The notes beneath the pieces are model-generated. The model searched no databases and had not been told where the DNA came from. It was given only the letters and a program-made list of their open reading frames with translations. A program made the position numbers and the translations under genes. Below are positions 1 through 64,000 of a stretch of 64,000 bases of DNA, piece by piece (the stretch's first letter is position 1; each line of letters begins with the position of its first letter). The DNA comes from Deltaproteobacteria bacterium HGW-Deltaproteobacteria-2. Its GTDB lineage: Bacteria; Desulfobacterota; Syntrophia; Syntrophales; Smithellaceae. The stretch is from NCBI GenBank assembly GCA_002840505.1, contig PHBC01000001.1, forward strand, positions 195,767-259,766, read 5' to 3'.

Positions 1-912
1 TCCAAAATCCACCCATTTGCAACCGGCATCTTTCAGTTGCATTGCCGTATCTTCGTCAAATAAATTCACGTGTATGTAACATTTGAAGGGAATCGCTATT
101 TCTTTTTTGTATGCTTCCAGAAAATCTTTCAGCCATTTTTTATCAAAAATAAAAATGTCATCCCAAAATTCAATCATCTTGATTTTGTATTTTTCTTTAT
201 AGGCGCGCAATTCCTCCATTACATGTTTAACGCTTCTTCGCCTGATGTAATTTGATTTCTCCTCGGGAATATCTCTGAAAAAATGATTGAAACAATAAGA
301 ACAATTATAGGGACATCCTCTGGAAGTCATTGTCAGGTAATATGATTTTAAAGGGAATATTTCTTTCCAGATTTCATTGTCAAAATGAGGAAGGGAATCA
401 AGGTCTTGAATAAAACCGATCTGCTTGCCTTTAATAATGGTGTTATCTTGGGATCTATACCATGTGTTTACTATCGGCCCGGAAGAGTTTCCTTTTTCAA
501 TATGTTTGATAATTTCGGGAAAAGCAATCTCGCCTTCACCGATGACTATATAATCTATGAATTCGCTGGCGATAACTACTTCCGGAACAGAAGAAACATG
601 TATGCCGCCAAAAACTATTTTCGCCTGTGGACAAATCTTCTTAAAAGCTTCGGCATAGTGCAGCGCCCGCTGATAATCAAATGTTACCACGGAAAACGCG
701 ATCAGATCAGGCTGATACGCCTTAAGCTGTTTAAATATTTCTTTATCGTTGCTAAAAAATCTTGCCAGCCTTTTGAATTCTCTGGTGAGGCCGTCTTTAA
801 ACAAAGTAGGGGTATGCAATAATTTTACAGAGTGTCCTTCTTTTTTGGCGATGGCTGATAATATTGATATTGCCAAAGACTCATAGGCAATAGAGGCAAA
901 AGCTATTTTCAT
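1..912 (-). CDS. B12-binding radical SAM protein, 3' end cut by window edge
   Basis: My reverse-strand translation gives 304 codons open to the window edge, starting MKIAFASIAYE. Residues about 1-140 look like a cobalamin-binding Rossmann domain (PDLIAFSVVTFDYQ, FGGIHVSSVPE, IVIGEGE). The radical SAM 4Fe-4S motif CPYNCSYC uses Cys200, Cys204 and Cys207, followed by the beta-strand and acidic loop typical of this superfamily (MIEFWDDIFIFD). Members of this family use cobalamin and S-adenosylmethionine for radical methylation or rearrangement; the substrate here is unknown. It is transcribed away from the glycan cluster that starts at 1303, so it may belong to a different unit outside the window. 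No clear Shine-Dalgarno sequence precedes the ATG. Family is secure; function is not assigned. Confidence 0.88.
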   Translation of the reverse strand, partial: MKIAFASIAYESLAISILSAIAKKEGHSVKLLHTPTLFKDGLTREFKRLARFFSNDKEIFKQLKAYQPDLIAFSVVTFDYQRALHYAEAFKKICPQAKIVFGGIHVSSVPEVVIASEFIDYIVIGEGEIAFPEIIKHIEKGNSSGPIVNTWYRSQDNTIIKGKQIGFIQDLDSLPHFDNEIWKEIFPLKSYYLTMTSRGCPYNCSYCFNHFFRDIPEEKSNYIRRRSVKHVMEELRAYKEKYKIKMIEFWDDIFIFDKKWLKDFLEAYKKEIAIPFKCYIHVNLFDEDTAMQLKDAGCKWVDFG

Positions 913-1302
913 ATAATTTGAATACAAATAATTTGACAGCGAGTACTTTAAACTGTTTTGTTATTTGGAACTAAAAAAATTTGTTTAATCTTTGTTTCTT
1001 AAAGCTTCGACAAAATCATAGTCTTCAAGGTTTTGAAGTATAAGTAGTATGATTTTGAGTGTCAAGGAATATAAAATACATCCTACTTAGACTATATCAA
1101 TCTGGCGGCATAATTGTTTAATGCTCTCTCATCGGTAACGGTTCTGGGAAATTTCTTTCTTCAGATATTAACTTCTAATTATTATCTGGCAAAGCAGAAA
1201 AAATGTTGAAATTGATAGCCAGTTGTGCGAAAGTTTCTCTCTACAAAATAAAAAAAATCATGAATGGTGTTTTTTCACAAAACCTTCACCAAGGTGGTTT
1301 TT
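913..1302. other. Divergent intergenic region
   Basis: About 390 bases lie between the divergent radical SAM gene and the glycosyltransferase. A TTGACA hexamer sits at 933-938 but has no good -10 partner at the right spacing. The only structured signal I see is a 24-base motif at 1205-1228 that recurs near the other end of the cluster. I see no coding sequence or RNA gene. Confidence 0.5.
1205..1228 (+). repeat. 24-base motif shared with 12387-12410
   Basis: The motif is GTTGAAATTGAT, four variable bases, then AGTTGTGC. The copy at 12387-12410 matches at 20 of 24 positions, and all four differences are in the middle. Both copies lie about 75-100 bases upstream of a plus-strand gene of the glycan cluster (1303 and 12510), which suits a regulator-binding site. 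This is inferred from two copies only. Confidence 0.4.
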
Positions 1303-2256
1303 ATGGTTGATGTTCCTGACATTTCAATTGTTGTGCCAGTGTATGGAAGCGACAGTACGCTGGTTCCTCTTTATGAAAGAGTTTCCGCCGCCGTGAGCCA
1401 AATTCCGGCGAGTTTTGAACTTATCTTTGTTGATGATTGCGGGCCGGGAAATCCATGGGGAATAATTAGTAGAATAGCTAAAAGTGACCAGCGTGTCATA
1501 GGGTTAAAGCTCTCCAGAAACTTCGGCCAGCACAGCGCAATTATGGCAGGTATAAATTTGGCACGTGGTCACTGGCTGGTGATAATGGATTGTGATTTGC
1601 AGGATATACCGGAGGAGATTCCCCGTCTTTGGGCAGAAGCGCAAAAAGGATATGACGTTGTTACCGGACGCAGAGTTGAAAGGCAGGATGGATTTATTAA
1701 ACGTTTTTTCTCACGTGCCTTTCATAGCGTATTCAAATATATGACTGATCAGAAAACCGATTCTGCTCAGTCAAATTTTGGAATCTATTCCCGTAAAGTT
1801 GTTAATGTGGTTAAAACATTGCCTGAGCAACCCAGCGTTTTCACTTTGCTGATTCGATGGGCTGGCTTTGAGCCAAAGACAATTGACATCAGGCACGGCA
1901 AACGTACTGAAGGTAAATCGAGTTATAGCCTAACTCGCAGGTTTTCACTGGCAATGGATACAATTGTTTCATACTCCAACAAACCTTTGAAGGTGTGCGT
2001 TCAGTTCGGATTCCTTATGGCTTTTGCGGCTTTTTGCTATGGAGCATTGCTCTTTATACGCTATTTTTTATTTGATTATATTCCCGCCGGGTGGACCAGT
2101 ATGATGGTTTCAATGTTTTTCTTGTCCGGCGTTCTTCTCTTTGGAATGGGAATTCTGGGCATTTACATAGGAAGGATTTTTAATCAAGTAAAGGGAAGAC
2201 CGCTCTATGTTGTTGATGAGCGAACACCGGCTTCTGTTCAGGACGATTCCTTATAA
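1303..2256 (+). CDS. Family 2 glycosyltransferase, polyprenyl-phosphate sugar type
   Basis: This is a 317-residue GT-A glycosyltransferase of the DPM1/GtrB/ArnC group, which moves a nucleotide-linked sugar to a lipid phosphate at the inner membrane face. Visible features are the nucleotide-binding start DISIVVPVYG (residues 6-15), VDD near 43-45, the metal-binding DCDLQD at 96-101, and two C-terminal membrane segments (about 225-250 and 262-288) as in polyprenyl-phosphate transferases. I chose the ATG at 1303 because AAGGTGG lies 5 bases upstream of it; an in-frame ATG at 1264 would add 13 residues without a ribosome site. It opens the plus-strand glycan cluster. Donor sugar and acceptor are not readable. 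Confidence 0.88.
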   Translation: MVDVPDISIVVPVYGSDSTLVPLYERVSAAVSQIPASFELIFVDDCGPGNPWGIISRIAKSDQRVIGLKLSRNFGQHSAIMAGINLARGHWLVIMDCDLQDIPEEIPRLWAEAQKGYDVVTGRRVERQDGFIKRFFSRAFHSVFKYMTDQKTDSAQSNFGIYSRKVVNVVKTLPEQPSVFTLLIRWAGFEPKTIDIRHGKRTEGKSSYSLTRRFSLAMDTIVSYSNKPLKVCVQFGFLMAFAAFCYGALLFIRYFLFDYIPAGWTSMMVSMFFLSGVLLFGMGILGIYIGRIFNQVKGRPLYVVDERTPASVQDDSL

Positions 2257-2288
2257 AATTCTATACGGCGCTGTTTTACGGATTATTA

Positions 2289-3476
2289 ATGAAAAATAAG
2301 AAAAAGAAACTGCTCCTTGCCGGCGGTGGTTACGCCGATATACCACTTATCCTGTCGGCTAAAAAATTAGGATATTATGTTATCACCAGCGGCAACAGGC
2401 CTGACGAGCTTGGACATAAATATTCCGACGAATATAAGATGGCTGATTTTTCAGATTGTGAGGCCATTCTTAAACTGGCAAATAATTTGAAAGTTTCCGC
2501 CATTTGTGCCTGCTGTAACGATTTTTCCGCATTGTCAGCTGCTTATACCGCGGAAAAGCTGGGTCTGCCTGGTCACGATCCATACAAAGTTGCACGGGTC
2601 ATTCACTACAAAGATCAATACAGGCAGTTTGCCTTTGAACATGGCATTGCGGCACCCAAGGCAATTTCATTCACAAATAAAAAGGATGCTTTAGAGGGAA
2701 TGAAATCTTTTGCATTTCCCGTTATTATCAAGCCAGTTGATCTAACGGGTGGAAAGGGCATGTCCACAATCAATGAAATAACCGAAGCGGAAATGGCGAT
2801 TGAAAAGGCATTAGCTGTTTCGCGGATGAAGAGAGCTGTTGCTGAAGAATTTATTTCCGGTAGCCGTCATGGTTTTTCCGTTTTTTTGGTTGACTGTCGC
2901 GTCGTATTTTTCTTTTCCGATAATGAACATTATTTTTTAAATCCCTATTTGGTGTCGGCGGCTTCTGTTCCCGGCATTGTTCCTCAAAAAGCGATGAAAA
3001 CACTTTGTGCCGAATCAGAAAAAATCGCGTCTTTGCTTTCGTTAAAAACAGGTATCTTTCACATTCAATATATATTAAGGGGAGAGGAACCGATTATCAT
3101 TGAAATATGCCGCCGCGCGCCTGGAGATCTATATATAAAGCTGGTTGAGCACGCCACTGGAGTGGACTATCCATCATGGATAGTCAAATCTTCCGCAGGG
3201 CTGGATTGTTCCGGATTGACTCAAGTGGAACCCAAAGGATTTTTTACCCGTCACTGCGTTATGAGCGCAACCGCAGGAAGGGTCAGAGACATATTATTTG
3301 ATGACAGCATCAAGGAACAAATAATTGATAAGTTTATGTGGTGGGAAAAAGGAGATGTTGTTTCTGATGTGATGACCACCAAGTTCGGCATTGTTTTTCT
3401 TAAGTTTCAATCACAGGACGAAATGATGGAGAAAACAGAACACATGCAGGAATTAATCCGGGTCGTAACGGAATAA
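2289..3476 (+). CDS. ATP-grasp domain enzyme
   Basis: This 395-residue protein has the three-part ATP-grasp layout of the carbamoyl-phosphate synthase/PurK group: a Rossmann-like N-terminus (LLLAGGGYADIP, residues 8-19), the ATP-binding lysine and glycine loop (IIKPVDLTGGKGM, about 146-158), and a C-terminal metal-binding strand (IIIEICRRAPGD). Such enzymes join a carboxylate to an amine or thiol through an acyl phosphate. It lies 32 bases after the glycosyltransferase and 59 before an oxidoreductase. A role in adding an amino acid or other acyl group to a sugar is a reasonable guess from context, but the substrate is unknown. Confidence 0.82.
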   Translation: MKNKKKKLLLAGGGYADIPLILSAKKLGYYVITSGNRPDELGHKYSDEYKMADFSDCEAILKLANNLKVSAICACCNDFSALSAAYTAEKLGLPGHDPYKVARVIHYKDQYRQFAFEHGIAAPKAISFTNKKDALEGMKSFAFPVIIKPVDLTGGKGMSTINEITEAEMAIEKALAVSRMKRAVAEEFISGSRHGFSVFLVDCRVVFFFSDNEHYFLNPYLVSAASVPGIVPQKAMKTLCAESEKIASLLSLKTGIFHIQYILRGEEPIIIEICRRAPGDLYIKLVEHATGVDYPSWIVKSSAGLDCSGLTQVEPKGFFTRHCVMSATAGRVRDILFDDSIKEQIIDKFMWWEKGDVVSDVMTTKFGIVFLKFQSQDEMMEKTEHMQELIRVVTE

Positions 3477-3535
3477 TATTGCTTATCACCCGGAAATAAT
3501 TATTAATAAACCTTTATAAAGAAAAGGAATAAAAA

Positions 3536-4687
3536 ATGGGACAAACACCTTTTAGAATAGGCTTCATTGGCGGTGGGCTCAATTCCGCTGTTGGGAACAC
3601 TCACCGGATTGCTTCCCAAATGGATAATCGCTGGGTTTTGGAAGCTGGCTGTTTCAGCACCAATGATAAAATCAACCGTGAGACGGCCGCGCAGTGGGGA
3701 TTGGATAAATCCCGTGTCTACGATGACTGGCATGTTTTATTGAGAAATGAAAAAAATAAATTGGACGCTGTCTGTCTGCTGACTCCGACTCCATCTCATT
3801 CAGAAATGGCGATTGAAGCTTTAAATAATGGTTTTCCTGTTATCTGCGAAAAAACCTTGGCCACATCAAGTAAAGAGGCCGCGGCCATTTGTCGAGCTAT
3901 CGATATGAACAAGGGATTTTTAGCTGTCACCTACAATTACACTGGATATCCTATGTTGCGGGAACTCCGGCAAATGATCATTGATGGAAAACTGGGAGTT
4001 ATTAACCTGATACAGATAGAAATGCCGCAAGAAGGTTATGTCCGTTTGAATAAGAATGGACAGCCGCCCAAACCTCAGGCCTGGCGATTGAAAGACGGTA
4101 AGATACCGATTATATCTCTTGATCTCGGTTCTCATCTTCATAACATTATATATTTTTTAACCGGAGAAAAACCTCTTCAGGTTGTCGCCGATCAAACCAG
4201 TTACGGTTTTTTTAAAGATGTGACGGATAATGTTATTTGCCTTGCACGTTATACCGGAAATCTGCGCAGTCAGATATGGTACAGTAAAATGGCTTTAGGA
4301 TATCGTAATGGCCTGCGTGTCAGGGTCTATGGAAAAAATGGCAGCGCGGAATGGTTTCAGCTTGTACCGGAAGAATTAATTTTCAATGATGTTAAAGGCA
4401 GGAGGGAAATCATTGACCGGGCATCGTGCGTTGAGATTGCGGATCAGTTGCGTTATAATCGCTTCAAGTCCGGACATCCGGACGGTTTCATGGAAGCGTT
4501 TGCCAATCATTATTATGATCTGGCTGATAGCTTGCTTGAATTTAAGAAAACAGGCGTTCATACATCGCCATGGACTTTTTCCGCCACTATAGCGAAAGAA
4601 GGTCTGGAGATGCTTGAGGCAATATCCCAGTCGGCAAAGAATAATCGCTGGCAGAAAATATCATCATCAAATCTTGAGAATAATTAG
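3536..4687 (+). CDS. Gfo/Idh/MocA family oxidoreductase
   Basis: This 383-residue NAD(P)-dependent sugar dehydrogenase has the Rossmann fingerprint IGFIGGGLN (residues 8-16), the strand VCLLTPTPSHSEMA, and the family lysine in CEKTLA (Glu105, Lys106). A C-terminal alpha/beta domain carries SLDLGSHLHN, where the conserved Asp and His lie. Relatives oxidise or epimerise nucleotide sugars or cyclitols. AAAGGAA is a suitable ribosome site about 8 bases before the ATG. The next gene probably begins just past its stop. The family is clear; the sugar is not. Confidence 0.88.
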   Translation: MGQTPFRIGFIGGGLNSAVGNTHRIASQMDNRWVLEAGCFSTNDKINRETAAQWGLDKSRVYDDWHVLLRNEKNKLDAVCLLTPTPSHSEMAIEALNNGFPVICEKTLATSSKEAAAICRAIDMNKGFLAVTYNYTGYPMLRELRQMIIDGKLGVINLIQIEMPQEGYVRLNKNGQPPKPQAWRLKDGKIPIISLDLGSHLHNIIYFLTGEKPLQVVADQTSYGFFKDVTDNVICLARYTGNLRSQIWYSKMALGYRNGLRVRVYGKNGSAEWFQLVPEELIFNDVKGRREIIDRASCVEIADQLRYNRFKSGHPDGFMEAFANHYYDLADSLLEFKKTGVHTSPWTFSATIAKEGLEMLEAISQSAKNNRWQKISSSNLENN

Positions 4688-4697
4688 GAAATCATTG

Positions 4698-5774
4698 TTG
4701 TTTAAAATATATCCTGAAAAAAAATATTCTGATGCAGTTGAATTCTGTAGTCTTTTCATACATGAGAAGACAAGACCCCGCTATGTGCTGGGCCGCAATG
4801 AATACGCGGTCAGTATTGCCAACTGTATTGATATCAACGGCTTTATTGATGACTTTACGATTGAAACCGAATTCTTAGGTAAGCCAATTGTTAAAATGGA
4901 TAAGATTCCAAAAGAAAGCATAATTGTTTCGGCTGTGATATTCGTTCTGCCTTTGACCGCATTGAGAAGACTACAAGATCGCGGATTCACTTGTTTGGAT
5001 TATTTTAATTTTTTGAAATACTCAGGACTCGCGCTGAAAGAAATTGATTTCTTGCGTAGAAGTAAAGAAGATATGGAAAAGAATTTACACAAGTATCAAA
5101 TACTGCATGATCGCCTAGCAGATAAAAAGTCCAGAAACGTGCTTGGCAAGCTCTTGAACTTTAGAGCATCAAGTGATTTAAATTACATGCTCGGTTTTAA
5201 GGACGCGCAAGACAGACAATATTTTGAAGATTTTCTTGAATTGAAACCTGGCGAAGCTTATGTTGACGTAGGGGGGTTTGACGGACAAACGGCTGTTGAA
5301 TTTATTAAAAGATGTCCTAATTATAAAATGATTCATTTTTTTGAACCTGACGCCAAAAATATTGCTCTTGCACGCAATAAATTATCCGGGTACGGCAATA
5401 TACGTTTCTACATGATGGGTTTAGCCGATGCAAAAAAAAAGCTGCGGTTCAGTTCCGGTGGAGGATCGGCAAGTAAGTTGAGCGATACGGGTGATACGGA
5501 AATTGAAGTGGATACAATTGACAATCAGATAAAAGAAGCGGTTTCCTTTATCAAAATGGATATTGAAGGGTCTGAAGGAATTGCCCTGGAAGGCGCTAGA
5601 GCGCATATATTAGAGGACCATCCCAAACTTGCCATTTGCTGTTATCACAAAATTGACGACTTATGGAAGATACCTGAACAAATTTTTGCCATACGAAACG
5701 ATTATTTACTATACTTGCGCCATTACACGGATGGTCTCCATGAAACAGTTATGTTTTTTATACCGAATACATGA
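4698..5774 (+). CDS. FkbM family methyltransferase
   Basis: The protein has a poorly conserved N-terminal half and an FkbM SAM-dependent methyltransferase domain in the C-terminal half: YVDVGGFDGQTAVEF (motif I), MIHFFEPDAKN (acidic ribose-binding residue), and FIKMDIEGSEGIALEGA, the most typical FkbM block. FkbM enzymes O-methylate sugars or polyketides. The longest reading frame starts at 4614 inside the previous gene. I prefer TTG at 4698 (358 residues, starting MFKIYPEKKY) because AGGAA at 4686-4690 is 7 bases upstream; TTG at 4695 is equally in frame. It probably methylates a sugar of the cluster product. Confidence 0.85.
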   Translation: MFKIYPEKKYSDAVEFCSLFIHEKTRPRYVLGRNEYAVSIANCIDINGFIDDFTIETEFLGKPIVKMDKIPKESIIVSAVIFVLPLTALRRLQDRGFTCLDYFNFLKYSGLALKEIDFLRRSKEDMEKNLHKYQILHDRLADKKSRNVLGKLLNFRASSDLNYMLGFKDAQDRQYFEDFLELKPGEAYVDVGGFDGQTAVEFIKRCPNYKMIHFFEPDAKNIALARNKLSGYGNIRFYMMGLADAKKKLRFSSGGGSASKLSDTGDTEIEVDTIDNQIKEAVSFIKMDIEGSEGIALEGARAHILEDHPKLAICCYHKIDDLWKIPEQIFAIRNDYLLYLRHYTDGLHETVMFFIPNT

Positions 5775-5804
5775 TATAAATTCAATTTAGGTTAACAATT
5801 ATCA

Positions 5805-7175
5805 ATGGCTGAAAAAAACCCAAATAAATGGACAAAATCAAGCTGGCGTTTTTTCCCCACTCGTCAACAACCACTTTGGCCAGAGCACCGGGCAAGTGAA
5901 GAGATATTGAATAAGATTTCCCAATTGCCTGCACTGGTTTTTGCCGGAGAAAGCCGTTCCTTGAAGCAGGATCTTGCCGAGGTGCTTAGAGGCAAGGCTT
6001 TTGTTCTGCAGGCCGGTGAATGCTCTGAAGATTTTTCCCGCTGTCACGGACCTTATATTCACGATCTTTTAAAAGTTATACTGCAAATGTCAGCAATTAT
6101 AACCTATGCGGGAGAGAGGAAAGTAATAAAAATAGGTAGAATGGCCGGCCAATACGCGAAACCCCGTTCGTCAGATACAGAAAAAGTAGGCAAACTAACG
6201 ATTCCGAGCTATCGCGGAGATATGATAAATAGTCCCGAACCAACTGTGGAAGCTAGAACTCCTGACCCAAGAAGAATTTTGGAAGGATATTTCAGAGCTA
6301 CCGCAACTCTTAATCTTGTCAGAGCCTTTACCACGGGTGGTTACGCGTCACTGGATCAGGTTCACGCGTGGAGTGAAGTTAGCTTAAAAGCTTTTCCCTC
6401 AAATCCTAAATATGAAGAACTCGTCAGGGGAATTAAAAAGGCTATAGGATTCATGGATGCCATAGGTATAAAAAGCACTAATCCGCAGTTAGATCAGGTT
6501 TCTCTTTATACTTCTCATGAAGCCCTTCTTCTGGAATATGAAGAGGCATTGACAAGAATCGATACGACTACCGGCGACTGGTATGATACCAGTGCCAATA
6601 TGCTTTGGATAGGAGACCGCACGCGGCAGCCGGATGGAGCGCATATTGAATTTATGCGGGGAGTTTGTAATCCTGTCGGCGTGAAAATAGGCCCCGGTTA
6701 CGTAATTGACGATATAAAAAAAATCGTGGCAAAGCTTAATCCTGATAACGAACCGGGACGTCTTACCATGATTACTCGTTTAGGCGCTGAAAAAATCAAC
6801 TACTTACTACCGCCTCTCCTTCGGGAAATGAAAAAAGAAGGATTTAATATTGTGTGGGTATGTGATCCTATGCACGGCAATACCTATATAAACAAGCGTT
6901 CGCAAAAAACAAGGAAGTATAAAGATATACTCAACGAGGTTGTCACCTTCTGGAAAATTCACGAAGCGGAAGGAACTATAGCCGGCGGGGTTCACTTGGA
7001 ATTGACCGGTGATAATGTCACTGAATGCACCGGAGGAAGCCGTCGCCTGCAGGACAGGGATTTACAACTTAATTACCAGACCAACTGCGATCCACGGCTG
7101 AACGCCGAGCAGGCAGTGGAAATTGCTTTTGAACTGGCCACTATCATTAATCCGCGTTCAGGACACGGCCTTTAA
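5805..7175 (+). CDS. Class II 3-deoxy-7-phosphoheptulonate (DAHP) synthase
   Basis: This 456-residue enzyme condenses phosphoenolpyruvate and erythrose 4-phosphate, the first step of the shikimate pathway. It belongs to the plant/mycobacterial class II family, shown by PLWPEHRASEEIL near residue 25, LQAGECSEDFSR (metal-ligand Cys), KIGRMAGQYAKPRS, GDRTRQPDGAHIEFMRGV, VWVCDPMHGNT and HLELTGDNVTEC. Length matches the family. Class II copies occur both as housekeeping enzymes and in secondary-metabolite clusters. Here it is embedded in glycan genes with no other shikimate gene nearby, so it is either the housekeeping enzyme by chance or part of the cluster. The biochemical call is strong; its role in the cluster is open. 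Confidence 0.95.
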   Translation: MAEKNPNKWTKSSWRFFPTRQQPLWPEHRASEEILNKISQLPALVFAGESRSLKQDLAEVLRGKAFVLQAGECSEDFSRCHGPYIHDLLKVILQMSAIITYAGERKVIKIGRMAGQYAKPRSSDTEKVGKLTIPSYRGDMINSPEPTVEARTPDPRRILEGYFRATATLNLVRAFTTGGYASLDQVHAWSEVSLKAFPSNPKYEELVRGIKKAIGFMDAIGIKSTNPQLDQVSLYTSHEALLLEYEEALTRIDTTTGDWYDTSANMLWIGDRTRQPDGAHIEFMRGVCNPVGVKIGPGYVIDDIKKIVAKLNPDNEPGRLTMITRLGAEKINYLLPPLLREMKKEGFNIVWVCDPMHGNTYINKRSQKTRKYKDILNEVVTFWKIHEAEGTIAGGVHLELTGDNVTECTGGSRRLQDRDLQLNYQTNCDPRLNAEQAVEIAFELATIINPRSGHGL

Positions 7176-7208
7176 TAAAGAACGAAATACTATCGGAGAA
7201 AAATAAAT

Positions 7209-8141
7209 ATTAAAAAACTTTTAAGCATAATAGTGAGCGCTGCCATCTTTTTCTTTTGCGCGTACTATATAATCTATTATTTCCAATGGAATGTTATTTT
7301 TCAACTTCTGACAAAGGTTGACGTAAAATTATTTCTTGGCGCAAGTACCGGAACAATCCTGTTTTATTGGTTTATTCGAACGATGCGCTGGTTTGTTTTA
7401 TTGAGGGCGGCTGATATTCATATAGATTTCTGCCGTTTGTATCTCGTGGGAGCCTTGTCTATGTCCTTTGCCATCGTTACGCCCCTTCAATCCGGAGAAG
7501 CGTTAAAGGTCGAGTTGTTAAAGAAGATCGGCGCACTGGAAAGAATTCCCGGTTACGGCATTTTTATGACGGAGAGAATTCTCGATTTAATTATCGTTTT
7601 GCTGATGGCATTAATCTGTTTGTTGTTCGGTGTTGTAAAATATCTGGACAGGTGGACAATGTTTGCCGCAGTAGCGCTGATTTTGATTTGTATTACTGTT
7701 TTTTTTCTGATCATCCGGCGTACATCACCAGGCAACGCCGTGGGACGTTTTTTTCAACCATTTAATCAATGCGTAAAAAATGGTAGGGTTCTGACAATAG
7801 TGGTTTCCCTGACAATCGCGAGTTGGTTTATTATTATTCTCGGTTGGTACGCTAGTTTGCGCAGTATTTCCATTTCAATTAATTTTCCGGAAATGGTCGC
7901 GCTGACGACCATTACCACCTTGATCAGCATTTTGAGTTTGATCCCCGGTGCTCTTGGCATAAGTGAGATCAGTATTTCCTCTTTTCTTGTTTATTTCCAG
8001 CAGGATATTCCTCTTGCTCAGACGGGTGCTTTGATAATTAGGCTTTATGGTGTTATGGCTTTAATTTTAGGATTTGTTCACCTTCTCCCATTTTGGAAGT
8101 TAATCCGTACGGGGAAACAAATGCCTGCTAACGTTGATTGA
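7209..8141 (+). CDS. Flippase-like membrane protein (LPG synthase TM family), possible ATT start
   Basis: This hydrophobic protein of about 310 residues with 7-8 membrane segments resembles the lysylphosphatidylglycerol synthase transmembrane/UPF0104 family, with the typical TPLQSGEALKVELLKKIG, ERILDLIIVLLMAL and SLIPGALGISEIS blocks. Members act in lipid or lipid-linked sugar translocation. The first standard start is GTG at 7233, but it lies mid-helix and 34 bases from a Shine-Dalgarno. GGAG at 7195-7198 instead points to ATT at 7209, which gives a natural N-terminus, MKKLLSIIVSAAIFFF. ATT starts are rare, so I treat this as likely but unproven. It could move the cluster's lipid-linked product across the membrane. 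Confidence 0.8.
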   Translation: MKKLLSIIVSAAIFFFCAYYIIYYFQWNVIFQLLTKVDVKLFLGASTGTILFYWFIRTMRWFVLLRAADIHIDFCRLYLVGALSMSFAIVTPLQSGEALKVELLKKIGALERIPGYGIFMTERILDLIIVLLMALICLLFGVVKYLDRWTMFAAVALILICITVFFLIIRRTSPGNAVGRFFQPFNQCVKNGRVLTIVVSLTIASWFIIILGWYASLRSISISINFPEMVALTTITTLISILSLIPGALGISEISISSFLVYFQQDIPLAQTGALIIRLYGVMALILGFVHLLPFWKLIRTGKQMPANVD

Positions 8142-8187
8142 TAAAATGTATGGGATATGTAATTTCTGTTAACAATGAGGTTTATGG

Positions 8188-9063
8188 ATGAAGGTATGCC
8201 CCGGTTGTAACAGTGAATTGCTTAATGATTCATCATGCGGATGTTGTGGCTTTACCGCGAAAATGATTGATGGATTCTTAGCATTTGCTCCTGGACTTGC
8301 CACGAATAACGATAATTTTGACGCTACCGCTCACGCGAGGTTATTTCAACAGGAAAGCAACTGCTTTTGGTTTCCGGAACGAAATAAATTAATAATCTGG
8401 GCAATGAACAAATATTTTTCCAACACGGAATCGTTGTTGGAGATAGGCTGTGGAACGGGTTATGTTCTTAGCGGATTGTCTTCAGCCTTTCCCGAAAAGA
8501 AGTATACCGGAGCCGATATATTTACAAGCGGTCTTAAATTTGCAGCCTCAAGAGTGCCGCAGGCAAATTTTATACAAATGGATGCGCGCCACATCCCCTT
8601 CAATAATGAATTCGATGTAGTTGGTGCCTTCGATATGATCGAGCATGTAGAAGAAGATGAACAGGTGCTAAGCCAGATGTATAAGGCTGTGCGGCATGGC
8701 GGAGGAATAATAGCCACCGTACCCCAGCATAAGTGGTTATGGAGCGCAGCAGATGATCAGGGGTTCCATAAAAGGAGATATACCCGCGCGATGCTTGGAG
8801 AGAAAGTAACAAAAAGTGGATTTGAAGTTGTCAGGATGATATCATTCATGAGTCTCTTGCTGCCGGTTATTGTTTTACTACGGGGGCGTTATCTTTTTTG
8901 CTCAAAAAAAGCGATAGAAAAAAGTGTTAAGGCAGAGATAAATATCAACCCTGTCTTTAATTATTTACTAAGTTCGATCTTTATAGCTGAGACGCGAATG
9001 ATCAAAGCGGGCTTTTCATTTCCCGCCGGTGGTTCGCTATTATGTATAGCAAAGAAAAGGTAG
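8188..9063 (+). CDS. Class I SAM-dependent methyltransferase with N-terminal zinc ribbon
   Basis: This 291-residue protein begins with a cysteine pair pattern (CPGCNSELLNDSSCGCCGF, residues 4-22) that looks like a zinc ribbon. A methyltransferase fold follows: motif I LLEIGCGTGYVL near residues 82-93, an acidic strand TGADIF, and FDVVGAFDMIEHVEEDE. A C-terminal hydrophobic helix (FMSLLLPVIVLL) and amphipathic tail suggest membrane contact. The layout resembles methyltransferases of lipid-linked glycan clusters. The stop codon TAG at 9061-9063 is only 5 bases before the ATG of the aminotransferase, so the two are co-transcribed. The substrate is unknown. Confidence 0.85.
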   Translation: MKVCPGCNSELLNDSSCGCCGFTAKMIDGFLAFAPGLATNNDNFDATAHARLFQQESNCFWFPERNKLIIWAMNKYFSNTESLLEIGCGTGYVLSGLSSAFPEKKYTGADIFTSGLKFAASRVPQANFIQMDARHIPFNNEFDVVGAFDMIEHVEEDEQVLSQMYKAVRHGGGIIATVPQHKWLWSAADDQGFHKRRYTRAMLGEKVTKSGFEVVRMISFMSLLLPVIVLLRGRYLFCSKKAIEKSVKAEININPVFNYLLSSIFIAETRMIKAGFSFPAGGSLLCIAKKR

Positions 9064-9068
9064 AACAT

Positions 9069-10223
9069 ATGACAAATAATAAAATAAAGATCCCCTTCAA
9101 CAAGCCATTTATTGCCGGCAAAGAACTCTTCTACATTGCGCAGGCTGTTATTGATAATCACCATACAGCCGGCGATGGTCCCTTCACAAAAAAATGTCAT
9201 GCATGGCTGGAGGAACATCTGGGATGCCGTAAGGTGTTACTGACACATTCCTGCACAGCGGCTTTGGAGATGGCGGCAATTTTGGCAAATATACAGCCTG
9301 GTGATGAAATTATCATGCCTTCATATACATTTGTTTCAACGGCCAACGCTTTTGCGTTACGGGGAGGAGTACCGGTGTTTATAGATATTCGCCCCGACAC
9401 TCTTAACATCAATGAAAATCTAATTGAAAAAGCCATCACACCTCACACTAAAGCCATCCTGCCGGTTCATTACGCCGGTGTCTCCTGTGAAATGGACGCT
9501 ATCATGGATATAGCAAGGAGGCATAATCTTTTTGTGATTGAAGATGCCGCGCAAGGAATCATGTCCACATACAAAGGAAATCAACTGGGAACAATTGGAC
9601 ATTTCGGTGCTTGTTCATTTCATGAGACAAAAAACATCATTTCGGGAGAGGGTGGAGCGCTGCTTATTAATGACGACAAATTTGTTGAGCGAGCCGAAAT
9701 TATCCGCGAAAAAGGCACCAATCGCAGTAAATTTTTTCGCGGACAAGTGGATAAATACACATGGGTTGATATTGGATCATCTTACCTTCCCAGCGATATC
9801 CTCGCCGCATTCCTTTATGCCCAAATGGAAAACGCCGATCAAATTATCACCAAACGTAATTTGATCTATGATCTCTATATGGAAGGATTGCGGCCCCTGG
9901 CTGAAAAAGGTTATATCCAACTTCCGTTCATTCTCAATGATTGTTGTAGTAACGGTCATATGTTCTACATCGTAACCCGGTCATTAAAAGAAAGAACGAA
10001 ACTAACCGAATTTTTAAGGGGGCAGGGCATATTGGCCGTGTTTCATTACGTGCCTCTTCACAGTTCCCCTGCGGGAAAGTTGTATGGCCGGGCGTATGGA
10101 ACTTTAGATGTTACCAAGAGAGTAAGCGACTGCCTGTTGCGCCTGCCACTTTACTATGAAATGACGAATAACGATGTCCATTCTGTATCTGAGACTATCA
10201 GGAATTTTTATGAGCATCTCTGA
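9069..10223 (+). CDS. wecE: dTDP-4-amino-4,6-dideoxygalactose transaminase
   Basis: This 384-residue PLP aminotransferase of the DegT/DnrJ/EryC1 family matches enterobacterial WecE/RffA along its whole length, including GDEIIMPSYTFVSTANAF, PVHYAGVSCEMD, VIEDAAQG, the PLP lysine in SFHETKN, REKGTNRSKFFRGQVDKYTW and HMFYI. It turns dTDP-4-keto-6-deoxyglucose into dTDP-Fuc4N using glutamate. I start at ATG 9069 because AAAAGG lies 8 bases upstream; the frame extends to 9042 inside the previous gene. With the WecD-like acetyltransferase at 12510 it would make dTDP-Fuc4NAc. RmlA and RmlB are not in the window and must be elsewhere. Confidence 0.93.
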   Translation: MTNNKIKIPFNKPFIAGKELFYIAQAVIDNHHTAGDGPFTKKCHAWLEEHLGCRKVLLTHSCTAALEMAAILANIQPGDEIIMPSYTFVSTANAFALRGGVPVFIDIRPDTLNINENLIEKAITPHTKAILPVHYAGVSCEMDAIMDIARRHNLFVIEDAAQGIMSTYKGNQLGTIGHFGACSFHETKNIISGEGGALLINDDKFVERAEIIREKGTNRSKFFRGQVDKYTWVDIGSSYLPSDILAAFLYAQMENADQIITKRNLIYDLYMEGLRPLAEKGYIQLPFILNDCCSNGHMFYIVTRSLKERTKLTEFLRGQGILAVFHYVPLHSSPAGKLYGRAYGTLDVTKRVSDCLLRLPLYYEMTNNDVHSVSETIRNFYEHL

Positions 10224-10330
10224 ATGGAGACTCCTCTGGTATGAGAATGTATTTCAAGTCGAGGAATTAATGATGCCAAATCCGGAGCACTTTTATTTCT
10301 ATTCATTAATAAAAAAGGGGGGGGGCGCTA

Positions 10331-12313
10331 ATGAGCGAAAGCAAAGAAGAATCAGGCACAATTATTCAACCGGTAACTGACCAGCTTAATACTCAGAACC
10401 ATCGTTCTTCAATAATGCCTACTTTCTCTGCTTTAGCGGAAAAAATGGCTTCTTCCCGCTATTTGAAGTGGACAGTGATTGTTCTTCTACCCGTCTTGAT
10501 TCTGTTGAGAAATCCCGTGGAACAATTAGATACCGATCTATGGTGGCAAATGGCGCTTGGTAAATATTATCTTACCCATCACACCCTTATTGCGGATCAA
10601 TCGATCTTTTCCTGGACACCGACAGACCCGACCTGGATTTATAACACTTGCATGGGAAGTATCGTTTTTTATCTGGGTTACAGCCTCATGGGAGGGTTTG
10701 GCTTATGGATCATTCAGTGGCTCATATTCATTGGAGTTTTTGTTTCATTTTATCTTTTTCTCCGCCTGATTCGTCAGAGACTCGATATAACCAGCGTTAC
10801 CATCATTGCCGCGATTGGTATGGCCTGCTCCCTCGCCTGCAGTATGTACAAGCCCGAGTTATTTTCAGCTCTTCTGTTTTGCTGGACGGTATTTATCTTT
10901 TTTTACGTTAAGTTGACCCGCCAAACGCTTACTTTTTATATTTATCCCTTACTTTTTGCCCTCTGGGTTAATTTACACGGTGCATTTCTCTTCGGACTCA
11001 TTTTTCTAGTTCTCGTCTTTACAGGTGAACTTTTAAACAGAATTTTCTTTGCAGAAGAATCATTTACCACCAAAGATTTGACCCATCTGGGAATCGCTTG
11101 TGTTCTTTCTTTTGCCGCCACTGTGCTGAATCCTTATGGCATTGATTATCCGTTGAGCACTTATAATGGACTGACTTCCTCTGCTGCCTATATGGCCCTG
11201 ATCAACAAATATATCCTGGCCTGGTTGAGCCTCTGGCCATACTTGAAGGATATCAATGTTGCCTCTTTCAAATTGGGGCAAACTGCCTGGATTATGACCA
11301 TAATGATGTTTTTTGGGGGCTGCCTTTTCCTCTACGAATTAATCAAAAAGAGAGCCTGCGATTTTGCGTTGCTTTTCGTTAATGTCGCCTTATACTGGAA
11401 AGGCATGGAAACAAGCCGGGCATCTTACTTCTTTCCTCTCGCCTTTTTTTTCTCATTCTTTTACCTGCTTCATCGGTTAAAATTAAAAAACATTCTCGGC
11501 AAGGCAACCATCTTATCGTTGCTTGTTTTCTTTTTCTTTTTTGCAAGCACCTCCTATTTCACTGTCAGATACGGTGCTGGAAGCAAATGGTTCGGCATTG
11601 GCATTGATAGCTTTGTCCCTGTAGAGGAAGTGGCTTTCTTGAAAAAATATCATCCGGAAGGACCGATCTTTAATGATTATGTTATCGGTGGTTACCTGAT
11701 GTGGGATCTTTATCCTGACTACAAGGTTTTTATCGATCCCCGTTGCAGCCCATTCAGGAAACAGACTTTCCCCGACTACATGGCCTTTACCAACGTCCAT
11801 GTAACCGGCAAAGATATTCAGCGTTTCAGGGAAAAATATCCGTTCAAGATTGCGATACTCCATTATCGGCAACTCGTTTTGATCTATGATTTCCTGCAAG
11901 CGGGAGGAGAGTGGAGACTTTTGTACTTTGGCCAGAACGCTGCGATCCTGATGCATAAATCATTACTTCCCACCATCTCGCCGGAAATGAGCTCTGTTGA
12001 TCTTAGTCCAGTACGCTTCAGGAAGGTTACAAACCCACAAGTTCTTCTTAATATTTTTCATTTCTATCTTAATGTGAATCCTAACGCCGCTCGATTTATC
12101 TACGATATCTATAAAATTAACATCAGCGATTATTACAAATTTAAAGAAGAACATCTGCAAGGAATGGATATTTTAATTCGTTTGAAGGAGAGTGAAGCTA
12201 AAGCCAAGAAAAAAGGTTCTACATTAGTTACTCCCCGATCCGGTACCGGGTTTGGAAAAGGTGATGCGGCGTCTGCGCGAAACGATTTTTCAAAACCATT
12301 GCCGACATTATAA
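10331..12313 (+). CDS. Large multi-pass membrane protein, GT-C-like
   Basis: This 660-residue protein has a soluble N-terminus of about 55 residues, then roughly ten membrane helices (about 55-430), and a C-terminal soluble part. The first extramembrane loop reads EQLDTDLWWQMALGKYYL; an acidic pair in this loop is the usual catalytic position of GT-C glycosyltransferases. After the helices comes NDYVIGGYLMWDLYPDYKVFIDPR, a block found in this uncharacterised membrane family. It could transfer sugar from a polyprenyl donor outside the inner membrane. An unusual run of eight G bases just upstream acts as or replaces the ribosome site. I do not recognise a named gene. Confidence 0.72.
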   Translation: MSESKEESGTIIQPVTDQLNTQNHRSSIMPTFSALAEKMASSRYLKWTVIVLLPVLILLRNPVEQLDTDLWWQMALGKYYLTHHTLIADQSIFSWTPTDPTWIYNTCMGSIVFYLGYSLMGGFGLWIIQWLIFIGVFVSFYLFLRLIRQRLDITSVTIIAAIGMACSLACSMYKPELFSALLFCWTVFIFFYVKLTRQTLTFYIYPLLFALWVNLHGAFLFGLIFLVLVFTGELLNRIFFAEESFTTKDLTHLGIACVLSFAATVLNPYGIDYPLSTYNGLTSSAAYMALINKYILAWLSLWPYLKDINVASFKLGQTAWIMTIMMFFGGCLFLYELIKKRACDFALLFVNVALYWKGMETSRASYFFPLAFFFSFFYLLHRLKLKNILGKATILSLLVFFFFFASTSYFTVRYGAGSKWFGIGIDSFVPVEEVAFLKKYHPEGPIFNDYVIGGYLMWDLYPDYKVFIDPRCSPFRKQTFPDYMAFTNVHVTGKDIQRFREKYPFKIAILHYRQLVLIYDFLQAGGEWRLLYFGQNAAILMHKSLLPTISPEMSSVDLSPVRFRKVTNPQVLLNIFHFYLNVNPNAARFIYDIYKINISDYYKFKEEHLQGMDILIRLKESEAKAKKKGSTLVTPRSGTGFGKGDAASARNDFSKPLPTL

Positions 12314-12386
12314 AATAGAAAATTATTCTCAACCCGAGTAATATTAAGAACTGAATTTTTCCAGGCGTAAATATTAAGGATAAAAA

Positions 12387-12410
12387 GTTGAAATTGATGA
12401 TTAGTTGTGC
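12387..12410 (+). repeat. Second copy of the 24-base motif
   Basis: It reads GTTGAAATTGAT, GATT, AGTTGTGC and matches 1205-1228 except in the four central bases. It lies about 100 bases before the WecD-like gene in the 196-base gap after the large membrane protein, which suggests that this gene has its own regulated start. No convincing promoter hexamers are visible beside it. Confidence 0.4.
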
Positions 12411-12509
12411 AAATCTTCGCAGTGTAAACTTGGAATGCATACATTTCCGGAACATAGAGAAACAGCCGAGAATCGGTCATTTTATAAAATTATTGAATAG
12501 GGAGAATTA

Positions 12510-13250
12510 ATGAGTTCAGCTTCGTCTAACGTATTTCTTTCAGATATCGATAAAGAGCGGTTTGGTATTCAAACCGCAAGAGTTGTTGGGGTGACCATAG
12601 AAAGTTTACCCTCAATACTGGAATTTTGTAGAAAGGAACAGGTAAAATTACTTATTGCCCGTTGCAGCATGTCCGATCTGAAGATAGCCCAAACCATGGA
12701 AAAAAAAGGCTTCTTGTTGATGGATACCCTTGTTTATTATACACTTGACCTTACGAAACGAAAGATCCCCTCTGATAATGGTATGGCACATTTTAGACCT
12801 ATCCGTGCCGGTGAAGAAGAAGAGATGAGGTTGGTTGCCACAGAATCATTTCGTGGTTATTTTGGCCACTATCATGCTGACCCAAGATTGGATAGTAATA
12901 AATGTGATGAGGCATATGTTGACTGGGCAAAAAAAGCCTGTGCCTCCCGAGGCTTTGATGAAAATTTTCTGGTAGCCGAAATAGACGGCAGAATAGTGGC
13001 ATTTGGTGTTTTCAGGATTAATAGTCCCGATGAGGGTGAATTGTTTTTGGGAGGCATACATCCGGACTTTCAAGGACAGGGCATCTACCTTTCTTTTTTG
13101 TGCAGAGCAATGGAGTGGTGCTTATCAAAAAATGCCAAGAGGATAGTCATCTCTACCCAACTTAATAATATCGCTGTACAAAAAGTTCTGACGAGATTCG
13201 GATTCGAAATATCCAGAGGGTATTACACTTACCACAAATGGTTTGATTAA
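12510..13250 (+). CDS. wecD: WecD-like GNAT acetyltransferase (probable dTDP-fucosamine acetyltransferase)
   Basis: This 246-residue protein has a short N-terminal domain and a C-terminal GNAT domain: FRPIRAGEEEEMRLVATESF, the acceptor region YHADPRLDSNKCDEAYVDWAKKA (laid out as in WecD), FLVAEIDGRIVAFG, and the acetyl-CoA loop HPDFQGQGIYLSFL near residues 185-198. WecD acetylates the 4-amino group of dTDP-Fuc4N. The wecE gene in the same cluster supports this. GGGAG lies 7 bases before the ATG. The acetyltransferase family is certain; the WecD assignment rests on layout and neighbour. Confidence 0.78.
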   Translation: MSSASSNVFLSDIDKERFGIQTARVVGVTIESLPSILEFCRKEQVKLLIARCSMSDLKIAQTMEKKGFLLMDTLVYYTLDLTKRKIPSDNGMAHFRPIRAGEEEEMRLVATESFRGYFGHYHADPRLDSNKCDEAYVDWAKKACASRGFDENFLVAEIDGRIVAFGVFRINSPDEGELFLGGIHPDFQGQGIYLSFLCRAMEWCLSKNAKRIVISTQLNNIAVQKVLTRFGFEISRGYYTYHKWFD

Positions 13251-13288
13251 GCCGCCACAAGAGCCCCAGATTAACAAATCATGGGCAA

Positions 13289-14104
13289 TTAAATTATGTC
13301 TTCGTTCCTGAAACACCAGAACAACAACACACCCAGTATCAAGCAGTAAATAATGACATTGATGAACGGATAAATATATAAGAACCCTTGGGAACCTTCA
13401 CTGTCGATAAACGAAGACGCAAAATGTTGTGTGCCGGAAATTTTCGGCCATAAATAATAAATTATTTCCCAACCTGTCCAGCCTGACTTAATATGAACCA
13501 GAGGATGATGGCTTATCGAAAATATCCCGTCAGCCACAAAACTGATGATACTTATACCCATAACACAGAGAAAAGCAGCAATATCAGGCATCAGCAGAGA
13601 AAAAAGCAGTACGGCAATAACCACAAAAAGCAGATTGAAAGAAGATAAAAGAGATGCAGCAAGATAGCCGGGCATAACAACATTCAACTTTATCAATACA
13701 GTCAGGAATATAATGGCGTGAAGAATGAACATGAATATCGAAGACAGCGCCCACAGCCCGAGTATTTTGCCGGTAACGTACTGCTTACGGGTTATCGGCT
13801 TGGAAAAAATACACGACTGCATTCCTTCATCCCTGTCACGCTTGAACACGCGCATGGAAAGCAGCGCCACTATAAGCATCACAACAACGGCAATAATATG
13901 AAAGGTTATTTTCGATACTGTCCCTACTATTGCCTCAGCGTCAAGGTCTTGACCGTTAACCATGTAATTGCCTTGATAACAACCCCGAATAAGAAAAACA
14001 AAAATGACAGATATAACAAACATAACGATAAAGCTTCTCTGACGCACTTCATCGGCAATGGTATATTTCACGATATTAATAATGGAAGAAAATGCTTTCG
14101 GCAT
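13289..14104 (-). CDS. ABC-2 type transporter permease
   Basis: This 271-residue protein has six membrane segments and the NosY/ABC-2 style N-terminus (FSSIINIVKYTIADEVRQRSFIVMFVISVIFVFL). The loop FKRDRDEGMQSCIFSKPITRKQYVTGKILG is the characteristic coupling helix region that touches the ATPase. It starts 7 bases after the stop of the ATP-binding gene and is clearly its partner. Such exporters move lipids, drugs or unknown small molecules, and some serve in gliding or copper-site assembly. Nothing nearby identifies the cargo. Confidence 0.87.
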   Translation of the reverse strand: MPKAFSSIINIVKYTIADEVRQRSFIVMFVISVIFVFLIRGCYQGNYMVNGQDLDAEAIVGTVSKITFHIIAVVVMLIVALLSMRVFKRDRDEGMQSCIFSKPITRKQYVTGKILGLWALSSIFMFILHAIIFLTVLIKLNVVMPGYLAASLLSSFNLLFVVIAVLLFSLLMPDIAAFLCVMGISIISFVADGIFSISHHPLVHIKSGWTGWEIIYYLWPKISGTQHFASSFIDSEGSQGFLYIYPFINVIIYCLILGVLLFWCFRNEDII

Positions 14105-14111
14105 TTTTACA

Positions 14112-14816
14112 TCACCCTTTCACATATCTGACAAACACATCTTCCAACGAATCGCCTTCCTTGACCAAAGCGGAAATTTTGTCTTTCACCAGAAGCTTGC
14201 CGCGATTGATGATTGCAGCGTTATCGCATATCTTTTCGACTTCAGACAGCAGGTGCGAATTCAAAAAAATCGTCATTCCCTGATTTTTAAGCGATTCTAA
14301 AAGCTGGCGTATTTCTCTTATCCCGATGGGATCAAGTCCGGAGACTGGCTCATCGAGAATCAGCAGCTTCGGATTTCCTATGAGCGCGGCGCCGATTCCA
14401 AATCTTTGAATCATACCTTTGGAATAGGTTTCTGATTTGGTGTGTTCCCTGCCCTGCATACCGATACTTTCGACAATACGCCGGCATTGTTCCCGTGCAT
14501 CAGACCGGTTTATATTCAATAGTTCCGCACAACGTTGTAGATAATGCCATCCGGAAAGATAAGGAGGAATATGACAGTTCTCTGCCAGATAACCAACCGC
14601 AGCACGACTGTCCGCGTTTGTGCTGGGAATACTGTTTATTGACAAGCTTCCCGATGTCGGCTGTGTAAAATCCAGGAGCATCTTAACGATTGTGGTCTTT
14701 CCCGCACCGTTGGGTCCAAGAAGGGCGAAATACTCGCCAGCCTTAACGGAAAAAGAAACATTATCAACGGCAACAAGAGAACCATATCTTTTGGTTGCAG
14801 CGTTTAATTCAATCAT
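14112..14816 (-). CDS. ABC transporter ATP-binding protein
   Basis: This 234-residue ATPase shows Walker A GPNGAGKTT, the signature segment YSKGMIQRFGIG, Walker B KLLILDEPVSGLDP and the switch histidine in LNSHLLSEVE. I start at ATG 14816 (MIELNAATKRYG), the usual family N-terminus. Upstream in-frame TTG 14855 and ATG 14846 would lie inside the promoter read at 14823-14851. The promoter spacing predicts that the transcript begins at or next to this ATG, so the message may be leaderless. It forms a two-gene operon with the ABC-2 permease. Confidence 0.93.
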   Translation of the reverse strand: MIELNAATKRYGSLVAVDNVSFSVKAGEYFALLGPNGAGKTTIVKMLLDFTQPTSGSLSINSIPSTNADSRAAVGYLAENCHIPPYLSGWHYLQRCAELLNINRSDAREQCRRIVESIGMQGREHTKSETYSKGMIQRFGIGAALIGNPKLLILDEPVSGLDPIGIREIRQLLESLKNQGMTIFLNSHLLSEVEKICDNAAIINRGKLLVKDKISALVKEGDSLEDVFVRYVKG

Positions 14817-14822
14817 GAACGA

Positions 14823-14851
14823 AATATATGTACTCCGATCGGGCATGTCAA
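14823..14851 (-). promoter_or_regulatory. Sigma-70 promoter of the ABC exporter operon
   Basis: On the minus strand TTGACA (14846-14851) and TATATT (14823-14828) are separated by 17 bases, a near-consensus promoter. The -10 box ends 6 bases before the start codon at 14816, so initiation at the usual distance falls on the ATG itself. Confidence 0.75.
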
Positions 14852-14937
14852 TCAAATATTGACTGCAAAATTTGCGGCTTATTTACTGATGTTTGTTAGT
14901 GGGTATAAATTGCATCTATTACTGATAGAAATTCTAC

Positions 14938-15981
14938 TTATTTATCAACATTACCAACTATTTCTTCAGCAAAGTTTACAATCGCATTTTCCATTTGCTT
15001 CAAGCCCGGCAGTTCCAGCGGATAATGACCAGCGTTTTCCAGCATCACTACCTTCACTTTTACCTTGGTCAATTTTTCGATAAAGGGTTGACTCAATTCC
15101 AGAGGAGACCATCTGTCTTGTGCTGGTTGGGTTAACAACACAGGGCAATTGGTGAAATTTTCCGGTTCAATGGCCGGGAAATATTTCATGTAATCCGCCA
15201 GAAAAAGCATAGACATCCAATTTCCTGACGATGATTTATCAGATAGAAAAATTTTCAGAGCCTCTTCATTATTCACCAGAGTGTACATTTTCGAAGCCAT
15301 TCGCATGGGTATCTTCATACTGCGCAATAGCGGAATATGAGAGCATAACCCGGCAAAAGGAACACCCACCCGGCTCATAAATAAATTATAAGCTGTCTTA
15401 TCTCGGACCATTTTTATCCGCTGATCCAGAAATGTCATGCCTATAATACCCTCGACGCGACCGTTCTTCGCAGCCACATGATAGGTTTGCATGCCTCCCA
15501 CGCTCAATCCATACAAAATGATGGGCCGATTATCCTTCTTTCTTTCGGAATCGATAAAATCACTGACAATCTGTACCCAGTCCGTGTAGGTTATTGGCCG
15601 GTCAGGGTTAACTTCCGTCATGCCATAACCCGGCATATCCAGAGCAATGCACTCATAACCTCTTTTCCATAAAGGACCACCCACTATTAGTGACATCTGG
15701 CGTCCATTAGTGCCAACACCATGCAGTAAAATCAACTTCGCCTGCGCCTTATCGTTTTTAAAATAATCAATATGGATTTTATGACCATTCCACACCCAAG
15801 TTTCTTCCGATGGCCGATAGGTATCGTTGAATTTCATATATTCAGGTAAAAAGGACTGCTCTTTCTGCCACATAGGGTTTGACTCATAACTTGACGCATA
15901 TACCGAAAATATCGGCATTATAAGCATAAGAAATATCGCCACTCCACTGTAAAAAGGTTTTTTAAGCATTACATTTCTCAT
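14938..15981 (-). CDS. Exported alpha/beta hydrolase
   Basis: This 347-residue protein has an N-terminal signal peptide (FYSGVAIFLMLIMPIFSVYA, probable cut near Ala29) and an alpha/beta-hydrolase fold. The oxyanion loop is LLHGVGTNGR (about 85-94), the nucleophile elbow GLSVGG places the serine at 160, the acid is in QPAQDRWSP and the histidine in NAGHYPLEL. All three catalytic residues are therefore present. It is probably a periplasmic esterase or lipase-like enzyme; the substrate is unknown. It stands alone, with its own promoter at 16027-16055. Confidence 0.87.
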   Translation of the reverse strand: MRNVMLKKPFYSGVAIFLMLIMPIFSVYASSYESNPMWQKEQSFLPEYMKFNDTYRPSEETWVWNGHKIHIDYFKNDKAQAKLILLHGVGTNGRQMSLIVGGPLWKRGYECIALDMPGYGMTEVNPDRPITYTDWVQIVSDFIDSERKKDNRPIILYGLSVGGMQTYHVAAKNGRVEGIIGMTFLDQRIKMVRDKTAYNLFMSRVGVPFAGLCSHIPLLRSMKIPMRMASKMYTLVNNEEALKIFLSDKSSSGNWMSMLFLADYMKYFPAIEPENFTNCPVLLTQPAQDRWSPLELSQPFIEKLTKVKVKVVMLENAGHYPLELPGLKQMENAIVNFAEEIVGNVDK

Positions 15982-16026
15982 AATCTTCCCTCTCCTGTTT
16001 CACGATCTTGCTTTAACACTGGCGGA

Positions 16027-16055
16027 ACTATAAAAATTTCGGTCTGGAGTGTCAA
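16027..16055 (-). promoter_or_regulatory. Sigma-70 promoter of the hydrolase gene
   Basis: On the minus strand TTGACA (16050-16055) and TATAGT (16027-16032) have a 17-base spacer, about 45 bases before the ATG at 15981. Confidence 0.72.
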
Positions 16056-16113
16056 TAAAATTATGACCGTAAAAACATGACACACCATGTCTATGTTTGC
16101 CGCTCTGCACCTG

Positions 16114-16359
16114 CTATTTTTCCTTCTCCATATCATCACCTGCTTTTTTCGCCGCCTCATCAGTGACTTTGTTAGTTTGACTTACTGCGTCGCTGGCCTT
16201 ATGAGCTTTTTCAATCGCCGGTTGAGCCTGCTCAGCACCACCCATCATAACTGTCGCCATCGGCTTGGCAAAATATTTGGACCATAAAATAACGGCACCG
16301 ATGAATATCGCGATTATCAAAATTATAGCCCATGTCGAGACACCTTTTTCGTTTTTCAT
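16114..16359 (-). CDS. Small single-pass membrane protein
   Basis: This 81-residue protein has one N-terminal membrane helix (WAIILIIAIFIGAVILW, residues 10-26) and a polar, Ala/Lys/Asp-rich tail (AIEKAHKASDAVSQTNK) likely to form a helix or coiled coil. GGAGG sits 9 bases before the ATG, which argues for real translation. I do not recognise a family. It is next to the exported hydrolase but far enough away to be separate. Confidence 0.7.
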   Translation of the reverse strand: MKNEKGVSTWAIILIIAIFIGAVILWSKYFAKPMATVMMGGAEQAQPAIEKAHKASDAVSQTNKVTDEAAKKAGDDMEKEK

Positions 16360-16590
16360 TTCTTCGGTCCTCCATTAATTTAATTATAAGTTTCCTTAAA
16401 ACAATTTTTTATCGGTAATATTCGACTTCTATTTTTTTACTTGTTACCATTATTATATATATAAAAGAGAAGCACCGTGCTAAGCAGAGATTTTTTATGC
16501 TGAGTTGCAAAATGTTATTGATTATTGTAGGCATGAAAACATAAATTATGTCAATTTATTATTAACATGTAATAAGGAGTAAGATGCGAT

Positions 16591-17043
16591 ATGCCACAAA
16601 TATATCGATATGAATTAACAGTAACAGAAGATGCCGTGGATATAAACGGCCATGTAAACAACCTTGAATATCTACGCTGGATGCAGTATGCCGCCATTCT
16701 TCATTCGGAAAGTCAGGGATGCACAAAAGCCACGACGGACGTCGGCGCGACATGGCTTGTCCGGGCACATCATGTAGAATACATACGACCGGCATTTACT
16801 GGAGAAGAAATTGTAATTTTAACATGGGTATCAGACTTTCGCCGGGTACAATCTCTTCGCAAATATAAAATCATTCGTATCAAAGACAATGCCATTCTGG
16901 TTGAAGGCGAAACCGATTGGGTTTTCGTTGATGTCCAAACCGGTAGGCTTCGTTCCATACCCGAAAATGTTATGGCTGCATTTGAAATATTGCCCAAAGA
17001 ACAGGAAGAGGAAATTCTCAAACATGAAAACAAAGCAGGATAG
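16591..17043 (+). CDS. Acyl-CoA thioesterase, 4HBT hotdog family
   Basis: This 150-residue hotdog protein has the active-site motif DINGHVNNLEYLRWMQYA (residues 17-34), with the aspartate of the 4-hydroxybenzoyl-CoA thioesterase group, and the later strand VRAHHVEYIRPAFTGEEI. It hydrolyses acyl-CoA or acyl-ACP thioesters; chain length is not predictable. AAGGAG lies upstream of the ATG. It is not next to the lipid cluster at 31-44 kb. Confidence 0.88.
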   Translation: MPQIYRYELTVTEDAVDINGHVNNLEYLRWMQYAAILHSESQGCTKATTDVGATWLVRAHHVEYIRPAFTGEEIVILTWVSDFRRVQSLRKYKIIRIKDNAILVEGETDWVFVDVQTGRLRSIPENVMAAFEILPKEQEEEILKHENKAG

Positions 17044-17134
17044 ACTTAAATATTTCTGTTTGATAATCCGTCATAAACAAAACCAATAATTTACAAATCA
17101 CTCAACAGCTATTATATTTTACCGGTTATTTCCC

Positions 17135-17163
17135 TTGACACATAATTACACTTTTCTTATTAT
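17135..17163 (+). promoter_or_regulatory. Sigma-70 promoter of the HEAT-repeat gene
   Basis: TTGACA (17135-17140), a 17-base spacer and TATTAT (17158-17163) form a near-consensus promoter 41 bases before the ATG at 17205. Confidence 0.78.
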
Positions 17164-17204
17164 TTAAACATTAAGGCATCTCTTGATTCTAATTGGAGGA
17201 AACA

Positions 17205-18863
17205 ATGCTAGATACTAATTTACAAATAAAAATGCTGGACACGCTCGGCATCTTGCACACAGCTATAAGAAATTTTATTCTTTATCCTCCTGCCAGCCCG
17301 GCAATTGCGAACACTATTGAAAAACTGCATTTAAGCCTTATTGATATACTTGAACAAAAGTCTCCGATAATCATCGCGGAATCAGAAAGAAGATTTTTAA
17401 TCTGGGGAAAATACCTGGATCAGAAAGACAGAGAAAAAGTTCAGATTACAACCTTGCTGAACATTCTTCTCAATTTCGGCGTTAAAAGCATCTCTTTTGA
17501 TAAAGGATTGGAAAAAGAGGAACTCAGAATTTTTATAAAATACCTTTCTAAAAACCCGGAGGAGTTAAAAGACGAAGGTGGCCTGCCCAAGATCATGGCG
17601 GAGAAAAGCATTCTGCATATTTATCTGAATGAAAGAGTATATGTATCTATGGATAAAGATCAGAAAATCATCTCCGGCTTTAATGTTAATGATAACAAAC
17701 CTTCCCAGCTGGACACATTTAAAACCGATGCTGCCGCGAAAGATCAAACAGCTGAGGGCATTACCAACGTGGGAAACGTCAATGGCCGTCTGGTCGAAGA
17801 TCTGTTCAGTGAAAAGGCCGAGGTTCGATCTCAGGCATCTGATAAATTTTCCATAATCATTGAATCTTTGCCACCTGAACGCCAAAACGAATTAGTGGGA
17901 AGCTTATCAGGTCGTCTGGTTGAGTGGATTAAGTTGGAAACATCAGCAACCTCCTCCTATGAAAAAATATGTATCAGTTTGCAAAGACTTCTGAATATTT
18001 TCATCAGGCAGGGACGCTTTGAAGATGTCGTGCCGATTCTGGATGTTTTCCATAATATCAACACAGGAGCCCTGAAAAAAGATAATCCGGTAAGAGAAAT
18101 ATCTTCGGTAATAATTCGGAATCTGGCGTCAGAAGACAATCGCTTGATCCTCTTTAAGGAATATCACACCAACGAAAGAAATAAACAGAATGAAGCTAAT
18201 CAAATATTGTTAAGACTTGGTAACGCTATACTGAACAACTTACTGGATATGGTCCGGGATGTCAGCGACAGCCACGAACGTGTACGTGTTATGCATCTCA
18301 TTATAGGAATGGGACAAAGTGCTATACCAGCCATTAAGGATCGAATTTCTAAAAATGCTCCATGGTATTATTTACGTAATCTGGCTTATTTACTCGGCCG
18401 TATCGGTAGTGAATCCAGTGCCCATATGCTTCAGCCCCTTTTAATTCACGAAAACAATAAAGTCCAAATGGAAGCACTGAAAAGCATCTTTCAGATAGGA
18501 GGAGATCAACGGGGAACGTTGTTCCTGTCTGCGCTGGCTCAAGCAGACAATCAATTCAAGCTCAATATCATTGAAATGCTCGGCAAGGTAAAATGTATTG
18601 AGGCAGTTACGCCACTTCTTAATATGTTGAAAAAACCACCCAAACTTACGCCAATTGATCAGACAGCGTTGCAGGAAAAGATTTGCGCCGCCCTTGAATA
18701 TATAGGTTCACCTGAAGCGATACCAGCTCTTTCGGAAATCGCCGAATCAAAATCCTTTTTGGGGATAAGATGGTATTATACCGTTGAATTAAGACAGGCG
18801 GCCAAGAAAGCATTAGAATCCATTAAAAGAAAACAGAACTTCTCCAATCCTGCCGAGGGCTGA
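17205..18863 (+). CDS. HEAT-repeat domain protein
   Basis: This 552-residue soluble protein has no signal peptide. Residues 1-150 form an uncharacterised N-terminal domain. From about residue 350 onward there are helical HEAT or PBS-lyase-like repeats (LLGRIGSESSAHMLQPLLIHENNKVQMEALKSI and LLNMLKKPPKL to ALEYIGSPEAIPALSEIAES). The start is ATG 17205 because GGAGGAAACA precedes it directly; TTG at 17193 overlaps that ribosome site. Such scaffolds bind partner proteins, and in related bacteria many sit beside signalling genes. It is transcribed alone between a promoter and a terminator. Function unknown. Confidence 0.8.
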   Translation: MLDTNLQIKMLDTLGILHTAIRNFILYPPASPAIANTIEKLHLSLIDILEQKSPIIIAESERRFLIWGKYLDQKDREKVQITTLLNILLNFGVKSISFDKGLEKEELRIFIKYLSKNPEELKDEGGLPKIMAEKSILHIYLNERVYVSMDKDQKIISGFNVNDNKPSQLDTFKTDAAAKDQTAEGITNVGNVNGRLVEDLFSEKAEVRSQASDKFSIIIESLPPERQNELVGSLSGRLVEWIKLETSATSSYEKICISLQRLLNIFIRQGRFEDVVPILDVFHNINTGALKKDNPVREISSVIIRNLASEDNRLILFKEYHTNERNKQNEANQILLRLGNAILNNLLDMVRDVSDSHERVRVMHLIIGMGQSAIPAIKDRISKNAPWYYLRNLAYLLGRIGSESSAHMLQPLLIHENNKVQMEALKSIFQIGGDQRGTLFLSALAQADNQFKLNIIEMLGKVKCIEAVTPLLNMLKKPPKLTPIDQTALQEKICAALEYIGSPEAIPALSEIAESKSFLGIRWYYTVELRQAAKKALESIKRKQNFSNPAEG

Positions 18864-18908
18864 TGTGCGCAAACTTCTGAAATGTAAATAATTGATCGAA
18901 TACCAGTA

Positions 18909-18933
18909 AGCTAAAACATTTTAGCTGTTTTTT
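18909..18933. terminator. Rho-independent terminator between convergent genes
   Basis: AGCTAAAA, two bases, TTTTAGCT is followed by GTTTTTT on the plus strand. It serves the HEAT-repeat gene. It overlaps the stop codon of thiE on the other strand and may work in both directions. Confidence 0.75.
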
Positions 18934-19550
18934 AATGCAGACTGAATAATATCATTCAGTCTGCGGGCCACTGCTTCAGGCTGGTCAGCTTCACAAATTG
19001 CCGATACAACGGCAATGCAATCAGCGCCGGCTTTTACAACTTCTTTTATATTAGATTCATTAAGACCGCCAATGGCAACCAGGGGATGACGGCTAAAAGC
19101 TTTGATTTTCGCAAGACCGTCCAACCCCCAGGTGCCTTTTGTGTCCGTTTTGGTAGGCGTGGCAAAAACCGGGCTGATTCCGATATAACTTATGTCGAGT
19201 TTCTGACTTGCCACAACGTCTTCCCATGTTTCCACAGATAGACCGATTATTGCATTTCTCCCCATGAGTTTACGGACAATTTCATAAGGCATATCCTCCT
19301 GTCCGATATGCACGCCTTCGGCACCGCAGGCTAAAGCTACATCAACGCGGTCATTTATAATCAACGGCACTTTATAAGACTTTAACAGTTTGTTAATTTT
19401 CTTTGCTTCTTCTACAAACAACCGGGTGGAAATTTCTTTCTCACGCAGTTGCACATAAGCAACACCACCTTTAACCGCACGAATAACAACTTCGTCTAAA
19501 GGTTTTTCCCCGCACAGACCACGATCCGTCACGAGATATAATCCGTGCAT
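18921..19550 (-). CDS. thiE: Thiamine-phosphate synthase
   Basis: This 209-residue TIM-barrel enzyme couples HMP diphosphate and thiazole phosphate to make thiamine phosphate. Family motifs are all present: YVQLREKE, LIINDRVDVALACGAEGVHIGQED, YIGISPVFATPTK and VAIGGLNESNI. It lies 2 bases after thiM and is under the same TPP riboswitch. No thiC, thiD or thiG is present, so this operon looks like a salvage unit for the thiazole half. Confidence 0.96.
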   Translation of the reverse strand: MHGLYLVTDRGLCGEKPLDEVVIRAVKGGVAYVQLREKEISTRLFVEEAKKINKLLKSYKVPLIINDRVDVALACGAEGVHIGQEDMPYEIVRKLMGRNAIIGLSVETWEDVVASQKLDISYIGISPVFATPTKTDTKGTWGLDGLAKIKAFSRHPLVAIGGLNESNIKEVVKAGADCIAVVSAICEADQPEAVARRLNDIIQSALKNS

Positions 19551-19552
19551 AA

Positions 19553-20356
19553 CTAATCCTCTATTTTTAAACGTTGCTTAATATCATCTTCTATTATGCA
19601 ATATAGACAATCAAGAAAACTGGTTTGAAGACTTCCAGGTCCCTTGGCAGCAGAGGCAGCCATTTCTCCGGCAATGCCCATAACCGCCATAGCTTTAACC
19701 GTTGCAGCAAAAGGGTTTTTTTCTACAGCAGCAAAGGCGCCACATAACGCTGATGCCGTACAGCCTAATCCGGTAACTTTTGTCATCAGCGGATGACCAT
19801 TTTTAATCTTTATAATTTTTTCTTTACTGACAATGTAATCGGTTGCTCCACTGACACAGATAACACATTTATGAATTTCACTTAATTTTTGCGCTATATC
19901 GATCGCGGCATCGGGAGATGCGGCGCTGTCCACACCCTTAGTTTTTGATTTGTCATCATAAAGAGCTACAATCTCCGAAGCATTACCCCGAATGATAGTC
20001 GGCGGTTCACTATGAATAAGTTCTCTTGCTGTTTTTGTCCGATAAGCGGTAGCTCCAGCGCCAACTGGATCTAAAATAACAGGAATGCCCTTTTTTCTGG
20101 CCTGGCTGACAGCTTTAAACATAGAATATATCCAGTGTTCACTCAATGTGCCTATGTTGATGACCAGTGCAGAAGAAATATTTACCATTTCCTCTACTTC
20201 TTCTTTCGCATGCGCCATAACCGGAGATGCGCCTATGGCAAGTAGAGCGTTGGCTGTATTATTCATTACCACATAATTGGTAATGTTATGCACAACCGGA
20301 GCCTGGCGACAAATCATTTCTATAGATCTGTATATTTCAGTTGCCGTCACGTTCAT
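19553..20356 (-). CDS. thiM: Hydroxyethylthiazole kinase
   Basis: This 267-residue ribokinase-like enzyme phosphorylates 4-methyl-5-(2-hydroxyethyl)thiazole. Family signatures are VVHNITNYVVMNNTANALLAIGASP near the N-terminus, ILDPVGAGATAYRT, and the catalytic VTGLGCTASALCGAFAA. It is first in the thiM-thiE operon. Its leader carries a TPP riboswitch and a downstream hairpin. Confidence 0.96.
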   Translation of the reverse strand: MNVTATEIYRSIEMICRQAPVVHNITNYVVMNNTANALLAIGASPVMAHAKEEVEEMVNISSALVINIGTLSEHWIYSMFKAVSQARKKGIPVILDPVGAGATAYRTKTARELIHSEPPTIIRGNASEIVALYDDKSKTKGVDSAASPDAAIDIAQKLSEIHKCVICVSGATDYIVSKEKIIKIKNGHPLMTKVTGLGCTASALCGAFAAVEKNPFAATVKAMAVMGIAGEMAASAAKGPGSLQTSFLDCLYCIIEDDIKQRLKIED

Positions 20357-20423
20357 AATTTATCTCTCCATATTTTTAATTATATGTAAGTTGCATCAAA
20401 CAATCAATTCATACTAAACATTA

Positions 20424-20456
20424 AACCCTTCCCGACTGATATATCGGGAAGGGTTA
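20424..20456 (-). terminator. Hairpin between riboswitch and thiM, probable conditional terminator
   Basis: AACCCTTCCCGA and TCGGGAAGGGTT form a 12-base stem with an 8-base loop. On the minus strand it is followed by TTTAATGTTT, a weak U-tract. Its position just after the riboswitch suggests TPP-dependent termination before thiM. Confidence 0.6.
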
Positions 20457-20470
20457 TTTAATAAGTTCTT

Positions 20471-20588
20471 CTCCCTACGCCGGCATTACCCAGATCAGGT
20501 TCAATGGGTATAATCTCAGACTCGGCTTGTCACTTTTATTACCTTATTAGTCAAAGGTCACAAAAGGTTACATATTCCGGGCCACCCC
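20471..20588 (-). promoter_or_regulatory. TPP riboswitch (THI element)
   Basis: Read on the minus strand, the conserved blocks occur in order: GGGGTGG, CTGAGA, ACCC, TTGAACCTGATCTGGGTAAT, and GCGTAGGGA. They form the thiamine-diphosphate aptamer. The stretch between GGGGTGG and CTGAGA is about 60 bases, so the P3 arm is enlarged by an insertion. It controls thiM-thiE. Confidence 0.95.
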
Positions 20589-20597
20589 TTTTTTTAT

Positions 20598-20626
20598 TAT
20601 CTATCAACATAATTACATTTCGTCAA
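20598..20626 (-). promoter_or_regulatory. Sigma-70 promoter of the thi operon
   Basis: On the minus strand TTGACG (20621-20626) and TAGATA (20598-20603) have a 17-base spacer. Initiation would fall near 20591, exactly at the 5' edge of the riboswitch. Confidence 0.65.
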
Positions 20627-20646
20627 CCAGCTTTAAAGAATATTTC

Positions 20647-20676
20647 TTGACTAAGATTACCCTTTATCTATATTAC
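20647..20676 (+). promoter_or_regulatory. Sigma-70 promoter of the TPR gene
   Basis: TTGACT (20647-20652), 18 bases, TATTAC (20671-20676) lie 30 bases before the ATG at 20706. It is divergent from the thi promoter. Confidence 0.55.
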
Positions 20677-20705
20677 TAAAACAATTGTAAGAAAAAGTTG
20701 AACCC

Positions 20706-21893
20706 ATGAAAATAATAACATCTAAAAACTTATTTCTTGTTCTTTGCTCATTCTGTCTAATTTTTCTCCATGAAACAAAAATAGAAGCGATGGAACTGCA
20801 GCTGAATACATTTCATTCATACTTACGTCAGGGAATTGATAAAGCTTTTAATCTGGAAACAGCCGACGCTTATGCCTGCATAAAAAAGGCCGTAGATCTT
20901 GAACCGGAAAATCCTACCGGATACGCTTTTCTTGCAGTCCTCCACTGGTTTTCTTCCGAGATGAGTTTTGATATTAAAGATAGGGATACAAATCAGGAGG
21001 CTATGCTGAGTTATGTCAAAGAATCTCTGGCCAAAGGAGAAAAAAGGATTAAGAACAATCCTCAAGACAATCAGGCTTATTTTGCCATGGCCTTGGCTAA
21101 AATCGTCAAAATTCAATGGGCAATTCATCAAAAACATTATTTCGTTTTAGCGCAAGAGACTTCAAATATATGGGATTATTTGGAAAAAGCAAAGGGAGGG
21201 AATGGGAACCAAAACTATGATACATATTTCCTCATGGGCTTGTTTCATTATCATCTCAAACATGTCTCTGGCATCATCCGCTTTCTGTCTTCAGCCCTTA
21301 TTATTCCCGGAAGTCATCAAAAAGGGCTTCAGGAACTGGAATTGGCGGCCAAAAAAGGATCCTTGCTCAAGGACCTCGCGCAGGCCGAACTATCCTCTGA
21401 TTATTTGAATTTTGAAAAACAACCGGCAAAAGCTTTACCTTTTGCCCGGGAATTAAATAAAAAATTCCCCAATAATTATAATTTTTTATTTGCTCTGAGC
21501 AGTATTCTTGCCGACCTTCACCGATTTGAGGAAGCGTCCGGCATAGCCAAACAAATCGAAAAAAATATTCAGGTGTGTGTTCCTCCTTTTGTTCCCCAAC
21601 TCCAAACACGTTACAATCAATTAATGGGAAGAATTCTTTTTAACCAGGAAGAATACGATCGTTCCGTAGAGTATTTTCAAAATGCTCTAAAGGATACATC
21701 ATTCTATAATGCCCGGGTTCGGGTTTGGGCTTTTGTGCGCCTGGGAATGATTCACGACGTTCGCAAACAAAGGATTCAGGCCCAAGAGTATTATTCTAAG
21801 GCATTGGAAGTAGAAGGTGGGGAAGGTGCCGCCAGAATAGAAGCCAAAAAATATCTAATAAGTCCTTATATTCCTGCGCAAGTCAAATCCTAG
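20706..21893 (+). CDS. Exported TPR-repeat protein
   Basis: This 395-residue protein has an N-terminal signal sequence (NLFLVLCSFCLIFLHE, residues 8-23). Helical tetratricopeptide-like repeats follow, for example AYACIKKAVDLEPENPTGYAFLA near residue 55 and YDRSVEYFQNAL near the C-terminus. It is probably periplasmic or attached to the membrane and acts as a binding scaffold. Its stop is 4 bases before the ATG of the MFS carrier, so the two are translationally close and may work together. The family is not named. Confidence 0.75.
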   Translation: MKIITSKNLFLVLCSFCLIFLHETKIEAMELQLNTFHSYLRQGIDKAFNLETADAYACIKKAVDLEPENPTGYAFLAVLHWFSSEMSFDIKDRDTNQEAMLSYVKESLAKGEKRIKNNPQDNQAYFAMALAKIVKIQWAIHQKHYFVLAQETSNIWDYLEKAKGGNGNQNYDTYFLMGLFHYHLKHVSGIIRFLSSALIIPGSHQKGLQELELAAKKGSLLKDLAQAELSSDYLNFEKQPAKALPFARELNKKFPNNYNFLFALSSILADLHRFEEASGIAKQIEKNIQVCVPPFVPQLQTRYNQLMGRILFNQEEYDRSVEYFQNALKDTSFYNARVRVWAFVRLGMIHDVRKQRIQAQEYYSKALEVEGGEGAARIEAKKYLISPYIPAQVKS

Positions 21894-21897
21894 ACTT

Positions 21898-23070
21898 ATG
21901 ACTAAATATATAATACTTATATCCTCCGTACTGATTCAAATATGCTTGGGTGTTGGTTATTCCTGGAGCACTTTTGTCCCCGCATTAAAACAGAGCTTTG
22001 GCCTTACCATTGCACAAACACAAATAATTTTCGGCATCGGTTCGTTTATAATTACGTTGTGTATTTTCGCCGGAGGACGTATTCAGGATCGCCTGGGTCC
22101 GCGAATTCCTGTTTTGATCGGCGGTATTATCTTCAGCGGCAGTTATATACTGGCCGGATATTCCAGCGGATCATTTTATGCCCTGCTTTTCCTGATCGGC
22201 GTCTGCGCCGCCACCGGTGTTGGTATCTGTTACGTCTGCCCTATCGTCTGTTCAGTCAAATGGTTTCCTAAACATAAAAGTCTGGCAACCGGTATTGTCG
22301 TTGCCGGATATGGAGGCAGCCCTATTATTATTTCCTTGATCGGTGAATATTTATTGTCTCATCAAGTAAGTGTGCTGGATATTTTCAAATATATGGGATT
22401 GGTCTTTCTGATAATTGTACCTATAGCCGCAATGTTTTTACAAAATCCGCGGCAGGAAAAAGATTACAAATCCCTTACCGCTGATATTAAAACCATCGAA
22501 CTTTTCAAAGACCGCAACTTTTGGGGACTTTTCTGCGGCATATTCCCCTGCCTGTGTATAGGATTAATGACTATCGGTAATATTAAACCATTTGGTCTTT
22601 CTCTAAACTTGAGTTTAGTTGTGACCGGAGCGGCTGTTAGTATTCTGGCGTTTTTTAATGCCATCGGTAGAATAGGATGGGGAATTATAGGCGGCCTTCT
22701 GGAGGGGAAAAAGGCGATATTATTATCGCTGATAAGCACATCTATTGTTTGCCTTGCCGCGGCTTTTACGGTTAATAATGATCTGACTTTTTTTCTCTTT
22801 GTCGTATTTGCCGGTTTTAACTATGGCGCCTGTCTTGTTCTTTATGCCGCTGAAATCGCCAACCACTACGGAACAGAAAAAATGGGAACAATATATTCCA
22901 CTCTTTTTCTCTCCAATGCAATTGCCGGATTTTTAGCGCCTCCTTTAGCCGGAAAAATTTTTGATAACACAGGTTCTTATACGCCCGCTTTTCTTATCTT
23001 CGGCGCTCTGGCTTTCATTTCGATATTTTTATTCTACTTTATTTACCAACCGAAAAAACAAAAATCCTGA
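21898..23070 (+). CDS. MFS transporter, OxlT-like (monocarboxylate) group
   Basis: This 390-residue carrier has 12 membrane segments. The N-terminus (QICLGVGYSWSTFVPAL followed by FGIGSFIITLCIFAGGRIQDRLGPR) is characteristic of the oxalate/formate antiporter and lactate MFS group, and the second half begins near LFKDRNFWGLF. The substrate is probably a small carboxylate. It is co-transcribed with the preceding TPR gene. Confidence 0.85.
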   Translation: MTKYIILISSVLIQICLGVGYSWSTFVPALKQSFGLTIAQTQIIFGIGSFIITLCIFAGGRIQDRLGPRIPVLIGGIIFSGSYILAGYSSGSFYALLFLIGVCAATGVGICYVCPIVCSVKWFPKHKSLATGIVVAGYGGSPIIISLIGEYLLSHQVSVLDIFKYMGLVFLIIVPIAAMFLQNPRQEKDYKSLTADIKTIELFKDRNFWGLFCGIFPCLCIGLMTIGNIKPFGLSLNLSLVVTGAAVSILAFFNAIGRIGWGIIGGLLEGKKAILLSLISTSIVCLAAAFTVNNDLTFFLFVVFAGFNYGACLVLYAAEIANHYGTEKMGTIYSTLFLSNAIAGFLAPPLAGKIFDNTGSYTPAFLIFGALAFISIFLFYFIYQPKKQKS

Positions 23071-23176
23071 AAAACGATTAATACATTTTGCAAATTGGAT
23101 ACAATTATTGAAGTATATTTACACGAATAATTATTTTGTTTTATCGTTTCATTTACACACAAAATAATTAATTTTG

Positions 23177-23185
23177 TGCTATAAT
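23177..23185 (+). promoter_or_regulatory. Extended -10 promoter of the two-component operon
   Basis: TGCTATAAT matches an extended -10 element (TGnTATAAT) 40 bases before the ATG at 23225. TTTACA at 23152-23157 is too far away to be a normal -35 (22-base spacer). Confidence 0.5.
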
Positions 23186-23224
23186 GCCTAAACGTAATAC
23201 TAAGATCTAACCAAAGAGGCAATA

Positions 23225-24928
23225 ATGGCAGAGCCACTAACCAGAAAAAAAACAATTTTTCTTGTTCGCCTTGCGGTCATTGTCATAACTTCTTATTTTA
23301 TTATTCTTTCACCGACAACGGTAAAGCAGTGGGAATCTTTAGGATATATTTTTATTGCCGTTTACCTGCTGACCAACCTGATTGTTGCATACATTCCGGA
23401 TAAATATTTCTACGATGATAAAATTTTCTACGGATTTATCTTATCCGACAGTATCTTGCTGCCGGCAGGAATTTATCTTTCCGGATATGTCGGCTCGGAA
23501 TTATACCTGATGTTTTTTTTCATCATTTCATTAACGACCATGAGCTCCAATTTCGGATACCTGATGATAAATACTCTCTTTTATTCTTTTATCTACGGCT
23601 GGTTGTTATATCAAAGGGGATTATTAACAGGTCCTTCATCCATCAGTTATTTAATTCAAATTCCTTTCATTATCATCATTGCAGTATTTTACGGATTTCT
23701 CATAACAACGCGGTTGAAAGACAAAGACATCCGAATTAATGAAGCCCGGGAGAGATACGAAAAAATCGTCCAGGCTACGGATGTGTTAATGTGTATTGTT
23801 GATTATGATGGGAAGTTTATATTTGCGAACCAAAAACTAGTCAAATTTTACGGATATAAGGATGAAAATAATCTCCTCGGTTTAACAATTTCACAGCTTC
23901 ATAACGAAGATGAAACTCAAACGGAAAAAACATTGAGCTATGTAAGATCAGTATATCAAAATAATGATATGGTGCAGTATGAATCCTATGATAAAAATCA
24001 CGGCAAGTGGTTTGCTAACACGCTGAGCCCGATTAGAGATTCGTCAACAAGGGATGTTTTTGAGGTCTGCATTATTTCAAAAGATATCACTGACCGGATG
24101 GAAAAAGAGAAAATACTAAATGAAACTGTTGAATTGTTGCAAAAAACGCGGGACCAATTAATACAAAAGGATAAAATGGCCGCTCTAGGACGAATGGCAT
24201 CCAGTATTGCACATGAAATCAGGAATCCGCTGGAGATTATCTACATGGGGGTAGATTATTTGGAAAACAATCTACCTTCTGATAACCTCCAGATCCATGA
24301 ATCTATAGAAAAAATCATTAAGGCAGCTGATCGGGCAGATAATATCATTAAGAACATCTTATCATTTGCCAGACAATCGGCATATAAGATCACTCAGCTT
24401 CCCCTCCGTCCATTGCTTAACAATGTGCTGGTGCTTGCGGAACAAACAATTCAAAAAAACGGTATTATCGTTCAACGCGATTATGATAACGATTCGTTGG
24501 AAGTGGCAGGTGATTACAACATGCTGGAACACGTATTTTTAAATCTTATTAACAATGCGATTGATGCCACGAAAGACAGCAAGGAAAAGAAACTGACAAT
24601 TCGCGCCTATAAGCGGCTAATTACTGAAATAGGCTATAAAACCGGTTATGCACCAGATGATTTTTTCAGCATTGGAGATGAAATGATTGTTGTGGAAATA
24701 TCAGATACCGGTAAAGGAATCCCTAAGGAAGACATGTCGAAAATATTCGAACCATTTTTTACTACCAAACCGGTTAATGAAGGAACAGGTCTGGGATTGA
24801 GCATTGCCCATATGATCATGGACAAATTAAGCGGCACTATTGACGTTGAAAGCATGGAAAATAAGGGAACAACTTTTTTTGTAAAACTCCAGCCTAAAAT
24901 TAAAATAACAACAACAGTGGAGGTGTAA
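23225..24928 (+). CDS. Membrane sensor histidine kinase with PAS domain
   Basis: This 567-residue protein has an N-terminal membrane domain of about six helices (residues 10-162), a PAS domain (about 175-295), a HisKA domain with the phosphorylated His330 in SSIAHEIRNPLE, and an HATPase domain. The ATPase shows the N box NLINNAIDATKD, G1 DTGKGIP, F box FEPFFTTK and G2 GTGLGLSIAH. It phosphorylates the response regulator encoded 1 base downstream. The membrane domain has no recognised signal-binding motif, so the stimulus is unknown. Confidence 0.93.
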   Translation: MAEPLTRKKTIFLVRLAVIVITSYFIILSPTTVKQWESLGYIFIAVYLLTNLIVAYIPDKYFYDDKIFYGFILSDSILLPAGIYLSGYVGSELYLMFFFIISLTTMSSNFGYLMINTLFYSFIYGWLLYQRGLLTGPSSISYLIQIPFIIIIAVFYGFLITTRLKDKDIRINEARERYEKIVQATDVLMCIVDYDGKFIFANQKLVKFYGYKDENNLLGLTISQLHNEDETQTEKTLSYVRSVYQNNDMVQYESYDKNHGKWFANTLSPIRDSSTRDVFEVCIISKDITDRMEKEKILNETVELLQKTRDQLIQKDKMAALGRMASSIAHEIRNPLEIIYMGVDYLENNLPSDNLQIHESIEKIIKAADRADNIIKNILSFARQSAYKITQLPLRPLLNNVLVLAEQTIQKNGIIVQRDYDNDSLEVAGDYNMLEHVFLNLINNAIDATKDSKEKKLTIRAYKRLITEIGYKTGYAPDDFFSIGDEMIVVEISDTGKGIPKEDMSKIFEPFFTTKPVNEGTGLGLSIAHMIMDKLSGTIDVESMENKGTTFFVKLQPKIKITTTVEV

Positions 24929-24929
24929 T

Positions 24930-25316
24930 TTGGCAGATAAAATCAGGGTGTTAATCATTGATGACGAAGTTGATTTTTGTTATTTCATCCAGAAAAATCT
25001 TATGCGGGATGGACGGTTTAATGTATTAGTGGCAACTAACGGTAAAGACGGAATAGAACTGGCTGAAAATGAATTGCCGGATATTATTCTGCTTGATCTA
25101 TTCATGCCGGACATGCCCGGTGAAGATGTAGCGGCAGCTTTAAAAGAAAATATCACTACAGCAGACATCCCCATTCTTTTCGTTACGGCACTGGCAACGA
25201 GTGATGATATTGCTAACCGTAATGAAAATAAAATCGGGAATAACTATATAATGCCCAAACCGGTACGGACAAAAAAACTTATAGAGACTATCCTGGATAT
25301 CCTCGGAGAACCTTGA
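24930..25316 (+). CDS. Single-domain response regulator
   Basis: This 128-residue CheY-like receiver starts at TTG (GGAGG sits about 6 bases upstream). The acidic pair Asp11/Asp12, phosphoacceptor Asp56 in LLDLFMP, a Thr/Ala switch (FVTALAT) and the lysine in MPKPVR are present. There is no output domain, so signalling must pass by protein contact, for example through a phosphorelay or a target elsewhere. It follows directly on the kinase gene. Confidence 0.92.
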   Translation: MADKIRVLIIDDEVDFCYFIQKNLMRDGRFNVLVATNGKDGIELAENELPDIILLDLFMPDMPGEDVAAALKENITTADIPILFVTALATSDDIANRNENKIGNNYIMPKPVRTKKLIETILDILGEP

Positions 25317-25351
25317 CCTTGGTTTATCCCCATCTTATTAATAGCATATTG

Positions 25352-25556
25352 ATACCATTTCGATTGGAAGTTGACGCCTGTAGGGCGTCACTTCCCGGTA
25401 GGGTAAAAACATTATTTTATTGTGCGCCCTTTGGTTGCACACCCGGTCAAAGGATAACAAGGCGACAATGAGGCGGCTCCGCAGGCGTATATAAAAATAC
25501 GTTGAGGAAGCCGACGACGCAGTCAACGAAGTTAACCAAAGGAAGCGGAGTGGTAT
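25352..25556 (+). repeat. Dispersed repeat, copy A (with inner insertion)
   Basis: The element runs from ATACCATTTCGATT to GGAGTGGTAT. Its core GGATAAC, GGCTCCGCAGGCGTAT, ATACGTTGAGGAAGCCGACG matches copies B (27937-28059) and C (48683-48804). This copy is 205 bases because about 80 extra bases lie near its left end, including a hairpin GGAAGTTGACGCC, TGTAG, GGCGTCACTTCC at 25366-25395. It ends 5 bases from the stop of cydB and may act as that operon's 3' structure. It has no open reading frame. Confidence 0.85.
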
Positions 25557-25560
25557 AGCG

Positions 25561-26571
25561 TCAATAGTGATCGGATAACTTAGTTTTCCCCCTAAAAATA
25601 TGGTAAACAAAAATTGTGTAAGCCACTACTATCGGCATTCCAATTAGAGCGATAATGCTCATCAACTTCAGCGTCTGCAATCCGGTGGAGCTGTTATAAA
25701 TCGTTATATTCAAAATTTGATCATTGCTCGCCTTGATCAAATTGGGAAAATGAACCGCGACAATGACAAGCCATAGTCCCATGAAAGCAAATGAAGATTC
25801 CCAGAACGGCGCAGAGTCATGTTTCTTTTTAATAGAAAATAAAATTTCCGTAAGCCACAACAATGTGCATAAAATCGCCACATAGAATAACCAATGAAAC
25901 AGGATATCCTGAAATGTAAAAGCAACTGTAATAAAGTATCCTATCGCAGTTATAAAGTTGACCAATGTAAGAATCCTGACAGCGTAAAAAGCCCTCTCCC
26001 GCAACTCACCTTCAGTTTTCATTACGGCATAGGTTGCGCCCTGTAAAAGTATAGCGGCAAAACCGGTAATGCCGAACAACAGCGGCACCGGACGAAGCAG
26101 TGTGAAAAAGTTACCGGTAAATTCCATCTTATCATCCAGCGGCACTCCATAAACAACATTACCCAGTGCCACGCCAAACAACAACGCCGCCAGAGCGCTG
26201 CCCGCGAAGAAAGCCTTTTCCCAGATTAATGCCCGCGCCTCATCATGAGCACGAAACTCCATAGAAACAGCTCGAAATATTAAAGCGAACAAAACCAGCA
26301 TCATTGCCAGATAAAAGCCGGAAAAAGCTGTCGCGTAGGCGTGAGGGAAAGCCGCAAATAATGCACCGCCGCCGGTAATCAACCAGACCTCATTGCCGTC
26401 CCAAACCGGACCTATAGAGTTTATTAATATGTCCTTCTCCTCTTTTGTTTTTCCGAGAAATGGAAGGAGCGCTCCGATGCCCAGATCAAATCCATCCAGA
26501 AGCGAATAGCCGACAAACAATATCAAAATAAGAAAAAACCATAGATTTTGAAAGTTCTGTATATTTTCCAT
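25561..26571 (-). CDS. cydB: Cytochrome bd oxidase subunit II
   Basis: This 336-residue membrane protein has eight to nine helices and the family start YSLLDGFDLGIGALLPFLG, then NSIGPVWDGNEVWLITGGGALFAAFPHAYA, both highly conserved in CydB. With CydA it oxidises quinol and reduces oxygen to water at the inner membrane. It lies 40 bases after cydA. In an otherwise anaerobic gene set it most likely scavenges oxygen. A downstream CydX-like small gene was not seen; the repeat copy A follows directly. Confidence 0.96.
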   Translation of the reverse strand: MENIQNFQNLWFFLILILFVGYSLLDGFDLGIGALLPFLGKTKEEKDILINSIGPVWDGNEVWLITGGGALFAAFPHAYATAFSGFYLAMMLVLFALIFRAVSMEFRAHDEARALIWEKAFFAGSALAALLFGVALGNVVYGVPLDDKMEFTGNFFTLLRPVPLLFGITGFAAILLQGATYAVMKTEGELRERAFYAVRILTLVNFITAIGYFITVAFTFQDILFHWLFYVAILCTLLWLTEILFSIKKKHDSAPFWESSFAFMGLWLVIVAVHFPNLIKASNDQILNITIYNSSTGLQTLKLMSIIALIGMPIVVAYTIFVYHIFRGKTKLSDHY

Positions 26572-26611
26572 TTACTTTGCCTCCAAAATAAACTCTATGC
26601 AGACAGATTAA

Positions 26612-27919
26612 TTATGTCAAAGGTCCTTTCTGAACAATCTTTAGAAATATTTTAATAAACAATGCTGCCAGAAGCAGATAAATCAAGCAAAACATAATCA
26701 GGCTGAATGTTATTTGTCCTGCCGAGACTACCACTGAAGCTGCCTCGGCGGTCTTCATCAGCTTATAGATAATCCACGGCTGGCGGCCCACTTCCGCCGC
26801 TATCCAACCTGTTTCATGAGCGATATGCGGCAGCGGTATCAAAAAAGGCAAAATGAAAAGGTACGGCTTGTTCTCATAAAGTTTGCCTCTCCAGAGCAGA
26901 TAAGCTCCCAGCCAACCAAGAGCAATCATGATCATTCCGGCGCCTACCATGATGTGATAAACCTGAAACACAAAATTAACCGGCGGCCAGTTTTCTTTGG
27001 GAAAATCATTCAATCCTTTTATCTCGGAGTTCCAGTCAAAGTTGTACAAGAAACTCAAGCCCTTTGGGATATAAATTCCATAGGTTTTCTGGTTTTGTTC
27101 ATCAACATACCCTAAAGCATAGATGGGAGCTCCCTTGGTCGTATTAAAATGGCCTTCTATAGCCGCCGCCTTTTCCGGCTGCATATCGATGACTTTTATG
27201 GCGTGAGCATGACCCGAGCCGAGTTGCAGAAGCGGTGTGAGCACAAAAAGAATTATACCGATTTTGAGCATTGTTCTGGCAGTTTCGCCATGCAGTCCTT
27301 TTCTTACGTAATATCCGGCGATGCCCGCTAGCATGACTGCGCTCGTCACCCAGGATGCCAATATCGTGTGCACATACCTGACGATTGTTGAAGGATTAAA
27401 AACGGCATCGCTAAAATTTCCCAGAACAATTTTCCCCGCTTCATTAATCGTGTAACCGGCCGGTGTCTGCATCCAGGAATTGGCGACGACTATCCAGAAG
27501 GCGGAAATATGACCACCAATAAAAACCAAAAAAGCGGAAAGCCAGTATAATTTTGGGGACACTCTATTGCGTCCAAAAAGAAGCACTCCCAGAAAGACCG
27601 ACTCCAGAAAAAAAGCTATCACTCCTTCAGCAGCCAGTATCGGTCCAAAAATATCTCCAACCGCCCTCGAATAGCCGGACCAGTTCGTGCCGAAGGAAAA
27701 TTCCATAACAATGCCGGTTGCCGCGCCGATCACAAAAATCAAGCCAAGGAGTTTAACCAGAAAATCAGTTATCTTTTTATAGGTTGCGTCTTTTTTGGCT
27801 AGATATAGAGTTTCAGATATAAGAATGATCAGGGCCGTGCCCAAAGTCATAGCGGGAAAGAGAAAATGGAAGCCTACCGTAAAAGCGAATTGGATGCGGG
27901 CAAGGAGTAATGCAGTCAT
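26612..27919 (-). CDS. cydA: Cytochrome bd oxidase subunit I
   Basis: This 435-residue heme-bearing subunit has the N-terminal block LARIQFAFTVGFHFLFPAMTLG with the axial histidine at residue 18. It also has FGTNWSGYSRAVGDIFGPILAAEGV and the C-terminal GWIAAEVGRQPW. The region between helices 6 and 7 is short, so it is a short Q-loop form. I start at ATG 27919 because GGAGGTGTAT stands directly before it; an upstream ATG at 27931 overlaps that site. Its promoter (28063-28091) lies beyond repeat copy B, so the repeat becomes the mRNA leader. Confidence 0.96.
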   Translation of the reverse strand: MTALLLARIQFAFTVGFHFLFPAMTLGTALIILISETLYLAKKDATYKKITDFLVKLLGLIFVIGAATGIVMEFSFGTNWSGYSRAVGDIFGPILAAEGVIAFFLESVFLGVLLFGRNRVSPKLYWLSAFLVFIGGHISAFWIVVANSWMQTPAGYTINEAGKIVLGNFSDAVFNPSTIVRYVHTILASWVTSAVMLAGIAGYYVRKGLHGETARTMLKIGIILFVLTPLLQLGSGHAHAIKVIDMQPEKAAAIEGHFNTTKGAPIYALGYVDEQNQKTYGIYIPKGLSFLYNFDWNSEIKGLNDFPKENWPPVNFVFQVYHIMVGAGMIMIALGWLGAYLLWRGKLYENKPYLFILPFLIPLPHIAHETGWIAAEVGRQPWIIYKLMKTAEAASVVVSAGQITFSLIMFCLIYLLLAALFIKIFLKIVQKGPLT

Positions 27920-27936
27920 ATACACCTCCATCTGTT

Positions 27937-28059
27937 ATACCAATTCGCTTTCTTCGGCTAACTTTGTTGGCTGTGTCGTCGGCTTCCTCAACGTATTAGT
28001 AATACGCCTGCGGAGCCTCCTCCTTGCCGCCTCGTTATCCTTTGAAATCAAAATGGTAT
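27937..28059 (-). repeat. Dispersed repeat, copy B (123 bases)
   Basis: Read on the minus strand, the element begins ATACCATTTTGATTTC and ends GAAAGCGAATTGGTAT. These ends are imperfect inverted repeats (12 of 16 positions). The core matches copies A and C. It is inverted relative to copy A, so the two bracket cydAB. It sits between the promoter and ribosome site of cydA. Confidence 0.88.
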
Positions 28060-28062
28060 AAA

Positions 28063-28091
28063 ATAATAGCTAATTGAATATTACTTTTCAA
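28063..28091 (-). promoter_or_regulatory. Sigma-70 promoter of cydAB
   Basis: On the minus strand TTGAAA (28086-28091), 17 bases, TATTAT (28063-28068) directly abut repeat copy B. Transcription would start inside the repeat, near 28056, giving a leader of about 135 bases. Confidence 0.62.
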
Positions 28092-28200
28092 CAAATTAAT
28101 TTTAGTTGTTATTTAATGTTTCAATGTATAATATTGCAAAGTGAATAAACAAATTTAACATTAAGACAAACCATTTTTTAATTTAACAAGGAGGTTTATC

Positions 28201-28581
28201 ATGAAAAGATTATCCGTGATGTCGACAAGTATTTTTAGCGTGTTGTTATTTGTTTTGATGGTTTTCTGTCTTTATCCGCAAATTTCTTATGCCAACGCAC
28301 CGCAGGATGTAAAACTGGAATATAACGCATCGACTCAAAATTTAGCCGTCACTATCACTCATAACTCCTCATCATCTGGTTTTCACTATATAAAAAATAT
28401 TGAAACTAAGAAAAACTCGGTTGTATTGAGCACTGAAAAATATGATTCCCAACCCGCTGGAACTTTTACTTATAATTACAAAGTACCTGCCATCGCGGGA
28501 GATAAGCTGGAAGTTACCGCTACCTGCAATTTTTTCGGCAGCAAAACTGCTACCATTACAGTATCCGGGGCTAATAAATAA
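28201..28581 (+). CDS. Small exported protein resembling a superoxide-reductase domain
   Basis: This 126-residue protein has a signal peptide (residues 1-31, cut near YANA) and a beta-sandwich-like mature part: VKLEYNAS, LAVTITHNSSSSGFHYIKNIETKKN, and LEVTATCNFFGSK. The spacing of ITH, FHYI and ATCN recalls the iron site of superoxide reductase (HPM...HYI and CN.HG), but the histidine after CN is replaced by Phe and the first His is not evident. It may be a decayed or repurposed form, or just an Ig-like fold. AAGGAGG precedes the ATG. Its position beside cydAB supports an oxygen-related role. The family call is tentative. Confidence 0.6.
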   Translation: MKRLSVMSTSIFSVLLFVLMVFCLYPQISYANAPQDVKLEYNASTQNLAVTITHNSSSSGFHYIKNIETKKNSVVLSTEKYDSQPAGTFTYNYKVPAIAGDKLEVTATCNFFGSKTATITVSGANK

Positions 28582-28594
28582 AATCAAATAACCA

Positions 28595-29932
28595 ATGCAA
28601 GAAAATAACTGGGATATAGTGATCACCGGCGGAACGCTGATGACGATGTCCGCCAGAATGGAAATAATTGAAGATTCCCTTATCGGTATTAAAGACGGTA
28701 TAATTGTAGCGGCAGGCAAAAATACGGATAGCGGATGCGCCATCCTCAAGACAAAAGAAACGATCGATGCATCCGGCTGCATCGTTATGCCCGGCTTAGT
28801 CAATACGCATACGCATATACCGATGGTTTGCTTCCGGGGCATGGCCGACGATCTGCCGCTAATGGAGTGGCTGAGTAAGTATATTTGGCCGGCGGAAATG
28901 AATTTCGTCAATAAAGAAATGGTTTACGACGGCGCCATGCTGGCCATGGCCGAAATGATTCTTTCCGGAACGACAACTTTTTGCGACGGTTACTTTTTTG
29001 AAGATACCATTACAGAAGCAGTACGCACTGTTGGAATGCGCGCTGTTGTGTCGCAGGGTTTTGCTGATGTATTCATGTCGGATAAAACCAAGGCCGACAA
29101 GATGATGGCGGCAGCCAAACGTTTCGTTAAACGCTGGCAACCCCAGGCGCCAATGATTACACCGGCATATTTCTGTCACTCTCCGTACACTTGTTCTCCT
29201 GATACACTTGTCCGGGTAAAGGATGCCGCCCGTGAAGATGGTATTTTATACTTGATGCATCTACTCGAAAATAAAGACGAGACAGACACTATCCTGAATC
29301 TTTACGGCAAAAAACCTGTACAGCTCCTTTTCGATCTGGGCGTTCTGGATGAACAAACTATCGCAGTTCACTGCAACTGGCTTACCAAAGAAGATATGGC
29401 TATCTTTGCCGATCTGGGCGTGAAGGTTTCTCATAACCCGGAGAGTTCCATGAAGCTGGCATCAGGTGTCGCCCCTGTCCCTGAAATGCTGAAAAAAGGA
29501 ATTGTTGTTGGAATCGGAACGGATGGCTGTGCCAGCAACAACGATATGGACATGTTTCGGGAGATGAACACTGCGGCATTGATTCATAAGGTCAATTCCC
29601 TAAACCCCACGGTCATGAACGCGGAAACGGTTTGCAAAATGGCAACAATAGGTGGAGCCAAATCGCTGGGATTGGATAAACTGACCGGTTCCATAGAAAA
29701 AGGTAAAAAAGCTGATATTATTCTGGTGGATATGAATCAAACTCACCTCACGCCACTTTATAATTGTTATTCTCAGCTCGTTTATGCCGCACGTGGCGCG
29801 GATGTAAAAACCAGCATCATCAACGGCAAAATTGTCATGAAAGATCGACAGCTGCGTACAATTGACATGCAAACTGCCATGAAAAATGTACGCAATATTG
29901 CCGCAGAAATAATTAATCAGAAGTTGCATTAA
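28595..29932 (+). CDS. Amidohydrolase: adenosine-type deaminase (MTA/SAH/5'-deoxyadenosine)
   Basis: This 445-residue enzyme belongs to the MtaD/SsnA/TrzN group. A TIM barrel binds a metal through NTHTHIPM (residues about 69-76), MHLLENKDET, AVHCNWL and GTDGCASNNDMDMF; VSHNPESSMKLASG is the substrate loop. Family enzymes deaminate 5'-methylthioadenosine, S-adenosylhomocysteine or 5'-deoxyadenosine to inosine analogues. The last is the by-product of radical SAM enzymes, of which this window has many. It starts 13 bases after the small exported protein gene. The exact nucleoside is not readable from sequence. Confidence 0.9.
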   Translation: MQENNWDIVITGGTLMTMSARMEIIEDSLIGIKDGIIVAAGKNTDSGCAILKTKETIDASGCIVMPGLVNTHTHIPMVCFRGMADDLPLMEWLSKYIWPAEMNFVNKEMVYDGAMLAMAEMILSGTTTFCDGYFFEDTITEAVRTVGMRAVVSQGFADVFMSDKTKADKMMAAAKRFVKRWQPQAPMITPAYFCHSPYTCSPDTLVRVKDAAREDGILYLMHLLENKDETDTILNLYGKKPVQLLFDLGVLDEQTIAVHCNWLTKEDMAIFADLGVKVSHNPESSMKLASGVAPVPEMLKKGIVVGIGTDGCASNNDMDMFREMNTAALIHKVNSLNPTVMNAETVCKMATIGGAKSLGLDKLTGSIEKGKKADIILVDMNQTHLTPLYNCYSQLVYAARGADVKTSIINGKIVMKDRQLRTIDMQTAMKNVRNIAAEIINQKLH

Positions 29933-29967
29933 TATTTCAATGAAGCGACATCAGGTATAAAATACAA

Positions 29968-29996
29968 TTGACATAAAATACAATATTACCTATATT
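29968..29996 (+). promoter_or_regulatory. Sigma-70 promoter of the PfkB kinase gene
   Basis: TTGACA (29968-29973), 17 bases, TATATT (29991-29996) is near consensus and lies about 49 bases before the ATG at 30045. Confidence 0.75.
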
Positions 29997-30044
29997 TTCA
30001 AGATAATAAATAATGTATAAAGACTAAGTTTAAAGGCTAATAAT

Positions 30045-30962
30045 ATGAATATTATTGTTTCCGGATCACTGGCTTATGACAGAATTATGGATTTCCCCGG
30101 ACACTTCTCCGATCACATTCTGCCTGACAAAATTCACATGATCAACGTATGTTTTCAGGTAAATGGCCTGAAAGAAAAGTTTGGAGGCACGGCGGGAAAT
30201 ATTGCTTACGCGCTCAAGCTGATGGGCGAGAATCCTCTTATCTGCGCAACCATCGGCCATGACTATCACAAATATTTTAAATGGCTCACGAAAAACGGCA
30301 TATCCACGGAAGGCATCAAAATCATCGCTGATGAATTTACAGCCGGCGCTTATATTACCACCGACCGCGCTGATAACCAAATAACAGGATTCAATCCCGG
30401 CGCGATGAAATATCAATCTACATTAGACTTCGACAAATTTCATCCTCAGGAAACAATTGTTATCGTTTCTCCCGGCAATTTCGATGACATGGTTAATTAT
30501 CCGCGCGACTGCAAAGCCAGAGGAATCGATTATATTTTTGATCCCGGGCAATCTTTGCCTATGTGGGACTCAAATGATTTGATTAAGGTCATAGAAGGAT
30601 GCCGACTATTAATAGTTAACGATTACGAACTGAGTCTGATCATTAATAAGACCGGATTGAAGAAGGAAGCCTTATTGAAAATGGCAGGAACAATTATCAC
30701 CACTCTGGGAGAACTCGGTTCACAGGTTTCCACGCAATATAGTGAAATCGCTATTCCCGCCTTTAAGGCAAAGAAGGTGGTAGACCCGACAGGCGCCGGA
30801 GATTCTTACCGCGGCGGTCTCATCAGCGGGCTGGCTCATGGCAAAGATATTGAACAAAGCGCGCTGATGGGCAGCGTTTGCGCTTCTTTTGCCGTAGAGA
30901 ATTACGGCACTCAGGAATATAGCTTTACTCTCGAAGAATTCAACGAGAGACTTAATGGCTGA
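30045..30962 (+). CDS. PfkB family kinase, adenosine-kinase-like
   Basis: This 305-residue ribokinase-fold enzyme has the substrate-binding GGTAGNIAYALKLMG near residue 46 and the catalytic signature DPTGAGDSYRGGLISGL near 243-259. The start (IIVSGSLAYDRIMDFPGHFSDHI) and overall shape match bacterial adenosine kinases such as the mycobacterial type. It would phosphorylate adenosine or a related nucleoside. The neighbouring deaminase also handles adenosine derivatives, which supports a nucleoside recycling pair. Sugar-kinase activity cannot be ruled out. Confidence 0.85.
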   Translation: MNIIVSGSLAYDRIMDFPGHFSDHILPDKIHMINVCFQVNGLKEKFGGTAGNIAYALKLMGENPLICATIGHDYHKYFKWLTKNGISTEGIKIIADEFTAGAYITTDRADNQITGFNPGAMKYQSTLDFDKFHPQETIVIVSPGNFDDMVNYPRDCKARGIDYIFDPGQSLPMWDSNDLIKVIEGCRLLIVNDYELSLIINKTGLKKEALLKMAGTIITTLGELGSQVSTQYSEIAIPAFKAKKVVDPTGAGDSYRGGLISGLAHGKDIEQSALMGSVCASFAVENYGTQEYSFTLEEFNERLNG

Positions 30963-31029
30963 CAGAAATTATTACAAGTAGTTTTCCCTATTTGAAATCT
31001 TTGCAAGATAATAGAATATTAGATATATA

Positions 31030-31614
31030 TCATTCGGAACTTTTCCCCATCGCGTCCCTATAGTTTGTAATATTTTTCCTGTGATTAAATAAGATAAGCA
31101 GAAAAGTTGCCAACGCACCCAATACCGCGCTGAATTGCCAGTTAAGGTTTGAAGCCTGTCCGCAAGCCAGAGTAAAAACCATAAAAAATGATGCAATAAA
31201 AGTAATTCGGATAATCCCATAAACGACGAGCCATATTCCCGCCGATATTATTGCCGCCCATGGCGCGACAAGAATCGTAAATCCTAAATAGTTGGCCACG
31301 CCTTTCCCACCGTGGAAACCGTGAAAGCAAGGGAAACTGTTTCCCAAAATAAGAAAAAAACCCGCCCAGGGAAACAAAGGCTCTTCTAAAAAACAAATCG
31401 CTAAAAACGCAATTATTATTGCCCTGCCGATATCCAGCAAAAAAACAACTGTCGCCCATACTATTCCCGCCTGGCGGTATACATTTGTTGTTCCGGCGTT
31501 GCCGCTAAAACTCAAGCGGGGGTCTCCCTTACCGGTCAATTTAAAAAAAATAATGGCGAAATTTACAGACCCGGCAAGGTAAGCAAAAAGATAAATTAAA
31601 AATGTTTTCCCCAT
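31030..31614 (-). CDS. plsY: Acyl-phosphate:glycerol-3-phosphate acyltransferase PlsY
   Basis: This 194-residue membrane protein has five helices and the three conserved PlsY motifs: AYLAGSVNFAIIFFK near the start, SGNAGTTNVYRQAG, and FPCFHGFHGGKGVANYLG. It moves an acyl group from acyl phosphate to position 1 of glycerol 3-phosphate at the inner membrane. It is the last gene of the minus-strand lipid cluster, 19 bases after the double-hotdog dehydratase gene, which suggests the cluster product is put on glycerol phosphate. A housekeeping PlsY may exist elsewhere. Confidence 0.93.
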   Translation of the reverse strand: MGKTFLIYLFAYLAGSVNFAIIFFKLTGKGDPRLSFSGNAGTTNVYRQAGIVWATVVFLLDIGRAIIIAFLAICFLEEPLFPWAGFFLILGNSFPCFHGFHGGKGVANYLGFTILVAPWAAIISAGIWLVVYGIIRITFIASFFMVFTLACGQASNLNWQFSAVLGALATFLLILFNHRKNITNYRDAMGKSSE

Positions 31615-31633
31615 TTCCCTTTACCCTTGCCCC

Positions 31634-32497
31634 TTAGCCCTTTTCCTTTATCCAATCTGGCGGACTCATACGCCCTTTCGTCACATCCTTCATCTTGACG
31701 CCTTTGATATATTCACACATTACGTTATCCTTATAAATCCACGCGTCAAACAGCAACGATTCCTTGGTAATACTCACCGGCACAACGCGTCCGAGATATC
31801 CTTCTCTCTTTTTCGCTTTTTGATAAATTATTCTTTTTCCAAATCCTACAGGAAAGGAAACAATATTGGCAAAGCGCTGGCCCCAAACACAAGCGGCATG
31901 CATTATTGCATCCAGAGGAAATGGAGAGCCCAGAAGATCTTCATCGGCTTCACAGTCTCCGCCCGAAATATAAGCGAGCGCACCCTCGGATGAAACCGAT
32001 AAATCACCCATGATATTTTGGTAAGCCGCTCCAAAGGTAACCAGTTCACGGTAAATAGTTGCTGATGGCACGCTGATGCAGTCGCCTTTCAGTTTATTTA
32101 CTACACGAAAAGGAGGCGGATAAAACTCTTTTGGGCCGATCACACAAAACTCCACCCGCATGTGTTCAACTTCGCGACTGATTGTTCCTGTTTTTGATTT
32201 CATGGAAGTTAAAAGTGAAGCTGCAATAATTCCATTCCCGTAATTTTTCATATCGATAATAACCGGCTGGTGCTCAATATCCGGTGTAATTGTCAGAAAG
32301 CGTGAAAAGACTGCATTCTGCAGACAGCTTATTTCTGCTTGCGGATAATTGGTTTCTATCGCTCGAGTTAAAACAATAAGGGATTCAACCGCCGGCAGGA
32401 TTACTTTACCCTCTAAATGGTGATCCCGCAGATAGGGATGGATCTCAACATCACATTGATACCGCTGGCGCTGATTTAAACGGGAAACGATTTCCAT
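31634..32497 (-). CDS. Double-hotdog dehydratase-like protein (PKS-DH family)
   Basis: This 287-residue protein has two hotdog halves. The first has RYQCDVEIHPYLRDHHLEGKVILPAVESLIVLTRAI, with the catalytic-type His in HPYLRDHH followed by the LPA loop. The second contains SPFPLDAIMHAACVWGQRF, with the expected acidic residue. This is the layout of polyketide synthase dehydratase domains, here as a free-standing protein. I start at ATG 32497 (MEIVSRLNQRQ), overlapping the thioesterase gene by 22 bases; the frame opens further upstream without support. It probably dehydrates a 3-hydroxyacyl-ACP. Confidence 0.78.
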   Translation of the reverse strand: MEIVSRLNQRQRYQCDVEIHPYLRDHHLEGKVILPAVESLIVLTRAIETNYPQAEISCLQNAVFSRFLTITPDIEHQPVIIDMKNYGNGIIAASLLTSMKSKTGTISREVEHMRVEFCVIGPKEFYPPPFRVVNKLKGDCISVPSATIYRELVTFGAAYQNIMGDLSVSSEGALAYISGGDCEADEDLLGSPFPLDAIMHAACVWGQRFANIVSFPVGFGKRIIYQKAKKREGYLGRVVPVSITKESLLFDAWIYKDNVMCEYIKGVKMKDVTKGRMSPPDWIKEKG

Positions 32498-32955
32498 AAT
32501 TGAACCGTTTTCGGATCCACGGCCACGGGAGTGCCCGACAGATTCAAGGCGCAATGCTTTGTAAAGCCGCTGCAGATTATGTGTCCTTTTTCCGCATGCG
32601 TTATCAGGTAATCAAACTGCAGACGCACACGCTCCAGATTTACCGGCCGCGTATAGATATGCATCACATCATCGTAATACAGGGGCTGATAAAAACTGAC
32701 GCCCAAATCGAATATCGGATAAACATAGCCGCTTTCCTCGATCTCCTTGTAGGGATAAGCAATATCGCGCATCAGCGATGTCCGGCCGAATTCAAAATAA
32801 CGCAGATAATTGGAATGATAAACCACCTGCGAGCGATCCGTATCAATATACAAAACTCTGTACATCGAACGATGCCAGACAAGACCTGTGGTAAGATCGC
32901 GCACGTAACGCTCGTCATTATTGTATATTTCCGGTTTAAAAGGTTTGGGCTTCAT
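32476..32955 (-). CDS. Acyl-ACP/CoA thioesterase, YbgC-like hotdog
   Basis: This 159-residue 4HBT-fold protein has the active-site segment VLYIDTDRSQVVYHSNYLRYFEFGRTSLMRD (residues about 34-64); the D.D..V.YH.NY pattern is that of YbgC. It may release the finished chain from ACP or edit wrong chains. GAGGAG lies just before the ATG, inside the 3' end of the upstream ketoacyl synthase gene (3-base gap). It is translationally coupled on both sides. Confidence 0.88.
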   Translation of the reverse strand: MKPKPFKPEIYNNDERYVRDLTTGLVWHRSMYRVLYIDTDRSQVVYHSNYLRYFEFGRTSLMRDIAYPYKEIEESGYVYPIFDLGVSFYQPLYYDDVMHIYTRPVNLERVRLQFDYLITHAEKGHIICSGFTKHCALNLSGTPVAVDPKTVQLWKSFPV

Positions 32956-32958
32956 TTC

Positions 32959-34224
32959 TCATACTCCTCTGAAAATAACACAGCAATTTGTTCCGCCGAA
33001 ACCAAAGGCGTTGGAAAGAGCAATTTCGTATTTCTGTCTGCGCGCTTCATTAGGCACGACATCAATATCGGCAAAATCAGGATCAGGCACGTGGTTGATT
33101 GTAGGCAGAATAACGCCTCTTTTCATTCCTTCGATCGTCAGAGCCGCTTCAATGGCGGCGGTTGCGCCCAGCGTGTGTCCCAACTGCGATTTATTCGAGG
33201 ACACGGGAATCTTTTCTATTTTTTTACCGAATACTTCCCGCAGACATTTTACTTCCGTACTGTCCCCTTTGGGTGTGGAAGTGCCATGTGCGTTGATATA
33301 TTGGATATCTTCCGGCTTTAAATCAGCGTCTTCAATTGTTTCCTTTAGCGCTCGTATAATTGTCGTGGCATTAGGACTGGTGTAATGATGGGCGTCTGAT
33401 GTCCATCCGATACCCAGAACCTCGGCTTTGGGTTTAAGACTATATGCTTTAATTACTTCATCCGCTGCCAGAACAACAACGCCAGCGCCTTCTGAAAGAA
33501 CAAAGCCTTTGCGGTCCATACTGAAAGGCCGCGACGCCAATGCCGGATTATCATAAGCGCGATCTTTGGGAGTAACTTTGATCGTGGCGTTCATGTTGGC
33601 AAAGCCGTGAATAATCTCGGGTAGAATGGGAGTATCGGCGCCGCCAGCCAGAACAAAATCACAATCGCCATCCCTGATCATTCTTGAACCGATGCCGATC
33701 GCATGGTTGCCTGAAGCGCAGGCTCCCTGCGGCGAAAAAATGGGTCCGGTAAATTTTAGCAGCATCCCCGCTTTGCCCGAAGGAAGATTTGCGCACAAAT
33801 TAGGCAAAAGATAGGGACTGACCCGAAGCGACCCGCGATGTTCCAGATCATGAATAGCAATGCGAAAAGCATCTGAACCGTTTATAGCCGAGCCGATAAG
33901 ACAGGCCATTCTTGGAGCAATCTGAGCATCAACCTCAATTCCGGAATTTTGCAAAGCCTCCTTGCAAACCGCCATTGTTAAAATCACAAAAGCAGCGTTC
34001 CAGTTATAAACTTCCTTCGCGTCGGTAAAATCAAGATCCAAAGGATACCAGTCCGGTATTTCTCCGACTATGTCGCAAGCTGATTCGACTTTACAGCGGG
34101 TTACTTTGCGAAAACCTGCCTCACCTTTGATTGCCCTTTTCCACGTTTTTTCAAACGTGCTTCCCAGCGGAGTGGCCGCGCCGTAACCAACAACAAAGAC
34201 TTTTCTGTTCTTCGGGGCTTTCAT
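32959..34224 (-). CDS. Beta-ketoacyl-ACP synthase, KAS II type (second copy)
   Basis: This 421-residue condensing enzyme has the full Cys-His-His triad: the Cys in SPQGACASGNHAIG, the first His in INAHGTSTPKGD, and the second in NKSQLGHTLGATAA. It ends with ALSNAFGFGGTNCCVIF. It elongates acyl-ACP with malonyl-ACP. It lies 17 bases after the other synthase gene. Both copies keep their catalytic residues, so this is not a synthase plus inactive chain-length-factor pair. Confidence 0.93.
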   Translation of the reverse strand: MKAPKNRKVFVVGYGAATPLGSTFEKTWKRAIKGEAGFRKVTRCKVESACDIVGEIPDWYPLDLDFTDAKEVYNWNAAFVILTMAVCKEALQNSGIEVDAQIAPRMACLIGSAINGSDAFRIAIHDLEHRGSLRVSPYLLPNLCANLPSGKAGMLLKFTGPIFSPQGACASGNHAIGIGSRMIRDGDCDFVLAGGADTPILPEIIHGFANMNATIKVTPKDRAYDNPALASRPFSMDRKGFVLSEGAGVVVLAADEVIKAYSLKPKAEVLGIGWTSDAHHYTSPNATTIIRALKETIEDADLKPEDIQYINAHGTSTPKGDSTEVKCLREVFGKKIEKIPVSSNKSQLGHTLGATAAIEAALTIEGMKRGVILPTINHVPDPDFADIDVVPNEARRQKYEIALSNAFGFGGTNCCVIFRGV

Positions 34225-34241
34225 AATATGATAATTATCCT

Positions 34242-35492
34242 CTAGTCAATTCTACGAAAAATCAGGCAGGAATTACACCCACCAAAACCAAACGCGTTTT
34301 TCAGCACAAATTCCTGTTTTAATTTTCTCGCACCTTCAGCAACACAATCAATATCAATTTCCTTATCGGGAATATAATTTATTGTAGGCAGTAAAGTCTC
34401 TTTAATCATTCCTTCCATGGCCAATATAGCTTCAATGGCGCTGGAGGCGCCCATCGCGTGACCAAGTTGAGATTTGTTCGCCGATACAGGTGGAATATTT
34501 TTGCCGAAAATATTGTGCAGGGCATCAGCCTCTACTTTATCCCCTACTTTTGTGGATGTTGCATGCGCATTGACTGCGTCAATGTCTTTCGCCCGCAAGC
34601 CGGTATTGCTTATAGTTTCCTCGATGCATCTTTGTACCGTTGTCAAATTGGGCGAAACAAAATGACTGGCATCAGATGTCATTGACCATCCGGCCATTTC
34701 TATTTTTGATTTAAGCCCATGAGCTTTCGCGAATTCATCGGTTGCCAGAATGATACAACCCGCTCCTTCTGAAACTACAAACCCGCGCCGGTTGACTGAA
34801 AAAGGCCGGCTGGTTTTCTCCGGCAGCTCTTCCGGCTGTCCTTCTTTCGGACGATACGCACCGTTCATCGTGGCAAATCCCGCAACTATGGGCTCAACCA
34901 GAGGGAAATCTACCGCACCGCCGATAACTATATCCGCCATATTCCGCTGCAGCAGCATCTCACCGATTATAAGCGAAGTAATTCCGGTAGCGCAAGCCGT
35001 AATCGTTGAGCAAATCGGCCCCGTCGCTCCAGTAAGAATGGAAACCTTGCCGCCGACCATATTTATGCAGGAATTGGGATTGGTAAAAGGGTGAGGCATT
35101 TTCGCTTCTTTAATCATCAGACGATCAGCCTGTAAAACTGCATCTAAACCACCAACCGCTGTGCTAAAAGTAATCGCCACACGTGGCCCAATTTCTTTCG
35201 TGATTGCGATCCCACTTTTTTCCAGAGCCCGATGCACTACCAGAAGGGCATATTTAAAAATCGGTGAAGTCCAGTGCGCCATTTCCCGTGGCTGTAAAAA
35301 AGGATATGGACGAGAATCAATTTCCGCAACTTCACCGGCTACGCGTACCGGAAAATTTTCGCTAAGAGGAAATCTGGTCAATGCACCTATGCCACAGTCT
35401 CCGGCCAGAGCCCGCTGCCATTGATTATCCAAATCCGTCCCCAGTGAAGAAACGGCATCATAACCAAGTATTAATGTTTTCTTGGAAGCCAT
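34242..35492 (-). CDS. Beta-ketoacyl-ACP synthase, KAS II type (first copy)
   Basis: This 416-residue condensing enzyme has the active Cys in ICSTITACATGITSL, the first His in VNAHATSTKVGD, and the second in NKSQLGHAMGASSA, followed by LKNAFGFGGCNSCLIF. It is related to but clearly different from the gene downstream. The two may handle different chain lengths or substrates altered by the radical SAM enzymes. It follows the radical SAM genes after a 99-base gap containing a hairpin. Confidence 0.93.
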   Translation of the reverse strand: MASKKTLILGYDAVSSLGTDLDNQWQRALAGDCGIGALTRFPLSENFPVRVAGEVAEIDSRPYPFLQPREMAHWTSPIFKYALLVVHRALEKSGIAITKEIGPRVAITFSTAVGGLDAVLQADRLMIKEAKMPHPFTNPNSCINMVGGKVSILTGATGPICSTITACATGITSLIIGEMLLQRNMADIVIGGAVDFPLVEPIVAGFATMNGAYRPKEGQPEELPEKTSRPFSVNRRGFVVSEGAGCIILATDEFAKAHGLKSKIEMAGWSMTSDASHFVSPNLTTVQRCIEETISNTGLRAKDIDAVNAHATSTKVGDKVEADALHNIFGKNIPPVSANKSQLGHAMGASSAIEAILAMEGMIKETLLPTINYIPDKEIDIDCVAEGARKLKQEFVLKNAFGFGGCNSCLIFRRID

Positions 35493-35520
35493 AATTGCGT
35501 ACCTAAAAGGTATAAAAAAT

Positions 35521-35552
35521 CATCTCCCTCGGAAAAGGACTAACCGGAGATG
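35521..35552 (-). other. Hairpin in the gap before the ketoacyl synthase pair
   Basis: CATCTCC (35521-35527) and GGAGATG (35546-35552) pair, with GG/CC extending the stem. There is no U-tract, so it looks like a processing or pausing site rather than a terminator. Confidence 0.35.
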
Positions 35553-35591
35553 TTGATAATCAAAGTTTTCTATATCAAAAATTATCGGGGA

Positions 35592-36590
35592 TTACCAAGG
35601 AATAAAGTGATACAGTTTGGCAAACATTTCATAAACTTCAATCCAATTTTGCAAATCTTTGGTGGATTTCAAATGTTCACGTTTATTGACCATGATCCAG
35701 CTCATATGCGCTGCGCCGTCCTTGCAGGTGGAACAATCGCGCGTCGCCGAAGTGCAGCAACGATGAACAGTTTTTAAATCGGAGGCCCAGCGGGAAAAAT
35801 GTATTAAACGACGGGGACGGTTTTTTCTGTTGTCCAGCGATTCAGTAACAGAAGGGCATTCATTCCAGCCAAAGCTCCGTCCCATCATTTTTCCCGTGGT
35901 AATTATTTCATGATAGTATTTGCAGGAAATTACCGTACGCGGATAATGATCGAGCATCTCGTCCATCTCAAAGCGCAAATCTTTGAGCTCGCCTTCGCGC
36001 CATGAAAATCCGTCCACGCCTTCATCGTTGGATAAAAGCTGAAGATGCACTTTTAATCCGACATCGGCTATTCTTTTAATCACCGGTTCAATCTTACCCA
36101 ACTGACGCGGCGTTATCGTATAAAGATAATAGGTGTAGGCGTCACCCTCGTAATTCTTGCTGGAGACAGTAAAGGTATCACGCCCGCGGAGAACCTTCTC
36201 GTCTTCGCCGTTACCCCAAAGGGAAATTCCAACCATCATATCGGGGAATTTATCGCGGGGAATCTTAATCAGACCATTGGTGGCGCAATACGTGGGCAGG
36301 CGCTTGTAGAAAGCTTCGACACGATCCATGCACAAAGTCGGCTCGCCACCGATCAGAATTGCCAGATTTACTCCGCGCTCTTTTTCGCGGTCAATAAAAT
36401 CTTCCCACTTTTTGATATCCATTTCTTCGGTTGCAGCCTGATGCTCTCCCGAAGAAAAGAAAAAACACCCCTTGCAGCGCAAATTGCAGCGATTGGTTAC
36501 ATCATATATGGAACTGCGGATATTAAGACTGGAGATTTTCCTGTATCTTTCGTGCCATTCTTTATTTAGCAAGGAACTGACTGTGTTCAT
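35592..36590 (-). CDS. Radical SAM protein with C-terminal cysteine cluster
   Basis: This 332-residue enzyme has the radical SAM motif in IYDVTNRCNLRCKGCFFFSS (residues about 27-46; CNLRCKGC) and the glycine-rich SAM-binding strand VNLAILIGGEPTL. A C-terminal CCTSATRDCSTCKDGAAH resembles the auxiliary cluster region of SPASM-type enzymes. It is a paralogue of the gene just upstream (25-base gap). Neighbouring ACP and synthase genes suggest its substrate is an acyl chain on ACP. The reaction is unknown. Confidence 0.88.
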   Translation of the reverse strand: MNTVSSLLNKEWHERYRKISSLNIRSSIYDVTNRCNLRCKGCFFFSSGEHQAATEEMDIKKWEDFIDREKERGVNLAILIGGEPTLCMDRVEAFYKRLPTYCATNGLIKIPRDKFPDMMVGISLWGNGEDEKVLRGRDTFTVSSKNYEGDAYTYYLYTITPRQLGKIEPVIKRIADVGLKVHLQLLSNDEGVDGFSWREGELKDLRFEMDEMLDHYPRTVISCKYYHEIITTGKMMGRSFGWNECPSVTESLDNRKNRPRRLIHFSRWASDLKTVHRCCTSATRDCSTCKDGAAHMSWIMVNKREHLKSTKDLQNWIEVYEMFAKLYHFIPW

Positions 36591-36615
36591 TAATATTATC
36601 CAAACTATCTATTTT

Positions 36616-37713
36616 CTAATTTGTCGCCGCGTGTGGCGGTTCTAAAATTTTAGCGCAAAGATTTTCACCCTTCTCGTAACCCATTACCCAAACGGACAGA
36701 TAAGTATCCACATAATCCAGCCATGATTTAAAAATATCCACACTGTTCACATGACGGTAAAGGCGCGCTGTGACCACCGCGGAGCCGGCGGCGTAATGAC
36801 GGCAATCTGCGCAATCCGTATCCGGCACACAGCACGCAACAGACCTGTCCCAGTTAAGGTCTGTCCTGTATTGCCGGAAAGACCTTCCCAATCCGATATC
36901 CTGTGAAGGATTCTGACGGGGATATGAACAACCGTAAAGATCGTGCAAACCTTTTTTATGTGTATGCGCCACAGCGTTATAAACGGAAAAAAGAACGTTG
37001 CGCGGATATTTTTTCAAAAGTTCTATCATTATCTGCTTTGTCCGCTCAAGGGATTCATCATCATGCCGCAGATTTCCCGTGTAACCGACCGGTGCGGAAA
37101 AAACATTAAAGGTCAATTTGCAATTGTGGGCGATAAGTTCAGCAGCGACTTCCTTCACCTCATCTATGTTTTCCCGCGTAAAGGTATAAACAAAAACAGC
37201 ACGCGGATCGTTTTCATAATTCTCAATCTGTTTTTTCAAGAGATTTTTAGCTTTTCTGATTCTCAGGCTGGTTTCATCATTGCCCCAGACGGAAATATGC
37301 AGTTTATAGCCAACCGATTCCGGTATTTTTTTTAAACCATTGGTGGCAATACTGCCCAGCGGCATCTCCTGGTAGCAAACATCCAGCAATTCCGGCACCA
37401 GGGAAGGCTCCGCTCCTGCCAAAACAACGTAAGTAATGCCGCGCGCCTTCTCTGCCCGCATCAGTTCACGCCATGCTTCCACATCGCCAATTTCTTTGGC
37501 AAATTGTTTTTCGCCTTCATAATAATAACAGCCGTCGCAACGGATATTGCAACGATTGGACATATCGTAAGTTGATTCCCGTAGAAAAAAATACTTCCGC
37601 ACCTTTTCCCAGCGCTCTTTAACTTCGCGCTCGGCTAAAAGCTCGGAAAATTTCGGTTTGGTTGATTCCAGATTTACTTCACGATTGACCTGCATAGATC
37701 TTTCAGCTTCCAT
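36616..37713 (-). CDS. Radical SAM protein with C-terminal cysteine cluster (paralogue)
   Basis: This 365-residue enzyme has the cluster motif in YDMSNRCNIRCDGCYYYEG, the strand ITYVVLAGAEPSL, and a C-terminal CCVPDTDCADCRHYAAG for a possible second iron-sulfur site. Overall layout matches the next gene, so the two arose by duplication. I start at ATG 37713, 3 bases after the ACP stop codon; TTG at 37716 is in frame. The tight ACP-radical SAM spacing argues for coordinated synthesis. Confidence 0.88.
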   Translation of the reverse strand: MEAERSMQVNREVNLESTKPKFSELLAEREVKERWEKVRKYFFLRESTYDMSNRCNIRCDGCYYYEGEKQFAKEIGDVEAWRELMRAEKARGITYVVLAGAEPSLVPELLDVCYQEMPLGSIATNGLKKIPESVGYKLHISVWGNDETSLRIRKAKNLLKKQIENYENDPRAVFVYTFTRENIDEVKEVAAELIAHNCKLTFNVFSAPVGYTGNLRHDDESLERTKQIMIELLKKYPRNVLFSVYNAVAHTHKKGLHDLYGCSYPRQNPSQDIGLGRSFRQYRTDLNWDRSVACCVPDTDCADCRHYAAGSAVVTARLYRHVNSVDIFKSWLDYVDTYLSVWVMGYEKGENLCAKILEPPHAATN

Positions 37714-37716
37714 CAA

Positions 37717-37992
37717 CTAATTTTTTGTGGCAAGTTTTTCTTCAATATATTCGGAAATCAGGCGGATGGTTTTTAATTTGGGATAATCATCTTCGTCTAT
37801 TGTAATCCTGTACTCATCCTGCAAGACCAAAGCGATAGTTGCCAGATCCATGCTGTCAATGCCCAGTTCATCCACCAGATCCATATCCGGATTAAATGTA
37901 TCCGCGGTAACATCTTCCAGTTTAAGCTCATCAATAATGATTTCGGCCACGTGCCGTATAATGCCTTTGATATCGTGACTTACAGGCATCAC
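37717..37992 (-). CDS. Acyl carrier protein (first in this part of the cluster)
   Basis: This 91-residue four-helix carrier has the phosphopantetheine serine in ELGIDSMDLATIALVLQDEY (about residue 45) and an acidic helix II. It differs from the ACP at 42669, so the cluster has two carriers. Specialised pathways often use dedicated ACPs to keep their intermediates apart from housekeeping fatty acid synthesis. GGAGG precedes the ATG. Confidence 0.95.
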   Translation of the reverse strand: MMPVSHDIKGIIRHVAEIIIDELKLEDVTADTFNPDMDLVDELGIDSMDLATIALVLQDEYRITIDEDDYPKLKTIRLISEYIEEKLATKN

Positions 37993-38026
37993 AATCCTCC
38001 TTACAATAATTATTTATATTTATTTT

Positions 38027-38401
38027 CTATCCATTTATTTTTTTAGCGGCAATCTGGCCGCTGCTAACAACATTTTCTTTATTTATCACTTTGAAAGAAA
38101 ATAAAATATTTTCACCCGTGTCTTCATAATTTATACTTATCGACAATGTATCTCCCGGCCTTACCGGCTGTGTGAACCTGATCCTTCTGAGCAAACGTAA
38201 TTGCAGCTGTGTTCCTTTCTTTAGCGCTTCTTCAATAATTGCCTGTTTAACTATATAAACTAAAGCTATTCCCGGAAGAATCGGCTCGCCCGGAAAGTGA
38301 CCCGAAAACCAGGGAGAATCAGCTGGCACATCTGCTAAAGCTTCAATATTATTATTAGTAGTTGCTTTTACCTCTTTTAATAAACTCCACTGATTTTCCA
38401 A
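38027..38401 (-). CDS. FabZ-like 3-hydroxyacyl-ACP dehydratase
   Basis: This 124-residue single hotdog protein has the FabZ/FabA-type active loop in PWFSGHFPGEPILPGIALVYIVKQA (residues about 30-54), with the catalytic His. The C-terminal strand SFKVINKENVVSSGQIAA fits the fold. The usual FabZ acidic residue (E in PGVLQIE-like segment) is not obvious: here the segment reads PGIALVYIVKQ. It may therefore act as a dehydratase with altered chemistry or as a binding protein. It lies 34 bases upstream of the ACP gene. Confidence 0.75.
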   Translation of the reverse strand: MENQWSLLKEVKATTNNNIEALADVPADSPWFSGHFPGEPILPGIALVYIVKQAIIEEALKKGTQLQLRLLRRIRFTQPVRPGDTLSISINYEDTGENILFSFKVINKENVVSSGQIAAKKING

Positions 38402-38675
38402 TATATATGCCTCATTGGCTACTTTCTTAATTAAATGCGCGCCAAAAAGTATAAATTTATATCATTGATTGTTTTTTCAATCAAAATATTTTTATAACGT
38501 CAATAAATAAATTTAATGAGACCCAGACTTCAGAAGCGAATAACCTAAAGGTCACTATAGGCGCGCTGAAGTCTGTTGGTCGAATTATCCCCTCGATTTT
38601 GGGGAAATAACGTGAATTTATCGTTTTGTAATGACCGCATTGCAAAATTCAGTTCATGCAAAAAGATACCAATAT
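38402..38675 (-). other. 274-base gap with two inverted repeats
   Basis: CAGACTTCAG (38524-38533) pairs with CTGAAGTCTG (38566-38575) around a 32-base loop. A second stem TTGATTG, six T, CAATCAA lies at 38465-38484. On the minus strand both stand between the radical SAM stop and the FabZ-like start and could form a structured leader for the downstream genes. No coding sequence is seen here. Confidence 0.45.
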
Positions 38676-40217
38676 TTAAATTTGGTCAGGTAATTTTCTT
38701 TTCACAAAGTCATAGAAATGATGATACTGGGCAAGAAACGTGAATGCCCGTCTAATGAGCTTCGGGTTTATCTTCCATGTTTCGATCAAGCTTTTGACGA
38801 ACAAGTTTCGTTCCGCCGGTGTTACCAGAAACATGAAGAAAAAAAACATTCTGACGCCATGGTAAAATTGTTTGGGATCAAATTTCTTATTCATATACAA
38901 AGAACTGCAATAATCAACATGCTGCAACCAGCTCAGGAGTCTTTCGCGGAATAGCTCCGGCTCGTATATTTTTTTGAATAGTTTGCAATATCTTCGCAGA
39001 AGCTCTTCGCGGCTCATCTGTTTTGGAATAATGTTTGTATAGAGTTGCCATTCCCCGGAAAAATCGTCGCCCAAGAGACGATCTTCCTTCTCCATGCGAT
39101 TATAGAGCGGCGTGTGCCTTGGTGCGTTCAGAAGGCTGATACCGACGATCGGGCTGTTGGTGTTGGTGAAAAATGCATAAAGTTCGTCAAAGACACCTTC
39201 ATCGTCGTGATCGAAGCCGACTATCATGCCAAGAAAGGGCATGATGCCGAAACGAGAAATGTGGTTGATGCGCTCGAAAATGTCATGTTTGAGATTATGG
39301 ACTTTCTTCACTTCTTCCAGGCTCTCCCTCCGGATAGTTTCGACGCCGAGAAACAGTACGGAGAAGCGCGCATCGGCGCACATCCGAAGCAGTTTTTCAT
39401 CATCGGCGATCTCCACTGTAATCTGGGTAGAAAACGAAAGGGGGCGCGACTGTGTGATATTCCAGGCGATGATGCTTTTCAGAAGTTTTTCCATGAAAAC
39501 CTTATCCGCCAGGAAATTGTCGTCGGAGAAAAAAACGGTGCGGGCGCCGATTTCATGGGCTTTCTGGATTTCCGCCATCACTTGCTCAACTGATTTGGTC
39601 CGCGGTTCTCTGCCCACATACTGGATTACGTCGCAGAACTCGCAGTTGTGGGGGCAGCCCCGGCAGGTCTGGACGTTGATGTTGATGTAATCATCGGCGT
39701 CGATGAGGGACCAGTCTGGCGCCGGGCTATCCTTCAAATCAATATAGGTCTGCTGGTGATAGACGGGTTTTGCCTTTCCTCTTATCCATTCATGAAGAAA
39801 CTCGGGCCAGGTGTATTCGGCCTCGCCGATAAAAAGATAGTCGGACAGATCGTCGCATTGATCGTGGTTGATACTGGCATAGGCGCCTCCCAAGGCAACC
39901 TTGACACCCCTTTGCTGAAATCCCAAGCATAATTCGTGGATCCTTTTTGAATGAAGTGTTGCACCCGTGACAGCAGCCAGATCGCACGGCATGTTCCAAT
40001 CCAGTTTGGAAACATTTTCATCACATAAAATATATTCCACGTTTACATCAGGTGGGGTCAGGGCCATGAGAGTGGCCAAAGCCGCATTGGGCATAAGGGT
40101 CTTGGCCCCCAGAATGCTGACCGTCCCTTGCATGGACCAGAAGTTTTCGGGATGTTTCGGCGCAATCAGGTAGATGCGTTTAAAATGATCACCGCTACCG
40201 TAACGTTTCGTTTTCAT
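38676..40217 (-). CDS. B12-binding radical SAM protein (with long C-terminal domain)
   Basis: This 513-residue enzyme has an N-terminal cobalamin-binding region (to about residue 150; VALGGAYASINHDQCDDLSDYLFIGEAE) and the cluster motif VQTCRGCPHNCEFCDV near 185-200. FFSDDNFLADK and FLGVETIRRESLEEVKKVHN follow, with a C-terminal DUF4070-like extension of about 150 residues. Relatives include hopanoid and chlorophyll-modifying enzymes, which carry out methylation or ring chemistry on lipids or porphyrins. Here the surrounding fatty-acid genes point to a lipid substrate. Confidence 0.9.
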   Translation of the reverse strand: MKTKRYGSGDHFKRIYLIAPKHPENFWSMQGTVSILGAKTLMPNAALATLMALTPPDVNVEYILCDENVSKLDWNMPCDLAAVTGATLHSKRIHELCLGFQQRGVKVALGGAYASINHDQCDDLSDYLFIGEAEYTWPEFLHEWIRGKAKPVYHQQTYIDLKDSPAPDWSLIDADDYININVQTCRGCPHNCEFCDVIQYVGREPRTKSVEQVMAEIQKAHEIGARTVFFSDDNFLADKVFMEKLLKSIIAWNITQSRPLSFSTQITVEIADDEKLLRMCADARFSVLFLGVETIRRESLEEVKKVHNLKHDIFERINHISRFGIMPFLGMIVGFDHDDEGVFDELYAFFTNTNSPIVGISLLNAPRHTPLYNRMEKEDRLLGDDFSGEWQLYTNIIPKQMSREELLRRYCKLFKKIYEPELFRERLLSWLQHVDYCSSLYMNKKFDPKQFYHGVRMFFFFMFLVTPAERNLFVKSLIETWKINPKLIRRAFTFLAQYHHFYDFVKRKLPDQI

Positions 40218-40325
40218 ACTAAACAGCCCGGCGCTACCATTTTTTATTTTAACAACTCTCGCCCTACATAATATCAGAAAATATGTAATATAAAAATGTC
40301 TACTTAATTTATATATATTTCGTTC

Positions 40326-41117
40326 CTAGTTAATTTCTCTGCCGATTAAGGCGGAAAGAGGAACACCTTTTAAATCTTTAACAATAAGACCCCGCAATAT
40401 CTTTTCAATCTCGGAAATTAGAACAGCACTGTCTTCTTTACCGCGCGGATTTGCATCGTGCAGTAAAATAATATCGTCGGCCTTAACCTTTTTAAGAATT
40501 CTCAAGCTAAGATTATTAACGCAGCGATTACCGGCATCGTAAGCGCGGCAATTGAAAGTTACACAAAACATCCCCAGTTTATTAAGAACTGAAGGAAGTT
40601 TGGGGCTGATTATTCCCACCGGCGGGCGGAAGGCCGGAGCGTTCACACCCATATCTTTAAGAACTTCCTGCGCCCGTGATACCTCCTGATAAAGATAATT
40701 ATACCTTCCCAGCATCAAAAAAGGATTGTGATGAAAAGAATGATTGCCTATAGTGTGTCCGCGATTAATTATTTCAGTAATTAGTTCAGGATGTTTCAGA
40801 GCATTGACGCCGGAAACAAAAAAAGTTGCCTTAACTGAATATTTATCAAGCAACTCCAGTATTTGTTTTGTTGTCGGTTCGGCAGGGCCATCATCAAAAG
40901 TCAGAGCAACCAGATTCTGGCCCGTATTACCGCGGCTGATTACAGGAAGGTAGAAACTACTCCGGTAACAAAAAGATGCGACGACACAAAGCAAGATATA
41001 TAAAAGTGCGATTATTATGGCGAGCAGTGAATCAACAAAGAAAGCCGCCGCGGCGACAAATAAAAAAACTATTCCGGTGATTTGGGCTGGACTTAAGGAT
41101 GACAACTTCTTTTTCAT
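40326..41117 (-). CDS. Polysaccharide deacetylase family protein, membrane-anchored
   Basis: This 263-residue protein has two N-terminal membrane helices (residues about 10-50), then a NodB homology domain: LVALTFDDGPAEPTTKQIL (motif 1, Asp-Asp pair), HTIGNHSFHHNPF (motif 2 metal histidines), and FRPPVGIISP (motif 3). Later DDIILLHDANP provides motif 5. It removes acetyl groups from a glycan at the cell surface or acts on a related ester or amide. Its presence inside the lipid cluster may mean the final product is a glycolipid. Confidence 0.9.
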   Translation of the reverse strand: MKKKLSSLSPAQITGIVFLFVAAAAFFVDSLLAIIIALLYILLCVVASFCYRSSFYLPVISRGNTGQNLVALTFDDGPAEPTTKQILELLDKYSVKATFFVSGVNALKHPELITEIINRGHTIGNHSFHHNPFLMLGRYNYLYQEVSRAQEVLKDMGVNAPAFRPPVGIISPKLPSVLNKLGMFCVTFNCRAYDAGNRCVNNLSLRILKKVKADDIILLHDANPRGKEDSAVLISEIEKILRGLIVKDLKGVPLSALIGREIN

Positions 41118-41133
41118 TTACGCATCCACCTCC

Positions 41134-41228
41134 GTCCCGATACGAAATCGGGACACCTCCGCCAGCGGAGGACATTAAATAACACCTTCCCTTTTCACCC
41201 TCCCTCAATCCCTCCCCTCAAGGGAGGG
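41134..41228. repeat. Three short palindromes in tandem
   Basis: The gap between the deacetylase and the radical SAM gene holds GTCCCGAT-ACGAA-ATCGGGAC (41134-41154), CCTCCGC-CA-GCGGAGG (41156-41171) and CCCTCCC-CTCAA-GGGAGGG (41210-41228). All stems are perfect. None is followed by a U-tract. They look like small repetitive hairpin elements of the REP kind. Confidence 0.55.
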
Positions 41229-41261
41229 AGGGCCAATGACGCATAACATTGTCGACTTGTT

Positions 41262-42611
41262 TTATTGGATAAGGTATTCCCACAGCGGCCCTGTAAATCC
41301 TCGTCTGTAGAGTTTCGGCAAAATGCGCGTCGCTTTCGCTTCGCCTGCACCGATAAGCCAGTTCAGACGGCCGTTGGCCTTATCCTCCACCATCTTCATA
41401 ATTTCCGGGGCGGTTATTCCCGAAGAGCGATAAAATACAGGCGGCAGGATATTTGTACCAGCAGCAATCTGCTCTTCACGCAGAGCAACCTCATACAAAG
41501 CGGTGTGCGGATAAATGCGGACGCCACAGAAAAAGAAAAAAACCGCTTTTTCTAGTTTATCGATTCCCGTCAATGTTTCTTGCAGAGTCTGTTTATTTTC
41601 ACCGGGACCGCCCAGCAAAAAATAATGGGCAATGTGTAATCCTGCATCAAGCGCCGACTGATGCGCAGTAAAAACTTCACCGGAAGTAAAAGGTTTGTGC
41701 AAATTGACCAGTACCGTATCCGATAAAGATTCCGTACCGAATTCCACATGCGTTAATCCGGCATCAGCCATGCGTTTGAAATAATCAGCCGGAGGAACGT
41801 TGGGAACAAAAAAGCCTCCCCACGGAATGGACACTCCCGCTTCAATGAAAGCCTTGGCAACCTGAGAGCTGTGATCATAACTGGCGTTGAAAGCGGAATC
41901 GGTTATAAAAATATATTTGGCGCCGGCATCCTGAAGTTCGCGGGCATTGCGGGCTATTTCACGCGGCTCATAAAAGCGCATCCGGCCACCCTCGATATGA
42001 GGGTAAGTACAGTAACTGCAGTGAAACGGACAACCTCTCTTAGTTTGCAGGTTAAGCATGCCACCATAAGAAAGATAAAAACTTGTATGATGACTGGCAG
42101 GATCGAAATGTCTGTTAATCGTGCCGCTATATGGCTCATAAACGATATCCGTTTTTTCTTTTGTCAAAACTCCCGGTATTTCTTCGACATTCGCCTTATT
42201 CTCCAAAGCATCCAGAAGCTGCGAGAGTCTTTCGCCTTCGCCGACAATGCCATAATCGGCATCAAGCGCCTGCATGAACTCAACAGGGAAAATTGTAAAA
42301 CCGCTGCCGCCTAGAATTATTTTTGCCTTGGAATTCGTTCTTATCTGACTCACTAAATTCTGATATTCCGGTAAAAAGCTCCGGCAGTTTAGCACATCGG
42401 TATTATCAATATTTCTGATTGATACTCCGGCAAAATCGGGCGAAAATTCTCTGATCATCGCTTCCAGACCTTCCGGACTGGAAAAATCATTTAAATCAAC
42501 AATTTTAGTCTGGTAACGGGAATCGAGAGAACCGGCCACATAATCCAGTCCCAGCGGATATACCGGATACGGAATTCTCAGAGTATTTGCCGAAATTAGC
42601 AGTACTTTCAT
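41262..42611 (-). CDS. B12-binding radical SAM protein of the lipid cluster
   Basis: This 449-residue enzyme has an N-terminal cobalamin domain (LLISANTLRIPYPVYPLGLDYVAGSL, then IILGGSGFTIFP and YGIVGEGE). The iron-sulfur motif is in LQTKRGCPFHCSYCTYPHIEG near residue 190, followed by YIFITDSAFNASYDHS and VEFGTESLSD. Its ends lie 57 bases from the upstream ACP gene and 144 bases from the deacetylase. It is the kind of enzyme annotated in other genomes next to lipid synthesis genes. The reaction, perhaps C-methylation or cyclisation of an acyl chain, is unknown. Confidence 0.9.
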   Translation of the reverse strand: MKVLLISANTLRIPYPVYPLGLDYVAGSLDSRYQTKIVDLNDFSSPEGLEAMIREFSPDFAGVSIRNIDNTDVLNCRSFLPEYQNLVSQIRTNSKAKIILGGSGFTIFPVEFMQALDADYGIVGEGERLSQLLDALENKANVEEIPGVLTKEKTDIVYEPYSGTINRHFDPASHHTSFYLSYGGMLNLQTKRGCPFHCSYCTYPHIEGGRMRFYEPREIARNARELQDAGAKYIFITDSAFNASYDHSSQVAKAFIEAGVSIPWGGFFVPNVPPADYFKRMADAGLTHVEFGTESLSDTVLVNLHKPFTSGEVFTAHQSALDAGLHIAHYFLLGGPGENKQTLQETLTGIDKLEKAVFFFFCGVRIYPHTALYEVALREEQIAAGTNILPPVFYRSSGITAPEIMKMVEDKANGRLNWLIGAGEAKATRILPKLYRRGFTGPLWEYLIQ

Positions 42612-42668
42612 AATAAGAGTAAAAACGCGCTATACTTTTACGGGTTATATATTCGTGTGAGATGAAAC

Positions 42669-42941
42669 CTAACCTTTAGTCTTTTGATTCTGGGAAATGT
42701 GAGTAGCCAGAGCGCGCACGGAAGCGAAAACCTTTACGCCCAGTTCTTTGTTTTCTATTTTAACGCCATAGTCTTTCTCAATCATCATCACCAGTTCCAA
42801 CACATCAATGGAATCAATCCCCAGATCGCCGCCCACGAGCCTTTCATCGTCTTTTATGTCTTCAGGCCCAACATCAATTAACCCCAGCGTCTCAATGATT
42901 TTAACCTTAAGTTCACTTATCATTATTTCAATCTGACTCAT
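42669..42941 (-). CDS. Acyl carrier protein (second carrier of the cluster)
   Basis: This 90-residue carrier has the phosphopantetheine serine in GGDLGIDSIDVLELVMMIEKDYGV (about residue 44), with the standard acidic recognition helix. It lies between the small membrane protein and the B12 radical SAM gene. Sequence differs enough from the ACP at 37717 that the two probably serve different partners. Confidence 0.95.
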   Translation of the reverse strand: MSQIEIMISELKVKIIETLGLIDVGPEDIKDDERLVGGDLGIDSIDVLELVMMIEKDYGVKIENKELGVKVFASVRALATHISQNQKTKG

Positions 42942-42988
42942 TTAATAACACTCCTGTTTTTTTATCCAGCGACCATACCAAGTCCGCT

Positions 42989-43399
42989 TCATTTATTTAT
43001 ATCATTTTCCGAATCTTTTATTGGGCTTGATCTTACAGTATTAATTTCATCACCAAGAATTTTTCCCAGCACTACCTTGGCAATCCAACGTCCCAGCGCT
43101 TTTACATATCGGGGTCCGGTAAGATACATACCCAACATCGTAATCAGCCAGGAAATGCCATAAGCCACGGGGATTCCGATAATACCAACCATTGGCTTTT
43201 TCAAATCAGCGGCAATTAACCCTACTATAAAGAATGACGGTATGACCATAATAAAACTAAAAACAATTAAAATAATCCCGATTTTTTCGGGTAGAGTATG
43301 CTTCTGTCTTAAAACAGTTAAATCAGCACGTTCATTTATAGCGTTCCTGAAAAATTCTTTACGGGCAAAATGAAGCGCCGCTTTTTTTATTATTCTCAA
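42989..43399 (-). CDS. Small two-helix membrane protein, N-terminus uncertain
   Basis: This is a protein of about 136 residues with two hydrophobic helices (IGIILIVFSFIMVIPSFFIVGLI and MVGIIGIPVAYGISWLITMLGMYL) and a Lys/Arg-rich flank. The open frame extends to 43513, but its first 35 or so codons come from the repeat element at 43413-43533, so they are unlikely to be original. TTG at 43399 with GGGGAA just upstream is a possible start; I use it. The insertion may have replaced the native promoter and start. Function unknown; it sits second in the lipid cluster, after the FabA-like gene. Confidence 0.55.
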   Translation of the reverse strand: MRIIKKAALHFARKEFFRNAINERADLTVLRQKHTLPEKIGIILIVFSFIMVIPSFFIVGLIAADLKKPMVGIIGIPVAYGISWLITMLGMYLTGPRYVKALGRWIAKVVLGKILGDEINTVRSSPIKDSENDINK

Positions 43400-43412
43400 A
43401 ATATTCCCCGTG

Positions 43413-43533
43413 GGCTGTTGAAAAACGCTCAACTGCTGCGTTGCGCTGCAAACAGCACCGCTCAACGTATGCAAATATACGCCTCGCGGTTCAGCTTTTT
43501 GCCCGCCTTGCATTTGAACATTTTTGAACAGCC
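43413..43533. repeat. MITE-like element with 13-base terminal inverted repeats
   Basis: The element starts GGCTGTTGAAAAA and ends TTTTTGAACAGCC, which are inverted repeats with one mismatch, 121 bases end to end. On the minus strand its centre reads GAGGCGTAT, ATTTGC, ATACGTTGAG, the same central palindrome as copies A to C of the other repeat family. It has no gene of its own. It overlaps the apparent 5' end of the small membrane protein gene. Confidence 0.8.
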
Positions 43534-43641
43534 TCCAATCATGGGATTTTTCAAAAACTGCAATATTTCTTGTAAAAAATATACGTCAATATTTTAAAAT
43601 GGTAATTCAGGAAGCGTCTGGTGGACAGCTTTATAAGCTAA

Positions 43642-44232
43642 TTACCTTTCCATGATCCCGCCGACAGAATGTTTTGAACGAAGCGGATAATCTTTATAAG
43701 CTATATTCTTAAATACTCCCGTACGCGCTTGTCCAACAGTCGCAATCAACTCATTATCTATGTAAATACGCCCGTCGCCGATTACTATGCTCGCACCCGA
43801 TTCCTTCAAAAGAGAATAACGCCGCACATCAACTTCAAAACGAACACATTTGTTAAAAGGGCGAATTTGACCGTTGAAAGCTACCTCGCCACACCCCAGC
43901 GCTCTACCCGTACCCAGCGAACCCTTCCAAACGCAAAAGAAACCAAGTAATTGCCAGATAGCGTCCACTCCCAGGCATCCGGGCTGTACCGGATCGCCTG
44001 AAAAATGGCACTGAAAATACCATGCATCCAAACGGATGTCCTGTTCGGCTATTATTTTTCCCTGCTTACCGTCGCTTTCTATCAATAATATGCGATCAAC
44101 CATAAGAAAGGGAGGAGCCGGAAGCTTCGCGTCAAAATGTTCCGGAGGATCCGTTATCAGCCGGCCATAAGAAAAAGCAAGAAGTTCTTCGAAGTCAAAA
44201 TGATCGCGCTTTAAAAATTCCTGATATTTCAT
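43642..44232 (-). CDS. fabA: FabA-like 3-hydroxyacyl-ACP dehydratase/isomerase
   Basis: This 196-residue protein matches FabA along its length: LPAPPFLMVDRILLIE, AWYFQCHFSGDPVQPGCLGVDAIWQLLGFF with the catalytic His and Asp, and GRALGCGEVAFNGQIRP. FabA dehydrates 3-hydroxyacyl-ACP and isomerises the trans-2 double bond to cis-3, the branch point to unsaturated chains. It is the first gene of the cluster, behind the promoter at 44294-44322. This suggests the product is built from, or contains, an internal double bond that later enzymes could act on. Confidence 0.92.
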   Translation of the reverse strand: MKYQEFLKRDHFDFEELLAFSYGRLITDPPEHFDAKLPAPPFLMVDRILLIESDGKQGKIIAEQDIRLDAWYFQCHFSGDPVQPGCLGVDAIWQLLGFFCVWKGSLGTGRALGCGEVAFNGQIRPFNKCVRFEVDVRRYSLLKESGASIVIGDGRIYIDNELIATVGQARTGVFKNIAYKDYPLRSKHSVGGIMER

Positions 44233-44293
44233 AATTATTTTTCTCTTCCCGTATTAAAAGTACGATAATACAATGATTTCCGCTAACTATAGT

Positions 44294-44322
44294 CAAATAT
44301 AAGAAAAGGGTTCTTTTGTCAA
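44294..44322 (-). promoter_or_regulatory. Sigma-70 promoter of the lipid cluster
   Basis: On the minus strand TTGACA (44317-44322), 17 bases, TATTTG (44294-44299) lie about 62 bases before the FabA-like start codon. Confidence 0.58.
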
Positions 44323-44369
44323 AAGAAAAAATGTGCGCGTTTCGTTTTTTAATGGCGTTGAAAATGAAT

Positions 44370-44399
44370 TTGCGTTATAAAGTTGCGCAACTGTATAAT
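44370..44399 (+). promoter_or_regulatory. Promoter with palindromic operator before the rubredoxin fusion
   Basis: TTGCGT (44370-44375), 18 bases, TATAAT (44394-44399) lie 20 bases before the ATG at 44420. The spacer contains AGTTGCGCAACT (44381-44392), a perfect 12-base palindrome suited to a dimeric repressor. Confidence 0.68.
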
Positions 44400-44419
44400 T
44401 TAAGATGAGGAGAATAATA

Positions 44420-45106
44420 ATGAACAGAGCCGCCCTTCATAAAATCAGTTACGGTTTATATATCGTCACCTCCGGCCAGGAAGGTAAGTTTAACGGCCAG
44501 ATTGCCAATTCCATGTTTCAGGTCACATCCAATCCGGCAACAGTGGCCATAAGCATAAACAAAGAAAACTATACTCACGAACTGATAAAACTCAGCCGCA
44601 AATTTGCCGTTTCAATTTTGTCCGAAGCTGCGCCAATGACTTTCATTGGTCTTTTCGGCTTCAAAAGCGGGCGCGATGTTAATAAATTGCAAAACGTAAA
44701 AACAAAAACAGGAACGACAAAAGTTCCTATCGTTATGGAAAATACAGTTTCCTATATTGAAGTGGAAGTGGAGAAAGAAATGGATTGCGGCACGCATACA
44801 ATATTTGTCGGTAATATCGTTGATTGCGACGTGGTAAGCGATGCCGAACCAATGACTTACGCTTATTACCAAAAGGTCAAAGGAGGGAAATCACCGAAAA
44901 CCGCCCCGACCTACGTGAAGGACGAACCGGCGGCCGCTGTGCAGCCTTCTTCCAGTTATGTCTGCAGCGTCTGCGGTTATGTTTATGATCCAGCTAAAGG
45001 TGATCCTGATAACGGAATTGCTCCCGGAACAAAATTTGAAGATTTACCGGATTCATGGACATGCCCTGTCTGCGGCGCGGATAAATCAAAATTTGAAAAA
45101 GAATAA
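44420..45106 (+). CDS. hrb: Flavin reductase-rubredoxin fusion (high molecular weight rubredoxin)
   Basis: This 228-residue protein has an N-terminal flavin reductase domain (residues 1-155; [34 protein letters not shown]) and a C-terminal rubredoxin (about 175-228) with both metal pairs, [10 protein letters not shown] and [11 protein letters not shown]. This is the layout of Hrb, which passes electrons from NADH or NADPH to flavodiiron proteins that reduce oxygen or nitric oxide. I start at ATG 44420 behind GAGGAG. No flavodiiron gene is in the window. The gene is divergent from the lipid cluster. Confidence 0.92.
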
Positions 45107-45285
45107 TACTGAAAATGTTGCGTTGAATTTTGCATTGAGAAGCTATTTCCTGTACTGATAAACTTCCTAAACTCGTTAATTGACGAATTCTTAAAATTAT
45201 GCAAGATTATAAAAATTAATGATTATATACAGTGGCACTGCCGGAAAGCCAGTCAACAAACAAATAACATAGGAGGTAACAACTA

Positions 45286-46389
45286 ATGAAAAAGTCATTA
45301 GGAACAATGGTAGCTCTAATGGTAGTTGCTATTTTATCAGTAATTTTCATTACGGCAAAGTATTCCAACGCAGTAGATATTGGAAAAGACAGCCGTTTTA
45401 TTGCCTATGATAACGGGACGATATTGGATACGAAAACGAATTTGATGTGGGCAGCTAAGGACAATGGAAGTAATATAAATTGGACGGATGCCAAATCTTA
45501 TTGTGAAAACTACAGAGGTGGCGGGTTCACGGATTGGCGGATGCCAACCAAGAGTGAGCTAAAAGGATTGTACGACGATTCAATTTTCGGAAACAATGGC
45601 TATCATCTAACTAAGCTGATAAACCTCAGCGGAAGCTTCGTCTGGTCATCCGAAACGACTGGTCCCAACACATTCGTCACCAGTTTCCTGTATGGCCTGA
45701 CTTACGAGGAACCCTCGTCCAACACCAGAAGAAATCGAACGCTTCCGGTGCGCACATCAGGTGGAGAGACGGCAGCCGTTAATGAAACCACTACTGAAGC
45801 ACCTGTTGCCGCCGCTGCTGCTACTGCCACTGGTGCCACTAAGCAATGGTGGGAAAAAGGCTATGTTCCTCCTCCTAAGGTTGAAGAACCCGCCGCTCCG
45901 GTGGAAGTAATTGCTCCCGCGACAGAAGCACCCGCTGCTCCGGTGGAAGTAGTCACCCCCAAAGTTGAAGAACCGGCTGCCCCGGTGGAAGTCGCTGCTC
46001 CCAAGGTTGAGAAACCGATGCCGGAGAAGGTCTCCATGCCGCTCAATGTGAAATTCGATACTGCCAAATCCGATATTAAGAAAAAATATGATAACGACAT
46101 CAAAAAGGTAGCCGATTTCATGAAAGCGAATCCCGAAGCTACAGCTGTAATCGAAGGCCATACCGATAATGTTGACATCCACAATGAACCGGAAAGAAAC
46201 ATGCGGTTGTCTCAGGCCCGTGCTGATAGCGTCAGAAAATACCTGATCGACACTTTTGGAATTGATGCGTCCCGTATCACCGCTGTCGGTTATGGACCGA
46301 ATAAGCCTATTGCCAGCAACGACACCAAGGAAGGTAAGCAGAAGAACCGTAGGATTGAGGCTGTCATCGAAATGGTGAAGACAAAATAA
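45286..46389 (+). CDS. DUF1566 (Lcl) domain fused to OmpA peptidoglycan-binding domain
   Basis: This 367-residue protein has a signal sequence (residues 5-30), then a DUF1566/Lcl domain (about 36-150; LDTKTNLMWAAKDNGSNINWTDAKSYCEN and WRMPTKSELKGLYD). A Pro/Ala/Val linker follows with three repeats of EEPAAPVEV-type units (about 195-245), then an OmpA C-terminal domain (about 250-365; FDTAKSDIKKKYDNDI, EGHTDN, RLSQARADSVRKYL, NRRIEAVI). The OmpA part binds peptidoglycan; the DUF1566 part probably faces outward or binds a ligand. GGAGG precedes the ATG, and a strong terminator follows. Confidence 0.92.
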   Translation: MKKSLGTMVALMVVAILSVIFITAKYSNAVDIGKDSRFIAYDNGTILDTKTNLMWAAKDNGSNINWTDAKSYCENYRGGGFTDWRMPTKSELKGLYDDSIFGNNGYHLTKLINLSGSFVWSSETTGPNTFVTSFLYGLTYEEPSSNTRRNRTLPVRTSGGETAAVNETTTEAPVAAAAATATGATKQWWEKGYVPPPKVEEPAAPVEVIAPATEAPAAPVEVVTPKVEEPAAPVEVAAPKVEKPMPEKVSMPLNVKFDTAKSDIKKKYDNDIKKVADFMKANPEATAVIEGHTDNVDIHNEPERNMRLSQARADSVRKYLIDTFGIDASRITAVGYGPNKPIASNDTKEGKQKNRRIEAVIEMVKTK

Positions 46390-46415
46390 TTATTTAATAG
46401 ATTCTGAAAACACTT

Positions 46416-46454
46416 AAGGCCTCATAACCACCGCAAGGTTATGAGGCCTTTTTA
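46416..46454 (+). terminator. Rho-independent terminator after the OmpA fusion gene
   Basis: AAGGCCTCATAACC and GGTTATGAGGCCTT form a 14-base perfect stem with a 7-base loop, followed by TTTTT. It isolates the OmpA gene from the cassette-like array downstream. Confidence 0.93.
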
Positions 46455-46577
46455 TAATGATTTTTTTCTTTGCATCCTGCCTTAAATATATTACTATTCA
46501 AAAAAAATCTGAAAAAACTAATTAAGTATATTAATTGTTAAACATTATTTCAACATCATGCAGGGAGGAAATTGCAA

Positions 46578-47198
46578 ATGGGTAAAAAAAGACTCAATCG
46601 AATTATCATGTTATTTCTGGCGACAGCATTTTTCGCAACAGGTTGTGCAAGTTTTCCAGGTAAACAACTACCCACATACACTAATAATCAATTACCGGTT
46701 CCGGCAAAGAAGATAATTGCAACATATGATGTTAAAGCACTTGGTATTTACGGCGCAGACAGTAAGATGTCAGCTGCTCGTATCGATGGTAAGATACAAA
46801 AGATACTCGCACCAAGTCCAATCTTTTCTGACTTAAGATCAGGATCTGGACAGAGCGAGTATCATTATTCCTTTCTTTTCCGTAACAACGGCATACCACC
46901 AATACCAGTCGCGTTTCTTAACGGCTTCATCTGTGGTTTTACATTTGGTTTAGTACCAGCCTTTGCAAGAGATATTTATATCATTACCGTTGACGTTAAA
47001 CAAGACGGTCGTGTTCTCAAAACATACACTTATCAAGATCATATGGATAGTTGGATTCAAATAGGTCTCTTGGTCCTTACGCCTTTTTATTTTCCAATTA
47101 CTGTTTCAGATGAAGTTATTGATAATATGATAATGAATTTTGCATTTGACTTCAGCAATGATGTTCGATCTGGTGTCTTTCTCGCTAAACAGAATTGA
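46578..47198 (+). CDS. Lipoprotein, cassette-borne
   Basis: This 206-residue protein has a lipoprotein signal (IIMLFLATAFFATGCAS, Cys at about 23). The mature part has one hydrophobic stretch (VAFLNGFICGFTFGLVPAF) and conserved-looking aromatic residues, but I recognise no family. I start at ATG 46578; GGGAGG lies 9-14 bases upstream. It comes after a terminator, has no visible promoter, and ends 82 bases before an attC-like site. GTTAAAC at 46537-46543, 41 bases before the ATG, could be the left recombination core. Confidence 0.75.
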   Translation: MGKKRLNRIIMLFLATAFFATGCASFPGKQLPTYTNNQLPVPAKKIIATYDVKALGIYGADSKMSAARIDGKIQKILAPSPIFSDLRSGSGQSEYHYSFLFRNNGIPPIPVAFLNGFICGFTFGLVPAFARDIYIITVDVKQDGRVLKTYTYQDHMDSWIQIGLLVLTPFYFPITVSDEVIDNMIMNFAFDFSNDVRSGVFLAKQN

Positions 47199-47279
47199 TA
47201 AATTGCGCTTGTTGCGCAATGATATCGAGTATTTAAATATATGTTATATATGCATTCGTAACTGATCGCATAATAAAGC

Positions 47280-47344
47280 GTTTAACAAGCCGCTAAAGCC
47301 GATCGCAGCCCGCTAGGCAGCTCCGGTTGATTTTTTCGTTAGGC
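47280..47344 (+). other. attC-like recombination site 1
   Basis: The 65-base site begins GTTTAAC (fits RYYYAAC) and ends GTTAGGC (fits GTTRRRY). Between them, GCCGATCGC and GCTCCGGTTGATT give partly complementary arms. These are the landmarks of integron attC sites. It shares GCCGATCGC and TGATTTTTTCGTTAG-type blocks with sites 2 and 3. Confidence 0.75.
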
Positions 47345-47370
47345 ATAAATCTAATATAAAGGAAACGCCA

Positions 47371-47967
47371 ATGACCAATATCAAAATAATAATTATACGA
47401 ACAATATTTTTATGCATCATTTTATTATTTGTAGGCTGTGGTGTGTCCACTTTGCGAATTCACACTGATTTTATTCCAGCAGGTTCTCTAAGGCTTGGCC
47501 AAGTAATGTATGTCGTAAAGCGTTCAGACATTCTCACCGATCAAAACAAACCAACATATGAAGCCTTAATCGCTTCAGGCATCAAAGATTCTGAAATAAA
47601 AGATGGCAGTGTAGTTTGGGCACGCATCTTCTGTTGTGGTGGCATCACAGAAAAATACAGTTCTGAAGTAGCTGGTTCCCTCTTGTTTTATGTTCCGCAA
47701 TCTCTAAATGTGTCTCTGGGAGATATTGTAGAGGTTAGTTCTGGTAGTCCACCCGAAAAAGGTGATGCAGGTATAATAAACACGGTGACACGCGTTGTTC
47801 AGAAAAATAGTGAGAATTATAATAAGTGCTGGTGGGACCCCAAAAATGATCGTCTATGGCTTAGGGTGTTGTACTGCGATTGGATGCCACGCGAAGGGTG
47901 GATTAAGCAAACAGGTTCTTATCCAGCATGGTACAAACCAGCGGCCGCCTCTCCGTCTAAGAAATAG
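47371..47967 (+). CDS. Lipoprotein, cassette-borne
   Basis: This 198-residue protein has a lipobox signal (IFLCIILLFVGCG, Cys at about 24). The mature part is rich in beta strands (LRLGQVMYVVKRSD, VVWARIFCCGG, LGDIVEVSSG) with four cysteines. No family is recognised. It starts 33 bases after the GTT of attC-like site 1, with AAAGGAA as ribosome site, and ends 20 bases before site 2, which is typical cassette spacing. No promoter of its own is seen. Confidence 0.75.
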   Translation: MTNIKIIIIRTIFLCIILLFVGCGVSTLRIHTDFIPAGSLRLGQVMYVVKRSDILTDQNKPTYEALIASGIKDSEIKDGSVVWARIFCCGGITEKYSSEVAGSLLFYVPQSLNVSLGDIVEVSSGSPPEKGDAGIINTVTRVVQKNSENYNKCWWDPKNDRLWLRVLYCDWMPREGWIKQTGSYPAWYKPAAASPSKK

Positions 47968-47986
47968 TGGCTCATAAATAAGGGAG

Positions 47987-48042
47987 GCATAACAAAATCA
48001 ATACAGCCGATCGCTACGCTCCGGCTGATCTTTTCGTTAGAT
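47987..48042 (+). other. attC-like recombination site 2
   Basis: The 56-base site begins GCATAAC (one base off RYYYAAC) and ends GTTAGAT (fits GTTRRRY). Inner arms CAGCCG and CGGCTG are perfect complements, and AACAAAAT matches the complement of ATCTTTTCGTT imperfectly, as in attC stems with bulged bases. It is nearly identical to site 3. Confidence 0.75.
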
Positions 48043-48077
48043 ATAACTTTCTTCATTCTTAGGGAGGATAAGATAAA

Positions 48078-48407
48078 ATGATATGTAATATTTTGAATAT
48101 CTCAGGTTTAATCTTAGTTATTATTACACTACTTTTTGTAACAGTATTCCCACTCTTAATGCAAAAATATTATCCTAATAAATTGTGGTTTGGAATTATT
48201 TTATGTCTATTCACAGTCACAGGTCAATTATATTTGCCTGGTGGAGTAAAATATTTAATAGGTCTATTCATATTTAGTTTTATTTTATCAATAACACCAC
48301 CTATTGATAATGATATACTTAAATTGATTCTTTATCATTTATTGTCTGTTGTTATCATTTATTGGCGTTTCTCAAAACTTAATAAGAGTGTTACGAGTAC
48401 CATTTGA
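48078..48407 (+). CDS. Small multi-pass membrane protein, cassette-borne
   Basis: This 109-residue hydrophobic protein has about four helices (ISGLILVIITLLFVTVFPLLM, LWFGIILCLFTVTGQLYL, YLIGLFIFSFILSI, LILYHLLSVVIIYW). GGGAGG lies upstream of the ATG. The gene starts 42 bases after the GTT of attC-like site 2 and its stop codon overlaps site 3, a common cassette arrangement. It is AT-richer than the neighbouring chromosomal genes by eye. Function unknown. Confidence 0.7.
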   Translation: MICNILNISGLILVIITLLFVTVFPLLMQKYYPNKLWFGIILCLFTVTGQLYLPGGVKYLIGLFIFSFILSITPPIDNDILKLILYHLLSVVIIYWRFSKLNKSVTSTI

Positions 48408-48457
48408 TAAAATCAATACAGCCGATCGCTACGCTCCGAGTGATCTTTTCGTTGACT
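48402..48457 (+). other. attC-like recombination site 3 (left core degraded)
   Basis: It shares AAAATCAATACAGCCGATCG and CTACGCTCCG with site 2 without change, then TGATCTTTTCGTT. The right core is GTTGACT, and the left AAC has become GAT, so recombination here is probably weak or lost. It ends the cassette run. Confidence 0.65.
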
Positions 48458-48469
48458 TTCAAATCAAAG

Positions 48470-48667
48470 ATGATATCGAGGCGGCGAGGAGTAGGCACCG
48501 GAGGCGTATATGCTCCGGGAGTGCGACCTAAAGGGAGCACAGTGAAAAAAATGGATCATTTCCTTACCGGTTAGGTACGCCACAATTACGTAGCTAACAA
48601 ATACGCTGAGGACGCCTACGACCCCGGCCTGCGCCGGGGCAGGCTGTGCCAACAAAATTATCGCTTT
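48470..48667 (+). repeat. Degenerate and interrupted copy D of the dispersed repeat
   Basis: Blocks AATCAAAGATGATATCGAGG, CGGAGGCGTAT, ATACGCTGAGGACGCCTACG and GTGCCAACAAAATTA follow the order of copies A to C. About 95 extra bases split the central palindrome. A hairpin CCCCGGC, CTGC, GCCGGGG lies at 48622-48639. It directly follows attC-like site 3. Confidence 0.55.
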
Positions 48668-48682
48668 ATTTGAGATTGATTA

Positions 48683-48804
48683 ATACCATTTCGATTTCAC
48701 AGGATAACGAGGCGGCAAGGAGGAGGTGACGAGGCGTATTTTACATACGTTGAGAAAACCGACGACGCTGCCAACAAAGTTAGCCGAAGAAAGCGGATTG
48801 GTAT
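48683..48804 (+). repeat. Dispersed repeat, copy C (122 bases)
   Basis: It begins ATACCATTTCGATTTC and ends GAAAGCGGATTGGTAT, with core GGATAACGAGGCGGCAAGG, GAGGCGTAT, ATACGTTGAG and CCAACAAAGTTAGCCG, matching copies A and B. Its right end overlaps the 3' end of the radical SAM gene on the other strand and supplies that gene's stop codon. Confidence 0.87.
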
Positions 48805-50489
48805 TCCATGGCTTTGCGGTATTCACTCACCAGCGCCTCTTTAGCAACGCCCCGATCAATGATATCCCATGGCAGAACTTCATCAAATTGCTTTTGGCGA
48901 TAAACGTAAAAGTCCGGATTGATATTAACTTCCTTCAACGCCTGCGCCCAGTTCTCCTCCAGGCGATTTGCGGTGAGCAATATTTCGCCCACCCTTCGGT
49001 CACCCAGAGATAGCAGCGCCTGAATATAATTCCATTTCGGAACATCGTGAATGACCTTAATTGACTTTTCGCGCTTCAAAGCGTTTTCAATCTTTTTTAT
49101 TTTTCTGCCCACCAAACCGACATCCTCCAGAGAGCACCACTGAAAAGGGGTTGCCGGTTTAGGAATAAATTGATTTATGCTCAGCGTAATGTGCCGGAAC
49201 TTTTTCTTTCCTTCGAATTTACTATGAATATGATGCTGAATTTTTTTAATAAGTTCGATAATGGCATCTATATCACCCTCTTCCTCCCCGGGAAGGCCGA
49301 CCATGAAATAAAGCCTTAATTTAAGAATTTCTTTTTTAACCAGTATTTCCACGGCATTCATTATATCGTTTTCGGTTATGCCCTTGCGGATAATGTCCCG
49401 CATTCTCTGGCTGCCCGCCTCCGGCGCCAGCGCGACCGTTTCGATGCCGCCGGTTTTCATAAAATCAACTATCCTTTCATCTATCTGATCAATACGCAGG
49501 GAACCCATGCCGACCTGCGCTTTCTGCTTGATGATGTATTCACAGATGTGGTTGAGATCGGGATGATCGGAAACAGCCGCACCCACCAGACCGATCTTCT
49601 TTTTTCTTTCCAAACCACGGTCAATGGACGCGATGATTTCCGCACTGCTGCGGAAACGAACCGGACGATAAACAAAACTTGCCGCGCAAAAGCGGCAGCT
49701 TCGGGCGCAGCCCCGATTAACTTCCGTCAGAAACATATCTTCCATTTCGGTTTGAGGCGCGCTGATAATTTCTTCGGTACGGAAAGAATCGATATCTTTT
49801 ACGTGATGTATTTTTATTCTTTCCGGCAAACCCGTTTCACATGGCTTTATTAACTGAATTTTGTTTTCCGCAGAATACTTTACTTCGTAAAGAAACGGAA
49901 CGTAAATATTATTTACTTTTTTCTGTAAATCCACGAGTAAATTACGACGATCCCCGCCAAGACGGCGCGCTTCTTCAAAATAACGGCAGAATTGCGGCAA
50001 TGTTTCTTCGGCTTCGCCCAGAATAAATAAATCAAAAAAATCGGCCAGCGGCTCGGGATTAAGAGTAAGAGCAATACCGCCGCCTATAATTAACGGGTAA
50101 TCACTCGAACGGTCTCTCGCCAACAAGGGAATGCCGGCAAGATCCAGCATTTTTAAAATATTGGGGTAATCGTTTTCAAAGGATAAAGAAAAAGCCAGAA
50201 TATCAAATTCGGCTATTGACTTCTGGCTTTCAAAACTAAATATTTCTGCCGCCCCGGAAATGAATTTGGCATTGTTTCCGGGAGCGGGCAGAAATACTCT
50301 CTCACATAGGAAGGAGGATTGCTCATTAAATATTTTATAAACAGTTTGGAAGCCCAGGTTTGCCATGCCCGTCCGGTAATAATTGGGATAAGCCAGACAA
50401 ACCGTATTGTATGTCCCCCAAACTTTTTTTACATATCCAGTCTCTTTCTCCAGAACAGCAGCATGTATTTTTTTCAGTTTCCAATCCAT
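48780..50489 (-). CDS. B12-binding radical SAM protein downstream of ftsZ
   Basis: This 569-residue protein belongs to the family often found with cell-division or ribosomal genes (TIGR03960-like). A cobalamin-binding N-terminal half (LAFSLSFENDYPNILKMLDLAGIP, LIIGGGIALTLNPEPL, LFILGEAEE) precedes the motif NRGCARSCRFCAASFVYRPVR near residue 275. Later blocks are VALAPEAGSQRMRDIIRKG and LYFMVGLPGEEEGD. Function is unknown in all members known to me. The last nine residues (EYQSAFFG and stop) are encoded by repeat copy C, so the original C-terminus has been replaced. It lies 25 bases after ftsZ. Confidence 0.9.
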   Translation of the reverse strand: MDWKLKKIHAAVLEKETGYVKKVWGTYNTVCLAYPNYYRTGMANLGFQTVYKIFNEQSSFLCERVFLPAPGNNAKFISGAAEIFSFESQKSIAEFDILAFSLSFENDYPNILKMLDLAGIPLLARDRSSDYPLIIGGGIALTLNPEPLADFFDLFILGEAEETLPQFCRYFEEARRLGGDRRNLLVDLQKKVNNIYVPFLYEVKYSAENKIQLIKPCETGLPERIKIHHVKDIDSFRTEEIISAPQTEMEDMFLTEVNRGCARSCRFCAASFVYRPVRFRSSAEIIASIDRGLERKKKIGLVGAAVSDHPDLNHICEYIIKQKAQVGMGSLRIDQIDERIVDFMKTGGIETVALAPEAGSQRMRDIIRKGITENDIMNAVEILVKKEILKLRLYFMVGLPGEEEGDIDAIIELIKKIQHHIHSKFEGKKKFRHITLSINQFIPKPATPFQWCSLEDVGLVGRKIKKIENALKREKSIKVIHDVPKWNYIQALLSLGDRRVGEILLTANRLEENWAQALKEVNINPDFYVYRQKQFDEVLPWDIIDRGVAKEALVSEYRKAMEYQSAFFG

Positions 50490-50514
50490 TATTTTATCAT
50501 GGCCTACAGTCTGC

Positions 50515-51669
50515 TTAGTCGGCCTGACGGCGTAAAAACGTCGGAATCTGTATATCGCTCATATTGTCGGTTTCATCGTTAATGTTCATATTCGTAAAAT
50601 TCAAATTGTTTTGTGTTTTCCCCCGGCGTATGAAAGCAGGCGTCGCTAAATCATCGCGTCGGTAACCGCCCAGATGCGTAACATTTCCCAGTGATTCCTT
50701 TTTCTTTGATATATTATCAAAACCCGTGGCAATGACCGTGATACGAATTTCATCCTGCATATTCTGATCAATTACCGTTCCGAAAATAATATTAGCTTCT
50801 TCATCCGCTTCCTCTTGAATCAACGATGAGGCTTCATTAACTTCATAAAGACTCATATCCGGTCCGCCGGTGATGTTGAGCAGAATTCCACGCGCTCCCT
50901 GGATAGTGTTGTCTTCCAGAAGAGGAGATGAAATCGCTCTCTGCGCCGCTTCTACCGCCCGGTTTTCGCCGCTGGCCATGCCGGTACCCATAATGGCTAT
51001 ACCCATATTGCTCATGACGCTCTTCACATCGGCAAAATCAAGATTAATCAGTCCCGGAACCAGAATCAGATCCGATATACCTTTAACCGCCTGATAAAGG
51101 ATATCGTCTGCTTTTTTGAAAGCTTCCAAAAGCGACAAATTGCGGCCACCCAAACTCAAAAGGCGTTGGTTAGGAACAACTATGAGCGTATCTACAATAT
51201 CCCGCAATTGTGCGATCCCTTCTTCAGCCTGAATATTACGTTTTTTACCTTCAAACTGAAAAGGCTTGGTAACCACAGCAATTGTCAGAATGCTGCATTC
51301 GCGGGCAATTTCCGCGATCACGGGAGCCGCGCCTGTTCCCGTTCCTCCGCCCATTCCCGCAGTAATGAAGATCATGTCCGCACCTTCCAGGAACGGCCGG
51401 ATTTCATCGCGGGATTCCAAAGCCGATTGTTTGCCGATTTCAGGATTGGAACCGGCCCCCAGACCTTTTGTTATTTGTGTACCAATTTGAATTTTAATTG
51501 GCGCATTGGATACGCCGAGCGCCTGTGAATCCGTATTGGCGTTAATGAAATCGACGCCTCCCAGAGACGACGCGATCATTGTATTGACAGCGTTCCCGCC
51601 GCCACCGCCTACGCCAATCACCTTTATTTTCGCCAAATTCTCACTACATATCTCCGTTAATTCAAACAT
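50515..51669 (-). CDS. ftsZ: Cell division protein FtsZ
   Basis: This 384-residue tubulin-like GTPase forms the division ring. Seen: VIGVGGGGGNAVN near residue 18, the tubulin signature GMGGGTGTGAAPVIAEIAR near 105, NLDFADVKSVM with the T7 loop, and the C-terminal anchor peptide IPTFLRRQ at the end, which binds FtsA. A short variable linker (about residues 330-370) precedes it. It follows ftsA by 15 bases, in the usual dcw order. Confidence 0.98.
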   Translation of the reverse strand: MFELTEICSENLAKIKVIGVGGGGGNAVNTMIASSLGGVDFINANTDSQALGVSNAPIKIQIGTQITKGLGAGSNPEIGKQSALESRDEIRPFLEGADMIFITAGMGGGTGTGAAPVIAEIARECSILTIAVVTKPFQFEGKKRNIQAEEGIAQLRDIVDTLIVVPNQRLLSLGGRNLSLLEAFKKADDILYQAVKGISDLILVPGLINLDFADVKSVMSNMGIAIMGTGMASGENRAVEAAQRAISSPLLEDNTIQGARGILLNITGGPDMSLYEVNEASSLIQEEADEEANIIFGTVIDQNMQDEIRITVIATGFDNISKKKESLGNVTHLGGYRRDDLATPAFIRRGKTQNNLNFTNMNINDETDNMSDIQIPTFLRRQAD

Positions 51670-51684
51670 GTTCTCTCCTTCCTT

Positions 51685-52911
51685 TCAAAAAAATTCTGAA
51701 AACATTTTTTTTGCCGTTCTTATCATTTTACCAAAAACATTCGTCGTATTTCTGTATATGGAATCACCATCTAATTGACTATTCCCATATATAATTAAAC
51801 CGACACCTATAGCATGCGCCGGTGAATTCACAATATCGGAAAGGCCTCCAATACCAATGGGAATACCTTTGCGAGCCGGCATATCAAAAATTTGTTCAGC
51901 AAGTTCAGTGATACCGTACAAAAGCGACGTTCCGCCGGTCAAAACAACTCCGGCTGCCAGTAAATCTTCGAAACCGAAACGGACAACTTCCTTGTAAGCA
52001 AGATTTAAAATTTCTTCCATTCTCGGCTCGATTATGCGCCCCAATATCTGACGCGACACTTCGCGGTCTTCCCTGCCGCCCAGACTGGGCACGTTGATTG
52101 TTTCATCCTTGGGAATCATGGAAGTCAAAGCACATCCGTATTTAAGTTTAATTTTTTCCGCATCGCCCAATGGTGTCCGCAACCCTGTTGAAATATCCGA
52201 CGTAAGATAGTTGCCGCCAACCGGTAATATCGCCGTATGTTTGATGCTGCCTTCAGAAAAAATTGTAACTGAAGTATTGGCTCCGCCAATATCAAGCAGA
52301 ACGACACCTAAATCTTTCTCATCAGAACTTAACACTGCCTCACCGGCGGCCAATTGTTCCAAAACGACATCATCAATATCCAAACCCACACGGTTTACGG
52401 ATTTTACAATGTCCTGAATAGCGGAAGTGGCTCCTGTAACAATGTGCACTTTAGCTTCCAGCCGGACACCGGACATCCCGATAGGGTCTTTAATTCCCTC
52501 CTGGCCGTCAATTACATAACTCTGGGGAAGAATGTGCATGATTTCCCTGCCTACGGGAATGGCAATGGCTTTGGCAGCTTCGATCGCTCTTTGTACATCG
52601 CTTTCACTCACTTCTCTGCCTTTTATGGAGACGATACTCAACGAATTTTGTCCTTTAACATGGCTTCCGGAAATTCCGACATAAACAGAATTGATGCGGC
52701 ATCCGGACATATGTTCAGCTTCCTCCACCGCCGTTTTTATTGATTCCACCATGCTGTCAATATTGACAACTGTTCCTTTTCTTATTTCTTTGGCCAGAGA
52801 TGTCCCGACGCCAATGATATTAATACCGGTTTCGGTAACCTCCCCGACGACAGCCGTGGTTTTTGTCGTTCCGATGTCAAGCCCGACTATGACATTGCTT
52901 CTCTTTCCCAT
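51685..52911 (-). CDS. ftsA: Cell division protein FtsA
   Basis: This 408-residue actin-like ATPase tethers FtsZ to the membrane. Seen: VGLDIGTTKTTAVVGEV (phosphate 1), VLLDIGGANTSVTIFSEG (phosphate 2), and VVLTGGTSLLYGI (adenosine). The C-terminus ends in a short amphipathic segment with aromatic and basic residues (MIRTAKKMFSEFF), the membrane-targeting helix. I start at ATG 52911 because GAGGTGA is suitably placed upstream; GTG at 52923 overlaps that site. Confidence 0.97.
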   Translation of the reverse strand: MGKRSNVIVGLDIGTTKTTAVVGEVTETGINIIGVGTSLAKEIRKGTVVNIDSMVESIKTAVEEAEHMSGCRINSVYVGISGSHVKGQNSLSIVSIKGREVSESDVQRAIEAAKAIAIPVGREIMHILPQSYVIDGQEGIKDPIGMSGVRLEAKVHIVTGATSAIQDIVKSVNRVGLDIDDVVLEQLAAGEAVLSSDEKDLGVVLLDIGGANTSVTIFSEGSIKHTAILPVGGNYLTSDISTGLRTPLGDAEKIKLKYGCALTSMIPKDETINVPSLGGREDREVSRQILGRIIEPRMEEILNLAYKEVVRFGFEDLLAAGVVLTGGTSLLYGITELAEQIFDMPARKGIPIGIGGLSDIVNSPAHAIGVGLIIYGNSQLDGDSIYRNTTNVFGKMIRTAKKMFSEFF

Positions 52912-52965
52912 CAGCACTTTCACCTCATTTTTTAATTTTACCAGCCTACCTGCAAACTTTTCGTT

Positions 52966-53820
52966 TTATATCAAATACTGCTGGCCTTTAATGATTTGTT
53001 CTATACGGCCGGGAGCATTTTTGCGTTGTACTGTAACTTTTGACTCATCAGACAAATCAATGCATAAATAGCCGTTTTTCATTCCTCTTTTTTCCATGTC
53101 AGCCATAATCAGAGTTAATTGTCCCAGTTTTCTTTCGAAATCACCTTTCCCCAGCTTTAAATAAAGGCCGGCATCGGAAATTAAAGACAATCCGAATACC
53201 TCATCAATATGAATCTCGGAAATTGTACCCAAATAAGTGTACTTGCCGGAACCGGATATAGTCTTCAATAATTTAAGCGTGCTTAAAAAAAGCGGGGATT
53301 TAGTTCTGTCCTTCTGTGTGATTCCCGTAAATATCGGAAGATCTACTTCGTCGCCTTTACCCAGTTTTTTAAATACAAAACCTTCACCATCCATCAGATA
53401 GAAATCACTGGCCTGCTTGACTAGAGCCAACGGATTTCTTTCCTGCACTTCCAGAACAAGCTTGTCGGGCAGTTCCCTGCCAATATAAACATTTTTTACC
53501 CACTGATTCGCAGAAACTCTGTGGATGACAGCATCAGTATTTATTGCTAATAGATTTTGCGCAGGCTTTATATCCGCTAACTCCAGGACATCTTTTTCCG
53601 TTAGTTCCTTTAACCCGCGCACGGAAATTTCTTTTATTTCAAAATACGACCTGCTTATAAGCAGATTGTAAGCATAAATAAAGAAAGTGGTCAGAACCGC
53701 GACGGCAAGCAGTAACCCGGCCGCTGCAAAAAAATCCCCCGACATTCCGGCCAGCCGCCGACGCACACGGTTTTTTTTCGCTTTCAGGCCCAATTTCTTC
53801 AAATTAATCCTCTCCAACAA
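52966..53820 (-). CDS. ftsQ: Cell division protein FtsQ
   Basis: This 284-residue single-pass membrane protein has a basic cytoplasmic start (residues 1-28, AKKNRVRRRL), one helix (about 29-51), a POTRA domain (YFEIKEISVRGLKELTEKDVLELADI and on), and the FtsQ/DivIB domain. It links early and late division proteins. It overlaps the end of murB by 17 bases. No ddl gene lies between murB and ftsQ, unlike in many other bacteria. Confidence 0.95.
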   Translation of the reverse strand: MLERINLKKLGLKAKKNRVRRRLAGMSGDFFAAAGLLLAVAVLTTFFIYAYNLLISRSYFEIKEISVRGLKELTEKDVLELADIKPAQNLLAINTDAVIHRVSANQWVKNVYIGRELPDKLVLEVQERNPLALVKQASDFYLMDGEGFVFKKLGKGDEVDLPIFTGITQKDRTKSPLFLSTLKLLKTISGSGKYTYLGTISEIHIDEVFGLSLISDAGLYLKLGKGDFERKLGQLTLIMADMEKRGMKNGYLCIDLSDESKVTVQRKNAPGRIEQIIKGQQYLI

Positions 53821-54727
53821 TCACAACTTCTGTTTCCAACTTCACACCCTTCTCTTTTTCGGCTCTGGATTGAATCAGCGCAATCAGTTCTAAAACATCA
53901 GAAGCCGTGGCACTACCCCTGTTAACAATAAAATTGGCGTGTTTGGGTGATATTTGCGCGCCTCCGATACTCATTCCTTTCATACCCATGTCTTCAATAA
54001 GTTTACCGGCTATTTGCATGGGCAAATTCTTAAAAATGGAACCGGCATTAGGAAATTCCAAAGGATGTTTTTTCTGTCGCCATTGCAGAATTTCATTTAT
54101 TTTTTTCTTAATTTTCTCGCGTTCACCTTTTTTAAGTTTAAATTGAGCAGCCAATATTACTGTGTCGGGAGGTAACAATGTCTTGCGGTAACTGAAAGAT
54201 ATTTCTTCGCTGTTCATTGTCTTGATTTCGCCTTCAGCATCCATCAAAGATATTGCCTTTATAACATCTTTCATTTCTTTCCCGTAAGCTCCGGCATTCA
54301 TCCATACGGCACCACCCACCGTACCCGGGATACCGGCGCAAAACTCAAGTCCTGTTAGTTCGTCCGACACGGACATGTTGACAACCTTTGCCAATGCCGC
54401 ACCTGCCTGAGCAGTAACAAGATAACCGCTTTCCGGCGTATATTCGTAACTTATTTTTTTCATTCCGGTCATCAGCAATATTGCTCCCCGGTATCCGCCA
54501 TCCCGAACAATAATATTGGTCAGGTTACCCACCGGCAAAAAATTAATTTTTTTTTCTTTAAGTTTCTTTACAACCTCAAGCAGTTGATCTTCATTCTTTA
54601 TAAACACAAGAGCGTCGGCTTTCCCGCCAACAGCAAGCGATGTATGACTCGACATTGGCTCATCATACAATATTTTTCCGGCTACTACATCGCTCAACGC
54701 TTTTTTAATTTCATTTTTGCCGGCCAT
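53804..54727 (-). CDS. murB: UDP-N-acetylenolpyruvoylglucosamine reductase
   Basis: This 307-residue flavoenzyme reduces the enolpyruvyl group to make UDP-MurNAc. Seen: the FAD-binding start SSHTSLAVGGKADALVFI, PVGNLTNIIVRDGG, LEFCAGIPGTVGGAVWMNAGAYG, FSYRKTLLP, and the catalytic region FPNAGSIFKNLP. Its ATG overlaps the stop of murC by one base (TAATG), a sign of translational coupling. Confidence 0.97.
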   Translation of the reverse strand: MAGKNEIKKALSDVVAGKILYDEPMSSHTSLAVGGKADALVFIKNEDQLLEVVKKLKEKKINFLPVGNLTNIIVRDGGYRGAILLMTGMKKISYEYTPESGYLVTAQAGAALAKVVNMSVSDELTGLEFCAGIPGTVGGAVWMNAGAYGKEMKDVIKAISLMDAEGEIKTMNSEEISFSYRKTLLPPDTVILAAQFKLKKGEREKIKKKINEILQWRQKKHPLEFPNAGSIFKNLPMQIAGKLIEDMGMKGMSIGGAQISPKHANFIVNRGSATASDVLELIALIQSRAEKEKGVKLETEVVIVGED

Positions 54728-56151
54728 TACTTTTTTATTTTCCCTGCCTTCAGTTGTTTTAAGAAATTTTCGCCAATTTTATAAATACTGCCTGCCCCCA
54801 GAGTCAGAACAGTATCTTGTGATTTTACTGTCTTTAATAAGTATTTTACAGTGCTTTCCGCCTGCGCAATATATTTCACATGTGTTTGCCCGGTTTGTCT
54901 TATCGCTTCGCAAAGCGCGGCGGAATTTATTCCGGCAATAGGTTCTTCGCTGGCCGGGTATATGTCATTGATAATCAATATGTCGACATCCCTGAAAGCT
55001 TTGGTAAATTCATCAAAGAGCGCCTTTGTCCGGGTAAACCTGTGTGGCTGAAAAACTACAATGAGTCTGTCTTTCCATACTTGCCGCATGGCAGCCAGTG
55101 TCTCTTTAATTTCCGTCGGATGATGGCCATAATCATCAACCACTGTGATATCGCCCACTCTTCCTTTAATTTCTAGGCGGCGCTGAACTCCCGAAAAGCT
55201 CTGCAAACCTTTCTTGATTGTTGCAAAATCAAGATTCAGCTCGCGTGCCACTGCTATTGCCGCTAAAGAATTATAGACATTAAACATACCCGGAACAGTT
55301 AATTCGATCTTGCCTGAATTCGTTCCTTTATAAGCGAGATTATAGGTTGTTTTTCTTTTGAAAAACTTTATTTCTCTGGCACTATAGTCTGCCGGCGATT
55401 CAATACCATAAGTTATCATCCTGCGTTTAATTAATGGAATAATTTCCCGCGCGTTAATATTATCGCTGCAAATAACCGTACAACCGTAAAAGGGAACGAT
55501 ATTGGCAAATTTGAGAAATGCCTCTTTGATTTCAGTAATGCCCGCATAAAAATCCAAATGTTCGCGGTCAATATTTGTAATTACGGCAATTGTAGGCGAC
55601 AATTTTAAAAATGATCCATCACTTTCATCCGCCTCCGCCACAATAATCTCTCCATCGCCTAATCGGGCATTGCTGCCGATACTGGCAAGTTTTCCCCCGA
55701 TGACCATCGTCGGATCCAATCCACCGCGGGCCAGAATCGTGGATATCATCGATGTGGTCGTAGTTTTGCCATGGCTACCGGAGACGGCGACAGAAAATTT
55801 CATTTTGAGAAGTTCCGCCAGCATTTCCGCCCGCGGAATTACCGGAATATTTTTCCGGTGAGCTTCTATAACTTCCGGATTATTTGCTTTTACCGCCGTG
55901 GAAGTTACAACTACATCGGCATTGCCGATATTTTCCGCAGCATGTCCGATGACCACCTGCGCACCAAGTTTCTGCAATCGCGCCGTTGTTTCCGAATTTT
56001 GAACGTCGGAGCCGCCGATGTGATAACCGAGATTAACCAGAACTTCGGCAATCCCGCTCATACCGATGCCCCCGATTCCCACAAAATGAATGCATTTTAC
56101 TTTGCGCTGCATTGAGCTGTTTCTTTTATCTAATCTCATTTGTACCGCCAT
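54727..56151 (-). CDS. murC: UDP-N-acetylmuramate-L-alanine ligase
   Basis: This 474-residue Mur ligase adds L-alanine to UDP-MurNAc in the cytoplasm. Seen: the Rossmann start CIHFVGIGGIGMSGIAEVL, the ATP loop VSGSHGKTTTTSMI near residue 115, and VVDDYGHHPTEIKETLAAMR for the C-terminal domain. Length is normal for the family. Confidence 0.97.
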   Translation of the reverse strand: MAVQMRLDKRNSSMQRKVKCIHFVGIGGIGMSGIAEVLVNLGYHIGGSDVQNSETTARLQKLGAQVVIGHAAENIGNADVVVTSTAVKANNPEVIEAHRKNIPVIPRAEMLAELLKMKFSVAVSGSHGKTTTTSMISTILARGGLDPTMVIGGKLASIGSNARLGDGEIIVAEADESDGSFLKLSPTIAVITNIDREHLDFYAGITEIKEAFLKFANIVPFYGCTVICSDNINAREIIPLIKRRMITYGIESPADYSAREIKFFKRKTTYNLAYKGTNSGKIELTVPGMFNVYNSLAAIAVARELNLDFATIKKGLQSFSGVQRRLEIKGRVGDITVVDDYGHHPTEIKETLAAMRQVWKDRLIVVFQPHRFTRTKALFDEFTKAFRDVDILIINDIYPASEEPIAGINSAALCEAIRQTGQTHVKYIAQAESTVKYLLKTVKSQDTVLTLGAGSIYKIGENFLKQLKAGKIKK

Positions 56152-56186
56152 TTTCTCTCTTTCTTTATGAACTGAACTTCGTAAAG

Positions 56187-57272
56187 TTAATTTTTCCCGG
56201 TCATTAATTTAATACAGTTATCAACTATTGTTTTTGCCGCATCAACTTTGCCTAGTTTTAATGAATTTTCTTCCATCTGATGCAACTTTTGCTCATCCCG
56301 TAACTGATCTTCAATTACACCAAATAACTTGCCACCGCTAAGCTCCTTCTCCGGGATCAGGATAGCAGCGCCTTCGGAAGCCATAGCCTGCGCGTTTTTC
56401 AACTGATGATCGTTGGCCGCCCAGGGATACGGGATTAAAATCGCTGCTTTGCCCGCCGCTGTAATTTCCGCAAGTGATGTGGCTCCGGCACGACAAATGA
56501 TTAAATCTGCATCCGCATAAGCTCCGGCCATATCAACAATAAAAGACGTCACTTGCGCCCGAATGCCGAATTGTTCATAAGCTTTTTTCACTTCCTCCAA
56601 TTGCCGAGCGCCGGTTTGATGAAGAATACGCACCTTATCTTTCATGCCCTGTAACTGCGGCAGCATATCCATAATGCTTTTATTGATCGCCTCAGCGCCC
56701 TGCGATCCACCAAAAATCAGCAACTGCCGATAATCTTTTTTTTCTTTTCTCTCACCGCTTTTGGCAACCAGTGCCGCCCGGACTGGATTTCCGCTGACAA
56801 TAACTTTTGTTTGCGGGAAAAATGTCCGCGTTTGCGTATATGTTACGAATATTTTATCTGCAAAATTGCCCAGTATTTTATTAGTAATGCCCGGAATAGC
56901 ATTTTGTTCCGCAATTACTGTGGGGATGCTCATAAAGTGAGCGGCAAGCACTGCCGGTCCTGAAGCATAACCGCCCACTCCCACTACAATGTCAGGGCAA
57001 AACTGTTTCAAAATGCGCCTCGATTGCCACATGCTCTTGGGAATCTGATAAGCACCTCTTATCAATGCTTTGCCCCCTTGTCCTTTAACACCTTCAACAT
57101 CAATTTCTCTGAGTTCATAACCAAGCTGACCAAGCAGTTTGCTTTCAATGCCTTTTTGGGTTCCAATAAAAATAATCGCTGTTTTATTATCTCTTGCCAA
57201 AAATTCTTCAGCTATGGCAATTCCCGGAAACAAGTGTCCGCCTGTTCCTCCTCCCGCAATTACAATGCGCAT
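56187..57272 (-). CDS. murG: Undecaprenyl-PP-MurNAc-pentapeptide GlcNAc transferase
   Basis: This 361-residue GT-B transferase makes lipid II from lipid I at the inner membrane. Seen: the N-terminal GGGTGGHLFPGIAIA, VGVGGYASGPAVLAA, the donor-binding FGGSQGAEAIN, and CRAGATSLAEITAAGKAAILIPYP. I begin at ATG 57272 (MRIVIAGGG); the frame continues to a TTG at 57293 without a ribosome site. Confidence 0.97.
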   Translation of the reverse strand: MRIVIAGGGTGGHLFPGIAIAEEFLARDNKTAIIFIGTQKGIESKLLGQLGYELREIDVEGVKGQGGKALIRGAYQIPKSMWQSRRILKQFCPDIVVGVGGYASGPAVLAAHFMSIPTVIAEQNAIPGITNKILGNFADKIFVTYTQTRTFFPQTKVIVSGNPVRAALVAKSGERKEKKDYRQLLIFGGSQGAEAINKSIMDMLPQLQGMKDKVRILHQTGARQLEEVKKAYEQFGIRAQVTSFIVDMAGAYADADLIICRAGATSLAEITAAGKAAILIPYPWAANDHQLKNAQAMASEGAAILIPEKELSGGKLFGVIEDQLRDEQKLHQMEENSLKLGKVDAAKTIVDNCIKLMTGKN

Positions 57273-57348
57273 TGTTGCTTTAGACAAAACCAAACCCTTT
57301 TAACTTTTTTTTGAGCAAACAGCTCAGTGTCCCTTAATATTTCTTTCA

Positions 57349-58455
57349 TCAAGTCTGGGTAGAAATATTCAATAAAATACCCACCGCCGTCATAGTCATG
57401 ATAAATGCAGTACCGCCATAACTCAAAAAAGGCAGAACTAAACCCTTCAGTGGTATAAGTCCCATCACACCGGCAATATTTATGAATGCTTCCATCACAA
57501 TCACCATGGTTAGTCCCGCGGCCAACAACGTCCCGAAAAGATCAGGCGCCTTCAACGCAATCATAAAGCCGCGAAAAGCAAAAACGGCAAACATGACTAT
57601 AACAATCGTCACTCCTATAAAACCGCTTTCCTCAGCGATAATGGAAAGGATAAAATCCGTATGCGGCTCGGGCAAATAAAATAATTTTTGCATACCGTCT
57701 CCTATTCCCACACCAAAAGTTCCACCGGAACCAAAAGAAAGCAGAGATTGAATAATCTGGAAACCTGTATTGTCAGCATCTTTCCATGGATCTAAAAAAG
57801 CAGTCAACCGCGTCAATCTATATCCCTTAAAAAAAATCAATGCTACCCCGACCGGAATAAAAGCCGCTACTAAAAATGACAGATGCTTTATCTGAGCGCC
57901 GGCTATAAAAAGCATTAAAAGTAAAATAGTGGCAATAATTACGGCCGTGCCGAAATCCGGTTCCAGTAAAATCAACAAAATAGCAATTGAAGTAGCTATT
58001 AAAGGAACCAGAACTCCTTTGCCGAAATCCTTAAGTTGATGCGCCTTTCTGGTAAGCAAGTGTGCCAGGAAAACTACTATTGTAATCTTAACCATCTCGG
58101 TCACCTGAAAGGAAAAGCCGAATAAATTTAACCAACGCGTTGCCCCTCCACGCCTCATCCCCAAATGCGGTACCAGTAACAGTGACAGTAAGACAAAAGA
58201 TAATAACATTCCCGGATAAGCCCATTTTCTTAATTGCGTATAAGGAACCCTGGTCATAATAATCATGGAAGTAATGCCCACAAACACAAAGAAAATTTGT
58301 TTTTTTAAGAAATATTGACCGTCCTTAAACTTTTCCAACGCAATAATGGAACTGGATGAATAAATCATTGCCGTGCCTACAGTTACCAAAATTAAAGTAA
58401 CTAAAAGCAAAATAATGTCCGGTAATTTATCTTCATTTCTAACCACAGCATCCAT
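57349..58455 (-). CDS. ftsW: Lipid II polymerase FtsW
   Basis: This 368-residue SEDS-family membrane protein has ten helices and polymerises glycan strands at the septum with FtsI. Seen: TAMIYSSSSIIALEKFKDGQYFLKKQ at the start, WLNLFGFSFQVTEMVKI, the catalytic-type LLEPDFGTAVII and GDGMQKLFYLPEPHTDFILSIIAEE, and the end MGLIPLKGLVLPFLSYGGTAF. Its ATG abuts the murD stop without a gap. Confidence 0.97.
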   Translation of the reverse strand: MDAVVRNEDKLPDIILLLVTLILVTVGTAMIYSSSSIIALEKFKDGQYFLKKQIFFVFVGITSMIIMTRVPYTQLRKWAYPGMLLSFVLLSLLLVPHLGMRRGGATRWLNLFGFSFQVTEMVKITIVVFLAHLLTRKAHQLKDFGKGVLVPLIATSIAILLILLEPDFGTAVIIATILLLMLFIAGAQIKHLSFLVAAFIPVGVALIFFKGYRLTRLTAFLDPWKDADNTGFQIIQSLLSFGSGGTFGVGIGDGMQKLFYLPEPHTDFILSIIAEESGFIGVTIVIVMFAVFAFRGFMIALKAPDLFGTLLAAGLTMVIVMEAFINIAGVMGLIPLKGLVLPFLSYGGTAFIMTMTAVGILLNISTQT

Positions 58456-59799
58456 TTAAAGATTCTTCACGACCTCCTTAAAGAAATTACCCCGTTCTTT
58501 ATAATTGGCAAATTCATCAAAGCTGGCACAACCCGGCGACAGTAAAATCACATCGTCGGATTGAGCGTCTTGATAAGCGCTTTCCACCGCTTCCTTTAAT
58601 TTATTTTTTTTCACGAGTGGCGTATCTTTGCCGATTAACGAAGCGATCCGTTCACGCGCTTCACCAAACAAAATCACTTTTTTTGTTTTTGTTTTAAGCA
58701 ATGGCCGCAAAGTTTCAAAATCACCATCTTTATCGCGACCACCCAAAAGTAAAATCACGGGTTTATCAAATGTCTCCAGCGCCCGCTCAACGGAACCAAC
58801 ATTTGTCCCCTTGGAATCATCGTAAAATTTAATTGAATTCTTTTCCCCCGCAAATTCGATGCGGTGAGGTAATCCGTGAAATGCAGAAACAGCCGCAATG
58901 ATATTTTCCTGACTGCAACCACAGAAGCGCGCCGCCATTATCGCTGCCATCACGTTTTCCACATTATGCAATCCGGGAAGGTTTATAATGTTTAGGGGAT
59001 ATTGCTCTTCATCCTCGCCGGGCATCCTAAAAACAATGTTATTTTTCTTAATAAATATTCCCTTTGGCAGCACTCTTTTAGAACTGAACTTTATAACTTG
59101 CGCATTAATGATCCTGTCTATTTCTTCCTGCTCCGGATCCGCGGCATTAAGAATCGCAAAATCCGTTTTTGTCTGATTAGCAAATACTCTGGTCTTGATG
59201 CGTCGGTACTCAGCGAAAGAACCATGGTAATTGATATGATCACAGGTTATATTCAGAAGAACAGCAATAAACGGTCTGAATTTTTCTATCCACTGGAGTT
59301 GAAAACTGCTGATTTCAGCAACGATAAAATCATCTTTCTGTGAGCCTTCCACATATTCAATCAAAGGATTGCCAATGTTTCCGCCGACAAAAGTTTTCTT
59401 TCCCGAGTATTGCAAAATTTCACCCAACAGGGTTGTCGTTGTCGTTTTACCGTTAGTTCCGGTTACGGCAATTACCGGAACTTTCAAGAATCGATAAGCC
59501 ATTTCAATTTCACTGATAACCGGTATGTTTTTTTTCAATGCTTCAACTAACAAATCATTATGGGGAGGAACGCCGGGAGAAGGAACAACTATGCATGCAC
59601 CCATTAAAATACGGACATTATAGTTGCCGATTTCCAGCCATTTTTCTTTAGCTATCTGTTCAAATTCAGCCCCCCATTTATCAATCGGCTGCTCATCAGT
59701 TACTATTACTTTCGCGCCTTGTTTTCCAAAAAATCTTGCAGCGGCAATTCCCGTTTTGCCCATGCCAATCACAACTATTTTTTTACCGGTAAGATTCAT
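58456..59799 (-). CDS. murD: UDP-MurNAc-L-alanine-D-glutamate ligase
   Basis: This 447-residue Mur ligase adds D-glutamate. Seen: IVVIGMGKTGIAAARFF at the start, the ATP loop AVTGTNGKTTTTTLLGEIL near residue 114, NITCDHINYHGSFAEY, and YDDSKGTNVGSVERALETF. Order and spacing follow the standard mraY-murD-ftsW arrangement. Confidence 0.97.
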   Translation of the reverse strand: MNLTGKKIVVIGMGKTGIAAARFFGKQGAKVIVTDEQPIDKWGAEFEQIAKEKWLEIGNYNVRILMGACIVVPSPGVPPHNDLLVEALKKNIPVISEIEMAYRFLKVPVIAVTGTNGKTTTTTLLGEILQYSGKKTFVGGNIGNPLIEYVEGSQKDDFIVAEISSFQLQWIEKFRPFIAVLLNITCDHINYHGSFAEYRRIKTRVFANQTKTDFAILNAADPEQEEIDRIINAQVIKFSSKRVLPKGIFIKKNNIVFRMPGEDEEQYPLNIINLPGLHNVENVMAAIMAARFCGCSQENIIAAVSAFHGLPHRIEFAGEKNSIKFYDDSKGTNVGSVERALETFDKPVILLLGGRDKDGDFETLRPLLKTKTKKVILFGEARERIASLIGKDTPLVKKNKLKEAVESAYQDAQSDDVILLSPGCASFDEFANYKERGNFFKEVVKNL

Positions 59800-59814
59800 G
59801 CTTCCCCTATTCCT

Positions 59815-60894
59815 CTAGCGTAATTTCAATGTGCTTATCGCCATTAACGCCAACAAAATAGAAATAATCCAAAAACGTACAATTACTTTCGGTTCCGCCC
59901 ATCCTTTCAATTCGAAATGATGATGCAGGGGTGCCATCCGAAGAATGCGTTTTCCTCCGGTCATTTTGAAGTAACCAACCTGAAAAATTACTGAAAATGT
60001 TTCCACTACAAATATGCCGCCGACAATAGCCAGCAATATTTCCTGCTTGGTTATTATCGCAAGAGTTCCCAACGCTCCGCCAAGAGAAAGTGAACCGACA
60101 TCTCCCATAAAAATTTCCGCAGGATAAGCATTAAACCAGAGAAAGCCGAGGCCTGCCCCCACCAGGGCTCCGCAGAAGACCGCCAATTCACCGGCACCGG
60201 AAATGTGAGTAACCCGCAGATAAGAAGCGACTTTAACGTTTCCGGCAAAGTAAGCAAAAAGTATATAAGTGGCAAAACAGATTATTGCAGGACCAATAGC
60301 CAAGCCATCCAAGCCGTCTGTTAAATTTACGGCATTGGCCGCGCCGACGATGATAAATGTGGAAAGCAGTACATAGCCCCAGCCAAGGTTAGGCAATATC
60401 GTTTTAAAAAAAGGAATCGTTACCTGCGAATTGAAGCCTGGTTTTAAATAAAGAACTATGCTGACGAACAGGGCAATTATAATTTCCGCAACCAGCCTTT
60501 TTTTACCGGAGACACCTTTAGAACTTTTACCGGCAAGTTTGCTGTAATCATCAATAAATCCAATTAAGCCATAACCCACTGTCACCAGCAATATCAGCCA
60601 GATGTAATTAATGGAAAGATTGGTCCAAAGCAGAGTGGAAATTACCACAGCAAGGATAATTAAAACTCCTCCCATCGTAGGAGTGCCTTTTTTGGTCAAA
60701 TGACTTTGCGGCCCGTCTTCTCTGATCTGCTGGCCGATTTGCATGTCCTGGAGCTTCCGAATCATCCAAGGACCAACGATCAGACAAATTAAAAGCGCGG
60801 TTATCGCCGCAAAAATCGTTCGGAAAGTTATATAACGAAATACGTTAAAGAACGAAATCGTTGTGTGTAACGGATATAATAAATGATAAATCAC
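59815..60894 (-). CDS. mraY: Phospho-MurNAc-pentapeptide transferase
   Basis: This 359-residue inner-membrane enzyme has ten helices and makes lipid I from UDP-MurNAc-pentapeptide and undecaprenyl phosphate. Seen: [20 protein letters not shown], the catalytic aspartates in FIDDYSKL and [30 protein letters not shown], and [17 protein letters not shown]. All key blocks are intact. Confidence 0.98.
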
Positions 60895-60912
60895 TTTTTA
60901 ATTCACTCCCGA

Positions 60913-62358
60913 TTAATGAATAGTTTTATTATGCCCGTTTATATTATCGCTGCCGAAATTCTCGCATATTTGAACCACAATTTTATCCATCTTCATCCCG
61001 CGCGAACCTTTCACCAGAATCCAGTCACCTTTTTTTAAATTTTCCTTTAAATAATTAATCCCGTTATTTTCATTAGAAAGGAAAAAAATGTTTTCCGGCG
61101 ACAGCCCTCCTTCCATCGCTCCAGCGGCTGTCACCCTGGAAAAATTGCCTTGAAGAAAAAGAGTGTTGATTCCTATCGTCGCTATCAGCATCCCTATTTT
61201 ACGATGCATTTCTTCTGATTCCGTCCCCAACTCCAGCATGTCGCCTAAAAAAACAAAACCATTATGATGAACTTTTAAATCTTTCAGTGTCATCAGCGCT
61301 TCGCGTACTGAAGCAGGATTGGCATTGTACGAATCATCCAAAAGAAAAGACCCGTTGCGCAGTTTAACCATTTCCATTCGTCCGCTGAATGGACGGAATT
61401 CCGCCAGGCCTTCCGCTATCGTCTTGATGTCTGTACCAACAGCAAAAGCCGCAGCGGCCGCCGCCATGGCATTATTAACATGATGCAGACCAACAATTTT
61501 CATTTCTACTTTTTGTGTGTTCTCATCGACAATCAGATTAAAACTCATTCCCTTGATGCCGTTCATTTTTATATCTTTAACAGTAACATCGGCATTAGGA
61601 CTCATACTGAAAGTAATTTTCCGACCGGTCCATCGCTCAGCGCAAAGGGCAACTGCTTTATCGTCAATGTTAACTATGATCGTCCCCGAAGGTGACATAT
61701 TAAGAAATAAATCTCCCTTTTCCTCCCTGACAACATCTATGGAACCAAATCCGGCCAGATGCGCCGGACCGATGTTAGTAATCAAACCTATATCCGGCAA
61801 GGCAATTTGAGTAAGTCTTTTTATTTCCCCCCGTGTATTTGTGCCCATTTCCAAAATAGCCAACTCATGTTCGGTGGTAAGGCGAAATATCGTCTGAGGC
61901 AATCCGATCAAATTGTTTAAATTTCCGTCAGTTTTTAAAATATTTTTCTTCCGGCCGATAATTGCCGCTATCATTTCCTTAGTTGTTGTTTTCCCGGAAG
62001 ATCCTGTTAATCCAATTACAGCAATGGAAAACCGTTTCCTCCATTCATGGGCAAGATCGCCCAACGCAATCAACGTATCTACAACTTTAATCACAGTGAC
62101 ATTCTTATCTGTCAGATCTTTACTAACTTTTGCATCATGAACTATAATTCCGGCAGCTCCCAGCTGCAGTGCTTGATTTACGAAATCATGTCCATCAAAC
62201 TTTTCACCTTTCAATGCGATAAAAAGATTCCCCTTTTTTACCAGACGAGAATCAGTGGAAATTCCATAAAACGTTTTTTCCGAAGCCCCGGTAACTAAAT
62301 TTCCGGTGGTTGCCTTCAATACATCATCTAGCAAAAATTTCGGCGACTCATAATTCAT
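60913..62358 (-). CDS. murF: UDP-MurNAc-tripeptide-D-alanyl-D-alanine ligase
   Basis: This 481-residue Mur ligase adds D-Ala-D-Ala. Seen: STDSRLVKKGNLFIALKGEKFDGHDF at the N-terminus, the ATP loop GLTGSSGKTTTKEMIAAI near residue 116, LEMGTNTRGEI, and LLDDSYNANPASVREAL. I start at ATG 62358, 4 bases after the murE stop; an in-frame TTG at 62361 is the only upstream choice. Confidence 0.97.
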   Translation of the reverse strand: MNYESPKFLLDDVLKATTGNLVTGASEKTFYGISTDSRLVKKGNLFIALKGEKFDGHDFVNQALQLGAAGIIVHDAKVSKDLTDKNVTVIKVVDTLIALGDLAHEWRKRFSIAVIGLTGSSGKTTTKEMIAAIIGRKKNILKTDGNLNNLIGLPQTIFRLTTEHELAILEMGTNTRGEIKRLTQIALPDIGLITNIGPAHLAGFGSIDVVREEKGDLFLNMSPSGTIIVNIDDKAVALCAERWTGRKITFSMSPNADVTVKDIKMNGIKGMSFNLIVDENTQKVEMKIVGLHHVNNAMAAAAAAFAVGTDIKTIAEGLAEFRPFSGRMEMVKLRNGSFLLDDSYNANPASVREALMTLKDLKVHHNGFVFLGDMLELGTESEEMHRKIGMLIATIGINTLFLQGNFSRVTAAGAMEGGLSPENIFFLSNENNGINYLKENLKKGDWILVKGSRGMKMDKIVVQICENFGSDNINGHNKTIH

Positions 62359-62362
62359 CAAT

Positions 62363-63892
62363 TTAACTTAAGCAGCTTCCTGATTCCAAAATTTGTTTTA
62401 CAACAATACGATCATCAAACGGCACTTTATCTGTTCCCAAAATCTGATAATCCTCATGACCTTTTCCTGCAATTAGAATAATATCTTCTTCTTGTGCTGC
62501 ACTTATTGCGGTTTCAATGGCCTTTCTCCGATCGGGTATTACTGTGTAGCGATGAGCAACATTCTCCGATTGTAAATTGCCGGGCAATATTTTCTGTATC
62601 CTGCTTTGATCAATTCCAGTTTCTATCTCAGCAATAATAGACAACGGATCTTCCAGACGGGGATTATCTGATGTCACAATAGTCAGATCACTGTATGTTG
62701 TGGCCGCTTCACCCATAAGTGGTCTCTTGCCGTGATCTCTATTCCCGCCGCAGCCGAAAACCGTGATAATGCGTTTCTTCTTCAGCTCTGTTAAATTTTG
62801 CAGTACACGCCTCAAAGCATCATCCGTATGAGCATAATCGACAAAAATATTAAGTCCCGATGATGAATCAACTTTCTCCAGGCGACCGGGGACACAAAAT
62901 AAATTTTCTATTCCCTTTTTAATTGTTGAAGGAGAAATTTTTAAGACAGAAGCAGCACCGGCAGCAGCCAGAATATTATAAAGATTAAATTTACCTATAA
63001 GCGATGATTCTATAGAAAAAGTCTCCTCGCCTAAACTAACCCGTGCTTTTATTCCGGATAATGCTAATTCATAGCTTGCAGCTCGGATTAAGCTTTCATT
63101 TTCCATGCCGTAAGTTACGACCGGCAAATTAACCTCTTTTAGGATTCTTTGCCCCCACCGATCATCGGCATTAATAATCATTTTTTGCGGGTGAACCTTT
63201 TTGCTTTGAGGCAATACTTCAGCAAAAAATCGTTTCTTAGCCTGAAAATAATTTTCCATCGTCAAGTGATAATCGAGATGATCACGGGTAAGATTAGTAA
63301 AAACACCTAAATCAAAATCACAGTCATCAACCCTCTTTAAATCAACAGCATGAGATGAAACTTCGGCAACAGCATGAGTGACATGATCATCAGCCATCGC
63401 GCGTAAGATTTTCTGCAAATCATAAGATTCGGGAGTAGTATTAGGTGCCGGATAAATCTTATCATTGTAACGGTAATTAACCGTGCCCAAAACTCCGCAA
63501 TTAAAACCTGCCGCTTTAAGTATAGATTCCAGAAGATAAGATATTGTTGTTTTACCGTTTGTCCCCATAACAGCAATAAGCACCAACTCGGCAGAAGGAT
63601 TACCAAAATAATTTTTGGCTAAAACACTTAAAGAACGCCGGCTGTCGACCACCCTAACTGCTGTCACGGCAGAAGGAACATTGAAATCTTTTTCATGAAC
63701 AATGGCCCGCGCTCCACGAGCTATCGCGTCCATAATAAAATCATGCCCGTCATGTTTTAAACCGGCAACAGCAACAAACAGCGAGCCTGCTTCGCATTTA
63801 TCCGCAGAATAACAGACAGAAGAGATATCCTGATGAGAGTCTCCGGAAATATTGATTATGTCTAATCCTTCAATTAAACGACGCAGATTCAT
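62363..63892 (-). CDS. murE: UDP-MurNAc-tripeptide synthetase (meso-DAP adding)
   Basis: This 509-residue Mur ligase shows the ATP loop AVMGTNGKTTISYLLESIL near residue 110, LTRDHLDYHLTMENYFQAK, and the motif SDNPRLEDP near residue 410. DNPR is the signature of enzymes that add meso-diaminopimelate rather than lysine, which implies a Gram-negative type peptidoglycan. It begins 7 bases after the ftsI stop. Confidence 0.98.
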   Translation of the reverse strand: MNLRRLIEGLDIINISGDSHQDISSVCYSADKCEAGSLFVAVAGLKHDGHDFIMDAIARGARAIVHEKDFNVPSAVTAVRVVDSRRSLSVLAKNYFGNPSAELVLIAVMGTNGKTTISYLLESILKAAGFNCGVLGTVNYRYNDKIYPAPNTTPESYDLQKILRAMADDHVTHAVAEVSSHAVDLKRVDDCDFDLGVFTNLTRDHLDYHLTMENYFQAKKRFFAEVLPQSKKVHPQKMIINADDRWGQRILKEVNLPVVTYGMENESLIRAASYELALSGIKARVSLGEETFSIESSLIGKFNLYNILAAAGAASVLKISPSTIKKGIENLFCVPGRLEKVDSSSGLNIFVDYAHTDDALRRVLQNLTELKKKRIITVFGCGGNRDHGKRPLMGEAATTYSDLTIVTSDNPRLEDPLSIIAEIETGIDQSRIQKILPGNLQSENVAHRYTVIPDRRKAIETAISAAQEEDIILIAGKGHEDYQILGTDKVPFDDRIVVKQILESGSCLS

Positions 63893-63899
63893 TTAAACC

Positions 63900-64000
63900 T
63901 CAATTGTGCAACTCAAAAACAACATTACACACTCGTTCTTCCCCAAACGGAGTGTGGGCTTGTGGATATTGACGCACGGCCCAGCCATTACCGGATACTT
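63900..64000 (-). CDS. ftsI: C-terminal end of FtsI (PBP3), PASTA-like tail, cut by window edge
   Basis: The last 32 codons before the stop at 63900-63902 read VSGNGWAVRQYPQAHTPFGE followed by 12 more residues ending FELHN. The G.GW.V.Q.P..HTP pattern is that of a PASTA domain, which closes the FtsI transpeptidase of many Desulfobacterota. Gene order (ftsI before murE) supports the call. The catalytic domain lies outside the window. Confidence 0.75.
   Translation of the reverse strand, partial: VSGNGWAVRQYPQAHTPFGEERVCNVVFELHN

Follow-up and report, generated by a model that had tools for sequence, protein, structure and literature searches.

A conserved acyl-carrier-protein gene cluster with paired radical SAM proteins and a PlsY-like acyltransferase, putatively serving modified glycerolipids in a Smithellaceae genome

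The window analysed here, 64,000 nucleotides of contig PHBC01000001.1 from Deltaproteobacteria bacterium HGW-Deltaproteobacteria-2, carries a gene cluster that, on balance, probably is a dedicated ACP-based line making a modified acyl chain destined for glycerolipids of the cell itself. The observations behind this reading are its gene content, intact catalytic motifs, a gene order conserved in relatives, the co-occurrence of PlsY with the cluster, and the lack of a PlsX match in the organism's own genome. Clusters of FASII and radical SAM genes were reported earlier both from anammox bacteria and from some deltaproteobacteria (Rattray et al. 2009, PMC2649909). The precedent in anammox bacteria and Desulfotalea that a preliminary description had pointed to is real, and its label of a candidate new lipid pathway overstated the novelty: clusters of this kind were published in 2009, and the paper is cited by the 'ladderane' class of antiSMASH. 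Added here to the known kind are an eight-gene core, a cysteine motif shared by two radical SAM proteins that are over no NCBIfam cut-off, and a PlsY that tracks the cluster.

Genes of the locus

All fifteen open frames proposed in the preliminary description are present on the minus strand (31030-44232), separated by gaps of 0-274 bp with one 79-bp overlap, and their families were largely upheld by Pfam and NCBIfam. With a divergent neighbour they are:

43642..44232, minus: FabA-type 3-hydroxyacyl-ACP dehydratase/isomerase, accessory (PF07977, PRK05174, active-site motif)
42989..43513, minus: small membrane protein, function unassigned, matching no family
42669..42941, minus: acyl carrier protein 1, ACP1 (family match, carrier serine)
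41262..42611, minus: B12rSAM1, B12-binding radical SAM protein (TIGR04072, rSAM_ladder_B12)
40326..41117, minus: polysaccharide deacetylase-like protein (TFDDG and NH-H motifs)
38676..40217, minus: B12rSAM2, radical SAM protein with DUF4070, accessory, outside the core (Pfam)
38027..38401, minus: FabZ-like hot-dog dehydratase, core (family match, motif)
37717..37992, minus: acyl carrier protein 2, ACP2, core (family match, carrier serine)
36616..37716, minus: rSAM3, radical SAM protein, core (CxxxCxxC and C-terminal Cys motif)
35592..36590, minus: rSAM4, radical SAM protein, paralogue of rSAM3, core (Radical_SAM and C-terminal Cys motif)
34242..35492, minus: KS1, FabF-like ketoacyl synthase, core (Cys-His-His intact)
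32959..34224, minus: KS2, FabF-like ketoacyl synthase, core (Cys-His-His intact)
32476..32955, minus: YbgC/FadM-type 4HBT thioesterase, core (TIGR00051, 78.2 vs 68.7)
31634..32554, minus: PKS-DH-like dehydratase, core (profile, His and Asp motifs)
31030..31614, minus: PlsY-like glycerol-3-phosphate acyltransferase (PF02660)
44405..45106, plus: flavin reductase-rubredoxin fusion gene, divergent neighbour of the cluster (family matches, neighbourhood)

Neither a ketoreductase nor an enoyl reductase is among the fifteen genes, and the fatty-acid system is therefore not self-contained, contrary to what had been supposed. The start of the 174-aa frame at 42989-43513 falls within a repeat at ca. 43413-43548, one of a dispersed family 121-134 bp long; because its N-terminal part is repeat, the true membrane protein probably has at most about 141 aa. 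The flavin reductase-rubredoxin gene adjoins the cluster in 14 of 15 same-family loci examined and is a possible electron carrier for it. Promoter and terminator counts were near those of shuffled controls (33 vs 28.9 and 23 vs 17.4), and an Rfam search of 30000-46000 and a tRNA scan gave nothing informative for the cluster.

The catalytic residues of KS1, KS2, FabA, FabZ, the PKS-type dehydratase, the thioesterase and both ACPs, as well as the [4Fe-4S] motifs, show little or no variation across 26 to 53 sequences each, with full conservation of the carrier serine of ACP1 in 48, Cys-His-His in 49 sequences of KS1 and 47 of KS2, and His76 and Asp90 of the FabA-type protein in 26. Some genomes enter these alignments twice, through unnamed and named loci; like the distance correlations below, the alignments omit sequences that fall short of fixed identity limits or contain unknown residues. 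Both synthases score under the FabF equivalog cut-offs. The FabA-type protein is the top-scoring of four PF07977 matches in the genome (132.7 bits); it reaches PRK05174 (199 vs 124) and misses TIGR01749 (160.1 vs 238.15). The name PKS-DH-like stands in part: the protein falls just under the Pfam cut-offs (26.4 vs 27 and 19.7 vs 23.7), but its His and Asp motifs are conserved and a 17-sequence profile matches chains of CurF, CurJ and CurK (best E 3.5e-9), which we take to be dehydratase domains. Its homologue in one relative's locus (L056) bears a 4'-phosphopantetheinyl transferase domain.

The eight-gene core and its radical SAM proteins

The core has the order FabZ-ACP2-rSAM3-rSAM4-KS1-KS2-thioesterase-PKS-DH. 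Among 395 genomes of the phylum rSAM4 was found in 27, a 28th (G077) being dropped for a score of 110 bits, the level of rSAM3 cross-matches. Twenty distant loci picked by rSAM4 come from 19 genomes outside the order (G140 gave two; G226, with its match at a contig start, was left out of 20 genomes), and 14 of them hold all eight core genes in the same order. The clustering is beyond chance, since the gene order recurs in further families, both within the organism's order and across the phylum. The tie of rSAM3 and rSAM4 to acyl-ACP genes, proposed earlier from this one locus, recurs in the relatives: the two stand together with acyl-ACP genes in 18 of 20 loci of the order picked by TIGR04072, and rSAM4 stands with several such genes in 19 of the 20 distant loci, L137 being reduced. 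A lack of linkage among relatives, which would have refuted the earlier proposal, was thus not seen for this pair. FabA occurs in 11 of 15 family loci but in 0 of 20 distant ones and was rejected as a core gene.

In Pfam rSAM3 and rSAM4 reach only the general Radical_SAM model (30.7 and 30.9 vs 29.5), and no curated NCBIfam model scores over its cut-off with either. They have in common an invariant C-terminal cysteine motif (CC-x5-C-x2-C in rSAM3, which also has CxxxCxxC, and CC-x6-C-x2-C in rSAM4), with a spacing presumably unlike that of SPASM. By profile their best solved relatives are SkfB (4e-9 for rSAM3, 0.003 for rSAM4) and the tetraether lipid synthase Tes (1e-4 and 0.25), but the match to these sactipeptide/SPASM-type proteins and to Tes covers only a portion of the radical SAM core. 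Predicted structures of the two were poor (mean pLDDT 38.5 and 54.4), and Foldseek with the rSAM3 model gave nothing at E <= 0.001, the best matches being radical SAM proteins at 1.1e-3 and above. Of the 12 cluster proteins compared, rSAM4 has the lowest median distance; pairwise-distance correlations with it (0.51-0.86) fit joint inheritance, which they do not separate from shared ancestry.

The other two radical SAM genes, both described earlier as B12-binding and as linked to the set, fared unequally. B12rSAM1 is over the cut-off of TIGR04072, the NCBIfam model for a lipid biosynthesis B12-binding/radical SAM protein (389.5 vs 360 bits, positions 1-443), its nearest solved chains by profile being tryptophan C2-methyltransferase (2e-45) and apramycin oxidoreductase 4 (5.8e-29); of the 20 distant loci, 10 have it within the stretch. 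A search of named genomes with B12rSAM1 gave 21 loci, all from Smithella, Syntrophaceae, Smithellaceae or unplaced deltaproteobacterial records. For B12rSAM2 the radical SAM domain and DUF4070 are clear, but the B12 domain stays under its Pfam cut-off (16.2 vs 32.1 bits). The 20 order loci hold no orthologue of it (one 22% match), so it is accessory and was rejected as a core enzyme. Relatives of B12rSAM2 at 51-96% identity do occur close to the cluster in L073, L077, L134, L137 and L138.

TIGR04072 was likewise rejected as a marker of the cluster: 83 of the 395 genomes are over its cut-off against 27 with rSAM4. Of the latter, 24 match TIGR04072 at E <= 1e-80 and 19 over cut-off, and some of the matches sit away from the cluster (e.g., in G140, G188 and G313). 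In 60 genomes including our own, 39 have both rSAM4 and a TIGR04072 protein over cut-off, 3 rSAM4 only, 1 TIGR04072 only and 17 neither. Here as with PlsY below, co-occurrence of linked genes speaks of linkage and not of function.

PlsY and the glycerol-phosphate step

The PlsY-like protein is the only PF02660 match in its genome (124.6 vs 24.1 bits); it is under the PlsY equivalog TIGR00023 (98.3 vs 137.2) and keeps the motif. PlsX (PF02504) has no match in this one genome. Over 60 genomes, 41 have both rSAM4 and PlsY, one has each alone and 17 have neither; in the 24 genomes belonging to other families of the order, 9 have both and 15 neither, with none discordant (Fisher 8e-7). In 33 of the 42 genomes bearing PlsY, the best match shares a contig with rSAM4 at a distance of 4.5-9.2 kb; in the remaining 9 it is on another contig. 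A mere housekeeping PlsY was thus rejected for the organism's own order, where the gene follows the presence and absence of rSAM4. Since PlsY tracks the cluster and the genome is without a PlsX match, the product probably goes onto glycerol phosphate; the co-occurrence strengthens the earlier suggestion to that effect, in which the identity of the product stays conjectural. Outside the order PlsY is within the examined stretch in 3 of 20 distant loci; given this and the 10 of 20 for B12rSAM1, the glycerol and B12 steps may not be general.

Proposed pathway and candidate products

We infer the following as to the substrate, the sequence of reactions, a complex, the chemistry (desaturation, cyclisation, coupling or methylation) and the product. 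KS1 and KS2 would extend a chain on ACP2 (and ACP1), into which FabZ, FabA and the PKS-type dehydratase would put double bonds, with a ketoreductase supplied by another part of the genome. The tandem paralogues rSAM3 and rSAM4, probably as one complex acting on the ACP-bound chain, would together with B12rSAM1 carry out a radical desaturation, the formation of a C-C bond (ring or bridge) or a methylation, a radical SAM step that ordinary fatty acid synthesis is without. The thioesterase would edit or release the chain, and a specialised PlsY would load it onto glycerol 3-phosphate from a donor that apparently is not made by PlsX.

The nearest known clusters are those of Kuenenia stuttgartiensis and Desulfotalea psychrophila (PMC2649909), with which this one has in common FabZ, ACPs, FabF paralogues, a B12 radical SAM gene, a polysaccharide deacetylase-like gene and a radical SAM pair (Kuste3342/3343, DP1853/1855, likened by gene description, not by sequence; in the window the two genes are adjacent), with several FASII and several accessory genes in one cluster. 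It differs in having FabA, PlsY and PKS-DH, in two synthases that both keep Cys-His-His (invariant in the KS1 and KS2 sets, so that neither is a FabB/F paralogue with replaced active-site residues), and in being without FabG and phenylacetyl-CoA-ligase-like genes. The window also has neither the non-canonical FabF genes nor, among the 15 genes, the phytoene-desaturase-like flavoprotein of those clusters, the closest one seen lying at 759.8-761.3 kb of contig C1 (46% to that of L056). That it makes ladderane or other ring-containing fatty acids is accordingly quite improbable, in spite of the ladderane name of TIGR04072 and of a fuller set in L056 and partly in L047, L055 and L134 (double KS, phytoene-desaturase-like flavoprotein, extra KS), like the Kuenenia and Desulfotalea lists. 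The highest-scoring TIGR04072 proteins belong to genomes without rSAM4 (23 in the phylum sample, 482-698 bits), B12rSAM1 being of a lower-scoring group, and D. psychrophila has a cluster of this sort, yet ladderanes were absent from it (Rattray et al. 2009, PMC2649909). The antiSMASH 'ladderane' class, with calls reported from Desulfobacterota and other phyla, is alike by its description, and the label carries no information on product.

D. psychrophila did make C31:8 and C31:9 hydrocarbons, and Rattray et al. (2009, PMC2649909) proposed an anaerobic synthesis of polyunsaturated fatty acids or hydrocarbons, the polyene being joined head to head by OleABCD into C31-type products. Three dehydratase-like genes, one of FabA type, fit the making of a polyene, and our genome has an OleA-like protein with OleB-, OleC- and OleD-like neighbours. 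We nevertheless hold this to be rather unlikely. OleA is confined to the genus (12 of 17 genomes, once G024 and G033, with 25-28% identity, are dropped from a count of 14; the other 43 genomes have none save these two weak matches), 32 of 42 rSAM4-positive genomes lack it, and the link, tested over 60 genomes, was unsupported (Fisher 0.32). The Ole locus has a KS of its own together with an ACP-like stretch, two phytoene-desaturase-like genes, a PF07977 dehydratase and genes that by eye resemble FabG and FabI, so it need not draw on the cluster. A multi-domain PfaABCD synthase is absent from the cluster; polyene acyl chains could also be made without Ole. Very improbable, finally, is an aryl-polyene-like or other outer-membrane pigment lipid. 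Aryl-polyene clusters have a similar layout of two ACPs, KS, dehydratases and thioesterase, with aromatic starter activation and an Ape exporter; the FabZ-like protein sits exactly at the Pfam ApeI-like cut-off (28.5 vs 28.5 bits), and a second module at 757-764 kb of C1 has a KS, an acyltransferase, a flavoprotein and genes read by eye as ACP- and FabG-like. But the 15 genes include no aromatic starter enzyme or exporter, to our knowledge aryl-polyene clusters are without radical SAM enzymes, and PlsY points toward a glycerolipid.

The modified-glycerolipid reading has a bolder form, for which we see a small chance: Smithella relatives and scattered members of the phylum would have ring-containing or cross-linked acyl glycerolipids, formed on ACP2 by rSAM3 and rSAM4 as a two-protein enzyme of a new family and delivered by a PlsX-independent PlsY. 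Syntrophs live near the thermodynamic limit, and a tight membrane with low proton leak would suit such a life; the pathway would also be the first of such lipids outside anammox bacteria. Ladderane biosynthesis is unsolved, trials in E. coli with genes from a pool of 34 Kuenenia candidates having failed (far from comprehensive, by their authors' account). A compact, strongly conserved relative with a core of eight genes leaves fewer candidates for a radical step on acyl-ACP. It also offers smaller gene sets to express, and the PlsY link predicts that the product is to be found in glycerophospholipids.

Among viral contigs 42 stretches fit the search pattern, none with an encoded relative. In favour of the main reading, distant relatives of rSAM4/rSAM3 on Pseudomonadota plasmids likewise adjoin enzymes of thioester or carrier type. 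Alteromonas and Burkholderia have MaoC or PaaI-family proteins there, Tistrella hot-dog-like frames (by eye), and Methylomagnum an ACP with an NRPS.

The gene array and its conservation

The window is part of contig 1 in a 3.28 Mb genome (11 contigs, 98.4% complete). Its minus strand carries a close array of 15 frames, adjoined by one gene on the opposite strand:

44405-45106, plus strand: flavin reductase-rubredoxin gene, adjoining FabA
31030-44232, minus strand, transcription order 1-5: FabA, small membrane protein, acyl carrier protein ACP1, B12 radical SAM enzyme B12rSAM1 (41262-42611), polysaccharide deacetylase-like
same array, minus strand, order 6-10: B12rSAM2 (38676-40217), FabZ-like, ACP2, radical SAM enzymes rSAM3 (36616-37716) and rSAM4 (35592-36590)
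same array, minus strand, order 11-15: ketoacyl synthases KS1 and KS2, thioesterase, PKS-DH-like, PlsY

The closest named match to B12rSAM1 is from Smithella sp. UBA2180 (96-97% identity, split over two contig pieces); a full-length homologue (94%) is found in Smithella sp. SCADC. Of 15 loci examined from the same family as this genome, 14 have the flavin reductase-rubredoxin gene beside the cluster, and it is also kept (66% identity) at L050, a locus of another family; none was found in 20 loci from outside the order. Copies of a dispersed repeat (121-134 bp, identity 79-87%) lie at 43413-43548 and in two fetched loci (L084:11038-11157; L003:2163-2295); the copy at 43413-43548 makes the frame of the small membrane protein seem to start further upstream.

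Our sample of the order comprised 60 genomes, namely this one and its relatives. rSAM4 is present in 42 and TIGR04072, the NCBIfam model matched by B12rSAM1, exceeds its cut-off in 40 (both in 39; TIGR04072 alone in 1; rSAM4 alone in 3; neither in 17). Among 20 longer loci of the order fetched around TIGR04072 matches, 18 hold the rSAM3-rSAM4 pair, always with FabZ-ACP2 before it and KS1-KS2 after it (the contig ends inside KS2 at L052, and ca. 4 kb is inserted ahead of KS1 at L053); the source genomes of the two pair-less loci, L048 and L050, carry rSAM4 on other contigs. Median identity to the window over these 20 loci is highest for rSAM4 and KS2 (86%) and for KS1, ACP2, and rSAM3 (82-83%), and lowest, B12rSAM2 aside, for PKS-DH (53%), the small membrane protein (55%), and FabZ (57%). 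The preliminary description counted B12rSAM2 among the four radical SAM enzymes of the line; since it has no orthologue in the 20 loci and FabA is absent from 4 of 15 family loci, we now regard both as accessory. Three other families of the order have an enlarged locus (L047, L055, L056). The sole annotated one, L056, adds a phytoene-desaturase-like flavoprotein, both a double ketoacyl synthase and a third KS, an acyltransferase, and another B12 radical SAM enzyme, and its PKS-DH homologue bears a phosphopantetheinyl transferase domain; most of the extra genes are common to L047 and part to L055.

Across the phylum, rSAM4 matched in 28 of 395 sampled genomes, or 27 (7 of them of the own family) once a weak match was removed. 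The genes FabZ-ACP2-rSAM3-rSAM4-KS1-KS2-TE-PKS-DH (TE, thioesterase) stand in this order at 14 of the 20 loci outside the order, drawn from 19 genomes, with insertions in two of the 14 (L150, between KS1 and KS2; L134, ahead of PKS-DH). As for the others, L152 is truncated by the end of its contig, L151, close to a contig end, has no FabZ, and L135-L138 show a rearranged or partial set. In the stretches examined, B12rSAM1 accompanies 10 of the 20 and PlsY 3. TIGR04072 was tried and rejected as a marker of the cluster: it is commoner than rSAM4 (83 of 395 genomes above cut-off), and rSAM4 is missing from all 23 of the genomes in which it scores best (482-698 bits), so the marker is the rSAM3/rSAM4 pair.

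Enzymes, precedent, and the predicted product

Catalytic residues are well kept: Cys-His-His in 49 KS1 and 47 KS2 sequences, His76/Asp90 in 26 FabA sequences, the GH of GHFPG in 52 FabZ sequences, and D44-H45 and D215/H219 in 96-100% of 46 PKS-DH sequences. The ACP serines are also kept, as is CxxxCxxC in B12rSAM1, rSAM3, and rSAM4. The last two are paralogues (the rSAM4 profile matches rSAM3 at 107-125 bits), and each keeps its four C-terminal cysteines in 50 of 50 sequences. The solved chains nearest B12rSAM1 are a tryptophan C2-methyltransferase and an apramycin oxidoreductase, a kinship that allows methylation or other chemistry.

A housekeeping PlsY would be expected regardless of whether the cluster is present. 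Over the 60 genomes, PlsY and rSAM4 are both present in 41 and both absent from 17; the discordant genomes are G034 (rSAM4 only; 85% complete) and G002 (PlsY only; 330 contigs). The 24 genomes from other families of the order have both (9) or neither (15), with no exceptions (Fisher 8e-7, over 20 families and uncorrected for relatedness). The best PlsY shares a contig with rSAM4 in 33 of 42 genomes, at 4.5-9.2 kb, and lies on a separate contig in 9. From this co-occurrence PlsY goes with the cluster in this order, and it is our strongest evidence that the product would end as a glycerolipid. The cluster PlsY is the sole PF02660 match in its genome and scores 98.3, below the PlsY equivalog cut-off of 137.2. 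PlsX gave no match in this one genome searched (the same model matches 8 of 14 control genomes); the cluster PlsY may use an acyl donor other than PlsX-made acyl phosphate.

Clusters of this kind are already in print, and it is the form that is new. Rattray et al. (2009, PMC2649909) described four clusters for fatty acid synthesis in Kuenenia, of which three include radical SAM genes; they noted striking synteny in Desulfotalea psychrophila and clusters of similar type in Geobacter and Pelobacter carbinolicus. antiSMASH 3.0 cites Rattray for its ladderane class, and a Cariaco Basin study reports 'ladderane' clusters in Desulfobacterota. Work in E. coli with the 34 Kuenenia candidates is reported as unsuccessful and, in its own words, far from comprehensive (Javidpour et al. 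2016). No paper turned up that treats Smithella together with radical SAM enzymes and fatty acid biosynthesis, and the 25 papers listed out of 282 from a broader search covering ladderane and Smithella do not mention ladderane, which is weak evidence. Unlike the Kuenenia and D. psychrophila clusters, the present form has FabA and a cluster-bound PlsY and lacks phytoene-desaturase and non-canonical KS genes. On balance we favor a joint framework, with fair though not high confidence: a dedicated acyl-ACP line would build the chain, a radical step would act within that line, and PlsY would deliver the chain to a glycerolipid.

Hydrocarbons and other lipid loci

The cluster was also considered as a general source of OleA-type hydrocarbons. 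The genome encodes an OleA-like protein scoring 200 bits against solved chains of OleA, versus 82 for the next group. Within the genus, 12 of 17 genomes have this protein; apart from two weak matches, none of the 43 others does. It shows no association with rSAM4 over the 60 genomes (Fisher 0.32), so the general end product is not a head-to-head hydrocarbon and this reading is unsupported. D. psychrophila, which bears a related cluster, made C31 polyenes and not ladderanes, according to Rattray et al. (2009, PMC2649909); in Geobacter bemidjiensis, Shulse and Allen tie the same hydrocarbon instead to a pfa-like synthase.

On contig C1 (ca. 106.9-117.9 kb; L082:3926-14885) an OleABCD-like set shares one minus-strand run with a KS of its own, a stretch resembling ACP, a PF07977 dehydratase, two phytoene-desaturase-like flavoproteins, and genes that read by eye as FabG- and FabI-like. 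The run resembles a self-contained locus for hydrocarbons, confined to the genus judging by OleA. A second lipid module (C1, ca. 757-764 kb; L087:2332-8708) has genes matching the larger L056 cluster (phytoene-desaturase-like 46%, KS3 71%, acyltransferase 47%) and could supply the half of the pathway that is missing here. Further KS sets on C5 (ca. 183-194 and 204-214 kb) and C3 (0.4-10 kb; L083, L084, L086 in all) make for several secondary fatty-acid-like loci; L083 and L084 carry radical SAM-like genes that match the B12 radical SAM queries at 24-25% identity. Three consecutive radical SAM-like genes, one 32% identical to B12rSAM2, lie at C1 ca. 192.1-196.7 kb (L088:8137-12694), extending into the window's first kilobase. 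The stretch 48780-63892 (10 of 12 frames scanned) holds genes for the cell wall and for cell division (Mur ligases, MurG-like, MurB, FtsQ, FtsA, FtsZ) and, after them, one for a radical SAM protein bearing a Radical_SAM_N2 domain.

Plasmid relatives of the radical SAM pair

A motif like that of the C-terminal cysteines in rSAM3 and rSAM4, CC-x4-6-C-x2-C, recurs in relatives encoded on plasmids of Alteromonas, Burkholderia, Tistrella, and Methylomagnum (15 plasmid records in total, identity <60%, with full-length identity at a level of about 35%). Among those examined, some adjoin a 'Phenylacetic acid catabolic protein' and members of the MaoC or PaaI families, others hot-dog and oxygenase-like frames (read by eye), and one an ACP and NRPS, which suggests thioester- or carrier-bound substrates. 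Two plasmids, one from Alteromonas mediterranea and an IncC plasmid from Enterobacter hormaechei, share a cassette of 'Phenylacetic acid catabolic protein', rSAM4-like protein, and MaoC (L162:7174-9529; L163:3174-5529) with identical protein accessions; it lies close to a recombinase and a Tn3 transposase.
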